Positions 1 through 64,000 of a stretch of 64,000 nt of DNA are shown in pieces. Each line of letters opens with the position of its first letter. Position 1 is the stretch's first letter. A program made the translations under genes and the position numbers. The stretch comes from a virus. A model generated the notes under the pieces. The model was given only the letters and a program-made list of their open reading frames with translations, was not told the DNA's origin and did not search any database. The stretch is from positions 22,844-86,843 of the IMG/VR virus record IMGVR_UViG_3300023174_000118; one strand, 5' to 3'.

Positions 1-132
1 CTTTTTATCGGGGTAACACCAAGCAACTATCTCATCCTTTGATCTAGATGATTTAATTACCTTGTGTATCTTATCGTTTAAAAAGAAATACCGTAGTTTT
101 TTAAGGTTGCTGTTTCTTTTTTTTCTAGCCAT
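1..132 (-). CDS. Partial small basic protein, possible DNA-binding
   Basis: The frame stays open from an ATG at 132 to the left edge, giving the first 44 residues (MARKKRNSNLKKLRYFF at the start, ending AWCYPDKK). It overlaps the 3' end of the zinc-ribbon gene by 55 nt in another frame, with GGAAG directly before the ATG. The N-terminus is very rich in Lys and Arg, as in nucleic-acid binding proteins. The stretch SRSKDEIVAWCYPDKK recalls small helix-turn-helix proteins of actinophages, but that is from memory and not decisive. The C-terminal half lies outside the window. Probably co-transcribed with the two genes upstream. Confidence 0.55.
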   Translation of the reverse strand, partial: MARKKRNSNLKKLRYFFLNDKIHKVIKSSRSKDEIVAWCYPDKK

Positions 133-263
133 CTTCCGAAAGCACTCGTTTCTTTATTACACATCCAGCGTTTGCCGCACATGATACAAAATAACTCTAC
201 ATGTAATTTTTGAGAAAAAACTCTGTCAACAAACACTCTGCCATTGCATTTACCACACCACAT
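78..263 (-). CDS. Small zinc-ribbon protein
   Basis: A 61-residue protein with two CxxC knuckles (Cys3/Cys6 and Cys26/Cys29) about 20 residues apart, the spacing of a zinc ribbon. A further Cys35 follows. Its ATG overlaps the TAA of the metallophosphoesterase gene by one base (TAATG), so the two are probably translationally coupled. Zinc ribbons of this size in phages usually bind nucleic acid or proteins, often as regulators; no specific role can be read here. The basic protein that follows supports a regulatory pair. Confidence 0.8.
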   Translation of the reverse strand: MWCGKCNGRVFVDRVFSQKLHVELFCIMCGKRWMCNKETSAFGRWLEKKETATLKNYGISF

Positions 264-1063
264 TATAAAGTAAATACCTTGCCATCAACTACACAAGAAT
301 AATCTGGTGCAATATGAATCATTTGAATATGAGGATAATCATTTACAATATGAGCAACGGCAAATCCTTTTTGCCAATCGTGGTGCTGACTATATTTCAT
401 TCCGTCACTCTTTTCATCACACATGTGTCCAATTTCATAGCCACGAAGAGTTTCTCCTTCTCCGCTGTTTCTAAGTTCATATGTTACCATATGTGAGGCA
501 ATTCTGTGTGAGTGTCCACGAATAAGAGAGACCTGTAGGTCTTCCATATCTTTTCTTACTGCGCCAGTTGCTGAAATAGAAAGTCCGTGGTGTACATGAA
601 TATCTCCAAATCGACGCTTAGGCAATTCATTATAATATATGTACTCATATCCTAATGAGTCCAGACTCCATAAGCTTTCTGGCGTAACTTCGGTAATATA
701 ATCAGGAAGCTTTGCATCTACATAATTAAATACTCTGATGTCGTGGTTTCCTAATGCTGAAAAAAGTTGTGCATCTGGAAGCATCTCTCTTGTCTTTGCA
801 TAAAAATCTCTTGCGCCCTTGGCTTCATGTCGCATCATCGGAACAATAAGATCCTTGCTATCATTCTTATGATAGTTTAAAAACTCTGCAGATCTTCCTT
901 CTGTATACTTGCTATAACATGCCTGATCATCTGTGTCACCTAGATAGTCAACAACATCTGGCTTAAACCATTTCATGACTTTAAACCATAGGGCAATCAT
1001 CTTATCATCTTGATATGGGAACTGCTGATCGGATGAAAGCATCCATTTTAAATCGTTGCTCAT
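263..1063 (-). CDS. Calcineurin-like metallophosphoesterase
   Basis: 266 residues with the motif order of calcineurin-type phosphoesterases: GDTDD (42-46), GNHD (105-108), HVHHG (156-160) and GHSH (183-186). The first motif, normally DxH, reads D-Q-Q at residue 12, so one metal ligand is Gln instead of His. The family hydrolyses phosphomono- or diesters using two metals; the substrate is unknown. It is the first gene of a short unit with its own promoter (-35 at 1140-1145) and a hairpin in the leader, separated from the structural operon upstream. AAGG precedes the ATG. It is probably cytoplasmic, in nucleotide or nucleic-acid metabolism. Confidence 0.88.
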   Translation of the reverse strand: MSNDLKWMLSSDQQFPYQDDKMIALWFKVMKWFKPDVVDYLGDTDDQACYSKYTEGRSAEFLNYHKNDSKDLIVPMMRHEAKGARDFYAKTREMLPDAQLFSALGNHDIRVFNYVDAKLPDYITEVTPESLWSLDSLGYEYIYYNELPKRRFGDIHVHHGLSISATGAVRKDMEDLQVSLIRGHSHRIASHMVTYELRNSGEGETLRGYEIGHMCDEKSDGMKYSQHHDWQKGFAVAHIVNDYPHIQMIHIAPDYSCVVDGKVFTL

Positions 1064-1084
1064 TTTATACCTTAATATGTAAAA

Positions 1085-1104
1085 AAGTCACGGATACGTG
1101 ACTT
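1085..1104 (-). terminator. Hairpin terminator at the end of the structural operon
   Basis: On the minus strand an 8-bp perfect stem (AAGTCACG/CGTGACTT) with a 4-nt loop runs into six T residues. It would stop leftward transcripts of the tail operon. It also lies within the leader of the next gene, just after that gene's promoter, so it could act as an attenuator. Confidence 0.75.
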
Positions 1105-1107
1105 TAA

Positions 1108-1126
1108 TGTTACAGTAATTGTAACA
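1108..1126. promoter_or_regulatory. Dyad overlapping the -10 box, possible operator
   Basis: TGTTACA and TGTAACA form perfect 7-bp arms around a 5-bp spacer. The dyad covers the -10 hexamer (TACAAT) of the promoter for the metallophosphoesterase unit. Its position suits repressor binding; the factor is unknown. Confidence 0.5.
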
Positions 1127-1145
1127 TATTTATAAAACCTGTCAA
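1118..1145 (-). promoter_or_regulatory. Sigma70-type promoter for the 263-1063 unit
   Basis: Consensus -35 TTGACA (1145-1140) and -10 TACAAT (1123-1118) with a 16-bp spacer on the minus strand. The -35 begins five bases after the stop codon of the upstream structural gene. Predicted start near 1111, giving a leader of about 47 nt that contains the hairpin. Confidence 0.75.
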
Positions 1146-1149
1146 GGGG

Positions 1150-1569
1150 TTAAGAGTGCTGTATAACTAAATAATAAAAGTATGTGTCTCCGCCAGTGTA
1201 TCCTGTAGGCTGAAACACTTTACATGTTGCTTTGTCTGGGCCAACTGAGCTTTTTACAACATGAGCTTCCATTGCGGACATGCCCACCTCACGAACAGGA
1301 GTAAGCAAAATTGATTTTGGCGCAGCAGTAAGTTTTGCCTCCGCATAATTAATTGTAAATGTAGACGTACTTCCTGGTTTTAAAGTAACTTTACCACTTA
1401 TTCCTCCATAAATTTGTGGAATAACTACTGTTTCAATAGCTTTATTATCCATAGACACATTTGATGTTGAAGATCCAAATTGAGGTATCTTAGATTTAAT
1501 TTCAGCTAGGGAGGTTTCTAAGGCGCCTAGTTGTGCAGCGTCAATTGGATCTCCATCATTAAATGCCAT
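1150..1569 (-). CDS. Probable virion protein, last gene of tail operon
   Basis: 139 residues. The N-terminal third (about residues 10-30) is helical and could form a coiled coil; the rest is Thr/Ser/Gly-rich and beta-like. GGGAGAAATATA precedes the ATG. No family is recognised. The make-up, a short helical stalk followed by a beta domain, resembles small tail tip or appendage proteins, and it ends the large minus-strand structural operon just before a terminator. Function is inferred from position only. Confidence 0.7.
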   Translation of the reverse strand: MAFNDGDPIDAAQLGALETSLAEIKSKIPQFGSSTSNVSMDNKAIETVVIPQIYGGISGKVTLKPGSTSTFTINYAEAKLTAAPKSILLTPVREVGMSAMEAHVVKSSVGPDKATCKVFQPTGYTGGDTYFYYLVIQHS

Positions 1570-1581
1570 TATATTTCTCCC

Positions 1582-1755
1582 TTATGCTGGTAAAGAATCT
1601 TCAAATTCTTTTACTGCTTTTTCTTTTTCTTCTGCCGCTTGCATTTGCTGAGTAATCTCTGCACGTAATATTGCAATTTGTGTCTCATAGTTTGAGACAA
1701 TTTCGCCAATACGTTGCTGTAGTGCGGTTATAACTAGTTCGGCTTTATCTGCCAT
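1582..1755 (-). CDS. Small coiled-coil protein
   Basis: A 57-residue frame starting MADKAELVITALQQRI and ending SLPA. It is almost entirely charged and helical with regular Leu/Ile/Val spacing, so a coiled coil is likely. Its ATG lies one base after the stop of the preceding gene, and the following gene starts 12 bases after its stop, so it fills an otherwise empty gap in a tight operon. With its two neighbours upstream it forms a run of three small helical proteins behind the tail-tip genes. Role unknown; an oligomerisation or chaperone part is possible. Confidence 0.8.
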   Translation of the reverse strand: MADKAELVITALQQRIGEIVSNYETQIAILRAEITQQMQAAEEKEKAVKEFEDSLPA

Positions 1756-1756
1756 T

Positions 1757-1984
1757 TTATGCCTCTTCTACTGGATACTTAGAAAGTTCTGCCGTTAGAG
1801 CAGAAATTTGAATTGCGTTATCTGCAAGGAAAGCTGTATAATTTGCTAAAGCTTCTTGATCTGGGACCGCTTTAGAATTTTCAGCAACCTTATCTATTTC
1901 AAGACTAAATTTGTTGTAGTTTAAATTTTTTAGCCTTGAATTAATTATTGTTACTTTTTCTGCATTTGTTAGTGCTATTGTCAT
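1757..1984 (-). CDS. Small helical protein of tail operon
   Basis: 75 residues starting MTIALTNAEKVTIINSRL, predicted mainly helical. AAAGGAGG-type Shine-Dalgarno bases lie before the ATG. It shares the motif of an early 'EK-I-x-SR/K-x-x-N/M' helix with the next upstream small gene (IEKIEIVQSKINMMN), hinting that the two are distant duplicates. No known family is recognised. Its place between tail-tip genes and the operon end suggests a small structural or assembly protein. Confidence 0.7.
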   Translation of the reverse strand: MTIALTNAEKVTIINSRLKNLNYNKFSLEIDKVAENSKAVPDQEALANYTAFLADNAIQISALTAELSKYPVEEA

Positions 1985-2011
1985 TTTGTTCCTCCTTTTA
2001 TATTATATCAT

Positions 2012-2218
2012 TTAACCCTGATTAGTCAAGGCTAACTTCTCTATTTCCAGAACATCAATGACGCTTATAATGTCATTGAGCACGGACTGCCTGGTTGGCT
2101 TTTCTGGATTATCTCCCAGAGGTTCTCTGGAAATGTCATCAAGAAGAGCAGACACATGTAAATTCATCATGTTAATTTTACTCTGTACTATCTCTATTTT
2201 TTCTATATTATTTATCAT
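2012..2218 (-). CDS. Small helical protein of tail operon
   Basis: 68 residues starting MINNIEKIEIVQSK. I chose the ATG at 2218 because it lies two bases after the upstream stop; a longer reading from 2251 would overlap the preceding gene. The protein is two probable helices joined by a turn with Pro and Gly (EPLGDNPEKP). No homologue is recognised. Similar in size and helix pattern to the gene at 1757-1984. Confidence 0.65.
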   Translation of the reverse strand: MINNIEKIEIVQSKINMMNLHVSALLDDISREPLGDNPEKPTRQSVLNDIISVIDVLEIEKLALTNQG

Positions 2219-2219
2219 T

Positions 2220-4592
2220 TTATGCCCACGCCGTATATCCAGTAAAAGCACTACTAAGACCAGTGGACGTGTTATTTGCCCTTGCTCTTGTTCTAGCCCA
2301 AGGGTAGGACTGTGCTCCTGTAGTTCTTGAACCAGCCGAAGCTCCCATAAAATAGGTTACTGTGTTTTGAACTGTTCCACCATTAGTATTTGCATACTGA
2401 ACTTGAAATTCAATATTTGTTGCATCTGAAGCTGTTGCTGATAATGTAAAGTTGTTTCCTGATCCCCAACTAATAAATGGCCCACTTGTGATTGCTGGAG
2501 TAACTGGTGCTGGAGCAGATGTTGTAAAGCTATAGTTAGCAGATGCTGAATTACCAGTAGAAGAATAAACAGTAACAGTTCCAGAATAAGGTGTGCTTGA
2601 GGATAAACCAGAAAAAGTATAGCTATTAGCAAAACCAATATTTGTACCGTTTACAGTAGAATACGATTGATTACTTGACGACCAGTTGATTGTTGCACCG
2701 CTTGTAGTAATATTAGTATTTGCATTCATTGTAATTGTTGGGGTAATTGGCGCTTGAGTAACAGTAAATTGATATCCAGTGCTCCACTCGCTTATTGTTG
2801 GAGAAGGCCCTGTTCCAACGTTAGTTAAGCTTGATACTGATCTAACATAAGCATACCAGGCAGTACTGGCGGATGTAGGGCCAGTATAATCTGTTATTGG
2901 GCTAGAATAATAAGCCTCATCGTATCCTGTTCCGCCAACTCCAAGAGTCCACCAAATTTGATAGTAAGGACCAGACCCGCCATTAAAATAAACTGTTACT
3001 GGTTGTCCACTAGAATCACCAGCAGATACGTAATAAATGTTTGGGGGAGTTAAATTAGACGCAATAGAGAAAGATGTTTCATTTTCAGGGCTTACTAACT
3101 CGTCATAGTTTCTAGTTCTAATTTTAATATAATATGTTTGACCACCAGATAGTCCAGTTAAAGATATTGGACTAGAGCTGGAAGTCCACGTTCCAGAATA
3201 AGAACCACTAGATGCTCTATACTGGTATTCGAATGCGGGTGAATACAGATAATTGCTACCCTGAGTTCCTGCCGTTACTGGTATTGATGCTGTTGTTGAA
3301 CCCGTTGTAATAGTACCAAAAGTGGGCTGACCTGGGGCAACTCCTGATGCATATATATATGATCCGCCATCTCCAATTACGGTTGTAGCAGTAGATGTAT
3401 TAGATGCTCTAACTCTGGCTCTCATAAAATAATAGTATCCGTACCCGCCTACTGGTTGTGGGCTACCCCAAGAAGCAGATTGAGAAGTTGAAGAGGTGTA
3501 TGAAGATGCTGCAAATGACTGAACGGTGGTCCAACTACTATTATCATTACTTCCTTCGTATTCAATTTCATATCGAGTAGCATTTGTTGAAGCATTCCAC
3601 GATAAAGAAGTTGTTCTTACAATACCACTACTACCGCTAGATGGGAAATTTTTTGTAAATGATATTGTATTAAATGCTTTAGGTGTAGTGTCTGCCACAA
3701 TTGCAGATACTGCTGTTACCTGATTTAATCCATTAGTAAATAAATTCACGCCTATATCGTAATCTGATCCTGTGTTAAATGCGGTTTCTTCTGCAATTAT
3801 ATAACTACCAAAATCTTCTGGCTGCACAATATAAGAGTATGAACCAGAGGCGGAGTAAATTGGAGTTCTTCCTTGACCATTATATATTGATGTATTACTG
3901 TTAGATTTATACCAATAAATTGTATTTCTAGCAGCATCTGGCTTATAGGCCTCAGTTGTATTCCAAGCAGAACTTATAGATAAAGTAGAACCTACGCTAG
4001 CCGTTCCAGTTATTCCAAACGATATGTTTATAGGAGTTCTTCTTATTACTTTAATTTTTCCATAAGTATCTTTTGAATCCGCCGTATTACTATAAAGAGC
4101 ATTTGAAGCATTTGCAGTTATTTTAAAAGAAATATATTTTCCATCTGCTGCAGATGCATTTGAAAGAGTACTTATTGTTAAGGCTCTAGAAGGAGATGAG
4201 TATACTCCAGTGCCTAAATTGCCAATTAAATCAGAGTCTCCTGACTGATTTGCTGCGTCGGAATAATATGGCCAAGTGTAGTTATAAGAAGATATAGAAA
4301 ACCCATTAGCATCCCAGGTTCCATTTCTTCCATAATAGGTTGTACCTATTCTAACAACATCATTAGCTCCATAAAGAGGAGTGCTGCCACTTGAAGTAGT
4401 TGTTATGTATGGATCTGTTATGGCAAATACTCCAGATGTTGGCCATACTCTTAGCCAGCCAACAGTTGTATTTTTAATCCATATAACTTTGGCGGCCACC
4501 CATGTAGAAGAAAATCTTTTAATGTAGATATTAAGAGCTTTTCTCCATTTAGTAGTAGCTGTGTTGCTTGTTTTAATCCATATATCTGACAT
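2220..4592 (-). CDS. Fibronectin-type tail tip or fibre protein
   Basis: 790 residues, rich in Ser, Thr, Tyr and Gly, with almost no Cys. Successive blocks of about 90-100 residues have the FN3 pattern: a Trp in a B strand (LSWNAS), paired Tyr (YEIEYEGS), and LSGGQTYYIKIRTRN or LSSSTPYSGTV near the block end. FN3 strings are common at siphovirus tail tips, where they form flexible arms or bind glycans. No Shine-Dalgarno sequence precedes the ATG; instead an extended -10 box lies six bases upstream, suggesting a leaderless transcript for this gene. Confidence 0.78.
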   Translation of the reverse strand: MSDIWIKTSNTATTKWRKALNIYIKRFSSTWVAAKVIWIKNTTVGWLRVWPTSGVFAITDPYITTTSSGSTPLYGANDVVRIGTTYYGRNGTWDANGFSISSYNYTWPYYSDAANQSGDSDLIGNLGTGVYSSPSRALTISTLSNASAADGKYISFKITANASNALYSNTADSKDTYGKIKVIRRTPINISFGITGTASVGSTLSISSAWNTTEAYKPDAARNTIYWYKSNSNTSIYNGQGRTPIYSASGSYSYIVQPEDFGSYIIAEETAFNTGSDYDIGVNLFTNGLNQVTAVSAIVADTTPKAFNTISFTKNFPSSGSSGIVRTTSLSWNASTNATRYEIEYEGSNDNSSWTTVQSFAASSYTSSTSQSASWGSPQPVGGYGYYYFMRARVRASNTSTATTVIGDGGSYIYASGVAPGQPTFGTITTGSTTASIPVTAGTQGSNYLYSPAFEYQYRASSGSYSGTWTSSSSPISLTGLSGGQTYYIKIRTRNYDELVSPENETSFSIASNLTPPNIYYVSAGDSSGQPVTVYFNGGSGPYYQIWWTLGVGGTGYDEAYYSSPITDYTGPTSASTAWYAYVRSVSSLTNVGTGPSPTISEWSTGYQFTVTQAPITPTITMNANTNITTSGATINWSSSNQSYSTVNGTNIGFANSYTFSGLSSSTPYSGTVTVYSSTGNSASANYSFTTSAPAPVTPAITSGPFISWGSGNNFTLSATASDATNIEFQVQYANTNGGTVQNTVTYFMGASAGSRTTGAQSYPWARTRARANNTSTGLSSAFTGYTAWA

Positions 4593-4598
4593 GTTATG

Positions 4599-4607
4599 AT
4601 TGTATCA
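4599..4607 (-). promoter_or_regulatory. Extended -10 promoter, leaderless start
   Basis: TGA-TACAAT on the minus strand ends exactly six bases before the ATG of the 790-residue gene, and there is no ribosome binding site. Initiation about seven bases after the -10 box would start the mRNA at or next to the ATG. Confidence 0.6.
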
Positions 4608-4614
4608 TTTCTAA

Positions 4615-6624
4615 TTAAAATTGTATATAAATGTCGCCAATATAGGCTGAATACCCTAATGCGTTATTAGAACTACTAGTAGACTGTGTTGCTGATCCCG
4701 CTGTTATGTTTCTAAATTCTCTTAATGCTATTGTTCCGTTAGCACTTGAATTTACTGGACCATCAAAATAAGCTTCCCCTGTAGAACTAAGTGTTAATGT
4801 TTTATCACTTAATCCATCGCTTCCAGACCAGCCAAGGGATATGGTTGTTGGAGCTAAAGACAGGTATGCTGAACTTGTAGGGTACCCATTATATGTTCTA
4901 GAGTTACCCTGTCTAAGAATTACTTCATTACCAGAGTTAAATCCATATAACTGTCCAGTAACTGTTCCATCTCCATTAACAACTTCAAAAGCATAACTTG
5001 AAGAATTTAATCTAGCTGCTCCAAAAAGTCCTGAACTACCTGTTGTTACTATGGCTCCAGTAATTGTTCCTCCACTAATTGTTGCAGAAGATGTAATGTT
5101 TCCATTAAATGTACCACTACTAAATATAGCGTCTGTTGCACTCATATTGCCATCCATGTCAACAGTAAATTTAAAATTACTTGTAGTTCCAGCTCTAATG
5201 CCCGATGTTGGATCAATTTTAATTACTTTAATTCCAGACTCAGAACTTGCATGTGCACTTTGTCTTATTTCAAATTTAGGGCCAATAGGGTCTAATTCAA
5301 TAGTAGGAAATGCTACAGCAGTGCTCTTAAAAGCATTTTCACTAATTGACCACCCGCCAATAGATCCACTATTTGCAGTTACTGTTCCACTAAATGTAGC
5401 ACTTCCATCTGATGCAATATTAAAATTGGTTGAAGATATACCTGAAGTACCTATTGTGACTGGGCCAAATACCCCTGTTGATCCAGTCAAAGTTCCTTTA
5501 ATTGCTAGCGTGGGGGTTACTGCTCCGTAATCAAAACTTAAGACCTCATTGTTACCGCTGTCATATGCAGTTATTCCTCTTTTTACTGTTCTGGTTGTAA
5601 GAGAATCAGTAAAATTATTAACCCCGCTTAATTCTAATCTTCCTCCCCCAGATGTTGAACTAGATCCAACTCTTAGGTAAGAAGAAAAATTGCCATTACC
5701 TGCAACTAAATTTTCTATAGATATAATTCCGTTAGTCAAATCAACAAGGTTGGCTTGTGTTGGATTTACTGTTGAAGAATTTATTCTAGTATATGTTGGA
5801 GTTCCAGAAACAGAATACAATGCGTCTTGAGAGTTTCTTGTAATATAATAAAAAAACATTGGAGATGTATATGCTAATGTATTAGTTGCTAATGATAAAG
5901 CCTGTCTTAAATTATCTAAACCAATGTTTTGCCTATTAGTTGTTCCAGTTACTGTTAGGGATGCTACTTGAGTAGTTGTAGAAAATCCAGCAGTTGCGGT
6001 TGATCCTACATCAGATCCACGAACGTGAATGTCAATTGATTTAAATCCGTCAAAATCTGCTGACGAGTAAGTTCCAGCCCAATTTACTGAAACGGCAAAT
6101 GGCTCTGAATTTATAGTTAGTCCAGATGCCAGTGTTGGTGCTTCTACTTGAAAGTTAGCCGCTGGATCCGTAACAATAATTGTATGTGTTGTTCCAACCG
6201 TGCTTGTTCCGCCAGTAGAATTTGTTGACCTAAGTTCAACTACGTAAGTACCAGCTGATGCTGCAATTGTTGCTTTCCCTGCAGAAAAAAATGTGTACGC
6301 AATTTTTCCTGTTCCAAACATTCCATTGGCAACAATAACATCTACCTTTTTAGATCCAGTAGGAAAAGTTGGAAGCTCTACTGGAATTGATCCTGCAAAC
6401 GTAGATGGGACAATTGTTCCAGTTGGAACTCCTGGAGCAGATTCATTTGATGTTCTTACAACATATGAAGGAGACCAATCACTTGTTTGATCATCAGAAT
6501 AAATCCATTTAAATTGAGTTGCATAAGTTTTATTTAATTTTAAATTTTTAATAGTTACATTAAAATAGTTTTTATCTGAACTAGTTTGAGCAACTATAGA
6601 CAAGTCATTAAATGCATCTGCCAT
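4615..6624 (-). CDS. Tail tip / host-specificity protein with FN3 and beta-helix
   Basis: 669 residues. The start (about 1-70) is an FN3-like domain (YATQFKWIYSDDQTSDWSPSY), followed by Ig-like beta domains to about 290. The second half contains short repeated turns (SGTVTANSGSIGGW, SSATISGGTITGA) typical of parallel beta-helix or J-protein-like tip domains, ending in a small globular part. In siphoviruses such proteins sit at the tip below the hub and take part in host recognition. GGAG lies seven bases before the ATG. It follows directly on the 361-residue tip gene. Confidence 0.78.
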   Translation of the reverse strand: MADAFNDLSIVAQTSSDKNYFNVTIKNLKLNKTYATQFKWIYSDDQTSDWSPSYVVRTSNESAPGVPTGTIVPSTFAGSIPVELPTFPTGSKKVDVIVANGMFGTGKIAYTFFSAGKATIAASAGTYVVELRSTNSTGGTSTVGTTHTIIVTDPAANFQVEAPTLASGLTINSEPFAVSVNWAGTYSSADFDGFKSIDIHVRGSDVGSTATAGFSTTTQVASLTVTGTTNRQNIGLDNLRQALSLATNTLAYTSPMFFYYITRNSQDALYSVSGTPTYTRINSSTVNPTQANLVDLTNGIISIENLVAGNGNFSSYLRVGSSSTSGGGRLELSGVNNFTDSLTTRTVKRGITAYDSGNNEVLSFDYGAVTPTLAIKGTLTGSTGVFGPVTIGTSGISSTNFNIASDGSATFSGTVTANSGSIGGWSISENAFKSTAVAFPTIELDPIGPKFEIRQSAHASSESGIKVIKIDPTSGIRAGTTSNFKFTVDMDGNMSATDAIFSSGTFNGNITSSATISGGTITGAIVTTGSSGLFGAARLNSSSYAFEVVNGDGTVTGQLYGFNSGNEVILRQGNSRTYNGYPTSSAYLSLAPTTISLGWSGSDGLSDKTLTLSSTGEAYFDGPVNSSANGTIALREFRNITAGSATQSTSSSNNALGYSAYIGDIYIQF

Positions 6625-7710
6625 TTAAAACTCCAGCGCTAGCTTATATTCTATATCTACTTGTCTTCCCGAAGGCTTTGTAAGTATACTTCCTCCAGTT
6701 AAAACAGACCTGCTGATAAGTCCAAAATAGGGATCAAATGTGTCTTCATCATTAATTCTTATTCCATCAAAATAAACAGTTGTTGCGCCGCCCGATGAGG
6801 CAGTAACTTCTACACCAATTTTAATAATAGATGATAGATCTGGTGGAGTAGCACTTACGTTACCAAAAAGATTATTTAATGTTGATGATTGAATTCTATC
6901 TCCCGTCCCTGATTCTGGTGTAAAATCAATCCAACAGTACGATGTGCTTGAACTATAAAATTTAATTCTTATTTTAGATGTGTTTGCATCTGCTTTTTTA
7001 TATGCAATTGAAAGACTATCGTTAACACTGTAGCCAGAAATGTCCAAGGTAGTATTTGAATTTGTGTACTCTTTTGCTGTACTAGTTGTAGCAGTAACTT
7101 CAATCATATTATCTCCTATTTTAGGAATAAATGAATCAGTCTTATAAGCGATTACTGGATTAAAAGATCCATCTGTCCAGGATAGGTTGTTATCGAATGA
7201 TGTTATAAACTTACTATCAAAATTATTAATTGATTTTCTAGATCCAGGGTAGAGGCCGATCTCAGATATTACTCCAGATATGTCTTGTGGAATTGTTGCC
7301 TTATATATAACAGAATATGATGAGGCATATCCTCCAGATGTATATGTACCCGTAGCCGAGTTAGTTATTGTAAATTGAGTATTTGTTGCCGACGCAATTA
7401 CAGCACTTGATAAATTATATTGTGATGGAGATATGCCAGTTATTTTAATAGTCTGCCCCGCAGTAAAATTATTATCAGCAGTATATGTAATAACTGTTCC
7501 GCTTCCTGTGGCACCTGTTATATTTGCAGATCTTATGTCTACGCTGCTTAATGTTGCTGGAAGTCTATAAAATTCAAAATTTAATTTTGTATCATTTCCT
7601 TCTGAGTTGACTGCAGTACTTCCTATGCCTAGGGCTAGGTCTTTTGTAGTAAAATCTACCATGCCAGCCATGTGGCCAGTTAAAAATCTTTTACCAAATT
7701 TTGTTATCAT
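6625..7710 (-). CDS. Minor tail (baseplate/tip) protein with a shared beta module
   Basis: 361 residues. Residues about 63-135 hold a module (TVITYTADNNFTAGQTIKI ... TQFTITNSATGTYTSGGYA) that recurs in at least five other genes of this window, all in the fibre cassette at 31-52 kb. The rest is beta-rich. It overlaps the preceding gene by four bases (ATGA), so translation is coupled. Position between hub and tip genes points to a baseplate or tip role; no exact family is recognised. Confidence 0.72.
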   Translation of the reverse strand: MITKFGKRFLTGHMAGMVDFTTKDLALGIGSTAVNSEGNDTKLNFEFYRLPATLSSVDIRSANITGATGSGTVITYTADNNFTAGQTIKITGISPSQYNLSSAVIASATNTQFTITNSATGTYTSGGYASSYSVIYKATIPQDISGVISEIGLYPGSRKSINNFDSKFITSFDNNLSWTDGSFNPVIAYKTDSFIPKIGDNMIEVTATTSTAKEYTNSNTTLDISGYSVNDSLSIAYKKADANTSKIRIKFYSSSTSYCWIDFTPESGTGDRIQSSTLNNLFGNVSATPPDLSSIIKIGVEVTASSGGATTVYFDGIRINDEDTFDPYFGLISRSVLTGGSILTKPSGRQVDIEYKLALEF

Positions 7711-8105
7711 AGTAGCTCTATTCTTGCGTTTATCGCTTTTAGATTTTGTGCACTTGAATTTTTAATTTTAAAAACTAATTCTACTGATGGATTTCCTATT
7801 GCATCATATACTACATTATTTGAAACGACTTGAATATCAGATAAAGATGGAGCTGATGGATAAAGAACAGATGTTACTGATTCTGTTACATTTTGTTCTG
7901 CTGTTTCATTTTCTGCAATTACTAAAGCTCCATCAATTTCATCATAACCTATATCTGGAGACCCCATATATAAAGCCCCTACAACATTCCCAGGAATTAC
8001 TCTTCTATAGTTTGGGCCTAGGTCATTTGCCTCTGGAGAATTAGAGTATATTACAATAGGAGCGTCTGCTGCTACGCTTGTTGTTGATGGCTTATTTGAT
8101 GTCAT
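7707..8105 (-). CDS. Minor tail protein, unknown
   Basis: 132 residues. Mostly beta-like, ending in a strand pattern (YDAIGNPSVELVFKIKNS) that looks like a small Ig or jelly-roll domain. It overlaps the next gene by four bases. The ATG has no ribosome binding site but stands six bases after a perfect TATAAT box, so this gene may be the start of a leaderless transcript covering the tip genes. Family not recognised. Confidence 0.7.
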   Translation of the reverse strand: MTSNKPSTTSVAADAPIVIYSNSPEANDLGPNYRRVIPGNVVGALYMGSPDIGYDEIDGALVIAENETAEQNVTESVTSVLYPSAPSLSDIQVVSNNVVYDAIGNPSVELVFKIKNSSAQNLKAINARIELL

Positions 8106-8111
8106 TTTTTT

Positions 8112-8120
8112 ATTATACCA
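8112..8120 (-). promoter_or_regulatory. Extended -10 promoter, leaderless start
   Basis: TGG-TATAAT followed by six A residues and then ATG on the minus strand. Consensus -10 with the TGn extension; no good -35 was seen. The spacing predicts an mRNA starting at the ATG. Confidence 0.7.
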
Positions 8121-8128
8121 TTTCTTGG

Positions 8129-9922
8129 CTAAAGAGTCCTAGCCGTAATGGAAGTCTCCAATCCTTGATTAAATGAATTTGTCACATTCATAACTACAAA
8201 CTTTTTAGTTCCGTCTAAATCATTAGATGGGTAATTTATAGTGACTATATCTCCCACAGAAATAAGTGGGTTTCCAAAAACTTGCATAGATACCACTGAT
8301 TGCTGCTTAGACCATAAGTCTTTAATCCAGGTAGATATAGATTTGGCATCTGATTCTTTCTGTATCCATTTTGATTCAAAAATTACTGGCTCTGGATTAG
8401 TATACTCATTAATAGTACTGTCCATATATTCATGCTGACCTGAAGTAACTAAATAGTTACCAATTATACTAAATGAGTTTAATGAGGAATCATCTAATGG
8501 TACCCATGTTCCCGCATTATTTATTAAATATACTTCTGCTCCAAATGAAGTAAGCCTAGACCCCAACACACTAACAAATTTATTTATTCCTAAACTTGGG
8601 TATAGTGGATACCCTGGCCTAGATTCATATTTAATATCTACTTTTCTTAACTCACGAGCAACAGTTCCAAATTCTTCAAGATAACCATTTTTTAAAGTAG
8701 TTTTATTAAAATTACTTAATACTTTTTCTCCATATAGGAAATTTAAAACCGTATCATTAAATTGGCCATTGTATACATTTTGTAATATACCAGAGTTATA
8801 CTCACTTTCTTCAAGCGGAAGAGCATAGACATAATCATAATATGCTGATCCTGTAGTAGCACACATAGATATGTTTGGTGTAACTGGAAGCACTTTATTT
8901 CTTGGATCAGTGCTAGTAGTAGAATCTGTATCAACTGCACTTATTTTAAAATTATTTATATACACATCAATTGTTCTTGAGCCAGATGCTACTTTAACTT
9001 TTATGTCGACCTTATAAGAGGTTGCCCCTAAAATTCCAGTAAGTGATTTTGCTGGATTGTTTTTTTGGCTATCATTTAATTCAACCTTGTTTCCGTTTAC
9101 TACTTTTAATATCTTAACTTCTCTATCTGATGTATTTGAAAGATTAGAAGTTGTTTGCATTAAAACATAGTACCCAGATTTTCCAGCATCGTCTGTAAAA
9201 AATCCTATTCCTCCAGCCGCATCAACATTTGTAGCGCTGCTTTGAAAAAATACTGCCGTACCAAATGAGTAATAGCTATATGAATTAGATATTGCAGTAT
9301 TTTTTGTAGCAATTGAAAAATTAGTTGGATCTTTAGAGTTGTTTGTAACTCTAAATAAAGATTTTTCTACTTGTCTATTACCGCTTGTAGCAAATGAAGA
9401 CCCAGTAACTGTTTGCACTGGTACACCATCGTCTGCTCCAGAATCAAAAGCTGAGTTGTTTACAACTACAGGTGAAGCTGGCTTTGTTGATGAAGGGGCT
9501 CCTGCTGCATCTCCTGTTGAACCAGGGGGAACTAGTACTGCTGTAGTAGTTGATGTTACCCCCGACAGTGGGTTATACTTAGGCATAGTAAAACTTTCTG
9601 TAATATAAGGACCAAATGTTCCTGTAGCTCCCGCTCCTGTATATGCTCGTGCCCTAACTGTATACTTTGCACCTGGAATTAAACCTTCACGAACATGCAC
9701 TCCGCTTGATGTTGTAAATGTAAAATCTGGATCATTAAATGTTCCAGTGCTAACTGCTGATCCAGCGTAGCTTCCTGGCGTTTGTGTTGGAGTACCTAAA
9801 GTTATAACTGCTCTTGTTACAGATGTAGTTTGAATTGAAATCCAAGGGATAACAAGATTTCCTGGTGAAGGAGTTGGAATTGGTAAAAATGAACTATCCC
9901 AGTAATTGTATGCGTATGCCAT
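8129..9922 (-). CDS. Minor tail protein, hub-associated, lectin-like centre
   Basis: 597 residues, starting MAYAYNYWDSS at 9922, where ATG overlaps the upstream TAA (TAATG). The longer reading from 9952 would overlap the upstream gene by 31 nt and is not needed. An FN3-like N-terminus (to about 120) is followed by a domain around 190-360 with concanavalin-like strands (GIGFFTDDAGKSGYYVLM, YKVDIKVKVASG). The C-terminus (DIVTINYPSNDLDGTKKFVV) resembles the end domain of tail hub proteins. It is likely part of the baseplate with the neighbouring 631-residue hub. Confidence 0.75.
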   Translation of the reverse strand: MAYAYNYWDSSFLPIPTPSPGNLVIPWISIQTTSVTRAVITLGTPTQTPGSYAGSAVSTGTFNDPDFTFTTSSGVHVREGLIPGAKYTVRARAYTGAGATGTFGPYITESFTMPKYNPLSGVTSTTTAVLVPPGSTGDAAGAPSSTKPASPVVVNNSAFDSGADDGVPVQTVTGSSFATSGNRQVEKSLFRVTNNSKDPTNFSIATKNTAISNSYSYYSFGTAVFFQSSATNVDAAGGIGFFTDDAGKSGYYVLMQTTSNLSNTSDREVKILKVVNGNKVELNDSQKNNPAKSLTGILGATSYKVDIKVKVASGSRTIDVYINNFKISAVDTDSTTSTDPRNKVLPVTPNISMCATTGSAYYDYVYALPLEESEYNSGILQNVYNGQFNDTVLNFLYGEKVLSNFNKTTLKNGYLEEFGTVARELRKVDIKYESRPGYPLYPSLGINKFVSVLGSRLTSFGAEVYLINNAGTWVPLDDSSLNSFSIIGNYLVTSGQHEYMDSTINEYTNPEPVIFESKWIQKESDAKSISTWIKDLWSKQQSVVSMQVFGNPLISVGDIVTINYPSNDLDGTKKFVVMNVTNSFNQGLETSITARTL

Positions 9923-11817
9923 TATGCCCAATTCACCTCGTATCCGCTCCATGAATTTAATATTGTTGATGCTGCTGCATAATGATTTGCTACTGTTGTA
10001 TTAAATGCACCTCTAGATTTAATTCTATATCGGCCACTTGGTTGATAATTTTTAGCACCCACTACGCCTGCTCCTAAATATTTTAATACATCTGACTCAC
10101 TTGTTACCCAAACTTGAGTTTTTGTATTGTTTTCATTTAAATATTCATATTGAATTGCATCGTATTCAATAATTTCTGAATCAATTACTAAATATCCACT
10201 GTACTCATAAAGAACCTTGGTCTTTGACTGATACGTATTAACAGTAATAGGGGAAAGAGAAATATAACCACCTGCTACAATGTTTGAGGGCAAGTCTTGT
10301 TCTAGAGAAAGTGCACCCATAGATGTGGTGCCAGATTTCCATAGGGGCTGTGAGTTTCCAGTGTACTCTGATGTAGTTACACTATTCCATAGAACCTTTA
10401 CTTGATTTGCTGAAGCTAAATCATTTTTAGATAAAGAAATAATGTTTGAAAGATTTGATCCATCTGCTGCATATCTAAAAGACCAATTTGTTGTCTTAGC
10501 CAAATCAAACATATAGTCTCTTGTGTAAAATTGTAATACATTGTTTTCATCAAATACTGCAGTCATTTGTGAGTCTCTACATAATTCTTGTATTGCATTC
10601 CAAGCTGTCTTTGAATCATCCGTCCACCAAAATCGGGGAGAGAATACAGAAGTGTCTGTAGCGGTTGAATTAAAATTATAATTAGTGAATCCAACCGAAT
10701 CTAGAAGTCTTCTTAATATTGCAATAGCTGAGTATCCTTCACATACAATACTTGGAGCTATAACATCTTGTAATATCTTTGCTCCATCTAATGCTGTAAT
10801 TGATATATCTCCAAATTCAGATGTTGACCAATTGTCTAAGTAAAAAGTTCCTTGATTAATTTTTTCGTATGTACCGACAGAATCTGTAAGTGTACCAAAA
10901 GATCCGTACAATTTAAAATATGGTTTAACTTCTATTTTTTTGTATAAATAAATTTTTGAAGAATCAAAAGTATAAGTTTTATCAAAAGATATAATTTTTC
11001 TTGCTGCTTCATATGATACAAGATTCATAGACAATGAGTTGGCTGAAACTTTTCCAATAGGCAAGATATCCTCAGCACTTGTAGAAGATTCTTTTGAAAT
11101 TGAAATATCTGTAACATAATCACTTACATCTAGAACTAATCTGGGAGAAAATTCAATTACACCAATATATTTACCAGACACTGCTCCTGTAGTCAATCTA
11201 ATAGATGTTATGCTAACTGGACCACCTAATGTTGCTGGCTCTGTAGTTACCCACGCTGTTCCATTATAATAAAGTGTTAATGTTCCAGCATCATATTGTC
11301 CAGAGGCAAATGGCTTTATTTGTGTGTTTGTTCCATTTGCAATAGATGAGCCGTTTGCATATATGTTCCAAGTTGTGGGGGTGGAATGAGATATTTCAAA
11401 TCTTGCTATAATTTTATTAGTCAGCATTGTCTTTGGGTAGGTAATAGTTAAATCTACTCCCACGCCTTTTGCTGCTAGCCAATATTTGTAGTATGTATCT
11501 GCTCCTGGATAATATGTTCTGTAGTTGATTGAATATATGCTTGATCTGGGATCTCTATATGTGCCAGTTCCTACGTCTCCTGTAATTCCATACTTTACTC
11601 CCGCCCCAATTGGCCTAACTGGTTTAATTACAGAGTCTATTGGAAAAAGTTTTTTAAATGGCTTGCTTCCATCGGCTTTTGTTATATCATCACCAGCAAC
11701 AGTTATGTTATCTACCATACTGTTTATATTGTATTCAAACGTACAGCCAGTATTTAATTTTATAGATGTGTTTTGTTCAAGGGCAGTTTTTGCTGAAGTA
11801 GATGCTGATACTGGCAT
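9922..11817 (-). CDS. Tail hub (Tal/gp27-like) protein
   Basis: 631 residues. The N-terminal 230 residues are beta-rich with a carbohydrate-binding look. From about 250 the sequence follows hub proteins: a beta domain (EVKPYFKLYG ... FYLDNWSTSEFGDISITALD), a helix region (YSAIAILRRLLDSVGF), then KTAWNAIQELCRDSQMTAVFDE, a pattern common in siphovirus hub proteins. It follows the distal tail protein, the normal order. Overlaps of one base with both neighbours indicate a single translated unit. Confidence 0.8.
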   Translation of the reverse strand: MPVSASTSAKTALEQNTSIKLNTGCTFEYNINSMVDNITVAGDDITKADGSKPFKKLFPIDSVIKPVRPIGAGVKYGITGDVGTGTYRDPRSSIYSINYRTYYPGADTYYKYWLAAKGVGVDLTITYPKTMLTNKIIARFEISHSTPTTWNIYANGSSIANGTNTQIKPFASGQYDAGTLTLYYNGTAWVTTEPATLGGPVSITSIRLTTGAVSGKYIGVIEFSPRLVLDVSDYVTDISISKESSTSAEDILPIGKVSANSLSMNLVSYEAARKIISFDKTYTFDSSKIYLYKKIEVKPYFKLYGSFGTLTDSVGTYEKINQGTFYLDNWSTSEFGDISITALDGAKILQDVIAPSIVCEGYSAIAILRRLLDSVGFTNYNFNSTATDTSVFSPRFWWTDDSKTAWNAIQELCRDSQMTAVFDENNVLQFYTRDYMFDLAKTTNWSFRYAADGSNLSNIISLSKNDLASANQVKVLWNSVTTSEYTGNSQPLWKSGTTSMGALSLEQDLPSNIVAGGYISLSPITVNTYQSKTKVLYEYSGYLVIDSEIIEYDAIQYEYLNENNTKTQVWVTSESDVLKYLGAGVVGAKNYQPSGRYRIKSRGAFNTTVANHYAAASTILNSWSGYEVNWA

Positions 11818-12287
11818 TACACTTCATCCATACTTAAAGAAACATTCCAGTGTGGCTGTATACCACGCTTGGCAATTACAAAATTACAATCAGTAAATAT
11901 AACATTATACTCTTCATATCCTGATGACTCTTGAGATACACCATTTTGGGCTATATTAAGTCTAATCTTAAAAGTGCCTTGCCCTTCTTCTCCTAAATAA
12001 AAAGATTTTAGATCTTCGGCTCCCCATGCTCCGTCTACCGTTAAACTTCTATATGATGGAAGCATGCTCCATGATGTTGAAAATTTTCTTTTATCCGCCA
12101 CAAAATTCTTTCGTAGTGTTCCATTTGAGGTTCTAACAACTTTTTCAATTCTTTCAACATTTATGCTAAACTCACTTCTATTATGTTCTGTAACTTTGTT
12201 CCATACCTTTGTAGTTCCAGCGGGAGTTGCAAGAAGATCTTTAGCCTCTATACTAAAAATTGATCCTCTTGGTAATGTCATTGCCAT
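11817..12287 (-). CDS. Distal-tail-like minor tail protein
   Basis: 156 residues, directly after the tape measure gene and before the hub, the position of distal tail (Dit) proteins. The sequence begins with a strand-rich part (GSIFSIEAKDLLATPAGTTKVW), contains SWSMLP and ends NVSLSMDEV, as beta-sandwich proteins do. It is shorter than the usual Dit and may correspond to only the ring-forming domain. Its ATG overlaps the TMP stop by one base. Confidence 0.7.
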   Translation of the reverse strand: MAMTLPRGSIFSIEAKDLLATPAGTTKVWNKVTEHNRSEFSINVERIEKVVRTSNGTLRKNFVADKRKFSTSWSMLPSYRSLTVDGAWGAEDLKSFYLGEEGQGTFKIRLNIAQNGVSQESSGYEEYNVIFTDCNFVIAKRGIQPHWNVSLSMDEV

Positions 12288-15200
12288 TATATTGATCCTC
12301 CAACTGTTCTGCCTATTCCTTCTTTTGCATTAACTAATGCAAGCTCTTGCTTAAATCTTTTTACTACATCATCGGCAGTAACATTAGTTCCATTTAATGC
12401 AATACTAATATTATAACTATTATTGTTGTATGAACTATTTACTCCACCACGCATTCCAGTCACCTGTCCGCTGGCAATATTATATTTAGGCATAGTATCC
12501 GCATTTGGACGTATAATTCCACTCATCTGTGGAGTGAATGGTGTAAATCCTTCTTGTTGATACCCTAGAGGAGTAAGTCTATCATTTACAGCATAGGTTT
12601 GTCCAGCAACTACTGGTCCGCCTAAAGCTTTTTTAACTGCTCTGGATCTCATCCAGCCGTCTTCTCCTCTTTTAACTACGTAAGTTCTATCATCATAAGT
12701 AAAAGTATCGCCTTCTTTTAATTTATATTTATCAATAATGCGTTCTCTTGCTTCATCTGTAAGGTCTCCTTGAGTTGAGCCCTTAGCTGTCTTTTTTAAA
12801 GCGTCAAGATTAAAACCTTTATTAGCTGATAAAACATCTGCGGTTACAAGAGATTTTGTTGCTTTTGCACTTCCACCCATTGCTCGTACAACATCAGTTA
12901 AAGTTGAGCCACCCTTGATACTTTCAGCCATGGCTGCAAAGTTTGCTTTTGCTCCGCCTTGTATTTCTGTAACAAGTTTAGAAAATGCTTGATTGCCTTC
13001 TCCAGCGGCTGTTGGAACAAAAGTGGAACCCTGATAGCTTCCGCCTGCTGCCAGTTTTCCTTTATTTGTTTTTGAATCTACATATTCTGGGAATGCTTTT
13101 TGAACAACATCTGATGCTTTTTCAAGGCCAGCCACAACAGTCTGCAATCTTCCGTCTAATGATTTTTGGCCTTCTGCTTTTTTAACAGGGTCTTTTAAGT
13201 TATTATTTTCAATTTGATCAATTGCTAGTTGCGATAAAGCTGTCTTAACGGCATTAATTTCTGATAACTGTTCTGCAAAAGTTTGTCCAGATTTATTATA
13301 TTTATTAATAGTATCTTGCTGTTTATCTTTTTTAGCTTGATCATCATCAAGAAGTTTTTGTTGTGCAGCTTCTTCTTTTTTAGCATTTGCATCAATTTTA
13401 TCTGATGCTTTTCTTAACTGAGTTTCTTTAGTTAACTGTTCTATAGATAGATTTGCTGCTTCGTAAGCATCTCTATCTCCACGAGCAAGGGCTGATTGTG
13501 CTTCTAACTGAAGCTTCTTTAATTCTAATTCTGTATTTTCTGCGCTTACAGAATCTGATAGAGCTTTCTTTTTTGCATCAGCACGATCTCTAATTGCTTT
13601 AATTTCATCTTGAATTGCTTTTATTTTAGCCTTGTTAAAACCTGCTTCTGTTTTTTCAGCAGACTTTATAGCATTTTGACCATTTTTAATACTTGTTGTT
13701 AATTCATTAGTAGCTTTATTTGCAGTTCCCAAAGCACCTGCAGTATTTTTATTATCTATTGCTGATGCTGCCGCCATGCTTAATGCTTCTTCATATGCAG
13801 CAATTCCCATTGCCTGCTCTGATGTTATATTTCTTAAATCAATATTAACCCCAGCAAGAACAACACGCCATTTAGCATATACTCCAGCAATAGTATCTGA
13901 GCTTTTAAGTATGCCTGCAAGCTCTGGTCTTTCTTTTTTCAAATGTTCTAGTCCTTTTTCCCCAATTTTTTCTCTATCTGCGCCTAACGATTTTAATTTT
14001 TCAAATTGAGTAATAAGTGCATCTGCTTGTGTTATTGTTTTTCCTTGTGCATCTTTTGTTCCTATTAAAGCAGTTGCTGCAGAATCAAGACTAGATATAA
14101 CTGTATCTATGTTTGAAGCAAAAGCTTTAGAATCTACCTTATCAATTTCTTTAAGGCTACCTAATAGTGTATTAATTATTGATGTTGCAGCAGAACCTCT
14201 ATCTGTAATTGCTTTAAATCCTGATGATGCAATAGCACCAAATCCCTGACCAACTTTATTTGATGCTTCTATAATTGCATAAATTTTATTTGTTGCATCT
14301 TGTGCACTCATTCCAGCGGCAACAAATTGTGCCTTTAAGTTAACTGCAAGATCGGTAACCTTAGAAGAATCAATACTATTAAATGTTCCTACTAATTCTG
14401 GCATTGTTTCTTTTGCTGTTTTCTTTAATTCTTTTAATTGAGCAATTGTTAGTGTAAGTCCACCTACTCCTGAAGGAGTCATTGAATCATATGCAGAAAG
14501 CCCAGCTTCTTTTTGAAGTTTTAATTGATCTCTAACGTCTTTAATAGAGTTTCCAATATTCTTATAACCTATACCTGCTTCTTTAGCACCCTTTTCGGTA
14601 ATACCATTAAGCATAATATGCTCTCTGCGTGTGTCTTCAAGTGATTTTTGCCACATCTTGACGCCTTTGTACAAAAGTAACAATGTAGTAATTGCAGCGG
14701 CACCTGGAAGCATTCTTGTTAATAGACCTGCTGCTTTTCCAGCAAGACCTAATCCATGTGTAAATAATCCAACACTCTTGTCTGCTCTACTAATTAATGG
14801 TATAATTTTTTGAAATGGCAACATTGGAAGAATAGTTGAAGCAGCAGTAATTGCAGTTCCTACTCCTCCACCAATACTTTGTCCTAACATTGATCCGCCC
14901 ATCATTATTCCCATTTGAGTTCCCATGCCAAGGCCGCCGCCTTCTGGTCTGCTCATAAGACCTTTACCCAAATAACCTTTATCAGTCTGAGATTGAAATC
15001 CTGCTCTAAATCCTACTGGGCCACCACCTTCATTAAAGTATTGAACCATTCCACCTTTATTGTATCCTGGCACCATTCCACCATTTGCCATATAAACTGG
15101 TCCGCCATTTGCAAATCTTCTTCTTTGAGCAGCCCAACCTTTATGAACAAATCTTGATTCTGTAGCAGTAATACCAGCAGTCATTAATCTTTTTAAAAGA

Positions 15201-18200
15201 GGAGCTGGAGTTGTTGCATGTGCAAAAAATCCTTGCGAACGTGTTGCCTTTAATGGATCAAGTTCTATTGTTTTACCATTATGAGAAATTGATCGTAACT
15301 CCATACTAGGGCTACGCATCATATCGCCATTGCTTCTTCTATTTTCTGAAACTATATAAGCTGGCTCAGATGAAAATTTATTCCAAAAACCTAAAGCGTC
15401 TGGGTTATTGTATAAATGTTTTTGTATTACCATATCTGATGCCTGATGATATGGATTTCTTGCGTCTGTTACAGTTGCAAGATTTCTAATTCCTCTTCTA
15501 TAAATAGTGTCAATTTCTTTTTGTAAACCTTCAGCATCTTTTCCAGTAATAATTCCAGCTTTTGCTAAAGAGTTTAAAAACTGATCTGTTGATCCTACGT
15601 GTGGGTGTCCTGATGCTTTCATTGCAGCTTCATAAACTGGCGTTGGAACACCTGGTCTTCCAGCCAACAAAGCATTCAGCTTTTCTCTTGATATACGCCC
15701 ATTCTCAACAAGATGTGGGTATTTTGCTAAGATTGCAGGATCTGTAACATCATTTAAATATACTCCCGCTGTTCCTCTTAATCTGTATGAACCAATACTT
15801 CCTCTTCCTCTAAACCTATCTGGAAAAGTTGTTTGCATCTCTTGTTGTGTAACACCAGTTAATCTAGGAACAGTTACATCTTCATTTGCTCCCATTAAGG
15901 TTGCACCGCCATTTATTGCTTTAAGAAGAGGCATATTTTGTTTTGCAGCATCTGCATTAACAACAAACTCTCCTTCTGTAAGCATTGCGGGAACTGTATC
16001 TGTACCCATTGGCGTAAACTCTGGGCCGTCACTTCCTTGTTGTCTATATACAACTCCACCTGTTGCAAATCTTTTTGGAATTGTTGTCTCTGTGCTATAT
16101 CCAGCGCCAAATGTTTTTACGCCTAGACCTCTTGCAATTTTATTAAGAAGATCTCTTGTTCTTCCTGGACGAAGAAGTTCTTTCATATTAGATTTTCCAG
16201 CATTATTTACTACTGGTTGATTTAATAGAGGAACTGTTGTTAGACCAATTGATCTTCCTTGTTGCCCCGCAATGTCTACTGATGCTTGTGCAATCATAGA
16301 TTCTACTTGTGCATTTAATTGAATAATTTTAACTCTTGCCTGATCTACTGTTATTTTTCCTGCCTGTAATTGTGCAACAATTGCTGCTGATTCAACTGCC
16401 GCATTTGCTGTAAGCTTAGTCATTGTTGGAAGTAATGCTTGATATGAATCAGATAGCGATGCTGTTATTAATCCAGTGCTGGCAACTTCTTTTTTAAGTA
16501 ATGCAATTTCTGCTTGTGATTGCATTGCAAGTGCGCCTGTCATTGCATGCCACTTTGCTGCTTCTGCCGCAACAATACCTGTTGATGCTCCGTTTACTGA
16601 AGTCAACCCTGGAATCTTTGGAAGATCATCAGCCATATACATCTGAGGATTATTTCCAATCTTTTGATTGACTTTTGGTGCACCTGGAACTACTCCAAAA
16701 ATTGTTTGTGCGGCTTTTTGATCACTTGTCATACCTGCAACTGGATTAAGATGAGACATTGATCTAGTGTCTTGTGGACTGATTAATGGGTGGCTTGGAT
16801 TAACAACTCTTTCTCCACTGCCCTTAACAATATTTCCAGCCACCGTTGAAATTGCTGGTGCAACAGATACTGCACCTGTCATTGCTTTAGACTGTAAGAT
16901 TTCAAATTCTGTTACAAGTCCTGCAATTGCCGTCTTTAATACTGTGGCTGCTTTAGCATCACTATAAAATGTTGCTTCAACTAATGATCCAGCTTTTTGT
17001 GCCGCCAAAATTTCTGGAGTAAGCATTTTCCAGCCTTCTCCACCTTTAAATAATGATTTAAAGTGTGAGGCGCCCTTAATAATATATCCAAAGAAGTTTG
17101 CAAGCACACCAGTTAGCATAATAACTGGTCCAATAATTGCTGTTAAGCCTGTAACAAAAGTTAGAATAGTTTTAATAGGAGCTGGCAATTTATTAATAAA
17201 CTTAAGAATACCATCAGTAACATTAATAAAAAATGTTTGTACTTTTAAAAATTCTTCTCCCATACTTGCTAAATCTGCTTTTAGTCCTTCAAGAGCTCTT
17301 CTATATTTTCCAGATGCTGATTCTGTAACCATACTTAATTCTCGACCCGCCACACCAGCTAATTCTGCTGAACTTGCTTTCATTAAATCTAATACTTGTA
17401 AAGTCTGACTTCCTTGCTTACCTAAGTTTGCAAATAAAGCATTCATACGAGCAAATTGAAATTTACCAAATAGTTGCTCAATTGCTTGTTGTTTTTGTAA
17501 TGGATCTAAATTATCTAAAGCTTTTTGTAATTCTAATATTGTTCCTGTAAGATTTCCTGCATTTTTAGTTACAATTCCACCAAGATCAATGCCCATAGAT
17601 GCAAACTTTTCTGATGCTACTTTTGTTGGATTAATTAATGAAGCAAGTGCTGATTTAAGAGCATTTGCTCCTTCTGCAGCATTTACTCCACCTTCTTTCA
17701 TTGCTGTTAAATATAATGCTAAATCTTTTACACTTCCGCCCATGCCTTGAATAACTGGGCCTGCTTTTGGAATTGCTTCAATAAGATCAGCAAGACTTGT
17801 TGATGTCTGGTTTTCAACTGCGTTAAGAAAGTTAATAGATTCTGAAAGTTGATCTGTATTTTGTTTAAATGTGTTTTGAATTGCCAGGGTTGCTTTCATT
17901 GCATCTTGTCTGTCAACTTCTCCAAGTACTGCAAGTCTACTTGTTTCTTTAACAGAATTTAGTAAATCGTTACCTTGCTTACCTGTTGCTGCAATATCTG
18001 CAGCAAGAGTGATGGTATCTTTAAAAGATACGCCATACGTTTTTGAAATATCTTTTGCTGTTGCAGAAACTTCATTTCTAACTTTGCTTAATTCTGTTGC
18101 TGATGTTGCTGCAATTCCACCATAAACTTTTGTAAGTCTTGTTAATTCAGCATCTGCTTCTCTAAAAGCTTTTGATGCTGCTGTACCAAAAGCTGCTAAT

Positions 18201-18778
18201 GGGACTGTAAGACCTACTGTTAGTTGACGTCCTGCCCACTGAGTATTTTTACCCCAGTTAATCATTTGAACTCCACCATCTTGAATAACTTTATTCATGA
18301 TCTGAAGTTCTTGTTTAGCAAGAGCAGTTTTATTTTTTATAGAATCAAGACCCTGTGGAATATGTACGCTATATTGCATAAGACCTTGAGCATTTTTGCC
18401 CATAGGCTGTATAATTGCATTTTGTAAAGCCACTTGCTGTTTAGCAAGTTCTCTAATTAATCCACCTTGAGTTTTTGTATGCTGTTGAAATGTCTGAAAA
18501 TATTGCTTCAGTTTCATTTGGCCCTTGTCTAGGTTGGTACCAAACTTTTCAACATCCGATGTTAAAGTAACAAAGTGTGTTGCAAACTGTCCAGTTCTTC
18601 TTAGGTTTTCGCCAAAAGATCTGTTCATCGTAGCAACTTGACTTGCAAGTCTTGCGTCCGATTGAATTATTTGTGCTTGAAGTTTTGATAGAGAGGCTGC
18701 AACCTTATTGACATCTGCAATAAGACCTGAGAAATCTGCATTAGCAACTATATTAGTTACAATATTTTCATCAGCCAT
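12287..18778 (-). CDS. Tape measure protein (TP901 family)
   Basis: 2163 residues, the longest gene here. Residues about 225-470 match the TP901 tape-measure core (GVSFKDTITLAADIAATGKQ, MKEGGVNAAEGANALKSALA, GKFQFARMNALFANLG). Hydrophobic segments lie near 536-568 and about 1400, suited to membrane insertion during DNA entry. MLTEGEFVVNADAA at about 930-945 is a tape-measure signature; PVYMANGGMVPGY-type Gly repeats follow around 1230. The region between about 990 and 1230 is different in character and may be an inserted domain. At 0.15 nm per residue the tail would be about 320 nm. A coiled-coil region covers about 1700-1830. Confidence 0.95.
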   Translation of the reverse strand: MADENIVTNIVANADFSGLIADVNKVAASLSKLQAQIIQSDARLASQVATMNRSFGENLRRTGQFATHFVTLTSDVEKFGTNLDKGQMKLKQYFQTFQQHTKTQGGLIRELAKQQVALQNAIIQPMGKNAQGLMQYSVHIPQGLDSIKNKTALAKQELQIMNKVIQDGGVQMINWGKNTQWAGRQLTVGLTVPLAAFGTAASKAFREADAELTRLTKVYGGIAATSATELSKVRNEVSATAKDISKTYGVSFKDTITLAADIAATGKQGNDLLNSVKETSRLAVLGEVDRQDAMKATLAIQNTFKQNTDQLSESINFLNAVENQTSTSLADLIEAIPKAGPVIQGMGGSVKDLALYLTAMKEGGVNAAEGANALKSALASLINPTKVASEKFASMGIDLGGIVTKNAGNLTGTILELQKALDNLDPLQKQQAIEQLFGKFQFARMNALFANLGKQGSQTLQVLDLMKASSAELAGVAGRELSMVTESASGKYRRALEGLKADLASMGEEFLKVQTFFINVTDGILKFINKLPAPIKTILTFVTGLTAIIGPVIMLTGVLANFFGYIIKGASHFKSLFKGGEGWKMLTPEILAAQKAGSLVEATFYSDAKAATVLKTAIAGLVTEFEILQSKAMTGAVSVAPAISTVAGNIVKGSGERVVNPSHPLISPQDTRSMSHLNPVAGMTSDQKAAQTIFGVVPGAPKVNQKIGNNPQMYMADDLPKIPGLTSVNGASTGIVAAEAAKWHAMTGALAMQSQAEIALLKKEVASTGLITASLSDSYQALLPTMTKLTANAAVESAAIVAQLQAGKITVDQARVKIIQLNAQVESMIAQASVDIAGQQGRSIGLTTVPLLNQPVVNNAGKSNMKELLRPGRTRDLLNKIARGLGVKTFGAGYSTETTIPKRFATGGVVYRQQGSDGPEFTPMGTDTVPAMLTEGEFVVNADAAKQNMPLLKAINGGATLMGANEDVTVPRLTGVTQQEMQTTFPDRFRGRGSIGSYRLRGTAGVYLNDVTDPAILAKYPHLVENGRISREKLNALLAGRPGVPTPVYEAAMKASGHPHVGSTDQFLNSLAKAGIITGKDAEGLQKEIDTIYRRGIRNLATVTDARNPYHQASDMVIQKHLYNNPDALGFWNKFSSEPAYIVSENRRSNGDMMRSPSMELRSISHNGKTIELDPLKATRSQGFFAHATTPAPLLKRLMTAGITATESRFVHKGWAAQRRRFANGGPVYMANGGMVPGYNKGGMVQYFNEGGGPVGFRAGFQSQTDKGYLGKGLMSRPEGGGLGMGTQMGIMMGGSMLGQSIGGGVGTAITAASTILPMLPFQKIIPLISRADKSVGLFTHGLGLAGKAAGLLTRMLPGAAAITTLLLLYKGVKMWQKSLEDTRREHIMLNGITEKGAKEAGIGYKNIGNSIKDVRDQLKLQKEAGLSAYDSMTPSGVGGLTLTIAQLKELKKTAKETMPELVGTFNSIDSSKVTDLAVNLKAQFVAAGMSAQDATNKIYAIIEASNKVGQGFGAIASSGFKAITDRGSAATSIINTLLGSLKEIDKVDSKAFASNIDTVISSLDSAATALIGTKDAQGKTITQADALITQFEKLKSLGADREKIGEKGLEHLKKERPELAGILKSSDTIAGVYAKWRVVLAGVNIDLRNITSEQAMGIAAYEEALSMAAASAIDNKNTAGALGTANKATNELTTSIKNGQNAIKSAEKTEAGFNKAKIKAIQDEIKAIRDRADAKKKALSDSVSAENTELELKKLQLEAQSALARGDRDAYEAANLSIEQLTKETQLRKASDKIDANAKKEEAAQQKLLDDDQAKKDKQQDTINKYNKSGQTFAEQLSEINAVKTALSQLAIDQIENNNLKDPVKKAEGQKSLDGRLQTVVAGLEKASDVVQKAFPEYVDSKTNKGKLAAGGSYQGSTFVPTAAGEGNQAFSKLVTEIQGGAKANFAAMAESIKGGSTLTDVVRAMGGSAKATKSLVTADVLSANKGFNLDALKKTAKGSTQGDLTDEARERIIDKYKLKEGDTFTYDDRTYVVKRGEDGWMRSRAVKKALGGPVVAGQTYAVNDRLTPLGYQQEGFTPFTPQMSGIIRPNADTMPKYNIASGQVTGMRGGVNSSYNNNSYNISIALNGTNVTADDVVKRFKQELALVNAKEGIGRTVGGSI

Positions 18779-18789
18779 TTATCTTTATG

Positions 18790-19161
18790 TTACTCCTCTG
18801 TATAGCCTAGACCTGCTCCAATTCCAAACCCTGCTTGTGCTGCAAAGCTTCCCTGAAGAGAAACTATATCATCACCTGAAGCTTTTATACCAAGAGCTTG
18901 TCTCTGTACATCTTCAAAAGTTTTTCCTTGTGGTGCTGCGTCTTCCTCATCTACATCTAAATCTATTCCTTTAAGACTTGCCGTAAACTTTCTGTCTTCC
19001 GACTTTTGTTTCTTAAAAGATTTCAATGTTTGAATAAGTTCTGGCATTGAAAGACTTTCTTCTAGTTCTTCGTAATTCTTCCAGTGACCCAGAAGAAATA
19101 CTTCACCCTCTAAAGCGGCTAAATCTAGTTCTGACCAGCCAGAACCGCTGCCGCTAGAAGG
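18790..19161 (-). CDS. Frameshifted C-terminal part of tail assembly chaperone (G-T type)
   Basis: This frame has no good start of its own in its first part; the internal ATG at 19047 lacks a clear ribosome site. It is open from the slippery heptamer at 19161-19167 to 18790. A -1 shift on C-CCA-AAC would join residues 1-99 of the upstream chaperone to 123 further residues (PSSGSGSGWSELDLAALEGE and on), giving a product of 222 residues. The junction, the -1 direction and the place before the tape measure are the same as for lambda gpG-T and its equivalents, which help tape measure and tube assemble. Confidence 0.85.
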   Translation of the reverse strand, partial: PSSGSGSGWSELDLAALEGEVFLLGHWKNYEELEESLSMPELIQTLKSFKKQKSEDRKFTASLKGIDLDVDEEDAAPQGKTFEDVQRQALGIKASGDDIVSLQGSFAAQAGFGIGAGLGYTEE

Positions 19162-19457
19162 TTTGGGTCGTCCATCTTAATCCCACCACATACTTCAAGT
19201 ATGCGATTAATTGTGGGGACGTCAAGTGCATCTTCTAGTGCATCTCTATCTGCTACCAATTCTGGTAGTTGTTTTTCAAGTGCTACTGCAACTGCGTCAA
19301 TTAATACGTTGAGTGTTTGCGCCTCTGTAGTTGAATCGCTTGCTGCTTGTAGTACGAGCATAAACTTTCTTAGCTCTTTGATGCTTAGGGGCTTCAACTT
19401 AACTGTTGAGCCATTCTGAAGCGTTACTTCTTCTACGCTATATACTGTTGTTGCCAA
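19125..19457 (-). CDS. Tail assembly chaperone (G type)
   Basis: 110 residues starting with TTG at 19457 (MATTVYSVEEVTLQ). TTG is chosen because AGGAGG lies six bases before it; a TTG at 19484 is upstream of that ribosome site and so cannot use it. The protein is small and acidic-helical (LKPLSIKELRKFMLVLQ) with a C-terminus that runs into the frameshift site, as in gpG-type chaperones. Neighbours are the major tail protein upstream and the tape measure downstream. Confidence 0.88.
   Translation of the reverse strand: MATTVYSVEEVTLQNGSTVKLKPLSIKELRKFMLVLQAASDSTTEAQTLNVLIDAVAVALEKQLPELVADRDALEDALDVPTINRILEVCGGIKMDDPNLLAAAVLAGQN
19161..19167 (-). promoter_or_regulatory. Programmed -1 frameshift site CCCAAAC
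   Basis: On the minus strand the heptamer C-CCA-AAC fits the X-XXY-YYZ rule in the reading frame of the chaperone. The -1 frame upstream is closed by TGA just before it, and the zero-frame stop (TAG) lies 33 nt downstream, so the shift must occur in this short window. Confidence 0.85.
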
Positions 19458-19521
19458 TTTAATCCTCCTAGGATCTAGTCTCAATTATTATAACATATAG
19501 GCATTATCTATACAAATGGAA

Positions 19522-19543
19522 AGCCCCCAGTTTCCTGGGGGCT
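19522..19543 (-). terminator. Hairpin terminator after the major tail protein
   Basis: A 9-bp perfect stem (AGCCCCCAG/CTGGGGGCT) closed by a GAAA loop in the minus-strand RNA and followed by a short T stretch. It lies between the major tail protein and the chaperones, so it would make the tube protein more abundant than the genes downstream. Confidence 0.8.
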
Positions 19544-19564
19544 CTCATTAATAAATTAAATTTA

Positions 19565-20281
19565 TTATGATGATACTGTTAGTACACGGTCAATAATCTT
19601 ACCGTATTCTGAGCCAGAGTAGTTAGCATCTGGGAGAAGACGGAAAGTCACTGGGAATGTAGTTGGAGTAGTACGTGCAAGAGAGTGCTGTGACTGTTGT
19701 ACAGACAAAACACGACGTGCATAATATATACGCTCTGCGGTTGCTGTAGTGCCAGCTGTTGGAGCTTGTCCAATTGCAATTAATTGACGCTCTGTTGGAG
19801 CTTGTCCCAAAGAACCTGCTTCAATTTTAATTGTATCAACCTTGCTTGTTCCAGTACCTGTTGTTGATAGTGATGTTGCAGATTGTCCGAATACGGTTAC
19901 AATGTTTTCTAAAGTACCTTCTGACATTTCTGTTGCAATCATAACTTCCATTGCAGACTTGAACAGCTTAGCTGTATCAAGTAGCTGATCAACAGTTACT
20001 GAGTCGTATGTTGGGTTATATGTAATCTGAAGACCGTTGTTAGTAAAACCAACGTTACGATATCCAAATAATCCTGATGTTTGATCTACACCATTAAGTG
20101 TAGTTGTGTATGAAACTCCAGTTGAAAAAGCTGGAACTGCTACGTTTTTTGCGCTGGAAGCAAGGCCTGCGCCTGGCTCAACATTTGAGATGTAATCTGA
20201 ATCATTAATGTCAACGTTCGACAAAAACAATGGAGATGCACCAACTAAAATGTTTTTAGCATTACCTACGGATTGTGCCAT
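19565..20281 (-). CDS. Major tail (tube) protein
   Basis: 238 residues. Order (tail terminator-like gene upstream, terminator and chaperones downstream), size and sequence fit a siphovirus tube protein: NAKNILVGASPLFLS at the start, YNPTYDSVTVDQLLDTAKLF in the middle, VTFRLLPDANYSGSEYGKII at the end. AGGAGG stands eight bases before ATG, a strong site suited to a very abundant product. The coding sequence uses a somewhat more GC-rich codon set than the neighbouring minor proteins, as the capsid gene does, which fits high expression. Confidence 0.88.
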   Translation of the reverse strand: MAQSVGNAKNILVGASPLFLSNVDINDSDYISNVEPGAGLASSAKNVAVPAFSTGVSYTTTLNGVDQTSGLFGYRNVGFTNNGLQITYNPTYDSVTVDQLLDTAKLFKSAMEVMIATEMSEGTLENIVTVFGQSATSLSTTGTGTSKVDTIKIEAGSLGQAPTERQLIAIGQAPTAGTTATAERIYYARRVLSVQQSQHSLARTTPTTFPVTFRLLPDANYSGSEYGKIIDRVLTVSS

Positions 20282-20398
20282 AGTTATTTTCCTCCTATTT
20301 ATAAAAATATATATATATTGTTGTAAATCATTAAATCTTGGCTGGCTAGGCCCTTCCCTCTATGTATAATAATAGAGTATAATGCCCCCAAAGGCAAA

Positions 20399-20908
20399 CT
20401 AAAGAAATCTGCCTGTTGTGTTTAGATGTCTTGCGTATTTAACCTCAAGGATTACATCGGTAGACAAAAACCCTGCTAATTCTTCAGATGGGGCTGTTGG
20501 AGAAATATCGGCTATAAATATGCTAAAGAATTTGAACTTCTTTGATATGCCAGAATAGGCATTTGCATCTCTAGCCGAATCATCCATTCTTCTAAACAGG
20601 TCTGTCATCAAGTTTCTAATCTCATTTATTTCTGAAACATCTGTTGAATATATAGTAAACAAAATCTGCTCACAGCAGATTGCCCAGTTGTCCTCATATG
20701 ATAGCCCTATCTTGTCATAGACTATATGTTTCTTCCCGCTCAAAAATTGATTCATTTCTGGAGACTGCTGAACAGGTATGATTGGAATAATCTCTTGCCC
20801 TATATTATCTGAATAGTAGTCGGTAGATTTAAAAATGCTATTAGCCGTTAATTCAGACCAAAGGTACTTTCTTAAATCAACCATTATGTCTGCCTTATAA
20901 TCTGTCAT
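20399..20908 (-). CDS. Tail terminator-like protein
   Basis: 169 residues. The fold order (helix LRKYLWSEL, strands, FTIYSTDVSEINEIRNLMTDLFRRMDDSA, then a strand FKFFSIFIADI) and the place directly before the major tail protein match tail terminator or tail completion proteins (gpU-like), which cap the tube at the neck. It overlaps the preceding gene by four bases. The name rests on position and general pattern. Confidence 0.72.
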   Translation of the reverse strand: MTDYKADIMVDLRKYLWSELTANSIFKSTDYYSDNIGQEIIPIIPVQQSPEMNQFLSGKKHIVYDKIGLSYEDNWAICCEQILFTIYSTDVSEINEIRNLMTDLFRRMDDSARDANAYSGISKKFKFFSIFIADISPTAPSEELAGFLSTDVILEVKYARHLNTTGRFL

Positions 20909-21687
20909 ACCACACCTCCAAATGCTGAAGCAATTGCTGATTCTGCATGCATATTTAATGTGTTAGCATTAAATGAATATTTAACCTTTTTAATATCTGA
21001 TGGAAGTTTCATTGATTTAGTTAATGATGAATTAAATATTTGTTGAAAACCTGATTTTTTAATTGATAAGTTTATTAAATTACCTGTAAAAAATTGTGCA
21101 TATGCTATTTTGAACCTTCCAGTCGCTTTGCCTCCACCAGGCCTTGTAACGGTCACAGAGGCTCCTTTAGGCATATATACTACTCCAGTACTAGTTTCAA
21201 ATACTAATCGCTCTGCGAACCTAGGACGGATTACTAGAGGCACTCCAGCTTCCATCACAGACGCTTTATTAATAAATACGTGTCTTTTATTTCCAAAGTT
21301 ACTTGGAACAACAGATTTAGAAGGCAAAAAATCAGATGTAATCTTAAATGAAAGTCCATCTGTAGATAGCACTTTTAGCTTAAATAGTCTTGCGCTTTTA
21401 TTGCCAGTCTTTTTCCACTCATATACATGATGCAAAGATTTAGGATTTGTTCTTGATTTTGAATCTATATATAAGCCAAAGTCTTGTTCTATTTGTTTAA
21501 ATATTACAGACTGAAATTTTTTTTGAAATTGTTTATTTGTTGTAATTTTAGAAATAACCTGTGCCTGATAATATATTGCTGCTGATATTTGAGCAACTGT
21601 ACTATCTTTTAAAACGCTGCCAGAGGTGCCAGCCATGCCTTTTTGTAGTCCGCTGGCTGCTGTAACTAATAATGAGCTATTGTCCAA
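20905..21687 (-). CDS. Neck / HK97 gp10-like protein
   Basis: 260 residues. It overlaps the stopper by 11 nt and the terminator-like gene by 4. Basic, with a helical N-terminus (VAQISAAIYYQAQVISKITT) and a beta-rich centre holding RPRFAERLVFE and VTRPGGGKATGRF. Genes at this place, between stopper and tail terminator, are usually gp10-type neck proteins; this one is longer than the 110-150 residues typical for them. Assignment is tentative. Confidence 0.65.
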   Translation of the reverse strand: MDNSSLLVTAASGLQKGMAGTSGSVLKDSTVAQISAAIYYQAQVISKITTNKQFQKKFQSVIFKQIEQDFGLYIDSKSRTNPKSLHHVYEWKKTGNKSARLFKLKVLSTDGLSFKITSDFLPSKSVVPSNFGNKRHVFINKASVMEAGVPLVIRPRFAERLVFETSTGVVYMPKGASVTVTRPGGGKATGRFKIAYAQFFTGNLINLSIKKSGFQQIFNSSLTKSMKLPSDIKKVKYSFNANTLNMHAESAIASAFGGVV

Positions 21688-22105
21688 TTGTCTGATTTTC
21701 CGATCTCTTGACGGTAGAGTTATATCCTAATATTCCGCCTAGCGGATCCGTCATTGGAGTTACTCCCATTACCTCAAATACTGTAGGGGTATTACTAGGA
21801 AAATTTAATTCTTCCCAGATAACTGTTCCTTCTGAGTCTCTAATGTTTGTTATTTTTTCTCTTAGTATAATTTTTTCTGATGTTCTAATTTGTAGCATTT
21901 GCTCATTAACATATTTGTTAGACAATGTTTGTCTATCGCTAGTTCTGCTTGAGGCAGAGTTACTTATAACACCTTTTGCACTGCAAGGTACGGTCCTATC
22001 AAATTGCCATTCTTTTTTTATTGAGCCTGTGTCTGCATCTTGTAAATCAGATTGCTTGTAGACATCCATATACATAGACAAAATAGAGTCAACAAGATCA
22101 TACAT
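21677..22105 (-). CDS. Head-tail stopper-like protein
   Basis: 142 residues. An N-terminal helix (MYDLVDSILSMYMDVY) is followed by short strands including DRTVPCSAKGVI and ends with TPMTDPLGGILGYNSTV. Size and place, after the adaptor and overlapping it by one base, suit a gp16/FII-type stopper that closes the portal channel after packaging. The sequence itself gives no firm motif. Confidence 0.68.
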   Translation of the reverse strand: MYDLVDSILSMYMDVYKQSDLQDADTGSIKKEWQFDRTVPCSAKGVISNSASSRTSDRQTLSNKYVNEQMLQIRTSEKIILREKITNIRDSEGTVIWEELNFPSNTPTVFEVMGVTPMTDPLGGILGYNSTVKRSENQTIGQ

Positions 22106-23085
22106 TAGATTACAACCATCTTGTTGATAACATATGGAAGAAGTAATTGATCTGCATAGAGATTACCAGTTCCTGAATATGTACCAGAATTGTACTCGAA
22201 TTTCCAGTCAAATGTCTGTATTGACTTCATATACTTATTACGCCAAACTTTATCTTTTGAAAAATAATCTTTCATTAATTCAATACAGGCAAGATCAACT
22301 TCATCAGGAACTTCTTCCCAGCCAAATCTACCTTGTACTCTATAGGTTATTCCATTTGCAAATACTCCGTTATAGGTATCATTCATTGGAGGAGGAACCA
22401 TTCCATTTGCTGTATACACTGTATTGTCAAGCATATTAGCTCTATTAATTCTTATTCCAAATCCACTTTCTGAAATAATTGTATTATAGTTCCAGTTACT
22501 GACATTAGTTAAATTATTTAAAAGCAGTATATCATTCATATATAACTCATGAAGTTCTGCTAACTTATAAGGTAAAGGCAAAACGTCAGAACCTGATCCA
22601 TATGCTATTTGAACATCGTCATACAAATAGAACTGTTGCTGAGTATATGCTTCAATTAATTTTCTGGCATATCTTTCAGCATTACACAATTCAAAATATG
22701 ATTTAGAATTAGGGTCAGAATAATCAGACCCTAATCCCAAAGCATCAATTGCTTGACTCATATCTGTATATGGAGTTTGCACGTAAACCTTATGGCTTTT
22801 TTCTGTAGATACTGAGCCAACTGTGTATGACCAATTTAGTCTAAGCTGTCTCTGTCTTGTGGTATATGATACTGGAATATATACTACGTATGTACCCGCA
22901 TCTACTTCCGACTTTATTGCCGTTAATGTTGCAAGTATTGTTCCAGGGTTAATAGGTGGAGATATTGCTGGATCTTCTGTAATGTCATATAGCCGAACAA
23001 CTGGAAGACTATCTGAGTCAGTTAGCTTTCCTTGCCAAAACACTTTATGTGTTACTGGTGAATTTGAACCTACTAGAATTTCCAT
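22105..23085 (-). CDS. Head-tail connector (adaptor) protein
   Basis: 326 residues. The N-terminal 110 residues look like an Ig-type beta domain (TDSDSLPVVRLYDIT ... GTYVVYIPVSY). From about 130 it follows connector proteins: helices with YFELCNAERYARKLIEAYTQ, then LPLPYKLAELHELYMND, and a late helix DEVDLACIELMKDYF. The extra N-terminal domain is unusual for adaptors (usually about 100-200 residues) and might decorate the neck. No Shine-Dalgarno sequence is obvious. Confidence 0.72.
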   Translation of the reverse strand: MEILVGSNSPVTHKVFWQGKLTDSDSLPVVRLYDITEDPAISPPINPGTILATLTAIKSEVDAGTYVVYIPVSYTTRQRQLRLNWSYTVGSVSTEKSHKVYVQTPYTDMSQAIDALGLGSDYSDPNSKSYFELCNAERYARKLIEAYTQQQFYLYDDVQIAYGSGSDVLPLPYKLAELHELYMNDILLLNNLTNVSNWNYNTIISESGFGIRINRANMLDNTVYTANGMVPPPMNDTYNGVFANGITYRVQGRFGWEEVPDEVDLACIELMKDYFSKDKVWRNKYMKSIQTFDWKFEYNSGTYSGTGNLYADQLLLPYVINKMVVI

Positions 23086-23095
23086 TTAATAAAGG

Positions 23096-23503
23096 TTAAG
23101 CGTAGTACTCCTGAACTTCCTTTGGAGTTGCTAAGCGAAAACCCTCCTCCTTGTCAAAAATTTCTTGAGCATCATCTGCTGTCATTGCAACAAAAGGATG
23201 CTCTTTTGTAAACGTAAATCCAAGAATATCATATCTATAATTCTCTCTAGTCATTCTGACTAGCATTGTGTTTTCTGGTTGAGAATCAAGATTAAATCTT
23301 GGAAGAATTTCTTCAGCGTCTTCGCTAAATTCATCTGCCGCCTTTTCAATATCTTTAATAGTCTTTTGATAAACAGACCAAGTTACTCCCTCTTCGGCAA
23401 GAGCGGCAACAATATCGGCCTTATTCTTTAGTCCATCAGTGTCAACTGCAAAGTCCTCTGCAACTTTTCTGAGTTCTGCTACTTTCAATGTCTCAAATGA
23501 CAT
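23096..23503 (-). CDS. Small capsid-associated protein with HeH/SAP-like N-terminus
   Basis: 135 residues. Residues 3-38 (LKVAELRKVAEDFAVD ... KADIVAALAEEG) form the helix-extended loop-helix pattern of SAP/HeH or Rho-N domains, which bind nucleic acid. Then comes an acidic linker and a C-terminal part with MLVRMTRENYRYDILGFTF, a pattern seen in small proteins encoded right after the major capsid gene. GGAG precedes the ATG. A terminator separates it from the capsid gene. Confidence 0.7.
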   Translation of the reverse strand: MSFETLKVAELRKVAEDFAVDTDGLKNKADIVAALAEEGVTWSVYQKTIKDIEKAADEFSEDAEEILPRFNLDSQPENTMLVRMTRENYRYDILGFTFTKEHPFVAMTADDAQEIFDKEEGFRLATPKEVQEYYA

Positions 23504-23557
23504 ATATTCTCCTTTGTTAGGTTCTTCAATTATAGCATTGTTAAATTAAAATGAAAA

Positions 23558-23579
23558 GCCCCCAAAATTAATTGGGGGC
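23558..23579 (-). terminator. Hairpin terminator after the major capsid gene
   Basis: GCCCCCAATTAATTTTGGGGGC on the minus strand, a stem of at least 8 bp, followed by TTTTCATTTT. Placed just after the capsid gene it would reduce transcription of the neck genes relative to capsid. Confidence 0.85.
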
Positions 23580-23604
23580 CTCTCTGGGGCTAATTCTTAA
23601 TTAA

Positions 23605-24654
23605 TTAAGAAGCAACCTTAACGTTCTTTACGACAACCCAAGCATCTGCTTGTTCGATCTGGACGCCAACACGAGTATACATTGTGTACTCGATTGAGTC
23701 CTTACGTGGCCAGAAGAAACGGTAAACAGTTACATCACGCTTGATTCCAATAACAACGTTATTTGGGAATGACAAGTGGATATCTCCGTGTGAACCTGAA
23801 GCTCCTGAGTGTGTTCCAGTCTGTGTCTCGTTAAGAAGTGGTACTTCAACAATTGGAATACCAAATGCGAATGGTGCCACATATCCTGCTGGGCCACCTA
23901 CTGGTGCTGTTCCTCCACGGATAATGCTTGAAGCGATGTCCTGTGGAATTGTCTGATTTGTTCCAATGCTGTTAGCATATAGGAAGTCCTGAATCAAGTT
24001 TGATCCAGCAAGGAAGCGAAGGTCTGCACGACGTTGCTTGTACTTACGTGGCATAGCCTTAAGTGCCTTGTTGAATACTTCACGAGAAACTCCAGCGCCA
24101 GCTGCGTCTACGACACGACCTGATGCCTTTGCCTTCTTTACAACGCCATCAAATGACTTGTAAAGAGCGTCTGAAGAAAGTGATGTGTCACCGTTAAGAA
24201 TAACATCTTCGATGTCATTTCCTGCTTGTGTTGCCATCAAACGTGCAATATGATCTTCTAGATCTGCACCTTCGATGTTATCTTCTAGAGACTCTGTTGA
24301 AAGCTCCCAATCCATGCGGAGTTTCTTTGTTGTTAAAGAAATTTTTGAGAAAGTTACGGCACTGTTAGCACCATCGTTATCTCCTTCGGTTGCAAGCTTC
24401 ATAAGCTTCTCACCAACGGACATACGGTCGATCTCGGCTGTGTCTGACTTCATACGAACTGTACGTGCAACTTTACCGATTACGGTTGCGTCGAACATAT
24501 AGTCAAGGAAGCGAGCAGATTGTTCTGGGTTTAGAAGACCACCATTGCCATTTTCAGACGCTGTGTGTACTCCTGAACCACCAGTTGTTGAAGCAAAAGT
24601 ACCACGAGCTGTTGTGCCTGTAGCAATTGCTTTTTCTAATGTTTCATTACTCAT
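23605..24654 (-). CDS. Major capsid protein, HK97 fold
   Basis: 349 residues. The N-terminal 50 residues are flexible and Gly/Thr-rich. The rest has the typical elements: a long helix region (LEDHIARLMATQAGNDIEDVIL), KALKAMPRKYKQ, the loop PVGGPAGYVAPFAFGIPIV and a final P-domain strand DVTVYRFFWPRKDSIEYTMYT. It follows the protease/scaffold gene, and a strong hairpin terminator follows it. AGGTGA stands before the ATG. Codon use is more GC-rich than in its neighbours, fitting high expression. Confidence 0.95.
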   Translation of the reverse strand: MSNETLEKAIATGTTARGTFASTTGGSGVHTASENGNGGLLNPEQSARFLDYMFDATVIGKVARTVRMKSDTAEIDRMSVGEKLMKLATEGDNDGANSAVTFSKISLTTKKLRMDWELSTESLEDNIEGADLEDHIARLMATQAGNDIEDVILNGDTSLSSDALYKSFDGVVKKAKASGRVVDAAGAGVSREVFNKALKAMPRKYKQRRADLRFLAGSNLIQDFLYANSIGTNQTIPQDIASSIIRGGTAPVGGPAGYVAPFAFGIPIVEVPLLNETQTGTHSGASGSHGDIHLSFPNNVVIGIKRDVTVYRFFWPRKDSIEYTMYTRVGVQIEQADAWVVVKNVKVAS

Positions 24655-24670
24655 TTATTTTTCACCTACC

Positions 24671-25219
24671 TTAGTTAAATATTTCGTTCACGGAACCGAG
24701 GAAAGAACCGTTCCATTTAGATTTTTTGATTGTTACCTCTTCTGATCGGCCAAGATCTGAAGACTTCTTAATTGCAGTCTCTGATTCTACTGCATCGACA
24801 CGCTTTTGTACACCATCAATCGTGCTCTTGATATCATTTACAGCACTTGAAAGCACTGTGTGTTGTTCTGCCAACTCTGAAATTCTAGCATCTACGCTCT
24901 TGCTGAAAGATTCAACAGTCTCTTGGATTGTTGTTACCTGTGCTGCATTTGCTTCTGATGCCTTGTTTAGAGTTTCTGAGAAAAAGCCTTTTAGATCGCC
25001 TAACATCTTCGCAAAATCAGGTTCATCAACCTTATCTTCTGATACTTCGGCTGCTTTTTCCAGAGTTTCGGCAGGAACGTCTTCTGCTACTGCATCTTCT
25101 GCAGGCGCCTCAGCTGGAGCTGCATCTTCTGCAACAACTGCTGTCTCTTCAACGGCTACTTCAACTGCTGCATCTACTGCAACGTCTTCAGCAACTACGT
25201 TTTCTGTGTTATCTGACAT
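24671..25219 (-). CDS. Nested scaffold protein from an internal start
   Basis: Inside the protease gene, in the same frame, AAGGAGGT ends six bases before an ATG at 25219 (MSDNTENVVAEDVAVDA). This is one of the best ribosome sites in the window and would produce a separate 182-residue protein: a highly acidic Ala/Glu/Val segment, then a long coiled coil (about residues 80-155) and a short basic tail ending VNEIFN. This is the lambda C/Nu3 arrangement, where the scaffold is also made alone from an internal start and in excess of the protease. Confidence 0.75.
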   Translation of the reverse strand: MSDNTENVVAEDVAVDAAVEVAVEETAVVAEDAAPAEAPAEDAVAEDVPAETLEKAAEVSEDKVDEPDFAKMLGDLKGFFSETLNKASEANAAQVTTIQETVESFSKSVDARISELAEQHTVLSSAVNDIKSTIDGVQKRVDAVESETAIKKSSDLGRSEEVTIKKSKWNGSFLGSVNEIFN

Positions 25220-26008
25220 TTCATTACCTCCTTCTGCGTTTGCCTGTTTTGCAATTTTTTGTGTATCAGGCAACGTAAATCTTGAATGCTTGTACGCATC
25301 AAGAATCTTATCAATCTCTTTTGCTTTGTTAACATCTGAACTCTCAACCCAACCAATTAGTTGTGCTGGCTTACCAGATACTGGTGAGTCATATGTTTTC
25401 TCTGTTGAGATAAAAACAGAGTTACTGTCTTCACAGTAAAAAATATTTTCGGTTACAACATCTACTGCTATACCCTTTGCAATGTATTGTCCATTTACTT
25501 TCTGAATAGAAAGAATGTTACAAAGCTCATTTGCTGGAGAGTCTACAATTGATAGTTCCATCAATTCATAGTCTTTAATAAATCTTACAGTTTTACCCGT
25601 AGCCTTATTAACTTCATTATCTGACTCTTTAATCTTTCCGCCGATTGAGAATCCTGAAAGAGTTCCATCTAGAACTTTTTCCCAACTGTCCTGTGCGCCT
25701 TTTGAAATGTATGCTGTGACATAAACTCCGTTATAAAATTCTTTAGTTGCTGGGTCATAGAAAGTTTCTGGCTTAAAAGAAACCATTTTTCCAACTGCAA
25801 GAGATCCGTGCATTTCACGAATGTTTCCACGGAAACTTTCAAATGCTTTTACGCTTGCTTCTGATGTTACAACATCGCCTGTTTGATCAACATTGTCTAG
25901 TGTTGCAAAACCAGAGACAGTTCTTTTTTCACGGTTAACTTTAGTGAAAGGAACAGACAAGTTAATGTCGTTGCCATGGCTAGTCCATAAAGACTTTTCA
26001 ATATTCAT
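24671..26008 (-). CDS. Prohead protease fused to scaffold
   Basis: 445 residues. Residues 15-165 are an S78/XkdF-like capsid maturation protease: His67 in REMHGS, Ser121 in SGFSIGG and the acidic stretch MELSIVDSPAN (149-160) as the remaining active-site region. Residues about 260-445 are acidic and coiled-coil, a scaffold that guides capsid assembly and is cut away. The portal lies upstream and the capsid downstream, the standard order. Between the two domains (170-255) is a small region with a beta look and unknown role. Confidence 0.92.
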   Translation of the reverse strand: MNIEKSLWTSHGNDINLSVPFTKVNREKRTVSGFATLDNVDQTGDVVTSEASVKAFESFRGNIREMHGSLAVGKMVSFKPETFYDPATKEFYNGVYVTAYISKGAQDSWEKVLDGTLSGFSIGGKIKESDNEVNKATGKTVRFIKDYELMELSIVDSPANELCNILSIQKVNGQYIAKGIAVDVVTENIFYCEDSNSVFISTEKTYDSPVSGKPAQLIGWVESSDVNKAKEIDKILDAYKHSRFTLPDTQKIAKQANAEGGNEMSDNTENVVAEDVAVDAAVEVAVEETAVVAEDAAPAEAPAEDAVAEDVPAETLEKAAEVSEDKVDEPDFAKMLGDLKGFFSETLNKASEANAAQVTTIQETVESFSKSVDARISELAEQHTVLSSAVNDIKSTIDGVQKRVDAVESETAIKKSSDLGRSEEVTIKKSKWNGSFLGSVNEIFN

Positions 26009-26061
26009 ATGCTTAATTTTATCTACTTATAGATAAAAAGGCAAATAACAGTTGAGTAGAG

Positions 26062-27645
26062 TTAGTCAACCTGTCTGCCATCGCCCTTAGCATTTCTTCC
26101 CTCTCCAGAAATATCTGGGGTGGTTGCTTGGCGATTTTGGGATCTTTGTCTGGTATTTCCAGCCACGGCTGTCTGCTCGGCCTTTGCTGGACCCTTAAGT
26201 TCAATAACATTATCTCCGCCATCTAGCGGGATCATGCCTTTTCTAATTCTAACTTCATTAGGGGTAATTACCTGCATTCTTAAATATCTTTCGTCAATTT
26301 TAGACTGAGTATCTTCATCAGTTAAAGTTAATTCATTAAATTTAAGTACTAGGGCATCTGTCTTTTCCTCAAATATTTTATTTACTTTTTTCTCTAAAAT
26401 CATTTGGGCTGGACGACAAACCTGCTCTTTAAATGTTTTATCAGCATCTCTTGCTACCGCTAAATTGACTCCTTCTGGAGTTCCAATTTTATTAATTGGG
26501 ACACGGTGGGCCAATAGAATTTCATCTCTATTTGATTTACGATAAATATTAAATGATGATTCCTGTGGATTTGCTTCCACTGGCTCCATTTTAAATTCTG
26601 TCTTTGAGTCGGGGGTATCTCCTGGAAGTGGTATATATAGGGATCTATGATTCTTTCCCTTTAATCCGACCTGGAAAAACTCAAGCAATTTTCTCTCTGA
26701 CTCTGGAGAAAGCTTTGCTCCCTTTACTGTAATAATATATCTTGGGACCGCTTTGTTTTCAAAATAATCTAGGTTGTATCTGCCAGATAATTCATTACCT
26801 GCAAGGGCTACCTGTGCGGCAATAATGTCTGGGATTCCGTAGTAGTTATTCATGGGGGTATATTTCTTCAAATGAATAATTTCATTTGGACGATCTTCTT
26901 GTCCAGCGATTGGATTTTCTGTTTCTGTATCTCCAAAGTTATTGAAGAATACTGCCTTGCCATATAGCAATTGAATAAATCCATCTCTTAGTCTACGCAC
27001 ACGCATTGTCTTTGCTGGGATATGACCAATATATCCAATGTTTCCGCCAGTGGTTCTTCCTATTTCAATATAGCCATTTCCTGTTGCTTCTAAATCTGTA
27101 TAAGTCTTTATTAAAGTTTGAGTAAATGTATCTTCTTCATTTGTTGTATCAAGCCATGCGTGAATATCTTGGCGTAACTTACTTATTTTTCTACGTGCTC
27201 TTTCAAGAGACTTATCATCTGTAAGTCCATCGAGGGCATCATTTGTTTTCTTTGTTTCTACAAAATCATATCCTAGGCCAACTATGTTGGCAACCTTTGC
27301 ATTAATTGCTGCGTAGTTATATGTTGATGTTTCATACACTACCGAAAGGTATTCAAGGTTATATGTTGGCTCTACCAAATCGAACATAGCATATCCTGTA
27401 ATAGCTTGTGCTAATAGGTTTTGCTGTGTTCCCGTTCCTTCTACGCCAGTAAACGATTTAGAAAATTCTCTGCTTATTTTTCTCTTAAATGAAGAACCCA
27501 GTCCTCTAACTTTTTTTAATTCATCTATTCCTGCAGCAAATGGGTCATTGCTTACTTGATCCTTTTTTAAGGAGAACCAGTCTGCTGTGTTTGAAATATC
27601 AATTATATTTTCAGAACTTTCATCATCAATAAATTCTACGGTCAT
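26062..27645 (-). CDS. Portal protein
   Basis: 527 residues with the features of HK97/PBSX-type portals: an N-terminal clip-wing region, YLSVVYETSTYNYAAINAKVANIVG, TYTDLEATGNGYIEIGRT, HIPAKTMRVRRLRDG, then HLKKYTPMNNYYGIPDI, and the crown-side GTPEGVNLAVARDADKTFKEQ. The dodecamer is the DNA channel at the head vertex. It overlaps the small gene upstream by four bases. The C-terminal 40 residues are Gly/Gln/Arg-rich and probably disordered. Confidence 0.93.
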   Translation of the reverse strand: MTVEFIDDESSENIIDISNTADWFSLKKDQVSNDPFAAGIDELKKVRGLGSSFKRKISREFSKSFTGVEGTGTQQNLLAQAITGYAMFDLVEPTYNLEYLSVVYETSTYNYAAINAKVANIVGLGYDFVETKKTNDALDGLTDDKSLERARRKISKLRQDIHAWLDTTNEEDTFTQTLIKTYTDLEATGNGYIEIGRTTGGNIGYIGHIPAKTMRVRRLRDGFIQLLYGKAVFFNNFGDTETENPIAGQEDRPNEIIHLKKYTPMNNYYGIPDIIAAQVALAGNELSGRYNLDYFENKAVPRYIITVKGAKLSPESERKLLEFFQVGLKGKNHRSLYIPLPGDTPDSKTEFKMEPVEANPQESSFNIYRKSNRDEILLAHRVPINKIGTPEGVNLAVARDADKTFKEQVCRPAQMILEKKVNKIFEEKTDALVLKFNELTLTDEDTQSKIDERYLRMQVITPNEVRIRKGMIPLDGGDNVIELKGPAKAEQTAVAGNTRQRSQNRQATTPDISGEGRNAKGDGRQVD

Positions 27646-27983
27646 CTCATACCTTTCAACTTTTTCATCTCGTCTTTATAGTTTCCAATATCTAATGGAT
27701 CTGGAACTAATCCCCAGTCAAGTCTTTGTTTTTGGTGTTGGAATTCCTCATCGTCAATCTTCCTTCTTCCAGAAAGAAATTTAGGCCCGCCTTCATATAT
27801 ACCGAATGAGCGAACTTCTCTAGCCAAAGCATCGATCTTGGATCTATTTCCTTTTTTGGCCGTGATTGAAAGAAAGTTGCCATCATCGTCCCCAATCCAT
27901 CTACCGTCAGGCATTTGCCAAACATATATTCCGAGAGTTGTTTCTTCTTCAAGAATCTTGGTATTTATACGATTAATATCCAT
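27642..27983 (-). CDS. Conserved small protein upstream of portal
   Basis: 113 residues, rich in charged residues, with GIYVWQMPDGRWIGDDDGNFL near the start (a strand-turn-strand with Trp and Asp) and a basic C-terminus. It overlaps the portal start by four bases, so they are coupled. No family is certain; small proteins directly before actinophage portals are common and are counted as head or packaging proteins. No ribosome site is seen, but an extended -10 box (TGG-TAAAAT) stands eight bases before its ATG. Confidence 0.7.
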   Translation of the reverse strand: MDINRINTKILEEETTLGIYVWQMPDGRWIGDDDGNFLSITAKKGNRSKIDALAREVRSFGIYEGGPKFLSGRRKIDDEEFQHQKQRLDWGLVPDPLDIGNYKDEMKKLKGMR

Positions 27984-27991
27984 AGTGATTT

Positions 27992-28000
27992 ATTTTACCA
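27992..28000 (-). promoter_or_regulatory. Extended -10 promoter before the head genes
   Basis: TGG-TAAAAT on the minus strand, ending eight bases before the ATG of the gene that opens the head region. The mRNA would have a leader of at most two or three bases. This promoter would separate head gene transcription from the fibre cassette. Confidence 0.5.
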
Positions 28001-28046
28001 TTATTTCTTACTCAAGTCCAGCTTTTTGTCACAAGATTGGACAATT

Positions 28047-29897
28047 TTATATACTTTGCAACACAATCCAGTCATTGTTATATGATTCAATTCCTTTTTC
28101 TGTCATAGTAATTGCCAAATCTTGTACTGAAATAGCAGGTCTTCCGACATATAAATCATAATGAGTGGCAGCAATAGTGGATGTCAATTCCTTTGCATAT
28201 ATAGCAATATTGTTATATAGACAGGATGGGCCTCCTGAAACTAAATAATTAAATTTTAATATGCCTGAAGCAGGTTGTGTTAAAACTATTATAATATGAT
28301 GAAGTTGATTTACCGAGAATACGCCTGATATATTTGTCTGACTTGTTTTGTCTATTCCGTTTACGTATATCTTTAATATATTGGTCTTTGTTATGGTCCC
28401 ATCGTTTGTCCAAGAGTACCTAGAAGCTGCGTACGAGCCCGTAGAGACGGTATCTAACAAGGTGTTAGCAGTAAGTGCAGAAGGTGTTAAAAACATCTCT
28501 AATGACTTTACAGAGCCTGTAGTGGTCAAATTAAAGCCTGCTCCCGCCTTGGTTCTTATTCCATTGTCATAATGCCTAGAAAGAAGAGGGTAATTTAATG
28601 ATCCAAGGTAATACTCAGTTGAAGATGAAATTATGTCTCCATAATTATCTGCATAAACATCTTTGTTGGTATAAAAACTAACTGCAAAATATGCCAGTCT
28701 TGGCAAAAATTTGCTAGCATCTGTAGTAGCCATAGTTATTTTAATATGAACCACACCCGTGCTGCTAAATGAATCTTTTGTATATTGAGCTAATGGCTGT
28801 CCATTTGAACAATTTTGCCAGTTTGTTCCATCTACACTTGATTCAACTGTAATACCCAGATCATTTCTCCATTCAACCTTTGAGCTTACAAATGGAATTT
28901 GGCTAGGTATTAAAAATGAATCTTGTAATATAAATGTTTTTGACTGTACTGATTCTGTTTTATAAAAAGATATATATCCTGCAGACTCATTGTAGTAGGT
29001 ATTACTATCAATAAATTCCGACCAATTTCTATTTACTGGATAAGAATATTGAAACTGTGCTCTTATAGAGGCATCTGTGCAAGAAAAAAGAATTCCCTCA
29101 TCGGGGGCAACAACTTGAATGGCTGGAGCAGAAAAATTACCATCTGCATAATGTCTTTGAATAGAGGCATTAGAAAGGGAATGTCTATAAATTGCTGGTC
29201 CATCAATTATAAAAGAATCTCCAGAAGAAGCGGTTGGCCCAACAGAAATAGATAATGTTGTATTTGTAAATTTAAATCCGTCGACTAAAGATTTATTTGC
29301 TACCAATCTTCCATCGACATATAAAGAAATTGAATATACGGAGTATACTCCTACTAGGTGTAGTGCTCTTTTAGAGTATGTTACTGGATACCTAATTGAT
29401 TCTGTAGCAGATGCCTTAAAAACAACATCTCCATTTTCCCAGTACAGTCCTATATTATTTGCACTATCTGACATAATTGGAGTTTGAGATGTTGAAACAA
29501 TTGAAGGGTATATCCAACATTCTATGGTAAAGTCATTATCAGATGAATATTTAGTTCCCATACCTTGGGTTGTTGAAATTCCGTAATAGTTTTTATTTAT
29601 AGGAAGAGTAATTGATGAGCTGCTATTTATTGTTGTTCCAAAAACTCCGCCCGAAACTAGGGGTAGGGCATCTGTATATATATCTCCAACATATGTTCCA
29701 TCGTTTCCGCACCCAGAAACATCATAAACTACAGTGTCTATAACATTTAAATATGTTAAAAAATCATTTTCAAATGCTTGATATGTTGCATAATTATCTT
29801 TAACGTCTTGATATGTTTTTATCGTTGCATTATGTATTTCCGTTAATGGATAATATGCAATAGGATGATCTTTTAATACTTTTAATTTATATGACAT
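28047..29897 (-). CDS. Laminin-G-like virion protein
   Basis: 616 residues. Residues about 70-260 show a LamG/concanavalin-like jelly roll (FTIECWIYPSIV, LHLVGVYSVYSISLYVDGRLVANKSL, AIYRHSLSNASIQRHYADG). A second similar domain follows near 430-600 (KSLEMFLTPSALTANTL, NQLHHIIIVL, AIYAKELTSTIAATHYDLY). Such domains bind sugars or peptides, and phages use them in side fibres. It lies directly before the head genes and has a good GGGAGG ribosome site. It is probably an appendage protein. Confidence 0.78.
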   Translation of the reverse strand: MSYKLKVLKDHPIAYYPLTEIHNATIKTYQDVKDNYATYQAFENDFLTYLNVIDTVVYDVSGCGNDGTYVGDIYTDALPLVSGGVFGTTINSSSSITLPINKNYYGISTTQGMGTKYSSDNDFTIECWIYPSIVSTSQTPIMSDSANNIGLYWENGDVVFKASATESIRYPVTYSKRALHLVGVYSVYSISLYVDGRLVANKSLVDGFKFTNTTLSISVGPTASSGDSFIIDGPAIYRHSLSNASIQRHYADGNFSAPAIQVVAPDEGILFSCTDASIRAQFQYSYPVNRNWSEFIDSNTYYNESAGYISFYKTESVQSKTFILQDSFLIPSQIPFVSSKVEWRNDLGITVESSVDGTNWQNCSNGQPLAQYTKDSFSSTGVVHIKITMATTDASKFLPRLAYFAVSFYTNKDVYADNYGDIISSSTEYYLGSLNYPLLSRHYDNGIRTKAGAGFNLTTTGSVKSLEMFLTPSALTANTLLDTVSTGSYAASRYSWTNDGTITKTNILKIYVNGIDKTSQTNISGVFSVNQLHHIIIVLTQPASGILKFNYLVSGGPSCLYNNIAIYAKELTSTIAATHYDLYVGRPAISVQDLAITMTEKGIESYNNDWIVLQSI

Positions 29898-30005
29898 TTT
29901 TTATACCTCCCTTCTTTTTGTTAATAAGTACAGCAAAAGTACCTACGAATGAGTTATCATTTTAGGCACTATTGTTTATAAAACATTTAGATATTCTATT
30001 TATAT

Positions 30006-30305
30006 TTACAAAGATTGTAAAACAGTAAGAATAGCTTTTGCTTTATTCATTTCTACAGTTTCAGTACGAATTGCTGCATAGCATTGATCTGCATACCATA
30101 ATTGTGATAGAAGCTCTACATCTTCCATATCATGAACTGTTGCAATTGTTGCATGCTTATCAGTTGCTCCACGATATTCAAGAAGGCGTGTAGGCCATTC
30201 TTGTGGAAGTGTTGCAAGGATTGCTGTATACATGGCAATGTTTGCCTCATATTGTGCAACTTCTGCTTCTCTTGCCTGTAGTGGTGTCATTGGTGTATCT
30301 GTCAT
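30006..30305 (-). CDS. Small helical protein, unknown
   Basis: 99 residues. Begins MTDTPMTPLQAREAEVAQYE and is almost all helical, with EANIAMYTAILATLPQEW in the middle. It lies between the propeller-like protein and a LamG protein. Small helical proteins beside fibre genes are often fibre chaperones, but nothing in the sequence proves that here. GGAG lies before the ATG. The 108 bases after it hold no gene. Confidence 0.68.
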   Translation of the reverse strand: MTDTPMTPLQAREAEVAQYEANIAMYTAILATLPQEWPTRLLEYRGATDKHATIATVHDMEDVELLSQLWYADQCYAAIRTETVEMNKAKAILTVLQSL

Positions 30306-30327
30306 TTTATTTCTCCTTTTCTATTTT

Positions 30328-31437
30328 TTAATTAAAATTGATTCCGCCAGTAAAGCTTCCTGTTGCAAGTAATGATGATGGATTATTATATTTTGTTCCA
30401 AATCCAGTTGTTTCTGAAAAACTATAAGCATGAACATATGGGGAATCAGTTGCAAGCATTGCCAATGCTTGTGCATTATAACTAAAAGCAATGGTATTAT
30501 AATACGGTGGCGCTGTCGGCAAAGTGGCAGGATTGCTGAATTTTGAACCAAACCCGCCTGCAATTGTAAATTGATAGGCGTTTATAAATGGACTATTTTG
30601 GTTTACAAAAGCTACAGTGTTTCCAGTTGAAGAAAAAGCTACTGAATACGCATATGGGTCTCCTGATGGTTGTGCATATTTTGTTCCAAATCCGCTTGAT
30701 CTTGACCATGCATATGCATAACAACCAGATATGCCCTGAGTTGTTACGGCATCTCCAGAAGGGTGCACTTCGGGATTACCATATCCTCCATATGTAGGAG
30801 TTGTTGTTGGATTTGCGTACTTTGTACCAAATGATTGATTTGATATTGAAAATTGATAGGCATGTAAAAATGGAGTTGTAGATGAATTTAAAAATAATGT
30901 TTCATTAAAATATTTAACTCCTGTTGCCGCACTTGACAATATTGTTGCTGGATCTGAAATTTTAGTTCCGTATCCCGCATATCCAAATTGATATGCTGAA
31001 ACATACGGACTTCCAGAATGCGCTATAAAAATAAGAGAATCATCAATTTGTAAATCAACACCATTTCCATCGGATCCTGCTGGTAAAGTTAATGGATTAG
31101 AATAAGCGGTTCCAAATCCTGTTGAATTATTAAACGCATATGTTCTAAATAATGCGCCGCCGCCGTATGCTATAGATAGATATCCTTTACCACGACTCCA
31201 TGAAGCGTCACGAACATAACTAGGTGGCAATGATGCTGAATCTGCATATTTGCTATTAAAACCAGTAGTGGTTCCATTAAACCAATTTTGTACCTGCATA
31301 TATGGGCTAGCATAAACTGGAAGGAACACAGCATCAGAATTAGTTGTAGGTAAGTATGGTATATTGCCAGCCAACATATTTGCATATCTACTTAAAGAAG
31401 ACATGCCACCTATTGTTCTAAGTTTTTTTATAAACAT
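30328..31437 (-). CDS. Beta-propeller-like repeat protein
   Basis: 369 residues made of about six or seven repeats of 40-50 residues. Each has a strand such as SPYVHAYSFS or SPFINAYQFT, then FGTKYxNPxxLP or a variant (FGTKYANPTTTP, FGSKFSNPATLP, FGTAYSNPLTLP, YGTKISDPATIL, FGTKYNNPSSLL). Another strand with VAFSSTGNTVAFVN-like character lies between. The pattern of regular four-strand repeats fits a beta-propeller, a fold used to bind glycans or proteins. It overlaps the small gene upstream by one base. I know no named family for this repeat. Confidence 0.75.
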   Translation of the reverse strand: MFIKKLRTIGGMSSLSRYANMLAGNIPYLPTTNSDAVFLPVYASPYMQVQNWFNGTTTGFNSKYADSASLPPSYVRDASWSRGKGYLSIAYGGGALFRTYAFNNSTGFGTAYSNPLTLPAGSDGNGVDLQIDDSLIFIAHSGSPYVSAYQFGYAGYGTKISDPATILSSAATGVKYFNETLFLNSSTTPFLHAYQFSISNQSFGTKYANPTTTPTYGGYGNPEVHPSGDAVTTQGISGCYAYAWSRSSGFGTKYAQPSGDPYAYSVAFSSTGNTVAFVNQNSPFINAYQFTIAGGFGSKFSNPATLPTAPPYYNTIAFSYNAQALAMLATDSPYVHAYSFSETTGFGTKYNNPSSLLATGSFTGGINFN

Positions 31438-31742
31438 TATGCTATTTCAACTCCTGAAATATGAATATTAACAGATGTTGCTGAGGCTCCACCTGCAATA
31501 ATTTTTGTTGCTCCCAATACCTGCTTCATATCAATTACAATTGAATCTGTTGCTGATATAGCTACTGCTGCCGCAATGCTTACTCCATCAAGTGATAAAG
31601 AATAAGTCTGAAGAGAGGCAGAAGTATTTGTAATTACAATATTTGTAATTACTGCTGTTGTTGCAGCGGGAACTGTGTAAAGAGTAGTAGCAGTATTAGT
31701 TGTTGCAGCACCTCTATATAACGCTTTAACTGTTGTTGCCAT
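31437..31742 (-). CDS. Small tail-associated beta protein
   Basis: 101 residues, starting MATTVKALYRGAATTNT. A beta-sandwich pattern with YTVPAATTAVITNIVITNTSA, then SLSLDGVSIAA and a final strand SVNIHISGVEI. It has the same plan as the 120-residue protein at 43564-43926 (small, Ala/Thr-rich, strands with VLTI-type ends) and sits in an equivalent place beside a long fibre gene. AGGAGGG precedes the ATG, and a TGC-TATACT promoter box lies 22 bases upstream of the ATG. Confidence 0.72.
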   Translation of the reverse strand: MATTVKALYRGAATTNTATTLYTVPAATTAVITNIVITNTSASLQTYSLSLDGVSIAAAVAISATDSIVIDMKQVLGATKIIAGGASATSVNIHISGVEIA

Positions 31743-31764
31743 TATTTAACCCTCCTATCTTTAT

Positions 31765-31773
31765 AGTATAGCA
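31765..31773 (-). promoter_or_regulatory. Extended -10 promoter before the small beta gene
   Basis: TGC-TATACT on the minus strand in the 33-base gap after the 635-residue fibre gene. The predicted start gives a leader of about 16 nt that keeps the AGGAGGG ribosome site. Confidence 0.55.
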
Positions 31774-31775
31774 TA

Positions 31776-33683
31776 TTAGAATGCTCCCATAATATTCATT
31801 AGTTCTATATCTTTTCCGTTTAATTCAAATGACCCATTGGAATTTATTTCAGCTAAAACTGTTCCTGATGAATTTTGCCATTGTGTAAGATCTGCGGTTT
31901 GAGAAACTGCGCCTTTAATAATTAATCCAATTGTAGATGCGGCAGGGGTTACAGAAGCTTGAGTTCCACTTAAATAGTTTCCTATTGATAATGTTCCGCT
32001 AGTTTGAAATGAACCATAAGCATTTATAGATGCTGCTATTGAGCCCGTATAATCTTGCCACTCTTGCATACTGGCAGTTTGTGAAGCAGTTGCTTTAATA
32101 ACTAAACCTTTATTTGCTGCTGCAACAGTAGTAATTAAAAATCCACCAGTGTCACCATTTGTTGTTAACAAAGCTTTGCTTGCTGCTTGAGATGTTAAAG
32201 CGGGAAACTTTAAAGTTGCATCTGCTGCCATTGATCCTAATACTGTTGAATATGCCGAATTTCTAAATTCAAATAAATCTCCTGTTTGACCTGATGCTTG
32301 CTGTATTCTCATTGCTGGAAGTCCACTGCTAGATGCTACAAAATATCCTGTTCCAACAATATTCATTCCTGAAGATGAATTTGTACCTATATTAAGTTGT
32401 CCACCAGAGGTTATGTATCCTAAAAGATAGCCGTCGCTGTTATACCATTGCATTATATTATTTAGTCCTGCAACCTTTAAAGTTGCGCTGCCTACATAAG
32501 TATCTGAAGTAGTATTTGCGACTGTAATAGATGTAGCTGTTGCTGATAATATTGTTCCACTTGAAATGTTAAAAGTTGTTGGGTTGGCACCAGTAATACC
32601 TACTGTTTCTCCCGCCATTGGAGGAGTAAGGCTAGATCCAGCAAAATTATAAGTTACTGTAGTTCCATTTCCTGTAGCAGAAGTAACTGCTGTAGTAAAT
32701 GCAGGTCTATTTCTAATAGTTAACGGAACACTTCCGCTATGTTTTGATTGCATTGTAATTGCTCTATATCCATCCCAATCAAATGGAAGGTTTCCTTCAA
32801 TTCCTGTTGCATCCCCACCTTGATCTCCTGCACGATATGAAAGTAATTCTATATTTGCAAGTTGAACAGATGAAGTTGCATGAGTATTTTGCATTGTAAT
32901 TCTTATATATCCGTCACTACCAATATCTGTTGTTGCAAATATTCTTCTTGTTACCGCAGATGAAATTCCAGACCAAGTTCCTCTTGAGTTCCAGCTTGAG
33001 CCGTTTGAACTTGATTCAAATGTTAAGTTATATGAGGGACTTGGTGATGTATAAGTACAAGTAACTCTTAACCATTTATTAAGCATGTAATTAAAATTAA
33101 GATTTGAAAATGTCCATCTATAATATGTCGATGGCGGGATAGCAATTACACTATAGTTTCTTCCATCAAAAGGAGATGAATTAAATGTTGTATTTGTCCA
33201 AGTTGTTCCATTTGTAGATGTTTCAAATGCTCCATTTTGAAATCTTAATCTATCAAACCAAACATCGTTTGGTAAAAATGAAATATTGTTTGCTGATGCT
33301 TGTGCGCTTATATCATTGGTGTCATAAACGCCTGAAGTGTAAAGTTTTCCAGTAAATGTATTATCTACGTTTAATAATGCTACGTTAGATGGAGTTAAAC
33401 CTTGAATTCCTTGAGTACCTTGAGTTCCCGTAGTTCCTTGAGTTCCCGTCGTTCCTTGAAGTTGATTAAATCCTCCGCCTTGTAAACCCTGAACACCTTG
33501 AGTTCCTTGAACGGATCCCGCAATACCTTGAATACCTTGACCAGTTAAACCTTGGGTTCCCTGTAATCCCTGAACGGTACCAACAGATTGCCATGTTGTA
33601 CCATTCCATAACCATGTACGACCTAAATATGTGTATGTGCTTACACCTGACGTTAAGCCTGTTGTTGGAAAATTAATTGGCAT
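31776..33683 (-). CDS. Collagen-like tail fibre protein
   Basis: 635 residues. The N-terminus MPINFPTTGLTSG ... WLWNGTTWQSV is shared with the small gene at 54931-55296 and may be the virion-anchoring end. Residues 38-97 hold Gly-X-Gln-type collagen repeats in three blocks. Then comes a discoidin-like or jelly-roll domain (about 140-285), one copy of the shared beta module (about 330-405), and two or three copies of the motif ADLTQWQNSSGTVLAEINSNG. The fibre is probably trimeric. It overlaps the gene upstream by one base (TAATG). Confidence 0.82.
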   Translation of the reverse strand: MPINFPTTGLTSGVSTYTYLGRTWLWNGTTWQSVGTVQGLQGTQGLTGQGIQGIAGSVQGTQGVQGLQGGGFNQLQGTTGTQGTTGTQGTQGIQGLTPSNVALLNVDNTFTGKLYTSGVYDTNDISAQASANNISFLPNDVWFDRLRFQNGAFETSTNGTTWTNTTFNSSPFDGRNYSVIAIPPSTYYRWTFSNLNFNYMLNKWLRVTCTYTSPSPSYNLTFESSSNGSSWNSRGTWSGISSAVTRRIFATTDIGSDGYIRITMQNTHATSSVQLANIELLSYRAGDQGGDATGIEGNLPFDWDGYRAITMQSKHSGSVPLTIRNRPAFTTAVTSATGNGTTVTYNFAGSSLTPPMAGETVGITGANPTTFNISSGTILSATATSITVANTTSDTYVGSATLKVAGLNNIMQWYNSDGYLLGYITSGGQLNIGTNSSSGMNIVGTGYFVASSSGLPAMRIQQASGQTGDLFEFRNSAYSTVLGSMAADATLKFPALTSQAASKALLTTNGDTGGFLITTVAAANKGLVIKATASQTASMQEWQDYTGSIAASINAYGSFQTSGTLSIGNYLSGTQASVTPAASTIGLIIKGAVSQTADLTQWQNSSGTVLAEINSNGSFELNGKDIELMNIMGAF

Positions 33684-34957
33684 TAGATGTTAAACCTTCC
33701 TCTTACTGCATTAAAATTTTGTAGAACTTCAGCAGCTGACAATGCTTTATTATACTGTCTTATATGTCCTATTTTACCAGCAAATCGATCTATACCCGTT
33801 CCAATTCTTTGTCCTAAATATATTGGGCTTGTTGGTGAGCTAAATCCTGTTCCTGAAAGTGTTGTTGTTGCTGTTTGTGTGCCATTTACATAAACCCTTA
33901 AAATACTATTTGGCCAATCATAAACGGCAGTTACATGTGACCATGCATTTACTGTTGCGCTTGATCCAGCGGTAATGCCTGTTGTTCCATTATAAGCAGC
34001 AATAAACCAAGAAGGTGTGGGTCCCAAGCTACTTAATCTAATAGCATATGGGTATCCTACTGTTCCACTATAATTCCATTTTTCTAATATTACTGCTTCA
34101 CCAGAGTTTGCTCCGCCCGAACCATTTGGTTGATTAGAATATGGGTATGCTGTAAAATCAATTGAATATGCAGCGGCCTCTGAAAAATTTATTGAAGTAG
34201 CATTTGGAACTGTACCTACATCAGTAGTTGAGTTTCCATCCCATTCAAAGTATCCCTGCTCATTAAAATATGGCATATTTAAAGTAGCATTATTTGAATT
34301 GCCCGAAAGGTCATTCCAAGTGTTGCTTCTATTTATTACAGCTCCAGTAGTTGGAGTATATGGTCCTGGAAAAACTCCTCTTTCAAGTTGAGGTCCCCAT
34401 AAATAACAATTTGTTCCACCACCTAAAGCTGTATAATAAGTTGGGGCAATTGAGCCAGTACTTCCAGCAAATGTACTCCAAAATCTATACCAACCATTTC
34501 CACAATTAATGGAACCAGAGTTAATTATGTTGCTTCCGACAGATGTAACTGTTCCACCATTACAATCAACAGTCATCAATCTATTATTTCCTGGATCTAC
34601 CCAAATTGATCCATTATTACCTGAACGTGGGGAATTTCCATAAATACTCATAACATAAATTTTGCCAGAAGCTGGGACACCTGATGTATAGTTTGAGTAT
34701 GGCCCTACATATTGACCGCCTGCCGCCCACTGAACGCTAGTCTGTGTTCCATCTGGAGCATTAGAATAATTAAATGTAGGAGTCCATCCATTTATTGGAG
34801 GGTAGTACGTTGTGTTACCAAAATACCCAGGTCCGCTGGTGGGAATTAAATTTTCTGAACCATCATAACTTTGTTTTACAGAAGCATCAAGATTTAATAC
34901 TAAATTATCTCTTACGTAATTTTTTCCTTGTCCAGCAAATCCAATAACCGCTGTCAT
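33683..34957 (-). CDS. Laminin-G/lectin-like fibre protein
   Basis: 424 residues. An N-terminal half with a carbohydrate-binding look (WTPTFNYSNAPDGTQTS) and GNNRLMTVDCNGG; the C-terminal 190 residues form a LamG domain: AYSIDFTAYPYSN, WSHVTAVYDWPNSILRVYVNGT and IGHIRQYNKALSAAEVLQNFNAVRGRF. The last motif is the common end of phage LamG proteins. Start and stop overlap the neighbours by one base each, so it is part of a translated string of three fibre genes. Confidence 0.85.
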   Translation of the reverse strand: MTAVIGFAGQGKNYVRDNLVLNLDASVKQSYDGSENLIPTSGPGYFGNTTYYPPINGWTPTFNYSNAPDGTQTSVQWAAGGQYVGPYSNYTSGVPASGKIYVMSIYGNSPRSGNNGSIWVDPGNNRLMTVDCNGGTVTSVGSNIINSGSINCGNGWYRFWSTFAGSTGSIAPTYYTALGGGTNCYLWGPQLERGVFPGPYTPTTGAVINRSNTWNDLSGNSNNATLNMPYFNEQGYFEWDGNSTTDVGTVPNATSINFSEAAAYSIDFTAYPYSNQPNGSGGANSGEAVILEKWNYSGTVGYPYAIRLSSLGPTPSWFIAAYNGTTGITAGSSATVNAWSHVTAVYDWPNSILRVYVNGTQTATTTLSGTGFSSPTSPIYLGQRIGTGIDRFAGKIGHIRQYNKALSAAEVLQNFNAVRGRFNI

Positions 34958-36426
34958 TAGCTCAACCCCGAACCAGATATAACAAAAACATTAGAGGCAA
35001 CACATAAAATACTTGTTAAGCCGTATTGGGATAATGTTCTATTTCCAAAGCTTGAAGTGCCTGCAAGTCTTAATGTTACACCGCTTCCTTGTGTTATAGT
35101 TTGGCTGGAGGATGAGTTGTTGTAAATCATAATATTATCACCTGAGCTAAATGTTGAAGAAGGAACTGTTACTCCACCTGTTGTGATGGAAACATGTTTA
35201 CCTACGTCTGCTAATGCTAGAGTATATGAGGCTGTCTGTGCATTCTGTGGAATTGTAGGTGGACCATAAATACCTTGAATTCCTTGAATTCCTTGAAGCC
35301 CAGTCAAATTATTATAAGGCTCAAACCATTGAGTTCCACTCCACACATAAAGTCTTGAATCTTCTGTATTTAGCCACGCTAGTCCTTGTAATGGAGAAAC
35401 TGGTGCTGTTGCACTTGTTATATAAGTTCCTTGGGTTCCAAGAATACCTTGGATTCCCTGCACACCCTGTGTGCCTTGAAAACCTTGTAGCCCTGTAACT
35501 CCTTGAGACCCTATAGATCCTTGTGTACCCTGTGCACCTTGCACACCCTGTGTGCCTTGAATACCTTGTAACCCTGTAACTCCTTGAGATCCTACAACCC
35601 CTTGAAGTCCCGTTGTTCCCTGTACACCAGATGCAAATGTAATTAAAACTAATTGATGATTATTTGGAAAACCAGTTACACCAATTCCACCTGCTCCAAT
35701 GTAGGAAACTGGAATTTGAACATAAGTATTATTTCCAATATCTGGTGTTCCAGTTATTTTAAATTGTTGATAATTATCAGAATTATTTGCATCTTGTACA
35801 TAAATTTTATCTTCTTGTTTTAATATTGCAAGAAATAAATCAATATCAATATTATCTGATGTTAAATGATTAACATATAAACTTGTTGCAGAAGTTTGAG
35901 TTGCATTATTCCATCTTAATTTTCCATCGGCTGGTTGTGAATTTGTTTGTGAGTTTGCATCTGCTTTGTAATTAAAATATGAAGAAGAGCTTCCACTAGC
36001 TCCTGTTATTCCTTGTACTCCCTGTGTTCCAGTTGCACCCTGCGCTCCTTGAATACCTTGAGTGCCTTGAATACCTAATAAACCTTGTGTACCTTGTACG
36101 CCTTGTGCACCTTGAAGACCTTGCACACCTTGTGTGCCTTGATTACCAAGCAATCCTTGAGTTCCTTGTGTACCCTGTGCACCTTGCACACCCTGTGTGC
36201 CTTGTATGCCAATTAATCCTTGAATACCAGTTGTGCCCTGTACTCCTTGAACTCCTTGTACGCCTTGTCTACCCTGAGTTCCTTGAGTTCCTTGAGTTCC
36301 TTGAGGACCTGGGTGTGTAGTTAAATAATCATCTATGTCTTGAGCTAGCAAACCCATGTCTCTTGGAACATCTGGAGACATGTCAAGAGTTGGATATCTA
36401 AAATTTTTAGCAGTACTGTTGCTCAT
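34957..36426 (-). CDS. Collagen-like tail fibre protein, Gly-X-Gln repeats
   Basis: 489 residues. A 39-residue head (MSNSTAKNFRYPTLDMS) is followed by 35 uninterrupted Gly-X-Y triplets (40-144) in which Y is mostly Gln and Pro occurs only once. A beta domain (about 150-260), a second run of about 22 triplets, the sequence PLQGLAWLNTEDSRLYVWSGTQWFEP and a C-terminal beta domain follow. Collagen-like stalks make rigid trimers in phage fibres. The ATG has no ribosome site and lies six bases after TGC-TATAAT. It heads the string 36426 to 31776. Confidence 0.85.
   Translation of the reverse strand: MSNSTAKNFRYPTLDMSPDVPRDMGLLAQDIDDYLTTHPGPQGTQGTQGTQGRQGVQGVQGVQGTTGIQGLIGIQGTQGVQGAQGTQGTQGLLGNQGTQGVQGLQGAQGVQGTQGLLGIQGTQGIQGAQGATGTQGVQGITGASGSSSSYFNYKADANSQTNSQPADGKLRWNNATQTSATSLYVNHLTSDNIDIDLFLAILKQEDKIYVQDANNSDNYQQFKITGTPDIGNNTYVQIPVSYIGAGGIGVTGFPNNHQLVLITFASGVQGTTGLQGVVGSQGVTGLQGIQGTQGVQGAQGTQGSIGSQGVTGLQGFQGTQGVQGIQGILGTQGTYITSATAPVSPLQGLAWLNTEDSRLYVWSGTQWFEPYNNLTGLQGIQGIQGIYGPPTIPQNAQTASYTLALADVGKHVSITTGGVTVPSSTFSSGDNIMIYNNSSSSQTITQGSGVTLRLAGTSSFGNRTLSQYGLTSILCVASNVFVISGSGLS
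35995..36309 (-). repeat. Tandem Gly-X-Gln coding repeats
   Basis: A 9-bp periodic block coding 35 Gly-X-Y triplets in the fibre gene. Its plus strand reads as repeated ccttg units. A second block in the same gene covers about 35430-35630. Such DNA is prone to change length by slippage or recombination, which would alter stalk length. Confidence 0.8.
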
Positions 36427-36432
36427 TTTTAT

Positions 36433-36441
36433 ATTATAGCA
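36433..36441 (-). promoter_or_regulatory. Extended -10 promoter, leaderless start of a fibre operon
   Basis: TGC-TATAAT on the minus strand, six bases before the ATG of the collagen-like gene. No ribosome site is present. The 91-base gap in front of the gene holds no other gene. Confidence 0.7.
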
Positions 36442-36517
36442 TTATCGAGATTATAAGCCTTTTATATAAGACTAACTACAATGCCATTCCTTTCATTAAA
36501 ATTAATGGTAAAACTGA

Positions 36518-37189
36518 CTATTTAACCCAGATCATCCCTACATCTGCTGTTTGTCTAAGATTATACTCTAGCCACCCGCCGTTTTCCCAATCATTTTTAG
36601 TATCCTCAATCCAAGCGGGCAAAGTATCAAACAAAGACATAGAGCGATATTCTGCAGGCTCTACTAAATGATCAGTAATATACTGAAGAGCAAACTCTGT
36701 ATAACCATTAATTTCTTTAAGACGTTTTAATTGTTCTACGTGTTGATCTAAAGTAAATAAACTCCATTCAAAACATAATTGTTTTGGCTTGCAAGTCATT
36801 CCGTTAAACACTTGAGACTCTGCACCTTCAACATCTATTTTAACTAAATCTGGTAATCCATATTTTTCTACAAGCCTGTCTATTGTGCAAGTAGTAGCAT
36901 TAATAGTTCTAAATTCTTTTCCTTTATATAAAGCGTTTTCTCCAGTAAGCCATGACTTTTCTATTGTAGAAAGGCCATCTTCTACACATTCATAAAATTC
37001 AATCTTTTTACCATTAGAATCAGATACGGCATACTTAAGCGGAATAACCTTTTGGTCATTCTTAAAATTATTATAAAGCATATAAAACATTTTTGGGGCG
37101 GGCTCTAAAGCAATTATTTTATCAAATCCTTTTTGAAGTCCTGCATATACTGCATCTCCTCTATTAGCACCAATATCAAATAATAACAT
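36518..37189 (-). CDS. FkbM-family methyltransferase
   Basis: 223 residues. Class I SAM methyltransferase motifs: LLFDIGANRGDAV (2-14, SAM-binding loop), KIIALEPAPKMF (24-35), LPDLVKIDVEGAESQVF (about 113-129), which is the FkbM hallmark. FkbM enzymes O-methylate sugars and similar hydroxyl groups. It overlaps the TPR gene by 14 nt and follows a GH130-like gene, so the three form one unit. A likely target is a glycan on fibres or the host surface; this is inference. Confidence 0.9.
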   Translation of the reverse strand: MLLFDIGANRGDAVYAGLQKGFDKIIALEPAPKMFYMLYNNFKNDQKVIPLKYAVSDSNGKKIEFYECVEDGLSTIEKSWLTGENALYKGKEFRTINATTCTIDRLVEKYGLPDLVKIDVEGAESQVFNGMTCKPKQLCFEWSLFTLDQHVEQLKRLKEINGYTEFALQYITDHLVEPAEYRSMSLFDTLPAWIEDTKNDWENGGWLEYNLRQTADVGMIWVK

Positions 37190-37748
37190 TTTTACCCATT
37201 TTTTCTAAATTATATCTGACTGTATTCTTGTAATCTTCTCTTATATCTTGTTGTAATAATTGAGTAAAGATATTTAATGATTCATCTTCTCTTCCTATCC
37301 ACCATCCCGATACAGCTTTTTCAAAAGATAAAACATACATTCCAGGAAAATCTACATCTACTGGTAAAGGATCCATATCTTGATTAAACATTAATCCTAT
37401 TTCAGCAAATGTATATGACTCCTGCCATTTTTGTGATCTTTCATAAAACCTAGACATTAAAAAGTATGCTTCTGGTCTGTTGGGTAAATATTGTATTGCT
37501 TGTAGTATTACGTTGCTTACTGTATGTTCCCGCCCAGACTGGTCTTCAAAGCAATGAGACATTCTTAACAATGAAGCATATACTATTTCTGGATGAGTCT
37601 CATGACCATATTCTGCTGCTCTTAAATAAAATGAAACGGCAGAAGCAGTTTGTCCTAATTGCTCATACTTAATGGCAATATTAAAGTTATGTTCTGGATT
37701 AAGCATATCATGAGAAACAGTCTCAATTAATTCTTCAATTGAATTCAT
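37176..37748 (-). CDS. TPR-repeat protein linked to sugar-modifying genes
   Basis: 190 residues. At least three tetratricopeptide-like helix pairs: FNIAIKYEQLGQTASAVSFYLRAAEYG (24-50 region), PEIVYASLLRMSHCFED, and RPEAYFLMSRFYERSQKWQESYTFAEIGL. TPRs bind proteins; here it probably holds the methyltransferase or a glycosyltransferase. Such TPR halves are often found in front of glycosyltransferase domains in phages. It overlaps both neighbours by 14 bases. No enzyme motif is seen. Confidence 0.82.
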   Translation of the reverse strand: MNSIEELIETVSHDMLNPEHNFNIAIKYEQLGQTASAVSFYLRAAEYGHETHPEIVYASLLRMSHCFEDQSGREHTVSNVILQAIQYLPNRPEAYFLMSRFYERSQKWQESYTFAEIGLMFNQDMDPLPVDVDFPGMYVLSFEKAVSGWWIGREDESLNIFTQLLQQDIREDYKNTVRYNLEKMGKNVII

Positions 37749-38745
37749 TTAGTAAAGCTTCCGCTATCATCTCTTCAACTACAATATTTGGCACCTTAAG
37801 CACAAATGCTGCATTGTCTTGAAATCCAAAAGATATCAATAAGTCATTATTGTATACTGCTGCTCCTGCAGCAAATTCAATACGTGCATCTAAAAATGAA
37901 AATGCTTTGTGAGACATTCCAACAAGATTTAAATCGTCATCCCATACACATAGTCTGTGACGATATACACCATCTTTTTGACTAAGGTAGTTATTAAATA
38001 AGTTTGCCTCATGGGTTATAGATAGATATAGATTATTCCAGCGAATTAGTTGGCTTCCGCCTCTTTGATCAGCAGGAACTTTTATATTCTCAGTATGAGA
38101 TATTTGATCACATCTGGCGGGAAGATCTGGATAAGTTCTTACAATCTCTGCTGGAGAAGTCCATTTAACAAAATGATAGGGCTTGTCTAATATTGGATAC
38201 CAATTCTTTTCACAGTATGAATCATCTTTCCCAGGAGCTGGTATTCTAATACGGGATACTTCTTTTGCAGACCAATTAGATTTATCTAATTCTATCTTGC
38301 ATAATTCCATTCTGCCCACGCCATTTGTTGTTGTATCTCTTCTTACTCCGATACAATAATAGTCCCCGTCCCATTGAACAAGGCGGGCATCCTCAAGACC
38401 TACAAACTCCCATAAAGGTTCTACATCTAATTTACTAGTATCAATAACAGTATGATCTGTCATTACAAGGTCTTTATCTAATCTAACAATATAATTAGTT
38501 GTACGCAAATGCATATCTTTTTCTGGATGTAGATATGATAATGGTCCCCATCTTGATGGAAACTTTTGAGTATTTTCAGAATGATATAGAGTATAATTTA
38601 CATGTCTAAGGTTGACTAGTATTTCTCCGTCATTATCTACAAAGATGGAAGGATTCATTAATCCAGTCCCAGATGTAAGACCTTTAGATATAACTAATGG
38701 CGCTAATTTACCGCCGTTGGACACGGCTCTTTGGACTAGGTTCAT
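37735..38745 (-). CDS. GH130/DUF377-like glycoside-processing enzyme
   Basis: 336 residues. A five-bladed propeller pattern: TGLMNPSIFVDNDGEILVNLR near 30-50, then EFVGLEDARLVQWDGDYYCIGVRRD (the EDxR motif typical of GH130 and related families), NWYPILDKPYHFVKWTSP and GGSQLIRWNNLYLSITHE. GH130 enzymes phosphorolyse beta-mannosides; related phage proteins are of unknown use. The gene opens the three-gene sugar unit under a leaderless promoter with a recognisable -35 box. The exact substrate cannot be given. Confidence 0.85.
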   Translation of the reverse strand: MNLVQRAVSNGGKLAPLVISKGLTSGTGLMNPSIFVDNDGEILVNLRHVNYTLYHSENTQKFPSRWGPLSYLHPEKDMHLRTTNYIVRLDKDLVMTDHTVIDTSKLDVEPLWEFVGLEDARLVQWDGDYYCIGVRRDTTTNGVGRMELCKIELDKSNWSAKEVSRIRIPAPGKDDSYCEKNWYPILDKPYHFVKWTSPAEIVRTYPDLPARCDQISHTENIKVPADQRGGSQLIRWNNLYLSITHEANLFNNYLSQKDGVYRHRLCVWDDDLNLVGMSHKAFSFLDARIEFAAGAAVYNNDLLISFGFQDNAAFVLKVPNIVVEEMIAEALLNEFN

Positions 38746-38751
38746 CTACTG

Positions 38752-38781
38752 ATTATATCTTATTCAGTAGGGTTTTGTAAA
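38752..38781 (-). promoter_or_regulatory. Promoter of the sugar-modifying trio
   Basis: -35 TTTACA (38781-38776), 18-bp spacer and -10 TATAAT (38757-38752) on the minus strand. The -10 ends six bases before the ATG at 38745, so the mRNA should be leaderless. It lies mostly in the 3' end of the 96-residue gene. Confidence 0.72.
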
Positions 38782-39050
38782 GACACCTGTGCAGCAAGTG
38801 CTGCAATTTCTTCTTGAGTTAATCCTGCTGCAATTAATTTATCATTTGCTGCTTGAGCTGGATCAATTTCAACAGGTTCTGGTTGTACAAATTTACCTGT
38901 TTCTTCATCATATGTCCAGCCAATTCCTGCTGGATTTTCAGATGTATATTCAATTAAAGTTGCATGTAAAACATTTGATGCATCTTCTACATCATCTGCA
39001 ACTATTACATTACTTACTGTGTTGCCACTCATTACTGCATATGTTCCCAT
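38760..39050 (-). CDS. Small fibre-associated protein
   Basis: 96 residues. MGTYAVMSGNTVSNVIVADDVEDASNV, then YTSENPAGIGWTYDEETGKF and an acidic helix EEIAALAAQVSLQ. This pattern (a strand with N-V-I-V-A-D and NPAGIGxxYD) is common in small phage proteins next to fibre genes, possibly fibre chaperones or tail-fibre tip pieces. It lies after the glycine-rich gene array. AAGGAG precedes the ATG. Confidence 0.75.
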   Translation of the reverse strand: MGTYAVMSGNTVSNVIVADDVEDASNVLHATLIEYTSENPAGIGWTYDEETGKFVQPEPVEIDPAQAANDKLIAAGLTQEEIAALAAQVSLQNPTE

Positions 39051-39059
39051 TTTATCTCC

Positions 39060-39920
39060 TTAGTAGTATAAATAAACAATTCCGTTTCCGCCAGTTCCTG
39101 ATGTGCCGTTAGCAGGACAAGCACCGCCTCCGCCACCGCCTGCGCCGCCGTTGCCTGCAGTTGTTCCTAAAGCATTAGATCCAACACCCGTAAAACCGCC
39201 TCCGCCGCCGCCTGCTCCAAAACCTGCTCCTGTGCCTGATGAACTAGTACCGCCTGCGCCGCCTCTTCCTGATCCTCCAGCGCCGCCAGTTCCTAATCCT
39301 GATGCTGTTAATGCGCCTCCACCGCCTCCGACAAGTCCTGAACCGCCTGCTCCAGCATTACCATTACCAATATTGCCACCACCGCCACCGCCTGAAGCAC
39401 CAGAACCACCTGCAATAGGTGTTGCGCCACTTGTTACTGCATTTCCACCTCCGCCTGCATAACTATTTCCACCATTACTGCCACCAGGTGCTCCTGTGTA
39501 AGAAGTGCCTCCACCTGTTGAGCCACCTGTTCCGCCTCCGCCTCCGCCTCCGCCAGTTCCTACTGATCCAATAGGTGTAATTGATCCTTGACCACCAGCA
39601 CCTCCGCCACCAATAACCATTCCATAAACACTTGGACTACCAGCATTAGAACCCACAGAAGCCGTACCACCTGCACCGCCAGTTCCAACAGTTACTGTGT
39701 TAGAAATATAAGTCCACCCAGCAGAATATCCTCCTGCGCCGCCGCCACCTGCTCCAGTGACTGCATATCCTCCACCGCCGCCGCCGCCAATGCAAATTGC
39801 ATAAACTCTATTAATTCCTGCGGGAATGGTAACAGGACCTGATATAGTAAAAGTTTGTTGCAACTTTAAACCATAAGGTGAGTCGCTAAACTTTGAATTT
39901 GAATATATATCTACGCTCAT
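39060..39920 (-). CDS. Glycine-rich adhesin-like protein, group B
   Basis: 286 residues; last of five in a row. Head MSVDIYSNSKFSDSPYGLKLQ is of the 'IYxNSxFxDSPYGLKLQ' type (group B). A conserved strand region VTIPAGINRVYAICIGGGGGGG leads into a long Gly-rich body with clusters GGGGGGGGT, ending GNGIVYLYY. Such bodies fold as polyglycine-II bundles in S16-type fibre tips. GGAG stands before the ATG. The protein has very few charged residues. Probably a fibre tip or host receptor binding part. Confidence 0.85.
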   Translation of the reverse strand: MSVDIYSNSKFSDSPYGLKLQQTFTISGPVTIPAGINRVYAICIGGGGGGGYAVTGAGGGGAGGYSAGWTYISNTVTVGTGGAGGTASVGSNAGSPSVYGMVIGGGGAGGQGSITPIGSVGTGGGGGGGGTGGSTGGGTSYTGAPGGSNGGNSYAGGGGNAVTSGATPIAGGSGASGGGGGGNIGNGNAGAGGSGLVGGGGGALTASGLGTGGAGGSGRGGAGGTSSSGTGAGFGAGGGGGGFTGVGSNALGTTAGNGGAGGGGGGACPANGTSGTGGNGIVYLYY

Positions 39921-39947
39921 GTTATCTCCATTTTATATCTTATTATA

Positions 39948-40868
39948 TCAGTAAAATAGGTAAAGTATACCTGCTCCACCTGATGAACCACCACCGCCGC
40001 CGCCTGCACCGCCGCCGCCAAGACCGCCAGTACCGCCAGAGGCACCTGATGCGTTAATACCATTGCCAGCGATTCCAGCACCGCCACCGCCTGCACCCAG
40101 TCCAATTCCTGATGTACCTGTGCCACCAGTAGTTATTGCCCCAGTTAAAATGTTTATTCCGTTACCACCGTTACCGCCTGTACGAATTCCCGTTGTTGAA
40201 GAAGCACGACCGCCACCGCCGCCTGCCAAACCTGACCCACCATTACCGCCTGTATTGGTTTGACTTCCTGGAAAATATGTTGAACCGCCTCCGCCTCCAG
40301 AGATTCCATCCCCACCATTACCCGCCGTTGCTACTGCGTTTGTTCCACCACCGCCACTACCACCACTACCGCTATTTATTATAGTCACTACGTTTGCTGT
40401 TACGGCTGCTCCACCAGGCATACCCCAATAATTTGTAGCGCCTGCTCCTGAATTAGCATCTGGTAATCCTCCTGATCCTCCACCGCCAAGAAATGCTCCG
40501 CCGCCTTGACCACCTCCGCCACCGCCTGCTATTATGTTTCCATATTGTGTGTATCCTCCGCTAGTCTGTGTTCCTCCACCTGAACCTACAACACAAGAAG
40601 AAACTGCAATAGTCCAACCCCAAGCAATTCCACCTGCTCCACCTGGCGAATTACCACTAGCTCCGCCGCCGCCGCCTGCTGCGATAGCATAAACAAATGT
40701 AATATTGGCGGGAATTGTAACAGATCCGCTAGATGTAATTACTTGTTGACATTTTAATCCATAAGGATTTACAAAAGATGTAAATGATGTAGGAGTATTA
40801 CTACTATTAGCAGTATGCCAATTAGACACTTGTGTGCCTGATTTATTTTTTCCAAATACATTTGTCAT
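39948..40868 (-). CDS. Glycine-rich adhesin-like protein, group A
   Basis: 306 residues. Group A head: MTNVFGKNKSGTQVSNWH (motif SGxQVSxW) followed by YGLKCQQVITSSGSVTIPANITFVYAIA. The body keeps AWGWTIAVSSCVVGSGG, YWGMPGG, GDGISGGGGG, GNGINILTG and ends GAGILYLFY. A Cys sits in the YGLKCQQ strand where the paralogues have Leu. A possible promoter box (TGA-TATAAT) for the next gene lies in the gap after it. Confidence 0.85.
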   Translation of the reverse strand: MTNVFGKNKSGTQVSNWHTANSSNTPTSFTSFVNPYGLKCQQVITSSGSVTIPANITFVYAIAAGGGGGASGNSPGGAGGIAWGWTIAVSSCVVGSGGGTQTSGGYTQYGNIIAGGGGGGQGGGAFLGGGGSGGLPDANSGAGATNYWGMPGGAAVTANVVTIINSGSGGSGGGGTNAVATAGNGGDGISGGGGGSTYFPGSQTNTGGNGGSGLAGGGGGRASSTTGIRTGGNGGNGINILTGAITTGGTGTSGIGLGAGGGGAGIAGNGINASGASGGTGGLGGGGAGGGGGGSSGGAGILYLFY

Positions 40869-40877
40869 ACATACTCC

Positions 40878-41798
40878 TTAATAATAAAGATAAAGAATTC
40901 CTGCTCCACCTGCTCCGCCAACAGTATTTCCACCACCACCTCCGCCGCCGCCTGCGCCGCCATTACCTCCAGTATAACCTACTCCATTTAAACCATTGCC
41001 AGCTGTGCCACAACCGCCGCCGCCAGAGCCAGCTACGCCAAACAATGAGCCTACTCCGCCTAATGCGGTTACACCTTTTTGAATATTAAAACCATTTCCT
41101 CCAAAACCACCTGGTCGAGTGGCCGTGCCTGCACCTGCACCGCCGCCTACTAAACCACTACCTCCGTTTTTACCATTATTACCTCCTGCGCCCCCGCCTG
41201 ATATGCCATCTCCGCCATTACCTAAACCTCCGCCGCCTCCTGCGCTACCTGCGCTACCATTTGGCGATGTCGTTATATTTCCATTAACGCCGCCAGGTAT
41301 TCCCCAATAATTAGTGCTACCTGAAGCACCATTTGCACCACCCTGACCACTGCTGCAGCCGCCACCGCCGCCGCCTAAAAAACCACCACCTGCACTATCA
41401 ATACCATTATATCCGCCTTGACCACCACCGCCAGAAATTATATTACCGTATTGCGTATAACCGCCACGACCAGGAGCAATTGAAGTAGATACCCCAGCAA
41501 TTCCGCCTGCAGCAACAATACAAGATGAGCTTGAAAGAGTCCAACCCCAAGCAACGCCGCCTGCACCACCGCCTGCACCACCATACCATCCGCCGCCGCC
41601 TCCTCCGCCTATGCAAATTGCATATACAAAAGTAATGTCGGCAGGAATTGTAACAGAACCAGTAGATGTAATTACCTGTTGAAGTTTTAACCCATAAGGA
41701 GTTATAAAAGATGTATTTATTGCTGGGGTATATGTATCATTTTGAGCCCATTGTGATACTTGAGAGCCTGATAATCCACGTTCAAATGAGTTAGCCAT
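40878..41798 (-). CDS. Glycine-rich adhesin-like protein, group A
   Basis: 306 residues. Head MANSFERGLSGSQVSQWAQ, then YGLKLQQVITSTGSVTIPADITFVYAICIGG. It carries the shared landmarks AWGWTLSSSSCIVAAGG, YWGIPGG, GDGISGGGAGG, GSGLVGGGAG, GNGFNIQKGV and the end GAGILYLYY. Close to the 39948 copy in length and landmark order but different in its loops, as expected for paralogues that differ in binding specificity. Confidence 0.85.
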   Translation of the reverse strand: MANSFERGLSGSQVSQWAQNDTYTPAINTSFITPYGLKLQQVITSTGSVTIPADITFVYAICIGGGGGGGWYGGAGGGAGGVAWGWTLSSSSCIVAAGGIAGVSTSIAPGRGGYTQYGNIISGGGGQGGYNGIDSAGGGFLGGGGGGCSSGQGGANGASGSTNYWGIPGGVNGNITTSPNGSAGSAGGGGGLGNGGDGISGGGAGGNNGKNGGSGLVGGGAGAGTATRPGGFGGNGFNIQKGVTALGGVGSLFGVAGSGGGGCGTAGNGLNGVGYTGGNGGAGGGGGGGGNTVGGAGGAGILYLYY

Positions 41799-41813
41799 TT
41801 ATACCCCTCCTTT

Positions 41814-42644
41814 TTAATAATATAGGTAAACAACACCGTTACCGCCTGAGCCAGCAGTACCACCAGTAGAGGCACCGCCTCCACCACCACCGCCTGAACC
41901 ACCATTACCGCCATTGTTAGCAGAAGCATTTGCGCCAGCGCCTGTGTAACCTGCTCCGCCACCACCACCGCCAAAACCTGTTCCTGTTCCTGATGAGCCA
42001 GTTCCACCAGCGTAGAAATCTCCAGTTCCACCAGCACCGCCTGTGCCTGTTCCTGCTGTTCCTGCTGCTCCACCGCCACCACAAATAAGTCCACGACCGC
42101 CAGCACCAGCAGTTTGAGTTCCTGTTGTAGTTGCTGAACCACCACCGCCGCCAGTATTTACACCTGCTGCACCAGCAGTACTGTTAGCACTCGGGCCACT
42201 TGCATAGCCAATTTGGCTTTGACCAGTATTTGGCGCACCTGTGTAAGAAATACTATTTGAGGAGGAAGCACCACCGCCGCCACCGCCTAATGTTGAATTT
42301 TGTCCACCTGTACCACCAGCAGCCATCACCATTCCATAAATTGATGAACCGCCGTTTGCACCAGCAGCCGCAGATGATGAACCAGTACCACCTGCGCCAA
42401 CAGTTACGGAAGTTGAAACATAAGTCCAGCCAGCAGAATATCCTCCTGCTCCACCACCACCACCACCGCCTGTAGCCTGTGTGCTTCCAGCACCACCACC
42501 ACCAATTACAATTGCATAAACTCTTTGAATACCAGCAGGAATATCTGTGATTGATGTTGTTCCTGTTGCGGTAATTGTGCGTTGCAGTTTGAGTCCATAA
42601 GGTGAATCGGTAAATTGTGAATTGCTATAAATTGATGCGCTCAT
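41814..42644 (-). CDS. Glycine-rich adhesin-like protein, group B
   Basis: 276 residues. Head MSASIYSNSQFTDSPYGLKL, close to the 39060 copy. Landmarks: IPAGIQRVYAIVIGGGGAG, GGYSAGWTYVSTSVTVGAGG, YTGAPNTGQSQIGYASG, GRGLICGGGGAAG and end GNGVVYLYY. The 'SAGWTYVS' and 'YTGAP' landmarks mark group B, in contrast to 'AWGWT' and 'YWGIPGG' of group A. It follows a group A gene by 15 bases. Confidence 0.85.
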   Translation of the reverse strand: MSASIYSNSQFTDSPYGLKLQRTITATGTTSITDIPAGIQRVYAIVIGGGGAGSTQATGGGGGGGAGGYSAGWTYVSTSVTVGAGGTGSSSAAAGANGGSSIYGMVMAAGGTGGQNSTLGGGGGGASSSNSISYTGAPNTGQSQIGYASGPSANSTAGAAGVNTGGGGGSATTTGTQTAGAGGRGLICGGGGAAGTAGTGTGGAGGTGDFYAGGTGSSGTGTGFGGGGGGAGYTGAGANASANNGGNGGSGGGGGGGASTGGTAGSGGNGVVYLYY

Positions 42645-42653
42645 AATTATCTC

Positions 42654-43553
42654 CTAGTAGAAAAGGTAAAGTATTCCTGCGCCGCCTGAGCCAGCAGTAC
42701 CACCAGTTCCAGCACCGCCTCCACCGCCACCGCCAAGACCGCCAGCACCACCATTATTTGCAGAAGCCGCAGTTCCATTACCTGCAATACCAGCACCGCC
42801 TCCACCTGCGCCGTTTGAGTTTGTTCCAGTAGTACCTGCTCCACCAGTTGTTTGTGCGCCAGTTAGGATATTTATTCCAGTACCACCTGAGCCACCTGTG
42901 CGAGTGTTTGAACTACTTTGTCCAGCAGCGCCACCGCCACCGACTAAACCTGAACCACCATTACCGCCCGTTGAGGTTCCAGTAGAAACTTGGCAAAAAG
43001 CGCCACCGCCTCCTGAAATTCCATTTCCCCCATTACCTCCTGCAACTCCAGCGGTAGTTGAAAAAAAACCTGAACCACCACCAGCACCATTTCCTCCATT
43101 GAGGTTGGTTCCACCTCCAGCACTACCACCTGGTATTCCCCAATAATTTGTTCCAGCACCGCCAGTACCACTTGCTCCAGCACCAAGAAATGAATTACCA
43201 CCACCACCGCCAGTAATAATGTTTCCATAGCGTGTATAATTACCACTACCTGATGAGCCACCAGCACCAACTATGCAAGTTGAGTTTGCTAAAGTCCAAC
43301 CCCAAGCAACTCCACCTGCTCCGCCACCATAACTGCTGCCACCACCGCCACCACCGCCAACTGCAATAGCGTAAACAAATGTAACTCCAGCAGGGATTGT
43401 TACTGATGTTGTTCCAGCGTTGATTGTCTGTTGTAAGCGCAATCCGTAAGGAAGAACAAAATGAGTATTAGATAAAGATGTTGATGCAGGAGAAGATGGG
43501 TGCCAATCGCTGACTTGTGAACTTACTTCGCCTCTAGGTAGATATTGATGCAT
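42654..43553 (-). CDS. Glycine-rich adhesin-like protein, group A
   Basis: 299 residues; first of the five-gene array. Head MHQYLPRGEVSSQVSDWHPSS, then YGLRLQQTINAGTTSVTIPAGVTFVYAIAVGG, so it has a small insertion before the strand. Landmarks AWGWTLANSTCIVGAGG, YWGIPGG, GNGISGGGG, GTGINILTGA and end GAGILYLFY. A GGGG-type ribosome site precedes the ATG. Confidence 0.85.
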   Translation of the reverse strand: MHQYLPRGEVSSQVSDWHPSSPASTSLSNTHFVLPYGLRLQQTINAGTTSVTIPAGVTFVYAIAVGGGGGGGSSYGGGAGGVAWGWTLANSTCIVGAGGSSGSGNYTRYGNIITGGGGGNSFLGAGASGTGGAGTNYWGIPGGSAGGGTNLNGGNGAGGGSGFFSTTAGVAGGNGGNGISGGGGAFCQVSTGTSTGGNGGSGLVGGGGAAGQSSSNTRTGGSGGTGINILTGAQTTGGAGTTGTNSNGAGGGGAGIAGNGTAASANNGGAGGLGGGGGGGAGTGGTAGSGGAGILYLFY

Positions 43554-43563
43554 ATTCTACCCC

Positions 43564-43926
43564 TTATGCTATACGATTTACGTAACCTGAAATTGTAACT
43601 ACGTTAGTTGTACCAGCATATGCATATACTGAAGTTGCTGCTGATCCAGTTCCCGTCAAAATTAATCCAGGGACAATAAGCGTCAGACCTGATTGTGAGG
43701 GGACCGTAATTTTAATATCATTATTTGGTGAAGTTGTTCCACCATATTGAATAGTTAAAAGCACAGCTGAAGAAGATGAGTTATAGGCATAAAGCCAGAC
43801 CTCATCAAGGACAGTTGCAGAAATTCCAGTTGCATGGATTGTTGTACCTGTAGAAGCTGTTGCCGCTACTAAAATCGGGGCTCCTAAAGAGCCGCCTGAG
43901 AGTTGCTGTTTGCTATAAGTTGCCAT
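43564..43926 (-). CDS. Small tail-associated beta protein
   Basis: 120 residues. MATYSKQQLSGGSLGAPILV, then WLYAYNSSSSAVLLTIQYGG and TVPSQSGLTLIVPGLIL: a compact beta-sandwich. It resembles the 101-residue protein at 31437-31742 in plan. It stands between a 724-residue fibre gene and the five-gene glycine-rich array and has its own promoter box and ribosome site (AAGGAG), so it may be made in larger amounts than the fibres. Confidence 0.72.
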   Translation of the reverse strand: MATYSKQQLSGGSLGAPILVAATASTGTTIHATGISATVLDEVWLYAYNSSSSAVLLTIQYGGTTSPNNDIKITVPSQSGLTLIVPGLILTGTGSAATSVYAYAGTTNVVTISGYVNRIA

Positions 43927-43949
43927 TTATATCTCCTTGTTATTTATAT

Positions 43950-43958
43950 AGTATACCA
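43950..43958 (-). promoter_or_regulatory. Extended -10 promoter before the five-gene adhesin array
   Basis: TGG-TATACT on the minus strand, ending 23 bases before the ATG at 43926, in the gap after the 724-residue fibre gene. The leader keeps the ribosome site AAGGAG. Confidence 0.6.
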
Positions 43959-43965
43959 TTATTTA

Positions 43966-46140
43966 TTAAAAAATCTGACCTGCTAGCAATAGTTGATCGC
44001 CATCGCCTTTTGTAAAATTACCTGCTATGTCTATTGCTGATAATACTGTACTTGACGAATTTTGCCATTGCATAAGATCGGCGGATTGAGAAGCTGCCCC
44101 TTGAACCATTAATCCAATTCTTGCAGCAGTTCCATTAACTACTTGTACTTGATAGGTGTTATTTAAACCATTTGAGCCAAATGAGGCGGGTGCTACTGAA
44201 TATAGATATCCAGCAGTACCTATTAACTGATTAGATACAAATGCTCCTACGTTATTTATATAGGCTCTAATATTTCCATTTTGATCTTGCCATTGTGTAA
44301 GATCGGCTGTTGGGGCTACTACTAATGATCCACCTGATGTATATGTATCAACAAGAGAGTTAGTTACTGTAAATTGGGTAGGTGACACTGTTGCAATTGT
44401 TGCAGAAGTTAAGTTAAATCCTGATCCTGATGTAGCTCCTGGGTTTCCAGACGAGACTACCCCAGTGATTGTAATTGATTGCCCAGCAACAAGGAATCCA
44501 GCAACATTTGTTGTATAGGTTATAGTTGTTCCATTTGCTATAGCAGCAGTAATTGATCCAGAGGTGTTTGTGGATTGAATTACTAATGGTAATCCATTTG
44601 CAGCCCTTGGTCTTATTCTAAGAACACCAGTATTTATTGTATTATTAGTATTTGAATTCATTGCTATATATGCGCCACTTGAGTTTGGATCCATTAATCC
44701 TAAACCATAATAGTTTCCATTACTAATTACATTTCCACCAAAAAATGAAGATCCAGTTGATGTAACATAAGCAAGTAGGCCTCCGCTATTATTTCTCCAC
44801 TCTTGGAGATTAGCAGTTTGAGTAGAGTTTGCTGTAATGGTAAGACCAATTATGTTTTGATTATTAGCAATAGCCATTGTATTAGTCCCGCCATAATTAC
44901 CTTGAACTAATAATCCACCAGATATTACTGTATTTCCAGTAAATGCTGCACCACCTGCTGAGGTTACTCTTGCAACAACAGAGCTATTACCATTTTGCCA
45001 TTGTTGAATATCCCCAGTAGTTGTTGCTGTTGCAACACCGCCAGATGTATAGGTATCTACTAAAGAATTTGTTATAGTAAATTGTGAGCCCGTTACAGAA
45101 GCAATAGTTGCACCTGTTAAGTTAAATCCAGTTCCAGCAGTGGCAGATAAATTTCCAGTAGATACTACACCAGTAATTGTTACTCCCATTCCAGCATAAA
45201 TAAAATTTGGATCACTGCTTGTTGTATATGTTATTGTTGTACCATTTGCTGTGGCAGCAGTAATTGTAAAAACAGTAAATGATGATCTTACAGTTAGAGC
45301 TTGTTGATTTGCTCCAAGTGCTCTTATTAACATTCCACTTGAATTAAAAAGATTTGATGTATTTGATACAGGAACTATTTGTGCACCAGTTAAAGCAGCA
45401 TCTTGAATACGATTAGGCCATAATGCAGTTAATTGAAGATTTCCTGCGTTATCCATTCTAGCTAAGTTTGTACCACTTGAATTTTGCCATTCAGTAAGAC
45501 TATAAGATTGAGATGCATGTCCTCTTATAGACAATGGTACTTGATAAGGAGTAGGTGATGTTATAGATACTACTGAGTGGGGTCTTGTCTGTCCTAGCGT
45601 AGTAGCAACTCCTCCAGGAATAAATGTTCCAGCGGAATTATATACTGTATATGTGTATATATTTCCACTTCCGCTAACAGATTGAACTATAAAAGTTCCA
45701 TTAAAATATGATGGCAACATATTAACAACTGTTATGTATGAACCTGAAGCTACAAATTGAAAATTTATATTTAAAGTATATGTTGCAATAGTTGAAGATA
45801 ATGCAGTTGCTGAAATAATTGCAATTGAATGTGAATAAAATGAATTTGCAACACTAGAAGATCCAAAATACATATGTCCTGCTGCATTTATTCCAGATGC
45901 GGGTGTACCTAATAAATTTTGATTTTGTATTAAATCAGAAGTTTGTTGATTATTAGGTTTTGTAGTTAATGCAATAGAGGTTCCAATTGCTGGAGATATA
46001 ACTTCTGCTTTAGAATTAACTGTAGTTGTATTTAGTGTAGTTGTATTTATAGTATTAGTTACGTTTAATACATCGTCAACATTTAACTGAGATACCTTAG
46101 AAGGATCTTGATATGTATACTTTAATTTATCTAAAGCCAT
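43966..46140 (-). CDS. Modular tail fibre protein
   Basis: 724 residues. Head MALDKLKYTYQDPSKVSQLN, then a helical stalk (NVTNTINTTTLNTTTVNSK). The body alternates copies of the shared beta module (TTITYTTNVAGFLVAGQSITITGVV ... QFTVTNSLVDTYTSGG, twice, plus a diverged copy near 115-175) with the short motif S-Q-[ST]-x-[DN]-L-x-[EQ]-W-[QR]-[DN]-x-x-G, which appears at least four times. This is the plan of long, flexible phage side fibres. Two near-identical module copies lie in one gene, so recombination inside it is possible. Confidence 0.8.
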   Translation of the reverse strand: MALDKLKYTYQDPSKVSQLNVDDVLNVTNTINTTTLNTTTVNSKAEVISPAIGTSIALTTKPNNQQTSDLIQNQNLLGTPASGINAAGHMYFGSSSVANSFYSHSIAIISATALSSTIATYTLNINFQFVASGSYITVVNMLPSYFNGTFIVQSVSGSGNIYTYTVYNSAGTFIPGGVATTLGQTRPHSVVSITSPTPYQVPLSIRGHASQSYSLTEWQNSSGTNLARMDNAGNLQLTALWPNRIQDAALTGAQIVPVSNTSNLFNSSGMLIRALGANQQALTVRSSFTVFTITAATANGTTITYTTSSDPNFIYAGMGVTITGVVSTGNLSATAGTGFNLTGATIASVTGSQFTITNSLVDTYTSGGVATATTTGDIQQWQNGNSSVVARVTSAGGAAFTGNTVISGGLLVQGNYGGTNTMAIANNQNIIGLTITANSTQTANLQEWRNNSGGLLAYVTSTGSSFFGGNVISNGNYYGLGLMDPNSSGAYIAMNSNTNNTINTGVLRIRPRAANGLPLVIQSTNTSGSITAAIANGTTITYTTNVAGFLVAGQSITITGVVSSGNPGATSGSGFNLTSATIATVSPTQFTVTNSLVDTYTSGGSLVVAPTADLTQWQDQNGNIRAYINNVGAFVSNQLIGTAGYLYSVAPASFGSNGLNNTYQVQVVNGTAARIGLMVQGAASQSADLMQWQNSSSTVLSAIDIAGNFTKGDGDQLLLAGQIF

Positions 46141-46162
46141 TTAGACCTCCTCCCGCCTTTTA

Positions 46163-49100
46163 TTAAGCTTGAGCTTCAGTCCAACCTAGTCGTCCGAACA
46201 CTGTAGCTGATGCTGAACCTAGATTACGAATAACAATTGTCATTGTATCTGGCCCATCTGGATAAATGTTAGCATTAGAGTTTGCAGAACCTCCACCAAG
46301 AACAGAGTTACCCAGATCACGAACTGATGTTAAATCAAGTCTATCTGTAACGCCTCCAGTAAAGAATCCACCTGCAACTTCACCACCAGTTATTGTAGTT
46401 GAACCAGCAGCATATGAAACAATTTGTGCAAGAGATGAATTTTGTGCTCCAGAATCTCCAACAGCATTTGTCCATGCAGTTGTTGATGAGGGGGTTCCAT
46501 TAAGTACTAATGTAACAAGAAGAGGTTGTGCTGTTCCAGTTTGAGTTAATCCAAATGAATCTAACTTAAGCTGCATTCTATTAATAATTTCACGGTTTCC
46601 AAATAAACCAACTTGTCCATTATCTACAGAAGGACCTACACGAATTCCAAGTAGTGCAATTGATGATCCTGCTGCAACTGTAGTTGCAGAAGTTGTTCCG
46701 TAAGTAAAGATCAAAGATTTATCGTCATCAAATCTTCCATCCATAATTGCTGCTGTACCCCAGTGAGATATAGAAGGTGCAAATGTTGGATAAGCTAATT
46801 CTACAGATGTTGGAGCAGTTGCAGAATATGTAAATGTTTGAGCCGTTGATCCCAAAGGAGCAAATATCAAAGTTGGGTTAGCGGCTGTTAACGCTTCATT
46901 TAATGTAATTGTTGTTCCAGAAATTCCAGTTACAAATGTTCCATCTGGCACTGGGCTTGGAGTAGTTGAAGAATAAACACGTTGTCCAAGTTGAATTCCT
47001 GTTGCAGATGTAACTGTTCCAGAAACAGATCCTGAAGTCCATGTAGTAGCTGTTCCAGCAACTGCTGATCCTGCTTGTCCACGAGTTAGACCAGTAAATG
47101 TAGTTAATGTTTTTCCAGTGTAATTAATACCTTCATAAACTGAACTATTTCTAACAATTAATGTTCCAGTTGAAGGAAATAACGATGTGTCATTTACTGT
47201 AATAGATGTATCACCTGAGTTTAATGTTGCTGTTGTAAATGATATTGGAGACTCTGTAGTTGCTTCATAACGAGCAACAAGGTTTCCTGAACGCATATAT
47301 GCTTCAGAGTTAACGTTGTTATTTGGCATTCTGTGGCAATAAATAATATTTCCATCAGTTCCTCTAATTCCCCAACGGATTGTTCCTGCTCCATACCATG
47401 AATAATCAATATAAAACATTTGCATTGTTGCTAGGTTTAAGTTATACCCTGAAGGGCCAGTTCCATCTAATTTATCAATATTGAATGCTGACTGTGCAAC
47501 TTTTGTTTCAACCATTTTTGTAACAGTTCCAAAAGTTACGTTTGAAGCACCACGATATGATGGATTAATTGTCATTGATGTATCAGAAGCAATATTAATT
47601 ACTTTATAAGATTGACCACGAAGAGCGATAAAATCTCCAATTTTTAATTGCTTAGAAAATGATGTTGGGAATTCAGCATCAGTTTGTGTAACTGTAGACG
47701 AACCAGCATTTACAGAAACTCTTCCGCCAATTTGTAATGTTGATGATCTACGAACTGCATACAGTGTTGATCCATCATATTCCCAAAAAACACCATTTTG
47801 ATTATCAAATGCTCCAAGTCTATTTTTTGCACCTGACCAACTTGCCACTGAAACTGCAGGATCTCCAGAAGCTGGGGTTGCAGTAGGAGCTGTTAATGCA
47901 GTATAAGTAAATGTATTGTATCTTGGTGCTGCCACAACAGTAAATGTTCCATTATATGCTGTTTCTGTTGCGCCAGTAACAACAACTGTTGCACCTGGTT
48001 GAATATTATGTGCTTCACGTGTACGAACTGTAACTGTAGTTCCAGATGAAGTTAACTGATCGATTGTTGCATATGGTCTTAAAAGAGTTCCAGATGATAT
48101 CTGTAAGCCTTTACCAGATTGGTAGCGGAATTGTCTACGTGTTTGTCTTGTTGAAGATACATTTGCCGATGCGCTATTTGAGCCAAACAATACTCCGCCA
48201 TCAAATGGTCTGTGAACATATTGTGATGTTGGTCTTACATAAATAGTTGCTGATGTTGCAGTTAAAGATGCTGGGTTTCCAATTGTTGGATTTGCAAAGT
48301 ATGCAAATACTGTTGGTGAAATTATGCTTGCAACTGTAAAATTTCCATTAGGAGGATTTGTTCCAGTAATTCCAACTACAGCAATTTCATTTCCTGGCAT
48401 TAATCCATGAGGAATAGTTGTTGTTACTTGTACTCTAAGATCTGTACCAGATACTGATAGCGTTGGTGCTGCTCCAATTGCTGATTGAGAATACAATGTT
48501 CCTGGAGTTATAATTGTTTTAGAAGCATCATATAAAGCTGTAATGGTTGTGTAGTTGGTAGCTCTTGCAGTATATGTAAAGTTAGTTCCTGCAGATACGG
48601 TCTCTACAATAAAGTTTCCGTTAGCAAACAATAAGTTTGTATCACGAACAAATATTGGAGTTCCTACTGCTGGTGGAGTTGTTGTTGCAACTGTTACAAT
48701 TCTTGCATTTGCAGCCATTGTAATAGCAGTTATGTTTAATAGTGGGACTTGGTTTTCAAAAGCCCATGGACGATTATTTGTAAGAGATACGTTTTCCCAT
48801 TTAGTTGTTTGTTGTCCATATTCAAAGTCTGTATCAATTAAAGATTGTGGCTGAGATACACGAAATTTACCTACTGGATCAGTAAATGTTTCAGAAGGAG
48901 AAAACTTCTCATCATATTCATCAATAGTTATTTGTAGCGTATCTGTGGCAGACATTGCTGTAGTATTAAAATTAAGAACAATTGTTGTAGTTCCAACTGC
49001 TGTTGCTGGAGTTAGTGTATATGATGTAGCTCTTAAACTAGGGTCAGAAAAATTATAGATTACTTGATTTGTTGTTGTATTGGTAATTAATGCTAGGCGT

Positions 49101-49186
49101 TCACGTCTAATGATTCTTGGAATTGTTATTGTTCGTGTAGCTGGAACAAATGTATATCCTGTTTCAAGTAAAATTTTTCTTGCCAT
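46163..49186 (-). CDS. Large modular tail fibre/appendage protein
   Basis: 1007 residues. Residues 1-130 are a beta domain (MARKILLETGYTFVPATRTI). Then come several modules of the type VTTTIPHGLMPGNEIAVVGITG or VRTREAHNIQPGATVVVTGA ... YNGTFTVV, a small SH3-like barrel (FCCH-like) common in phage tail proteins. A domain around 590-640 (YNLNLATMQMFYIDYSWYGAGTIRWG) looks like a jelly roll, and the C-terminal third is a beta domain with many Thr and Ser. Probably a fibre or baseplate arm. The stop lies 22 bases before the next gene. Confidence 0.8.
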   Translation of the reverse strand: MARKILLETGYTFVPATRTITIPRIIRRERLALITNTTTNQVIYNFSDPSLRATSYTLTPATAVGTTTIVLNFNTTAMSATDTLQITIDEYDEKFSPSETFTDPVGKFRVSQPQSLIDTDFEYGQQTTKWENVSLTNNRPWAFENQVPLLNITAITMAANARIVTVATTTPPAVGTPIFVRDTNLLFANGNFIVETVSAGTNFTYTARATNYTTITALYDASKTIITPGTLYSQSAIGAAPTLSVSGTDLRVQVTTTIPHGLMPGNEIAVVGITGTNPPNGNFTVASIISPTVFAYFANPTIGNPASLTATSATIYVRPTSQYVHRPFDGGVLFGSNSASANVSSTRQTRRQFRYQSGKGLQISSGTLLRPYATIDQLTSSGTTVTVRTREAHNIQPGATVVVTGATETAYNGTFTVVAAPRYNTFTYTALTAPTATPASGDPAVSVASWSGAKNRLGAFDNQNGVFWEYDGSTLYAVRRSSTLQIGGRVSVNAGSSTVTQTDAEFPTSFSKQLKIGDFIALRGQSYKVINIASDTSMTINPSYRGASNVTFGTVTKMVETKVAQSAFNIDKLDGTGPSGYNLNLATMQMFYIDYSWYGAGTIRWGIRGTDGNIIYCHRMPNNNVNSEAYMRSGNLVARYEATTESPISFTTATLNSGDTSITVNDTSLFPSTGTLIVRNSSVYEGINYTGKTLTTFTGLTRGQAGSAVAGTATTWTSGSVSGTVTSATGIQLGQRVYSSTTPSPVPDGTFVTGISGTTITLNEALTAANPTLIFAPLGSTAQTFTYSATAPTSVELAYPTFAPSISHWGTAAIMDGRFDDDKSLIFTYGTTSATTVAAGSSIALLGIRVGPSVDNGQVGLFGNREIINRMQLKLDSFGLTQTGTAQPLLVTLVLNGTPSSTTAWTNAVGDSGAQNSSLAQIVSYAAGSTTITGGEVAGGFFTGGVTDRLDLTSVRDLGNSVLGGGSANSNANIYPDGPDTMTIVIRNLGSASATVFGRLGWTEAQA

Positions 49187-49187
49187 A

Positions 49188-50936
49188 TTAGTACGCTCCT
49201 AGTAATATATCCATTGCTTTAAATGGATAAGAATATGTTGTAGTAGATGTTGCAAATCCTGCTTGAATCCTGCCAACAAAAGTAGTTCCTATTGGCGGAA
49301 CTTCAGAAAAAGACATATATCCATCTGAATCTAGTATAAATCCATCATAGCTGAAAGGGGTTCCCCAAACATATTCTGGTAGACTTACACTTTGAATTAT
49401 ACCATTAAGGGTTACTAAAAGCCTAAATGGGTTTGATATTGTTTGCTTTAAGCCTTGCCAGGTAAGCAAAAATCTATTTTCAATACCGTCAAATTGATAT
49501 GTTAAATTATCTATTGGCACTATGTCTAATTGTAGGTTAGGTGCTGTTATATTTCCCGCATAATCAACTTTAGCTAAAGTGTTGTTATTGCTATCCCACC
49601 ATTGTTGTAAGTCTGCAGTATTCCCTGCTCCAGATGGGTATACTATTAGCGATGGAGTTAATAAAGAAGAAGAACGAATTCTAATTGATGATCCTAATCC
49701 ACCATATGGACGTATAATTCCATTTGCACCATCTGATTGTATTACAACACCATTATTATGTAAAAATCCAAATCCGCCAGCGGTTGGTGCCAAAAATGAC
49801 GGTGCTGAAACCTGATAATTTGAAACCACTGAATTAGATGCAACTTTAAGTATTTGAGTTGCTGATGAATCTTGAACTTGAAATATATCTCCACCAGTTG
49901 TTGTTGATGCAGTTCCACCAGATGTGTAGGTATCTGATAAAGCATTTGTAACTGTAAATTGAGTTGCACTTGCTGATAAAACTATTGCACCTGATAAGTT
50001 AAATCCAGATCCTGCAGTCGCTGAAGTATTTCCAGTTGAAACAATTCCTGTAATTGTAACTGTTTCTCCAGCAAGAAATGTATTAGTTGCTGTATAAGTA
50101 ATTATTCCACCACTTGTTGTAGCTGCAGTAATTGTTGCAGTTTTTACAGCAGTTTGTTTTACTACAACAGGCCCAGATGTATCTTTTGGTTGAATTTGTC
50201 CAGATGAATTAATTCTTAATTGTATTGCACCTGTTGAGCTTTGCCATTGCATTAAATCTGAAGTTTGTGAAGATGCACCTTTAAATATAGATGTTGCAGA
50301 TGTTGTGCCAATGGGGGAGTCTACTATTAATGAATTACTATCTGATGCTGGCTGTATATACAATCTACCATTTGATGTAAATGTAGATCCACCACGGAAA
50401 TTTATAGATCCCGCAGGACCAACATACATCATTGTTGTTCCTGAAGCATTTTGCCATTCTGTCAAATTACCATTTGGAATAACTGTGGCGGTACCGCCAG
50501 AAACATAAGATGTTGTAGTAGCAGTAACTGTTATTGTAAATTGGTCACTAAATGCTGTTGCTATAGTTCCAGAAATATTATATGTTGTTGGGGAAATACC
50601 TGATATTGATACTGTTTGACCCGCCGAAAATGTATTTGTTGCTGTATATGTAATTGAAGATCCATTATTTACAGCATTTGTAATTGTGGCTGTTAATGTT
50701 GGTCCAGACTTGATAATTAAACCTTTACTACCAACATCTGGGATTGTAATAGTTTGTGGGACTGCGGTAAAATTATTAGCAGCATTTAATAAAGCGGCAT
50801 TAGAAGATGTTGATCCAATTGGACCTTGTATACCTACTGCTCCTTGAATACCAGAAATTCCCTGTATACCTTGTGCACCAAATGTTGCATTTAGCCATTG
50901 TAGGGAACCTGTATCATAATATTTTAATGTAGAAAT
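49188..50936 (-). CDS. Collagen-like modular fibre protein with ATT start
   Basis: The frame is open for 582 codons. There is no ATG, GTG or TTG before an internal TTG at 50465, but just after the in-frame TAA at 50937-50939 an ATT codon follows a strong ribosome site (AGGGGGTGA). The N-terminus would read (M)STLKYYDTGSLQWLNA, a typical fibre start, then GAQGIQGISGIQGAVGIQG collagen triplets (18 onward), two beta modules (one with PTTYNISGTI, one ending DTYTSGG) and WQxSxG motifs. One base change would turn ATT into ATG. Translation from TTG 50465 would remove the collagen stalk and is less likely. Confidence 0.78.
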   Translation of the reverse strand: MSTLKYYDTGSLQWLNATFGAQGIQGISGIQGAVGIQGPIGSTSSNAALLNAANNFTAVPQTITIPDVGSKGLIIKSGPTLTATITNAVNNGSSITYTATNTFSAGQTVSISGISPTTYNISGTIATAFSDQFTITVTATTTSYVSGGTATVIPNGNLTEWQNASGTTMMYVGPAGSINFRGGSTFTSNGRLYIQPASDSNSLIVDSPIGTTSATSIFKGASSQTSDLMQWQSSTGAIQLRINSSGQIQPKDTSGPVVVKQTAVKTATITAATTSGGIITYTATNTFLAGETVTITGIVSTGNTSATAGSGFNLSGAIVLSASATQFTVTNALSDTYTSGGTASTTTGGDIFQVQDSSATQILKVASNSVVSNYQVSAPSFLAPTAGGFGFLHNNGVVIQSDGANGIIRPYGGLGSSIRIRSSSLLTPSLIVYPSGAGNTADLQQWWDSNNNTLAKVDYAGNITAPNLQLDIVPIDNLTYQFDGIENRFLLTWQGLKQTISNPFRLLVTLNGIIQSVSLPEYVWGTPFSYDGFILDSDGYMSFSEVPPIGTTFVGRIQAGFATSTTTYSYPFKAMDILLGAY

Positions 50937-50996
50937 TTATTTCACCCCCTGATGTATTTATTATATCACTTTATTAGTTTATTTAAGAATAAACAA

Positions 50997-52352
50997 TTAG
51001 TAATATAAAAATATTACTCCGTCTCCGCCTTTACCTGAAAATGCACCATTAGAAGATGCACCACCGCCGCCTCCACCAAGTCCGCCATTACCGCCAGCAT
51101 TTCCTACACCATTTTCTCCATTTGCAAGATAGCCTGCGCCGCCTCCGCCTCCGCCAAATAAAATTCCTGTTCCTGTTGATCCAGATCCACCAACAAATCT
51201 ATCACTATTACCTCCAAGCCCTGTTCCTGAAGTTACAACTCCAGTTGTACAGGCTGATCCTGCTCCGCCACCAATAGCGCCCCTACCACCGTTGGGAATG
51301 AAATATGCGCCAGTTGCTGGTATTGCTGCTCCGCCGCCGCTTCCAGAAACTCCATCAAAACCACCAGTACTTCCCGTTGCGCCTCCTGCGCCATAACCAA
51401 TTACATTATTTGATGCAGAAGGTGCTCCAGTATAAGAAGCTCCACTTGAACCACCTCCAATAGTTGCTGTTCCGCCGCCACCTGCTCCACCAATTCCTGC
51501 TCCAGGTGACGGAGAAAAACCAGCATTTCTTCCGCCTTCTCCTCCACCAGCTAAAACTTGTCCATAAATAGTTTGTTGTCCAGAGTTTGATGATGTATAA
51601 GAACCAGTACATGCTATAGATGCACCTCCACTGCCTACTATTGCTGTATCTGAAACAAATGCCCAACCAGCAGATATGCCTCCTGCTCCGCCACCGCCGC
51701 CGCCACCACCATTATATGCAGTTCCGCCAGAACCAGTTCCTGTTATAGCATTTGTAAATGAAAATTGTGTTGAAGAAGCTGCTGTAACTGTTGCATATGC
51801 ATTATTAAGAGAAGCTCCAGATATTTGAGTAATTCCAGAAACATTTACAGTATCTCCAATAACAAAATTATTGTTGGCTATATATACTGCATTTACACCA
51901 TTTCCATATGCAGAAGTTATTGTAGTTGAAGTGCTTAATCTACCTGCTCCACCTGCTCCTCCGCCGCCAATACATACTGCATAAACTCTTTTGACATTTG
52001 AAGGAATTACAACAGATCCACTAGTTACACTACCTCCAGAAGTATATGTATTTGATGAAGCTAAAGTATTTAAAATAGTAAATGATGTACTTGTAACAGA
52101 ATAAATTGTTGCATTATTTATATTAAATCCTATATTTGCAGTTGCTGATAAATTATTATTTGATACAATGCCTGTAATAGAAACAATTTGTCCTGCTCTA
52201 TAAAAATTTGGACAACCATAGGTTATATATGAACCATTTGCTACAGCACTAACAATTGAGTAGGTTGCTTTAGTTTCATATATTGTTTGTCTAAGTTTTA
52301 ATCCATATGGGGTTTCACTATATTGTGAATTTTCATAAAATGTATTTGTCAT
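50997..52352 (-). CDS. Glycine-rich adhesin-like protein with inserted modules, group B
   Basis: 451 residues, the longest of the nine. Head MTNTFYENSQYSETPYGLKL is group B. Two foreign modules interrupt the scaffold: one after the QTIYETKA strand (about 28-115, containing GQIVSITGIVSNNNLSATA), and a second after VVIPSNVKRVYAVCIGGGGAGG (about 140-210, with TVNVSGITQI). Then the Gly body resumes with GGISAGWAFVSDTAIVGSGG and YTGAPS, and ends GDGVIFLYY. The modules are the ones found in long fibres here, so this gene shows recombination between the two families. Confidence 0.83.
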   Translation of the reverse strand: MTNTFYENSQYSETPYGLKLRQTIYETKATYSIVSAVANGSYITYGCPNFYRAGQIVSITGIVSNNNLSATANIGFNINNATIYSVTSTSFTILNTLASSNTYTSGGSVTSGSVVIPSNVKRVYAVCIGGGGAGGAGRLSTSTTITSAYGNGVNAVYIANNNFVIGDTVNVSGITQISGASLNNAYATVTAASSTQFSFTNAITGTGSGGTAYNGGGGGGGGAGGISAGWAFVSDTAIVGSGGASIACTGSYTSSNSGQQTIYGQVLAGGGEGGRNAGFSPSPGAGIGGAGGGGTATIGGGSSGASYTGAPSASNNVIGYGAGGATGSTGGFDGVSGSGGGAAIPATGAYFIPNGGRGAIGGGAGSACTTGVVTSGTGLGGNSDRFVGGSGSTGTGILFGGGGGGAGYLANGENGVGNAGGNGGLGGGGGGASSNGAFSGKGGDGVIFLYY

Positions 52353-52355
52353 ATA

Positions 52356-53165
52356 TTAATAGTATAGCAAGACTAAGCCATTGCCCCCACTTCCGCCAGT
52401 TCCATTTGGTGAAGTTCCTCCACCGCCGCCTCCGCCTGCGCCTCCGTTACCACCTGCGCCAGCTGTTCCATTTGAGCCAGGTCCTGCATAACCTGCACCT
52501 CCGCCGCCGCTACCTGGTGCAGACCCACCAGTTCCGCCAGTGTATAAATCACCAGTTCCACCGTTTGCTCCAAAACCAGTTACAGATCCACCTCCGCCGC
52601 CACATATAAGTCCTCTACCTGCAGAATAAGTATTATTAAAATTACTTACTCCTCCACCTGCTCCAGTTGTTACCCCATCACCACCGTTTCCAAAAGCAAA
52701 TCCACCTCCAGAGGCATAGCTAATTCCTGAAGCTCCTACACCTGGTGCACCAGTATATGATGTTGTTGAGCTATTACTTGACCCTGTTGTTGCTCCACCT
52801 GATCCACCAGAGCTTCCATTATTGAGAGATCCAGCGCCTCCTCCTGCAAAAACCATTCCATAAATTGATCCTGTTCCTGAAGCACCAGTTACTGGGCTTG
52901 AATTTCCAACTCCACCTGCGCCTACTGTTACAATATTAGATGCATAAGTCCATCCCATAGAAAAACCACCTGCGCCGCCGCCACCTGTACCAGTTGTTGA
53001 TGAACTACCAGCTGCACCGCCGCCGCCAATAACTATTGCCCATACTCTTTTTATTCCTGGCGGAATTGTTACAGAAAAAGTTCCTGGAGTAGAAAAAGTT
53101 TGTTGAAGCTTTAATCCGTACGGTCCATCCGTAAAGTTTGCTTGATTATATATTGTTGTTATCAT
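52356..53165 (-). CDS. Glycine-rich adhesin-like protein, group B
   Basis: 269 residues, the shortest of the nine. Head MITTIYNQANFTDGPYGLKL; landmarks TIPPGIKRVWAIVIGGGGAAG, GGFSMGWTYASNIVTVGAGG, YTGAPGVGASGISYASGG, GRGLICGGGGG, end GNGLVLLYY. Only three bases separate it from each neighbour, so it must be made from the same mRNA. The last codons double as the promoter box for the next gene. Confidence 0.85.
   Translation of the reverse strand: MITTIYNQANFTDGPYGLKLQQTFSTPGTFSVTIPPGIKRVWAIVIGGGGAAGSSSTTGTGGGGAGGFSMGWTYASNIVTVGAGGVGNSSPVTGASGTGSIYGMVFAGGGAGSLNNGSSGGSGGATTGSSNSSTTSYTGAPGVGASGISYASGGGFAFGNGGDGVTTGAGGGVSNFNNTYSAGRGLICGGGGGSVTGFGANGGTGDLYTGGTGGSAPGSGGGGAGYAGPGSNGTAGAGGNGGAGGGGGGGTSPNGTGGSGGNGLVLLYY
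52361..52369 (-). promoter_or_regulatory. Extended -10 promoter, nearly leaderless
   Basis: TGC-TATACT on the minus strand inside the 3' end of the preceding adhesin gene, eight bases before the ATG at 52352. The predicted leader is one or two bases and no ribosome site is present. Confidence 0.45.
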
Positions 53166-53168
53166 AGT

Positions 53169-54056
53169 TTAATAATATAGGTAAAGTATTCCTGCTCCAC
53201 CCACCCCTCCTGAAGCTCCTCCACCTGCTGCTCCGCCTCCAAGACCGCCTGTTCCACCATTCATTCCAGAACCATTTGTTCCGTTGCCTGCAGTTCCTGC
53301 GCCACCTCCGCCAGATCCACCGTTGTTACCAGTATTAATTCCGCCTAAACCTCCATATGTTTTTTGTCCAGTACTTATATTAATACCGTTTCCACCATTA
53401 CCGCCAATGGCTAAATTAGCAGTATTGCGTGAACAACCTCCGCCTCCACCTGCTAAACCTGAACCACCATTACCAGCAATAGCGGTTCCTGCAACTACTG
53501 TATTTGGTCCTCCACCTCCTCCAGAAATTCCATCACCGCCTTCACCTGCTGGAACTGAAGCGGAACCTGAAGTTCCTCCACCACCAGCACCAGATCCTAA
53601 ATTACCTTTTAATGCATTAAGTCCTCCAGTTCCACCAGGCATACCCCAATAATTAGTTGCTCCAGAATATCCTCCACCTCCTGCACCGCCAAGCAAATTT
53701 CCCGCTATATTACTTCCTCCACCTGCCAGTATATTTCCGTAACGTGTATAGCCGCCCGAACCATTTACTGAACCACCAGCGCCAATAACACAATATGGCA
53801 CTTTAACAGACCAACCCCAAGTAATTCCGCCTGCGCCTCCTCCACCGCCATTGCCTGAACCTCCACCGCCTCCAACTGCAATAGCATATACAAAATTAAT
53901 TCCTGCGGGAATTGTAACAGAGCCTGTTGATGTAATAACTTGTTGTAATTTTAAGCCATAAGGAGTAATTGAAGACACAAATGAAGCAGCTGATTGTGAT
54001 GATCCAAAATCAGATACTTGTCCTCCAGACTGTCCTCTTTTAATTGGATTAGCCAT
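53169..54056 (-). CDS. Glycine-rich adhesin-like protein, group A
   Basis: 295 residues. Head MANPIKRGQSGGQVSDFGSS, then YGLKLQQVITSTGSVTIPAGINFVYAIAVGG, almost identical to the 40878 copy over this strand region although the genes are 13 kb apart. Landmarks TWGWSVKVPYCVIGAGG, YWGMPGG, GDGISGGGGG, GNGINISTGQ and end GAGILYLYY. AGGAG stands before the ATG. Confidence 0.85.
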   Translation of the reverse strand: MANPIKRGQSGGQVSDFGSSQSAASFVSSITPYGLKLQQVITSTGSVTIPAGINFVYAIAVGGGGGSGNGGGGGAGGITWGWSVKVPYCVIGAGGSVNGSGGYTRYGNILAGGGSNIAGNLLGGAGGGGYSGATNYWGMPGGTGGLNALKGNLGSGAGGGGTSGSASVPAGEGGDGISGGGGGPNTVVAGTAIAGNGGSGLAGGGGGCSRNTANLAIGGNGGNGINISTGQKTYGGLGGINTGNNGGSGGGGAGTAGNGTNGSGMNGGTGGLGGGAAGGGASGGVGGAGILYLYY

Positions 54057-54067
54057 TTGTTACCTCC

Positions 54068-54931
54068 TTAGTAATATAAATAAATAATACCATTTCCGCC
54101 AGATCCAGTTGTTCCGCCGCCGCCGTTTGCTCCACCACCGCCGCCGCCTAAGCCGCCGTTGCCACCATTAATTCCAGAAGCATTAAAACCATTACCTGAT
54201 ATCCCACCACCGCCGCCGCCACCTGCGCCGCCGTTAGGAACAGTAGCGCCTATTCCACCAGTTGTTATTTGTCCAGTAATAATATTAAATCCATCACCGC
54301 CGTTGCCACCAATGCGAGTACCAGTTGTTCCGCTTGCGCCGCCTCCGCCGCCACCTGCTAAACCGTTACCGCCGTTGCCTGCTGTGTTAGTTTGAGTGCC
54401 ACTTGCTCCTGCATATCCACCACCGCCACCTGAAATTGAGTTTACGCCATTACTTCCTGAAATAACACTACCACCGAAGGCGCCATTTCCTCCTGCTACT
54501 GGCGTTCCCCAATAATTTGTTGAGCCAGCATATGTTGAGTTATTTGTTGAACCACCTCCTGCCGAACCTAAAACTCCACCGCTATTTACTCCAGCGCCGC
54601 CGCCTGCAATTATGTATCCATAACGAGTATATCCGCCGCCTCCGTTACCTGTTCCTCCTGCTCCAACTATACAAGAAGGTGCTGGTAGAGTCCAACCCCA
54701 AGCAATTCCGCCTGCCCCTGCTAGATTAGCACCACCTGCTCCTGCCAATACAACATAAACCCATGTAATGTTTGCTGGAATAGTTACTGATCCTGTTGAT
54801 AAAATTGTTTGCTGTAATTTAAGTCCATATGGAGATGCCATAGAACTTTGAGAATAATTTAAAAATCTTTCATTTGATGGAAACCAGTTAGATACTTGAC
54901 CTACTTGCTTTTTATTAATTGGATTTGTCAT
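54068..54931 (-). CDS. Glycine-rich adhesin-like protein, group A
   Basis: 287 residues; first of the upstream set of four. Head MTNPINKKQVGQVSNWFPSN; YGLKLQQTILSTGSVTIPANITWVYVVLAG. Here the first Gly cluster after the strand is short (GAGGANLAGAGG) compared with its paralogues. Landmarks AWGWTLPAPSCIVGAGG, YWGTPVAGG, GDGFNIITGQ, end GNGIIYLYY. The ATG overlaps the TAA of the collagen-like gene upstream (TAATG), a direct translational link between a collagen stalk and a glycine-rich tip. Confidence 0.86.
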   Translation of the reverse strand: MTNPINKKQVGQVSNWFPSNERFLNYSQSSMASPYGLKLQQTILSTGSVTIPANITWVYVVLAGAGGANLAGAGGIAWGWTLPAPSCIVGAGGTGNGGGGYTRYGYIIAGGGAGVNSGGVLGSAGGGSTNNSTYAGSTNYWGTPVAGGNGAFGGSVISGSNGVNSISGGGGGYAGASGTQTNTAGNGGNGLAGGGGGGASGTTGTRIGGNGGDGFNIITGQITTGGIGATVPNGGAGGGGGGGISGNGFNASGINGGNGGLGGGGGGANGGGGTTGSGGNGIIYLYY

Positions 54932-55296
54932 TAGCTAAACACCTGTGTAGATATTACTATTTGATCTGCACTAGTATCTAGTGATATAGTACGGTTGTTT
55001 GTTAAGTCCCCGCCTCCTAACAATGGTGTTGATGTGTTAATTGTTAAAGAAGATGGCGGGACGCCTAAAGTATTTGAAGTTGTATCAATCCATAATGTTT
55101 CTATAGAGGCGGGAGTAGAACTAGAAGCAACAATTCCTTGAGAACCTTTTATGCCCTGTATACCTTGAGTTCCCTGTAAACCTTGTATAGGATTAGTTAT
55201 AACAGCTTTCCAAGATGATCCCGTCCATATCCATGTTTTGCCGTCAAAAGAATAGGTGTCATTTGTTGCTGGACTATTTGGAAAATTAATTGGCAT
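54931..55296 (-). CDS. Short collagen-like fibre protein
   Basis: 121 residues. Head MPINFPNSPATNDTYSFDG ... WIWTGSSWKAV matches the first 35 residues of the long fibre at 31776-33683. Then seven or eight Gly-X-Y triplets (GLQGTQGIQGIKGSQG), and a short C-terminal beta part with DLTNNRTISLDTSADQIVI. It has an anchor and a stalk but no large tip; the glycine-rich protein encoded next, overlapping by one base, could supply it. The last residues (VISTQVFS) resemble the end of the neighbouring 134-residue protein. Confidence 0.78.
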   Translation of the reverse strand: MPINFPNSPATNDTYSFDGKTWIWTGSSWKAVITNPIQGLQGTQGIQGIKGSQGIVASSSTPASIETLWIDTTSNTLGVPPSSLTINTSTPLLGGGDLTNNRTISLDTSADQIVISTQVFS

Positions 55297-55306
55297 CTTC
55301 TATTCC

Positions 55307-55711
55307 TTACCTAAATACCTGCATTGAAATAACTGCTTGATCTAAATCATATACTGCAGAACCTGTAATTCCTTGAAGTCCATTTGGTCCTTGTAGGCCT
55401 AATGTTCCTTGAAGACCTTGTATACCGCTTCCGCCTGTAATTCCTTGTGGACCTAATATTCCTTGAACTCCTGCATATCCTACTGCATTTAATTCTACCC
55501 ATGCAGATGAATCTCCATCATTTACATAAGTATATACTACTCCATCATTTGAATTTACCCATCTTGCTCCTAATGCTGGAGAAGAAGGAGCAGTATCTGA
55601 ATATATATAAGGAATGACTAAAGAACCATCACCCATAAGCTGTTGGCTTGAATTTGCTCCTTGAATAGATATAGATGGAGCTTGAATTGGTACTTTAAAT
55701 TCTCTAGTCAC
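55307..55711 (-). CDS. Short collagen-like fibre protein, GTG start
   Basis: 134 residues starting at GTG 55711 (MTREFKVPIQAPSISIQGA) with GGAG before it. SDTAPSSPALGARWVNSNDGVVYTYVND is a compact domain also seen in the 567-residue fibre. Then 12 or 13 Gly-X-Y triplets (GVQGILGPQGITGGSG and on), and the end AVISMQVFR, like the end of the 121-residue neighbour (VISTQVFS). It lies after a strong hairpin terminator, so its transcript level should be lower than that of the 567-residue fibre. Confidence 0.78.
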   Translation of the reverse strand: MTREFKVPIQAPSISIQGANSSQQLMGDGSLVIPYIYSDTAPSSPALGARWVNSNDGVVYTYVNDGDSSAWVELNAVGYAGVQGILGPQGITGGSGIQGLQGTLGLQGPNGLQGITGSAVYDLDQAVISMQVFR

Positions 55712-55729
55712 TATTCTCCAATTTTAAAA

Positions 55730-55755
55730 GGGGGAGAAGTTATGTTTTCTCCCCC
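55730..55755 (-). terminator. Hairpin terminator within the fibre cassette
   Basis: A 9-bp stem GGGGGAGAA/TTCTCCCCC with an 8-nt loop, followed by TTTTAAAA on the minus strand. It separates the 567-residue fibre gene from the short collagen-like genes and the glycine-rich array. Confidence 0.8.
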
Positions 55756-55775
55756 TCTAATTATACTATTTAATA

Positions 55776-57479
55776 CTATCCTATAACAACTACTCTATAT
55801 TGATTATTTGTAGGGGCTACAGAAAATCCAAGGGTAATTTGTGAGGATGAAGTCAATGTCACATCGCAATCAACTTGTACATTAGAAGTGGCATCATATA
55901 CATTTACATGCACATATTGATTTCCTAATGAGTGTGTTACTGGAATTGCTGTTAATACACCATTTCCGACTAATGAAGTATATTTTCTAGCAACAACTGT
56001 TGTATCAATTGCTACATCATCAGTATTTACAACAATACCTGTTCCTGCGCCAACTTGTATTGTGTTGCCAGTCTTTGTGAGACCTGCTCCTGCAGTTACT
56101 TGGCCTAGACCAGTAAACTGTGTAAATACTAATGCTGTGGTTCCAACTGTTACGGCACCATCATTTGTTAATGTCCAGCCAGAGTCTGCATTTGTAGTTC
56201 CTTCTTCAACAAAAACTGCAAATGATGCTGTAATTTCTGCATCGACGTTGGCATCTGTTGAGCGAGTTGGTGCTCCAGTTGCGTTAACAGTATAAATACC
56301 GTTTTGAGATCCAGTTGCTTGATTCTTAAGAAGAATTCTATTTCCAGTAACTAATGTTACTCCATCAATTATAGACCCATTGGCAAAATCTGTTGCTAGT
56401 GTCCCTGTTGCTGTTGTTGCTGCACGTACTGATGCTTTCCAGTCAATTCCAACTACTGCATTATCTACATAAGCTTTTGTTGCTGCATCTTGTGCTGATA
56501 CTGGATCTGCAAGACCTGTAATCTTAAATGATCCTGCTGCTAAGTCTGCACCAAGAGTTGTGCTAGCGCCTAAAGTTTTATTTGTTAGCGTTTGTGACCC
56601 AGTTAATGTTGCAACTGTTGAATCAATTGCTACAGTTACTGCGGCGGAACCATTATATGATGTCCCACTTAATCCTGTTCCAATTGTTAATGCGTCTAAA
56701 TTATTTCCTAGCGCTTTACCAGAAATTGTTGAGTTTGAAAGAGCTGAGTTAGGTATATTAGTTAATGTATTAGATGAACCAGAGATTGATTTGTTTGTAA
56801 GTGTTGCTGCTTTATCATCTGGACTAATTACTCTAAGTGCTGCGCCATCACCAATTTTTAATTGATCATTTGTTCCGTCCCACGCAATTCTTCCTTCTGT
56901 TGTAGAAGTTGTAGCATCAAGTGTGAGTACTGGAGTATTTATTGTTGGAGAAGTTAAAGTTTTATTTGTAAGAGTATCTGTAGTTGCCCTACCTACTAAA
57001 GTATCTGTTGCATCTGGCAAAGTAAGTGTTTTAGCGGTTGTAAATCCTGTGGCAATTGTACCTGTAACTCCAGTTGTGCCTGCTACATCAAATTTAATTG
57101 CTTTTGTTGCATCTGTTACATCAACAATTGTTGTTGTACTATCAGAAAGCTTTTTATTTGTTAGTGTTTGTGCTGTTGTTAAATCTGCTGTTACGGCAGT
57201 ATCAATAGCAAATGTTAATGTATTGGCTCCATCATTGTAGGTCTTAGTAATACCTGTTCCGCCGACTGTAAATGCACCTACAATATCTTGTACTGCTTCA
57301 GTATCTCCTGATGCTGGGATCCATGCGGTAGCATTCCAGAAATAAAGAACATTTGTTGTTGTGTCATAATAAACTTGTCCCGCTACAGGGCTTGATGGGG
57401 CTGAGCTTAAGTTTTGAATTCTTGCATTTTGGAGCTCATTCTTATTAAGATTGATATCCGTTACAAATAATCTTGCCAT
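55776..57479 (-). CDS. Tail fibre protein
   Basis: 567 residues. Head MARLFVTDINLNKNELQNAR, then AGQVYYDTTTNVLYFWNATAWIPA, a small domain common near the start of phage fibres. The middle has repeated TLTNKKLSD, TLTNKTLTS and TLTNKTLGAS motifs, which are a hallmark of trimeric tail fibres with beta-helical stalks. After about 310 comes DAATKAYVDNAVVGIDWKASVRAATTATG, a very common phage fibre region, then a C-terminal domain ending NNQYRVVVIG. GGAG stands before the ATG. Probably a main side or central fibre. Confidence 0.9.
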   Translation of the reverse strand: MARLFVTDINLNKNELQNARIQNLSSAPSSPVAGQVYYDTTTNVLYFWNATAWIPASGDTEAVQDIVGAFTVGGTGITKTYNDGANTLTFAIDTAVTADLTTAQTLTNKKLSDSTTTIVDVTDATKAIKFDVAGTTGVTGTIATGFTTAKTLTLPDATDTLVGRATTDTLTNKTLTSPTINTPVLTLDATTSTTEGRIAWDGTNDQLKIGDGAALRVISPDDKAATLTNKSISGSSNTLTNIPNSALSNSTISGKALGNNLDALTIGTGLSGTSYNGSAAVTVAIDSTVATLTGSQTLTNKTLGASTTLGADLAAGSFKITGLADPVSAQDAATKAYVDNAVVGIDWKASVRAATTATGTLATDFANGSIIDGVTLVTGNRILLKNQATGSQNGIYTVNATGAPTRSTDANVDAEITASFAVFVEEGTTNADSGWTLTNDGAVTVGTTALVFTQFTGLGQVTAGAGLTKTGNTIQVGAGTGIVVNTDDVAIDTTVVARKYTSLVGNGVLTAIPVTHSLGNQYVHVNVYDATSNVQVDCDVTLTSSSQITLGFSVAPTNNQYRVVVIG

Positions 57480-57491
57480 TTCTATTCTCCT

Positions 57492-57953
57492 TTAAGACAG
57501 ATATGCTGTCCCACCGAATGGTTGAGCCATTATCAGTGTTATTTTATTAATACTATTATAATCTATTCCAGTCTCTAATACGTCCCCAGCGCTATTTTTT
57601 ACTGTTACATTAGGGTTGTGTCCAAGATTATGGGTTATTTCCAAATAGTGGTAAGATCCAGCATTAACAAGCTGTCCAATTGAAAATGGATAGGTTAATG
57701 TTGCATTTAAAGCAAAGCTTGCTGATCCTGACCATGTTATATTTGAGGTCTTTGGCCCATAAAATTTTGTTGTTTGCTTGTCGTAATAAAAATCGCCTTC
57801 AAGACCTAAATTTTCTGAAGGTACTCCGTCACCATTTAATATTGATTTTCCTCTAGGACCTTGTGAGCCTGGGGATAGAACATTAACGCTGTTTGTAGTT
57901 TCTTGAACTATTACAGAGTTGATTTGTTCATTTACTACTACTATTTCTGACAT
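57492..57953 (-). CDS. Fibre protein with short collagen motif
   Basis: 153 residues. Head MSEIVVVNEQINSVIVQETT forms a beta strand repeat, then GSQGPRGKSI (three Gly-X-Y triplets), LEGDFYYDKQTTKFYGPKT (a small fibre domain) and a C-terminal region YHYLEITHNLGHNPNVTV ... MAQPFGGTAYLS like the end domain of tail fibres. It overlaps the 115-residue gene upstream by one base. Probably attaches to or extends the fibre encoded next. Confidence 0.8.
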   Translation of the reverse strand: MSEIVVVNEQINSVIVQETTNSVNVLSPGSQGPRGKSILNGDGVPSENLGLEGDFYYDKQTTKFYGPKTSNITWSGSASFALNATLTYPFSIGQLVNAGSYHYLEITHNLGHNPNVTVKNSAGDVLETGIDYNSINKITLIMAQPFGGTAYLS

Positions 57954-58300
57954 TAAATAGTCACACTCCTGCTGAGGGTCATATATCCTTCTATTAATTT
58001 TATTTTATTAGAGTTAGAATCTGTAATCATAATGTCATACTCGGATTTAGGATAAAAAAGTTTATTTGTTTGATCGGGAGTCATTTTAATTGTTACTTTG
58101 CCAGCAGCCCCATCTATTGTTATTCCGCTTGAAGGTGAGGTAAGAGTAACGGCTAATTTTGATCCGCCTTTTGTATCACGAACCTGCATTTTAGCAGAAG
58201 CACCAGTTAGATTAATGGCTGCTCCAGCTGCATCTTTATACTCTACTATAAAACTAAAAGTAGCATTTTGATCTACTTCAAAATTTTTTTGACCTGCCAT
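57953..58300 (-). CDS. Beta-sandwich virion protein (BppU-like N-domain)
   Basis: 115 residues. NATFSFIVEYKDAAGAAINLTGASAKMQVRD ... VTIKMTPDQTNKLFYPKSEYDIMI is the pattern of the N-terminal domain of baseplate upper (BppU-type) proteins, which attach receptor-binding proteins to the baseplate. A separate short gene with this domain fits an adaptor at the start of a fibre operon. GGAG precedes the ATG. The 72 bases upstream hold two small hairpins. Confidence 0.75.
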   Translation of the reverse strand: MAGQKNFEVDQNATFSFIVEYKDAAGAAINLTGASAKMQVRDTKGGSKLAVTLTSPSSGITIDGAAGKVTIKMTPDQTNKLFYPKSEYDIMITDSNSNKIKLIEGYMTLSRSVTI

Positions 58301-58372
58301 TTTATAACTCCTAAATAGGAAAACTCCTATGCTTATTTTAGCATAAGAGCGGTCCTAATAGTAATTGTTAAA

Positions 58373-58615
58373 TTACTTGTTTGTAAACCCAAATTCTTTG
58401 TTTGCTGGGCTTAGAGCCTTAAGAATAACTGGAGCCACTGCGGCAAATCCACCCATCAAAAGATCTCTTGGGCTTGTATTACCAGTCATATATAGAGCGA
58501 TTGCTGCTGAAAGAAATGCACGAGCATAAGTTCCAAGTGCTGCTAAAATCTGTTCTGTCATAACTACTTTCCCATCCTTGTTTAAATCGGCCTTGTCAAA
58601 TTTTTTTGTGGCCAT
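58373..58615 (-). CDS. Holin-like protein with EF-hand-like loop
   Basis: 80 residues. Residues 10-21 (DLNKDGKVVMTE) have the 12-position spacing of a calcium-binding EF-hand loop: D1, N3, D5, G6, hydrophobic 8 and E12. Two hydrophobic segments follow (about 23-45 ILAALGTYARAFLSAAIALY and 51-69), ending in a polar tail KEFGFTNK. Size, two membrane segments and charged ends fit a class II holin, which opens the membrane for the lysin. AGGAGA precedes the ATG. The operon-mate function is not certain because the likely lysin lies on the other strand 3 kb away. Confidence 0.7.
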   Translation of the reverse strand: MATKKFDKADLNKDGKVVMTEQILAALGTYARAFLSAAIALYMTGNTSPRDLLMGGFAAVAPVILKALSPANKEFGFTNK

Positions 58616-58629
58616 ATTATCATCTCCTA

Positions 58630-58668
58630 ACAGGACACGGTGCCCTGTAAATTTGGCTTTTACGCCAA
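58630..58668 (-). terminator. Double hairpin after the ribonucleotide reductase gene
   Basis: First hairpin in transcript order: TTGGC/GCCAA (58668-58653) followed by ATTT, a weak terminator. Second: ACAGG/CCTGT (58648-58630), extendable by inner pairs, just before the holin ribosome site. Either could limit holin synthesis from read-through transcripts. Confidence 0.5.
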
Positions 58669-58672
58669 TACT

Positions 58673-58701
58673 ATTCTACCACTAAGCCAAAATATCCACA
58701 A
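58673..58701 (-). promoter_or_regulatory. Extended -10 promoter for holin-like gene
   Basis: -35 TTGTGG (58701-58696), 17-bp spacer and TGG-TAGAAT (-10 at 58678-58673) on the minus strand, inside the last codons of the reductase gene. The sequence TGGTAGAATAG is repeated before the reductase gene at 60671-60681. Confidence 0.55.
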
Positions 58702-60616
58702 GTTCACAGTTTCCGTCTGAACTGCAGGCAAGCGTGGCATTTGTGGAAGTACCATCTTCTGTCTCATAAAAAGATAAATCTTCCCAACGGATCTCCTTTG
58801 GCATTTTAGCAACAAGAGCTTCGTATTCTTCTTTTTCTACTTCCTGATAAGGAGCCTGCTTATAGGAGTGATCTGAATGTGGCAGGAATGAAATACCTGA
58901 GACCTCATCAAAATGCTTATAAACCCAAGCACCTACTTCCATCCATTCATCTTCTTTTACTGAAACTGTAATTGAAGGCTTATGCTCACACCATGCACGT
59001 TGGTAAACTAACCAAATATTTAAGTGTTCAATAGCAGTTAAATCATTTCTAACAATTGCACCTTGTGGTGCTTTTACTGGAAATGAAAAAACGTATGTAT
59101 CGTTTGGCTTCATTACATCATCTTCTACGGGAATTCCGACTTCCTTTAAAAATGTAGAAATTGGATCTCCTTTTGAACCACGTACTGTGCGAATATAATA
59201 TGGAGAATGCCATGCATGCATTCCTGAAGACACCCCGACCAATTGAGATACTGTTCCTGATGGCTTTACACATGTAATAGCAGCAGACTCTGGAATCCCA
59301 ATTTTCCCAGCCTCATCTTTATTCTTTGCTCTTGCTGATTCTCTAAGAGTCATCAAAAATGCTTCTAACGAAACAAGGTCTTCTTTTCCTGACATAAACT
59401 TGTGCCCAAATTGTCCAGTTAAAGATACTCCTAGTAAGCGTTCTTCTTCTGTATTATCTTTCCAAATTTTACGAAGGTATTTGAAGTCTGTAAGTGTAGA
59501 CTGCCATGTTCCAAGAATGGTTGCAAGTTCTACCTTACGCTCAATATCTTTCTTTGTATCATTTTCACGTAATACGACTTCTGAAAGATTACAAAACTGG
59601 TAAGGACGTAAAATAATCTCTGAACATGGGTTAGTTCCGTAGTGTATATCTGGATCTCTTCTTCCATACTTGGCTGCTTGGGTTTGAGCTGCGGCCACAT
59701 TGTATATACCTCGTTCTCCCGATTTTGAATCATATAAAGATTTCCATTCTGCAATAAATTGTTCCATATCTGGTTTGCGTGAATACGCAACAGAGTTATT
59801 TGATAATGCACGTTGTGGACTTGCTTCCCACCAGTTTCCTGATTTAGCCTGCGCCATTTCAATGTCATTAATATTTGAAAGAGAAATCATTGCTGAGCGA
59901 CGTACTCCGCCAACTACAACAACTTCACCAATCTTGCACATAATGTCATGGCATTCAATTGGCTTAAGGTTTCTTCCTGTAGCATTTTTAAATTTTGCAA
60001 TTGTAAAATCAAATAGGTTAACAAGTGGTTGTGGTCCTGATGAACGACCACCCATTGTTTTAAGTCTTGCGCCTGCGGGACGAACTTTAGTAACATCTAT
60101 TGCTGGAATTTGTCCAGACCAAAGAAGTGCTAGAAGTTCACGATAAGCTTTTGCCCAACCTTGCTTTGAATCTTCTACTGTAATTACTGTAGTTGATTTT
60201 TCTAATGATTCTGGGACGGGGGGAAGTTTATTAATGTATTTATACTCAACAGAAAACCCTACACCTGTTCCGCACATAAGAATATACATGGTTTCATCAA
60301 ATGAACGTGGAGAATCAACTGGAAGAAAAGCACAATTGTATCCTGCAACATTATCTCTTTCCAATGCTACTCCTGAAGTCATAACAGAACGCATTGACGG
60401 CATGACATTTCGTTCGAATACACCATTTTTTAATTCCGCAACAAGCTTCTCATCTGGAATATAATTATGATTTGTTTTTAAAGCATTGAGCATAAACTCA
60501 AAATATCTATCTACTGTTTCACCCCACGTTTCACGACGGTTCTCTTCTGGAATCCATCTAGCGTAACGTGATAACGCAATAAAGTTTTCGTATGGGTTTG
60601 CAATAGTCTTAGACAT
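58682..60616 (-). CDS. nrdJ: Adenosylcobalamin-dependent (class II) ribonucleotide reductase
   Basis: 644 residues. Makes deoxynucleotides for phage DNA using a B12-derived radical. Motifs: NCAFLPVDSPRSFDETMYILMCGTG region with Cys95; TNPCSEIILRPYQFCNLSEV with Asn329, Cys331 (radical site), Glu333 and Cys342, keeping the 11-residue spacing of the Lactobacillus leichmannii enzyme; GTVSQLVGVSSGMHAWHSPYYIRTVRG near 460-490; and a C-terminal pair Cys-x5-Cys near the end (ACSSDGNCE) for re-reduction. No separate allosteric cone domain is evident. It is the only metabolic enzyme of nucleotide synthesis in the window. Confidence 0.95.
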   Translation of the reverse strand: MSKTIANPYENFIALSRYARWIPEENRRETWGETVDRYFEFMLNALKTNHNYIPDEKLVAELKNGVFERNVMPSMRSVMTSGVALERDNVAGYNCAFLPVDSPRSFDETMYILMCGTGVGFSVEYKYINKLPPVPESLEKSTTVITVEDSKQGWAKAYRELLALLWSGQIPAIDVTKVRPAGARLKTMGGRSSGPQPLVNLFDFTIAKFKNATGRNLKPIECHDIMCKIGEVVVVGGVRRSAMISLSNINDIEMAQAKSGNWWEASPQRALSNNSVAYSRKPDMEQFIAEWKSLYDSKSGERGIYNVAAAQTQAAKYGRRDPDIHYGTNPCSEIILRPYQFCNLSEVVLRENDTKKDIERKVELATILGTWQSTLTDFKYLRKIWKDNTEEERLLGVSLTGQFGHKFMSGKEDLVSLEAFLMTLRESARAKNKDEAGKIGIPESAAITCVKPSGTVSQLVGVSSGMHAWHSPYYIRTVRGSKGDPISTFLKEVGIPVEDDVMKPNDTYVFSFPVKAPQGAIVRNDLTAIEHLNIWLVYQRAWCEHKPSITVSVKEDEWMEVGAWVYKHFDEVSGISFLPHSDHSYKQAPYQEVEKEEYEALVAKMPKEIRWEDLSFYETEDGTSTNATLACSSDGNCELVDILA

Positions 60617-60672
60617 TTTATAATACCTGTTTCTCCGCCTGGCGGTTAATTTAAATTTAGTGTGAAGATCCT

Positions 60673-60681
60673 ATTCTACCA
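60673..60681 (-). promoter_or_regulatory. Extended -10 box before the reductase gene
   Basis: TGG-TAGAAT on the minus strand, with the same TGGTAGAATAG core as the promoter before the holin-like gene. The predicted leader of about 50 nt contains a CCGC/GCGG hairpin (60635-60645) before the ribosome site. No cobalamin riboswitch is recognisable; the leader is too short for one. Confidence 0.5.
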
Positions 60682-60704
60682 AAGAACGCTTAAAAGGGGA
60701 AGCC

Positions 60705-61709
60705 CTAAGAAAATTTTTTAGATAATCTTTCAAAAGCTTTCTTGGTCAACTGATCCCAATTGTAATCTTCATGTATTTTAGTTGATTGAGCAAAATAATA
60801 GCCAGAGTAAGCTTTATAGTTATTTGATACATTTAACATTAGTTCTTCTAAATGTTTTGCATCTGGCTTAAACATTTTTCCAATGTGCCCATCAGATATA
60901 AAGTTTGGCATAGTCTCATCTGTAAGTTTAGAGTCTAATTTAAGCGGTCCCATATAGTCCATATAGTGAGACCAATCATATGTTGATATAACTGGCATAC
61001 CTGTTGCTAAACCTTGAAGTGGTATAAAACCAAAACCTTCTCCCCATGTTGGATAAACTAAAACATGATGATCGTGATAAAGTTTTACAAGATTTTCTTC
61101 GCTAATTTCATCTGTAATTAAATCAATGTTGCTATAAAGTTCGTGGGGAACTCCAATAATACTATCTTCATGATCATAGACTCTAACTGTACTAAACTTA
61201 TGCGCTTTAATCGTTAAATGATAATTTGGATTATTCCCAAATAGTTTTATGAAGGTATTTACTACTAGTTGCCCGTCTTTTCTAGGGGAAGGCTCTCCAA
61301 CATGCAAAAATTTTAATGGTTCTCCTTCTTTAACAAATCTTTTCTTTGGAACCCAAATGCTTTCAATCCCATGTGGATAAACATATATTGGTTTAGTTAT
61401 TCCATTGTCTTTAAATACTTTAGCGCACCAATCTGATGTTGTCCAAACTTCGTCACATTCATTAAAACGTTCTACCCAGTCAGGATTCATTTCTGTAGAT
61501 TCCCAGGGAGTATATGAAACTTGATATTGTTTTCTGTGTAATTTAAAATGTTGTGGCTGAGTAAAACTTAATTGAATATCAGCTTTAGGATCAGCAAATG
61601 TTACGTAGTGTCCTAGTTTATTTAAAGATTTAACTATATTTTTTCCTGCATAGCCGTAGCCAACTGCGGGATTAAGCCCCGACTGAATAGTATAATAAGA
61701 TATATTCAT
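60705..61709 (-). CDS. GT4-family glycosyltransferase
   Basis: 334 residues with a GT-B fold pattern. The N-half has GYGYAGKNIVKSLNKLGHYV, a Gly loop for the acceptor side; the C-half has KFLHVGEPSPRKDGQLVV and the family motif HHVLVYPTWGEGFGFIPLQGLATGMPVI, where the E-x7-E-type acidic pattern binds the nucleotide-sugar. It transfers a sugar from an activated donor. Targets could be virion proteins, DNA or host glycans. It is divergent from the plus-strand lysis operon; the two starts overlap by two bases of the plus-strand upstream region. A weak AGAAAG ribosome site is present. Confidence 0.9.
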   Translation of the reverse strand: MNISYYTIQSGLNPAVGYGYAGKNIVKSLNKLGHYVTFADPKADIQLSFTQPQHFKLHRKQYQVSYTPWESTEMNPDWVERFNECDEVWTTSDWCAKVFKDNGITKPIYVYPHGIESIWVPKKRFVKEGEPLKFLHVGEPSPRKDGQLVVNTFIKLFGNNPNYHLTIKAHKFSTVRVYDHEDSIIGVPHELYSNIDLITDEISEENLVKLYHDHHVLVYPTWGEGFGFIPLQGLATGMPVISTYDWSHYMDYMGPLKLDSKLTDETMPNFISDGHIGKMFKPDAKHLEELMLNVSNNYKAYSGYYFAQSTKIHEDYNWDQLTKKAFERLSKKFS

Positions 61710-61731
61710 GTTTTCTTTCTGGTTGACTGGC

Positions 61732-61761
61732 TTGACAGGCTTATCCTATCAATGTTATGAT
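61732..61761 (+). promoter_or_regulatory. Promoter of the plus-strand lysis operon
   Basis: TTGACA (61732-61737), 18-bp spacer and TGT-TATGAT (-10 at 61756-61761), an extended -10. It is followed by the strong ribosome site AGAGGAGG and the ATG at 61789. Confidence 0.75.
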
Positions 61762-61788
61762 TGTAGTTCGTTATCTCTAGAGGAGGAA

Positions 61789-62346
61789 ATGCCAATGGAG
61801 AAAATAAAACAACAGGTGAGTGATCTGGCTCATAACATAGTTACAATAGTAATGATAACATTATTTTTGTTTCCTGTACAGCCAGTGCAAGCCTTAGAAG
61901 TAAAACCTTTAGTGAAAACTGAAGCCCAATTAAAGCAAGAAGTCTTAGATAGTTTTAGTAAAGAGATTTACAAGCCATCTGAGATGCTTACAGACGAAGA
62001 GTTAGTTTTACTACTTGAGACTGTAGGATTCGAAGGATCAGGCCTTCAAAAAGCTTGGTCAATAGCAAAGCGTGAATCTAATGGAAGACCGCTTGCATAT
62101 AACGGGGATAAGAAAACTGGAGATAGTTCCTATGGAATATTCCAGATAAACATGATCGGAAATCTTGGTCCTGCAAGACTTGAGAAATTCGACCTAAAGA
62201 GTAACAAAGAGTTATTCGACCCAGTAACTAACGCAGAGATAACGTACTACATGACTAATGGCGGTTTAGATTGGTCAAGCTGGAAGGGTATGACCCCGAA
62301 GGCCAAGGAATGGCTTTTGCAATTCCCAACTAATGTAAAGAAGTAG
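61789..62346 (+). CDS. Secreted lytic transglycosylase-like lysin
   Basis: 185 residues from the ATG at 61789, chosen because AGGAGG lies just before it; a longer frame from 61708 begins upstream of the promoter. Residues 1-35 form a signal peptide or membrane anchor (VTIVMITLFLFPVQPVQA). Residues 75-170 are a lysozyme-like SLT domain: AKRESNGRP with catalytic Glu96, then SSYGIFQINMIGNLGP and LFDPVTNAEITYYM. The family cleaves peptidoglycan. A signal peptide would allow export without a holin, or the protein could act at the cell wall in superinfection or release. Confidence 0.88.
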   Translation: MPMEKIKQQVSDLAHNIVTIVMITLFLFPVQPVQALEVKPLVKTEAQLKQEVLDSFSKEIYKPSEMLTDEELVLLLETVGFEGSGLQKAWSIAKRESNGRPLAYNGDKKTGDSSYGIFQINMIGNLGPARLEKFDLKSNKELFDPVTNAEITYYMTNGGLDWSSWKGMTPKAKEWLLQFPTNVKK

Positions 62347-62352
62347 GAAGTA

Positions 62353-62562
62353 ATGCAGATACAATACGTATCTAAGTACATAGCCTTATCACAAGAGGGC
62401 CTTGTTCCAAGACTTGAATGTCCGATGGATCAGGGTCCTCTTTTCCCTAATCAAAACGGGGAGGATAGAGTCTTTGTTTATTGTCTATCTTGCCAATATA
62501 AGAAAATCCTTGGAACAAAAGATTACGATGATATCGTGAAAGCGGTGGACAATGTCAAATGA
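62353..62562 (+). CDS. Small zinc-binding protein
   Basis: 69 residues. ECPMDQGP with one Cys near 24 and VYCLSCQYKK with CxxC near 44-47, so three cysteines that could hold zinc with a fourth ligand elsewhere (His is absent; Asp possible). It begins six bases after the lysin gene with GGAAG before the ATG, and overlaps the next gene by 11 nt. Function unknown. The C-terminus GTKDYDDIVKAVDNV is helical. Confidence 0.75.
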   Translation: MQIQYVSKYIALSQEGLVPRLECPMDQGPLFPNQNGEDRVFVYCLSCQYKKILGTKDYDDIVKAVDNVK

Positions 62563-62755
62563 ATGTAAAAGCGGGCAATGCGCCTGCGAGCAAGAAGAAA
62601 ACTTCTTTCATGTTAAAGTGATTCCGCAAAATAGTGCAAAATTAAGTGCGGCGGAAGAAGAGACCTTTTCTTCATATGAGTTTGAATCAAATGCCCTATC
62701 TGAGAAAGACGCTATGGGAAGAGAAATATTTTGGGAAGATATGGGGAGGCCATAA
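62552..62755 (+). CDS. Small acidic cysteine-containing protein
   Basis: 67 residues. MSNECKSGQCACEQEENFF has four features of a short metal-binding or disulfide loop (Cys5, Cys10, Cys12), then an acidic helical body with SAAEEETFSSYEFES and IFWEDMGRP. GGTGG precedes the ATG. Its stop overlaps the next start (TAATG). No family is recognised. Confidence 0.72.
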   Translation: MSNECKSGQCACEQEENFFHVKVIPQNSAKLSAAEEETFSSYEFESNALSEKDAMGREIFWEDMGRP

Positions 62756-62958
62756 TGGAAGAAAAAGAACCTCAATCAATAGAAGATAACTTACCTATGG
62801 TGAACTATATAATGCTTCACCGTATTTACGACATGCTAACAATTATGGCAAACAAAGCAGATCCTGAAAAGACAGCTAAAATGATTGAATACCATGAACA
62901 AGGATTTCTTCTTGGGCCTGCGCCATCATTTGCTCCATCTGAAGATCCTGTTGACTAG
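62755..62958 (+). CDS. Small acidic protein, unknown
   Basis: 67 residues from ATG 62755 (MEEKEPQSIEDNLPMVNY). GGGGAGG is placed before this ATG; the TTG at 62731 would lie upstream of that ribosome site and is not used here. A central helix (MLHRIYDMLTIMANKADPEKTAKMIEYHEQG) and a Pro-rich end. The last gene of the plus-strand operon, six bases before the promoter of the small RNA. Unknown function. Confidence 0.75.
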   Translation: MEEKEPQSIEDNLPMVNYIMLHRIYDMLTIMANKADPEKTAKMIEYHEQGFLLGPAPSFAPSEDPVD

Positions 62959-62963
62959 AATGC

Positions 62964-62992
62964 TTGACATATAAAATATTCCATATTACAAT
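62964..62992 (+). promoter_or_regulatory. Consensus promoter of a candidate small RNA
   Basis: TTGACA (62964-62969), exactly 17 bp, TACAAT (62987-62992). This is the closest match to a sigma70 consensus in the window. No gene follows on the plus strand; a terminator follows within 100 bases. Confidence 0.82.
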
Positions 62993-62998
62993 TAAGAT

Positions 62999-63093
62999 GT
63001 GTAGGTGATGGCGGCAACGTCTCCCTATATAATGTGTAGCAATACACTAGAAAAGCCCAATCGGATCCGCCTCTGATTGGGATTTTTTCTTTT
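62999..63093 (+). ncRNA. Candidate small noncoding RNA
   Basis: About 90 nt from the predicted start to the end of the T tract. Three hairpins can be drawn: TAGG-T-GATG paired with CGTC-T-CC-C-TA (63002-63027) with a GCGGCAA loop; GTGTA/TACAC closed by a GCAA tetraloop (63034-63047); and the terminator stem CCCAATC/GATTGGG. It contains no translatable frame of note. It resembles no RNA family I know and is not a tRNA. Possible roles: antisense or 6S-like regulator of host or phage. The existence of promoter and terminator is strong, the function unknown. Confidence 0.65.
63056..63093 (+). terminator. Bidirectional hairpin terminator
   Basis: CCCAATC/GATTGGG (63056-63062 and 63075-63081) followed by TTTTTTCTTTT on the plus strand and by CTTTTC on the minus strand. 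It ends the small RNA and would also stop leftward transcripts from the minigene operon. Confidence 0.85.
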
Positions 63094-63208
63094 ATATAGA
63101 TAGTATATGGACAATACGGACATATAGTGCATATAGTGCGAAAAAAGTGCTTCGGCGAAAGAAGAGCCATACTAGCACATACAACAATTTGTAGAATATA
63201 CCTTATAA

Positions 63209-63289
63209 GCCCTCTACGGGGGTTCTAAAGCCCTGAAGGGCCATATTTGGTATCTCCGATAAGAAAGGCCCTTAAAAGGGCGGGAGATA
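63209..63289. other. Hairpin-rich noncoding stretch
   Basis: The 300 bases between 62958 and 63304 have no convincing protein gene. After the small RNA, this part holds CCC/GGG (63210-63220), GCCC-TGAA-GGGC (63230-63241), and a long stem TATCTCC/GGAGATA (63251-63257 with 63283-63289) that encloses GCCCTT/AAGGGC (63268-63281). The arms are palindromic, so either strand could be the functional one. A direct repeat ATATAGTGC lies at 63122-63139. It could be the 3' end of the minigene mRNA, a second structured RNA or a protein-binding site. Confidence 0.5.
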
Positions 63290-63303
63290 AAAAGCTGTGA
63301 ATT

Positions 63304-63384
63304 TTATATAGTAATAATCACCAATAAATAATATGCGCCAAGGATGATTATTAATGACCATAGGAATGATTTAGAACTGTTCAA
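63304..63384 (-). CDS. Membrane minigene peptide
   Basis: A 26-residue frame starting with TTG at 63384: MNSSKSFLWSLIIILGAYYLL and a further hydrophobic end VIITI. It is one transmembrane segment with a short polar, Lys-containing N-terminus. It overlaps the gene upstream by 14 nt, as the neighbouring minigenes overlap each other by 4. An in-frame TAG lies two codons before the TTG, so this is the only start. The ribosome site is weak, so confidence is moderate. Confidence 0.5.
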   Translation of the reverse strand: MNSSKSFLWSLIIILGAYYLLVIITI

Positions 63385-63517
63385 GGTCTATATCTTCATT
63401 TAGGTCAAAATCAAAGAAATCTTCTTGCTGTCCCGCCCAATTTAAAAATTTAGACAAAGCTACACCTGACAGGATTGCTGTCGCAATTAGCATTATAAAA
63501 GCTGAGATTTTTTTCAT
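63371..63517 (-). CDS. Small membrane or secreted protein
   Basis: 48 residues, MKKISAFIMLIATAILSGVA and then an acidic tail (QQEDFFDFDLNEDIDLEQF). Two Lys followed by a hydrophobic stretch of about 17 residues is a signal-anchor; the acidic C-terminus would be outside. GGGATGATATCA is not a strong ribosome site, but the ATG overlaps the upstream stop (ATGA), so translation is coupled. Unknown function. Confidence 0.75.
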   Translation of the reverse strand: MKKISAFIMLIATAILSGVALSKFLNWAGQQEDFFDFDLNEDIDLEQF

Positions 63518-63591
63518 TTGATATCATCCCAAAATGCTATTAATAGAACCAATATAGGTCCAAATATTACTGTTGCTTGAATCCAATTCAT
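63514..63591 (-). CDS. Membrane minigene peptide
   Basis: 25 residues: MNWIQATVIFGPILVLLIAF and a charged end WDDIK. A single transmembrane helix with a charged C-terminus. Both ends overlap neighbouring genes by ATGA, which is the main evidence for its reality since it is so short. Such peptides may act as holin, antiholin or inhibitors of host membrane proteins. Confidence 0.65.
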   Translation of the reverse strand: MNWIQATVIFGPILVLLIAFWDDIK

Positions 63592-63734
63592 TTAGATTCC
63601 TTAGATTTCATGATCATTGCATATTCCATGCCATGTGCCATGCAGTATCCAATAGATGAATCATCTTTTCTTGTTGCAAATACTGGCAATCTGCATGTTG
63701 GCGTATTGCATTTCATATCTTTTAAATTATTCAT
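63588..63734 (-). CDS. Small cysteine/histidine protein
   Basis: 48 residues: MNNLKDMKCNTPTCRLPVFA then GYCMAHGMEYAMIM. Cys9, Cys14, Cys34 and His37 could form a CCCH-type zinc site (C-x4-C ... C-x2-H). It has no ribosome site; the ATG lies six bases after TGG-TATAAT, so it is predicted to open a leaderless minigene mRNA. It starts after the HNH gene. Confidence 0.75.
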   Translation of the reverse strand: MNNLKDMKCNTPTCRLPVFATRKDDSSIGYCMAHGMEYAMIMKSKESK

Positions 63735-63740
63735 ATTAAT

Positions 63741-63749
63741 ATTATACCA
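63741..63749 (-). promoter_or_regulatory. Extended -10 promoter, leaderless start of the minigene operon
   Basis: TGG-TATAAT on the minus strand, then six bases (ATTAAT) and ATG. The TTGACT found ten bases further upstream is too close to act as the -35. Confidence 0.7.
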
Positions 63750-63758
63750 TAATCCTAG

Positions 63759-64000
63759 TCAACTAGCTTTTATTCCATGTTTTCTCATATGAGTTCTTAC
63801 TCTATGGCAATTAGAACATACTATCTCACACTTAGCTATTTCTTCATCCAGGCGTTTCTTAGATAGGGTATTTATTAGTTCCGCCACATTTGCTTGCTTC
63901 CGCCCACGAACATGATCAAAATCCATCATATAATACGGATAGGATATTTTACAATCCATACATGGGTTTTTTTCTTTTAAGTCTTTTAAATAACGTGCCA
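63759..64000 (-). CDS. Partial HNH endonuclease
   Basis: 80 residues up to the right edge, open on the upstream side. KNPCMDCKISYPYYMMDFDH contains CxxC and the DFDH motif of the first HNH part; CEIVCSNCHRVRTHMR holds CxxC and the last His. This is the full beta-beta-alpha-metal core. Small HNH proteins of this kind often lie near the terminase and assist DNA packaging, or are free-standing nicking enzymes. Only its N-terminus is missing. Confidence 0.88.
   Translation of the reverse strand, partial: ARYLKDLKEKNPCMDCKISYPYYMMDFDHVRGRKQANVAELINTLSKKRLDEEIAKCEIVCSNCHRVRTHMRKHGIKAS

Follow-up and report, generated by a model that had tools for sequence, protein, structure and literature searches.

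Phage tails often contain glycine-rich domains, which are hard to align and mostly remain unannotated. One protein of this kind is the tail fibre gp24 of cyanophage Pam3, which has a TNF-like core, a glycine-rich distal lattice, and a hypervariable tip. It was found in virions and functions as a homotrimer, and receptor recognition was assigned by the authors to the distal glycine-rich tip (PMC9608196). The polyglycine domains of mycobacteriophage Bxb1 associate with the central fibre (PMC13252515). In mycobacteriophage Mysterious, the consecutively numbered minor tail proteins gp31 and gp32 are both predicted to be polyglycine-rich; neither was resolved in the published structure (PMC13252515). 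Gp38 of Salmonella phage S16 has a beta-helix core and is present as one adhesin per fibre (PMC6851490).

We analyzed a window of 64,000 nt, which extends from base 22844 to base 86843, the last base of a viral record of 86,843 bases. It carries glycine-rich genes of two types in two arrays, and in all contigs where such runs were complete the two types followed each other in a fixed order. All coordinates below are those of the window, all listed features are on the minus strand, and the glycine-rich genes are named by their lowest coordinate.

Nine glycine-rich genes of two types

A preliminary description of this DNA had listed nine paralogous glycine-rich genes in two sets. All nine were confirmed as intact open reading frames of 269-451 aa on the minus strand. 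The glycine share was 33-41% in eight genes and 26% in gene 50997. Twelve non-glycine positions were invariant in all nine proteins (P15, Y16, L18, I34, P35, V41, W72, Y102, Y137, P141, L267, and Y269 in the numbering of gene 52356), and the homology of the nine is therefore not due to glycine alone. Shine-Dalgarno-like sites preceded seven of the genes, none of the nine looked like a pseudogene, and the gaps inside the arrays were only 3-27 bp, as in an operon. Proline-rich open reading frames on the plus strand were antisense to glycine codons and were not considered genes.

Five genes (39948, 40878, 42654, 53169, and 54068) were of type A and four (39060, 41814, 50997, and 52356) of type B. 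Models built from the A or the B genes of the window split 231 genes of other contigs with a margin of no less than 32 bits for any gene (median 180), which upheld the division into two groups that had been proposed. A profile from all nine genes detected relatives in other contigs with E-values down to 1e-79. The landmark motifs given for the two groups turned out to be looser than described (TWGWS in 53169, YWGTPVAGG in 54068, GWAFVS and FYENSQYSETPYGLKLR in 50997), while the groups themselves held. In the strand motif named as common to all genes, the PYGLKLQQ part varies.

The cut-off of 24.3 bits for the Pfam family PF21722 (Gly_rich_2) was passed by the B genes 41814 (28.3 bits) and 52356 (37.1 bits); the other seven genes, tested singly, stayed below it. 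At E≤0.01, 59 of 66 B and 25 of 88 A sequences matched Gly_rich_2. Judged by sequence, both A and B are members of this family, the assignment of A being weaker and tied in via its homology to B.

Order of A and B genes and their neighbors

Array 1 of the window has the order ABAAB. At its head lies the gene for a 120-aa protein (43564..43926; phrog_30535, E=3.7e-32), followed by A in slot 1 (42654..43553, 299 aa), B in slot 2 (41814..42644, 276 aa), A in slots 3 (40878..41798, 306 aa) and 4 (39948..40868, 306 aa), and B in slot 5 (39060..39920, 286 aa; placed from the ORF list and the alignment of the nine). The gene for a 96-aa protein (38760..39050) ends the array. Array 2 has the order AABB. 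It is preceded by a gene for a collagen-like fibre protein with tail-fibre PHROG matches and the C-terminal sequence DQAVISMQVFR (55307..55711) and, directly before the first A, by a gene for a short collagen-like fibre protein ending in DQIVISTQVFS (54931..55296). The alignment of the nine and the tree placed A in slots 1 (54068..54931, 287 aa) and 2 (53169..54056, 295 aa). B occupies slot 3 (52356..53165, 269 aa) and slot 4 (50997..52352, 451 aa), where module matches revealed two insertions.

Scanning viral contigs twice, the second time with A as the seed, resulted in 96 distinct runs, and 62 of these touched no contig end. All 62 internal runs obeyed the rule (A+B+)n, with A first, B last, and zero exceptions. 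They comprised 37 AB, 11 AAB, 7 AABB, 2 ABAB, 2 ABB, 1 ABAAB, 1 ABBB, and 1 AAABB. Among the transitions in all runs, AB (88) was followed by AA (29), BB (15), and BA (3), and the BA transitions were junctions of two complete units. A without B was seen in the A-seeded scan at contig ends only. A and B are obligate neighbors, a relation that was invisible to the preliminary description. Since they always adjoin in a fixed order, this result suggests a two-part device for gripping the host.

The surroundings of the arrays were also conserved. In 80 of the 86 runs having an upstream ORF, a homolog of the 120-aa protein was encoded directly upstream of the first A, and this protein probably anchors the A-B unit or serves as its adaptor. 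In Pseudanabaena phage PA-SR01 and in EBPR podovirus 3, no A or B genes adjoined the homolog of the small protein. The ABAAB order was also present in locus L043, and a second array with the order AABB in L033, L078, and L233. The latter three second arrays were exceptions to the small-protein rule and followed collagen-like fibres ending in DQGVISGQVFS. The two probable kinds of anchor, 120-aa protein and collagen-like fibre, suggest that the A/B units are mounted on two fibre types.

Homologs of the 96-aa gene were present at 20 A/B loci, in most of them directly behind the last B and usually 4 nt away from it. The protein had no match in the PDB or in cultured phages. A known assembly chaperone was considered for this gene and rejected, as the PDB search gave chance-level matches to protein G only; a role as a helper in fibre assembly is possible.

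A variable fibre island with old slots and variable loops

Both arrays lie inside a variable fibre island (28047..57953) between the ribonucleotide reductase and portal genes, as seen in the comparison with 11 contigs. Along its full length, the terminase shares 61-65% identity with the terminases of Streptomyces phages, Francob among them. At the start of the tape measure, the identity is about 35%, with Angela among the matching phages. The gene order is also Angela-like, with glycosyltransferase and ribonucleotide reductase followed further on by portal, protease, capsid, and tape measure. In Angela, however, the interval between reductase and portal holds only an endolysin and two other genes, and no island like that of the window, which spans about 30 kb. 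The gene-by-gene comparison with the 11 contigs revealed that the contents of the island were swapped among relatives, while both flanks were kept.

The nine-gene profile gave zero matches in 31 contigs (25-97 kb) gathered via the tape measure. A/B units were present in two other relatives (G035 and G036), and other Gly_rich_2 proteins in 5 of 13 tape-measure relatives tested. The island of one relative without A/B (G001) contained about nine further Gly_rich_2 matches, all located upstream of the tape measure. They included ORFs of 861 and 878 aa, each with two glycine-rich regions. The presence of glycine-rich proteins in several copies is thus a recurrent trait of these fibre islands. The view that nine copies were far beyond expectation thus held in part: the window has the highest number among the A/B carriers seen, the relatives having 2-7 genes, but sets of several glycine-rich proteins occur repeatedly in this group of phages. 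No cultured phage with A/B was found by tblastn, a weak negative due to the low-complexity masking of BLAST, and the A/B profile did not match in eight named cultured-phage records. Relatives of A/B were also not found in bacterial genome contigs.

Since the island is located upstream of the portal and capsid genes and away from the tail genes, the A and B proteins could sit on the head. In this case, they would be fibres of the head or decorations of the capsid and stick to cells or particles, instead of being adhesins of the tail. The tail-tip genes are located far away at 2-12 kb, the neighbors 55776, 46163, and 33683 match PHROGs labeled head and packaging, and in Angela the minor tail genes follow the tape measure and there is no counterpart to the island. 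We nevertheless consider a head location unlikely. Direct PHROG matches of A and B were to tail families or to families labeled unknown (phrog_863, phrog_356), the solved structural relatives (see below) are a tail-tip chain and a tail-fibre protein, and PHROG labels are, in our judgement, loose for cyanophage-type structural proteins.

A further alternative, which we regard as doubtful, is that A and B form separate homo-oligomeric adhesins that do not touch and are mounted on fibres of their own, and that they adjoin due to co-transcription and joint transfer of the cassette. This would agree with the homotrimer of Pam3 gp24 (PMC9608196), with the mosaic structure of the fibre island among relatives, and with the co-variation of A and B, which was weak over the background of the small protein (partial r 0.21, reached in 51 of 2000 permutations). 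Joint transfer alone, however, does not predict a fixed A-then-B order without loss of a partner in 62 internal runs from divergent phages, and the two long ORFs of G001 combine two glycine-rich regions in one chain.

We calculated trees for 101 A and 80 B genes. Slots 1, 3, and 4 of array 1 clustered with the matching slots of L043, slots 3 and 4 each as the sister of its counterpart, and slot 1 also with L233. In nine complete AAB runs, the distance was 0.76 between genes of the same slot and 0.97 between genes of different slots, and only 2 of 256 exact permutations reached the observed value. The slots therefore look old, with same-slot genes across phages usually being closer than neighbors in one genome. 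A few runs (L274, L285) contained recent A duplicates, indicating that slot conservation is a tendency and not absolute. The longest exact match between any pair of the nine genes was 26 bp, and sharing of sequence between neighboring A and B genes was absent across 59 pairs. Genes 42654 and 41814 were similar at their 3' ends (84% over 86 bp). Recent tandem duplication together with gene conversion was rejected except for this short stretch.

The mean distance was 1.00 for A and 0.78 for B, so that A evolves faster. The loops between the conserved glycine blocks differed in length and were nearly all distinct, with 82-86 variants in 88 sequences for most A loops and 40-65 in 66 sequences for most long B loops. 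The comparison of loops across related phages, which the preliminary description had suggested as a check, thus revealed hypervariable loops in both groups. The same description had left it open whether the virion carries several tip types or whether the array is a store of specificities. In a store, the specificities would be alternatives, and expression or recombination would bring a single one into use at any time. Tandem paralogs with hypervariable loops would be expected for a store. We consider it very improbable, since the genes are mostly same-slot orthologs across phages, share no exact match beyond 26 bp, show no general conversion between adjoining A and B, and are intact in nine of nine cases. 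The sequence data favor several tip types, as slots are mostly conserved, sharing is nearly absent, pseudogenes are missing, and seven of nine genes have Shine-Dalgarno-like sites.

The insertions in gene 50997 correspond to a module of about 75 aa, which was clear at aa 33-110 (E=4e-37) and weak at aa 145-212 (E=0.018). The module was also found in genes 6625, 31776, 43966 (twice), and 49188, some of which are neighboring fibre genes.

Predicted folds and comparison to known adhesins

AlphaFold2 models were built from the 88 A and 66 B sequences. For gene 42654 (A) and gene 41814 (B), the pLDDT was 89 for both and the pTM 0.84 and 0.87, respectively. The first ~30 residues of A and ~15 of B were unstructured. 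The B model had no helices, and the A model a single three-residue helix. When compared to the PDB by Foldseek, both models matched first to chain Q of the Bxb1 tail tip (9d93; E=3e-6, prob 1.0 for B; E=2.6e-3, prob 0.95 for A). The next protein was Pam3 gp24 (E=2e-4, prob 1.0 for B; E=2.4e-2, prob 0.93 for A), and the glycine-rich domains of ALK/LTK ranked behind it with chance-level scores. TM-scores were low (about 0.3-0.5), indicating a match at the level of topology and no close superposition. Among predicted viral structures, B matched many phage proteins named glycine-rich domain-containing. The models support that A and B share the TNF-like plus glycine-rich fold of Bxb1 chain Q and Pam3 gp24. 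The match is clear for B and marginal by E-value for A, but the sequence of A leaves no doubt about its homology to B. The adhesin-like character that had been suggested for both groups was supported by their Pfam family, by the matching fold, and by the hypervariable loops, and A and B are likely to be glycine-bundle adhesins.

In our preferred explanation, for which we have moderate confidence, A and B would form the complementary subunits of one Gly_rich_2 receptor-binding tip, encoded on two cassettes for at least two fibre types. A shared assembly most simply explains why the pair is obligate and ordered, why its members do not convert each other, and why the small partner is constant. 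Each protein would combine a short N-terminal head with a beta core and a packed lattice rich in glycine, and the hypervariable loops that join the lattice would contact the host. The head may serve as a docking peptide. This fits to the B head, which is conserved among B sequences yet unstructured in the lone model. A and B would co-assemble at a single fibre tip, with A as the faster-changing half carrying more of the specificity. Cassette 1 (small protein, ABAAB, 96-aa protein) would be anchored by the 120-aa protein and cassette 2 (AABB) by a collagen-like fibre. AAB and ABB runs show that the gene stoichiometry of A to B is not one to one. We tentatively extend the proposed two-part tip to an obligate hetero-oligomer, for example of mixed trimers, in which AAB and AABB arrays would provide combinatorial multi-receptor tips, with two fibre types per virion.

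The two-gene grammar and the slot-specific lineages offer a way of recognizing, in uncultured phages, which genes make up a functional adhesin unit, and the grammar yields a testable prediction, the hetero-oligomeric polyglycine tip. The multiplicity of glycine-rich proteins lies in paired units within exchangeable fibre islands rather than in loose copies.

The preliminary description had compared the genes to S16-type adhesins, which was not supported by our data. Like A and B, S16 gp38 has glycine-rich motifs spaced by hypervariable loops, and its gene adjoins a fibre gene, as array 2 does. However, its helical N-terminal attachment domain with conserved tryptophans is missing from the A and B models, and its structure (6F45) was not among the 27 (B) and 14 (A) PDB matches at E≤10. 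Membership in this group was therefore rejected, and the best solved matches remained Bxb1 chain Q and Pam3 gp24. By its length and composition, chain Q is probably Bxb1 gp33. Gp33 itself matches PF21722 (E=1.2e-11), and the closing strands of gp33 (GGDGYVLIEWE) and of A/B (GGNGVVYLYY) have the same pattern. In contrast to Bxb1, A and B are encoded by small genes of their own, which form paired arrays and are located outside the tail module. Pam3 gp24 is the product of one gene and has its own helical baseplate-docking domain, whereas A and B are two gene types with a short head. A possible precedent for an A-B-like pair is provided by gp31 and gp32 of Mysterious.

Neighbouring A and B genes and the course of the arrays

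The A gene at window 42654-43553 and its neighbour, the B gene at 41814-42644, were similar at their 3' ends, with 84% identity over 86 bp and an exact match of 26 bp within this region. This similarity was the only sign of local exchange. In another viral contig (locus L051), an A gene at 6431-7363 was interrupted by a single in-frame TGA; the remaining members of that array were intact.

Loci L271 and L288 are the two ends of one 94,728-base contig, and one A/B array was divided between them. Because the array was split across both contig ends, we take this as suggesting a circular or permuted genome that was opened inside the array.

A dispersed module of about 75 aa

A module of about 75 aa with the pattern GQxVTITG...FTVTN...YTSGG was dispersed within unrelated fibre genes of the window (6625-7710, 31776-33683, 43966-46140 with two copies, and 49188-50465) and within one adhesin gene, the B gene at 50997-52352, which harbored one clear and one weak copy. 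Stretches resembling the module were also present within the 120-aa small protein, which heads array 1 in the window, of loci L012, L020, L033, L051, L078, and L274. The module looks like a roaming in-frame domain.

Putative glycosylation genes and the fibre island

Array 1 is adjoined by genes for a 336-aa protein and a TPR protein, together with one for an FkbM methyltransferase (window 36518-38745). A homologue of the 336-aa protein in Synechococcus phage DSL-LC02 is annotated as beta-mannosyltransferase. The 336-aa and TPR proteins were found again in A/B contigs and also next to other glycine-rich fibres (L316). These proteins may function in fibre glycosylation.

A mosaic fibre island of about 30 kb (window 28047-57953) is flanked by the ribonucleotide reductase and portal genes. 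In a tape-measure relative without A/B genes (L314, G001:C1:10000-29999), this island holds several glycine-rich fibre genes that alternate with proteins of about 130-330 aa starting with MANKDFKVKN or similar. Streptomyces phage Angela lacks the island.
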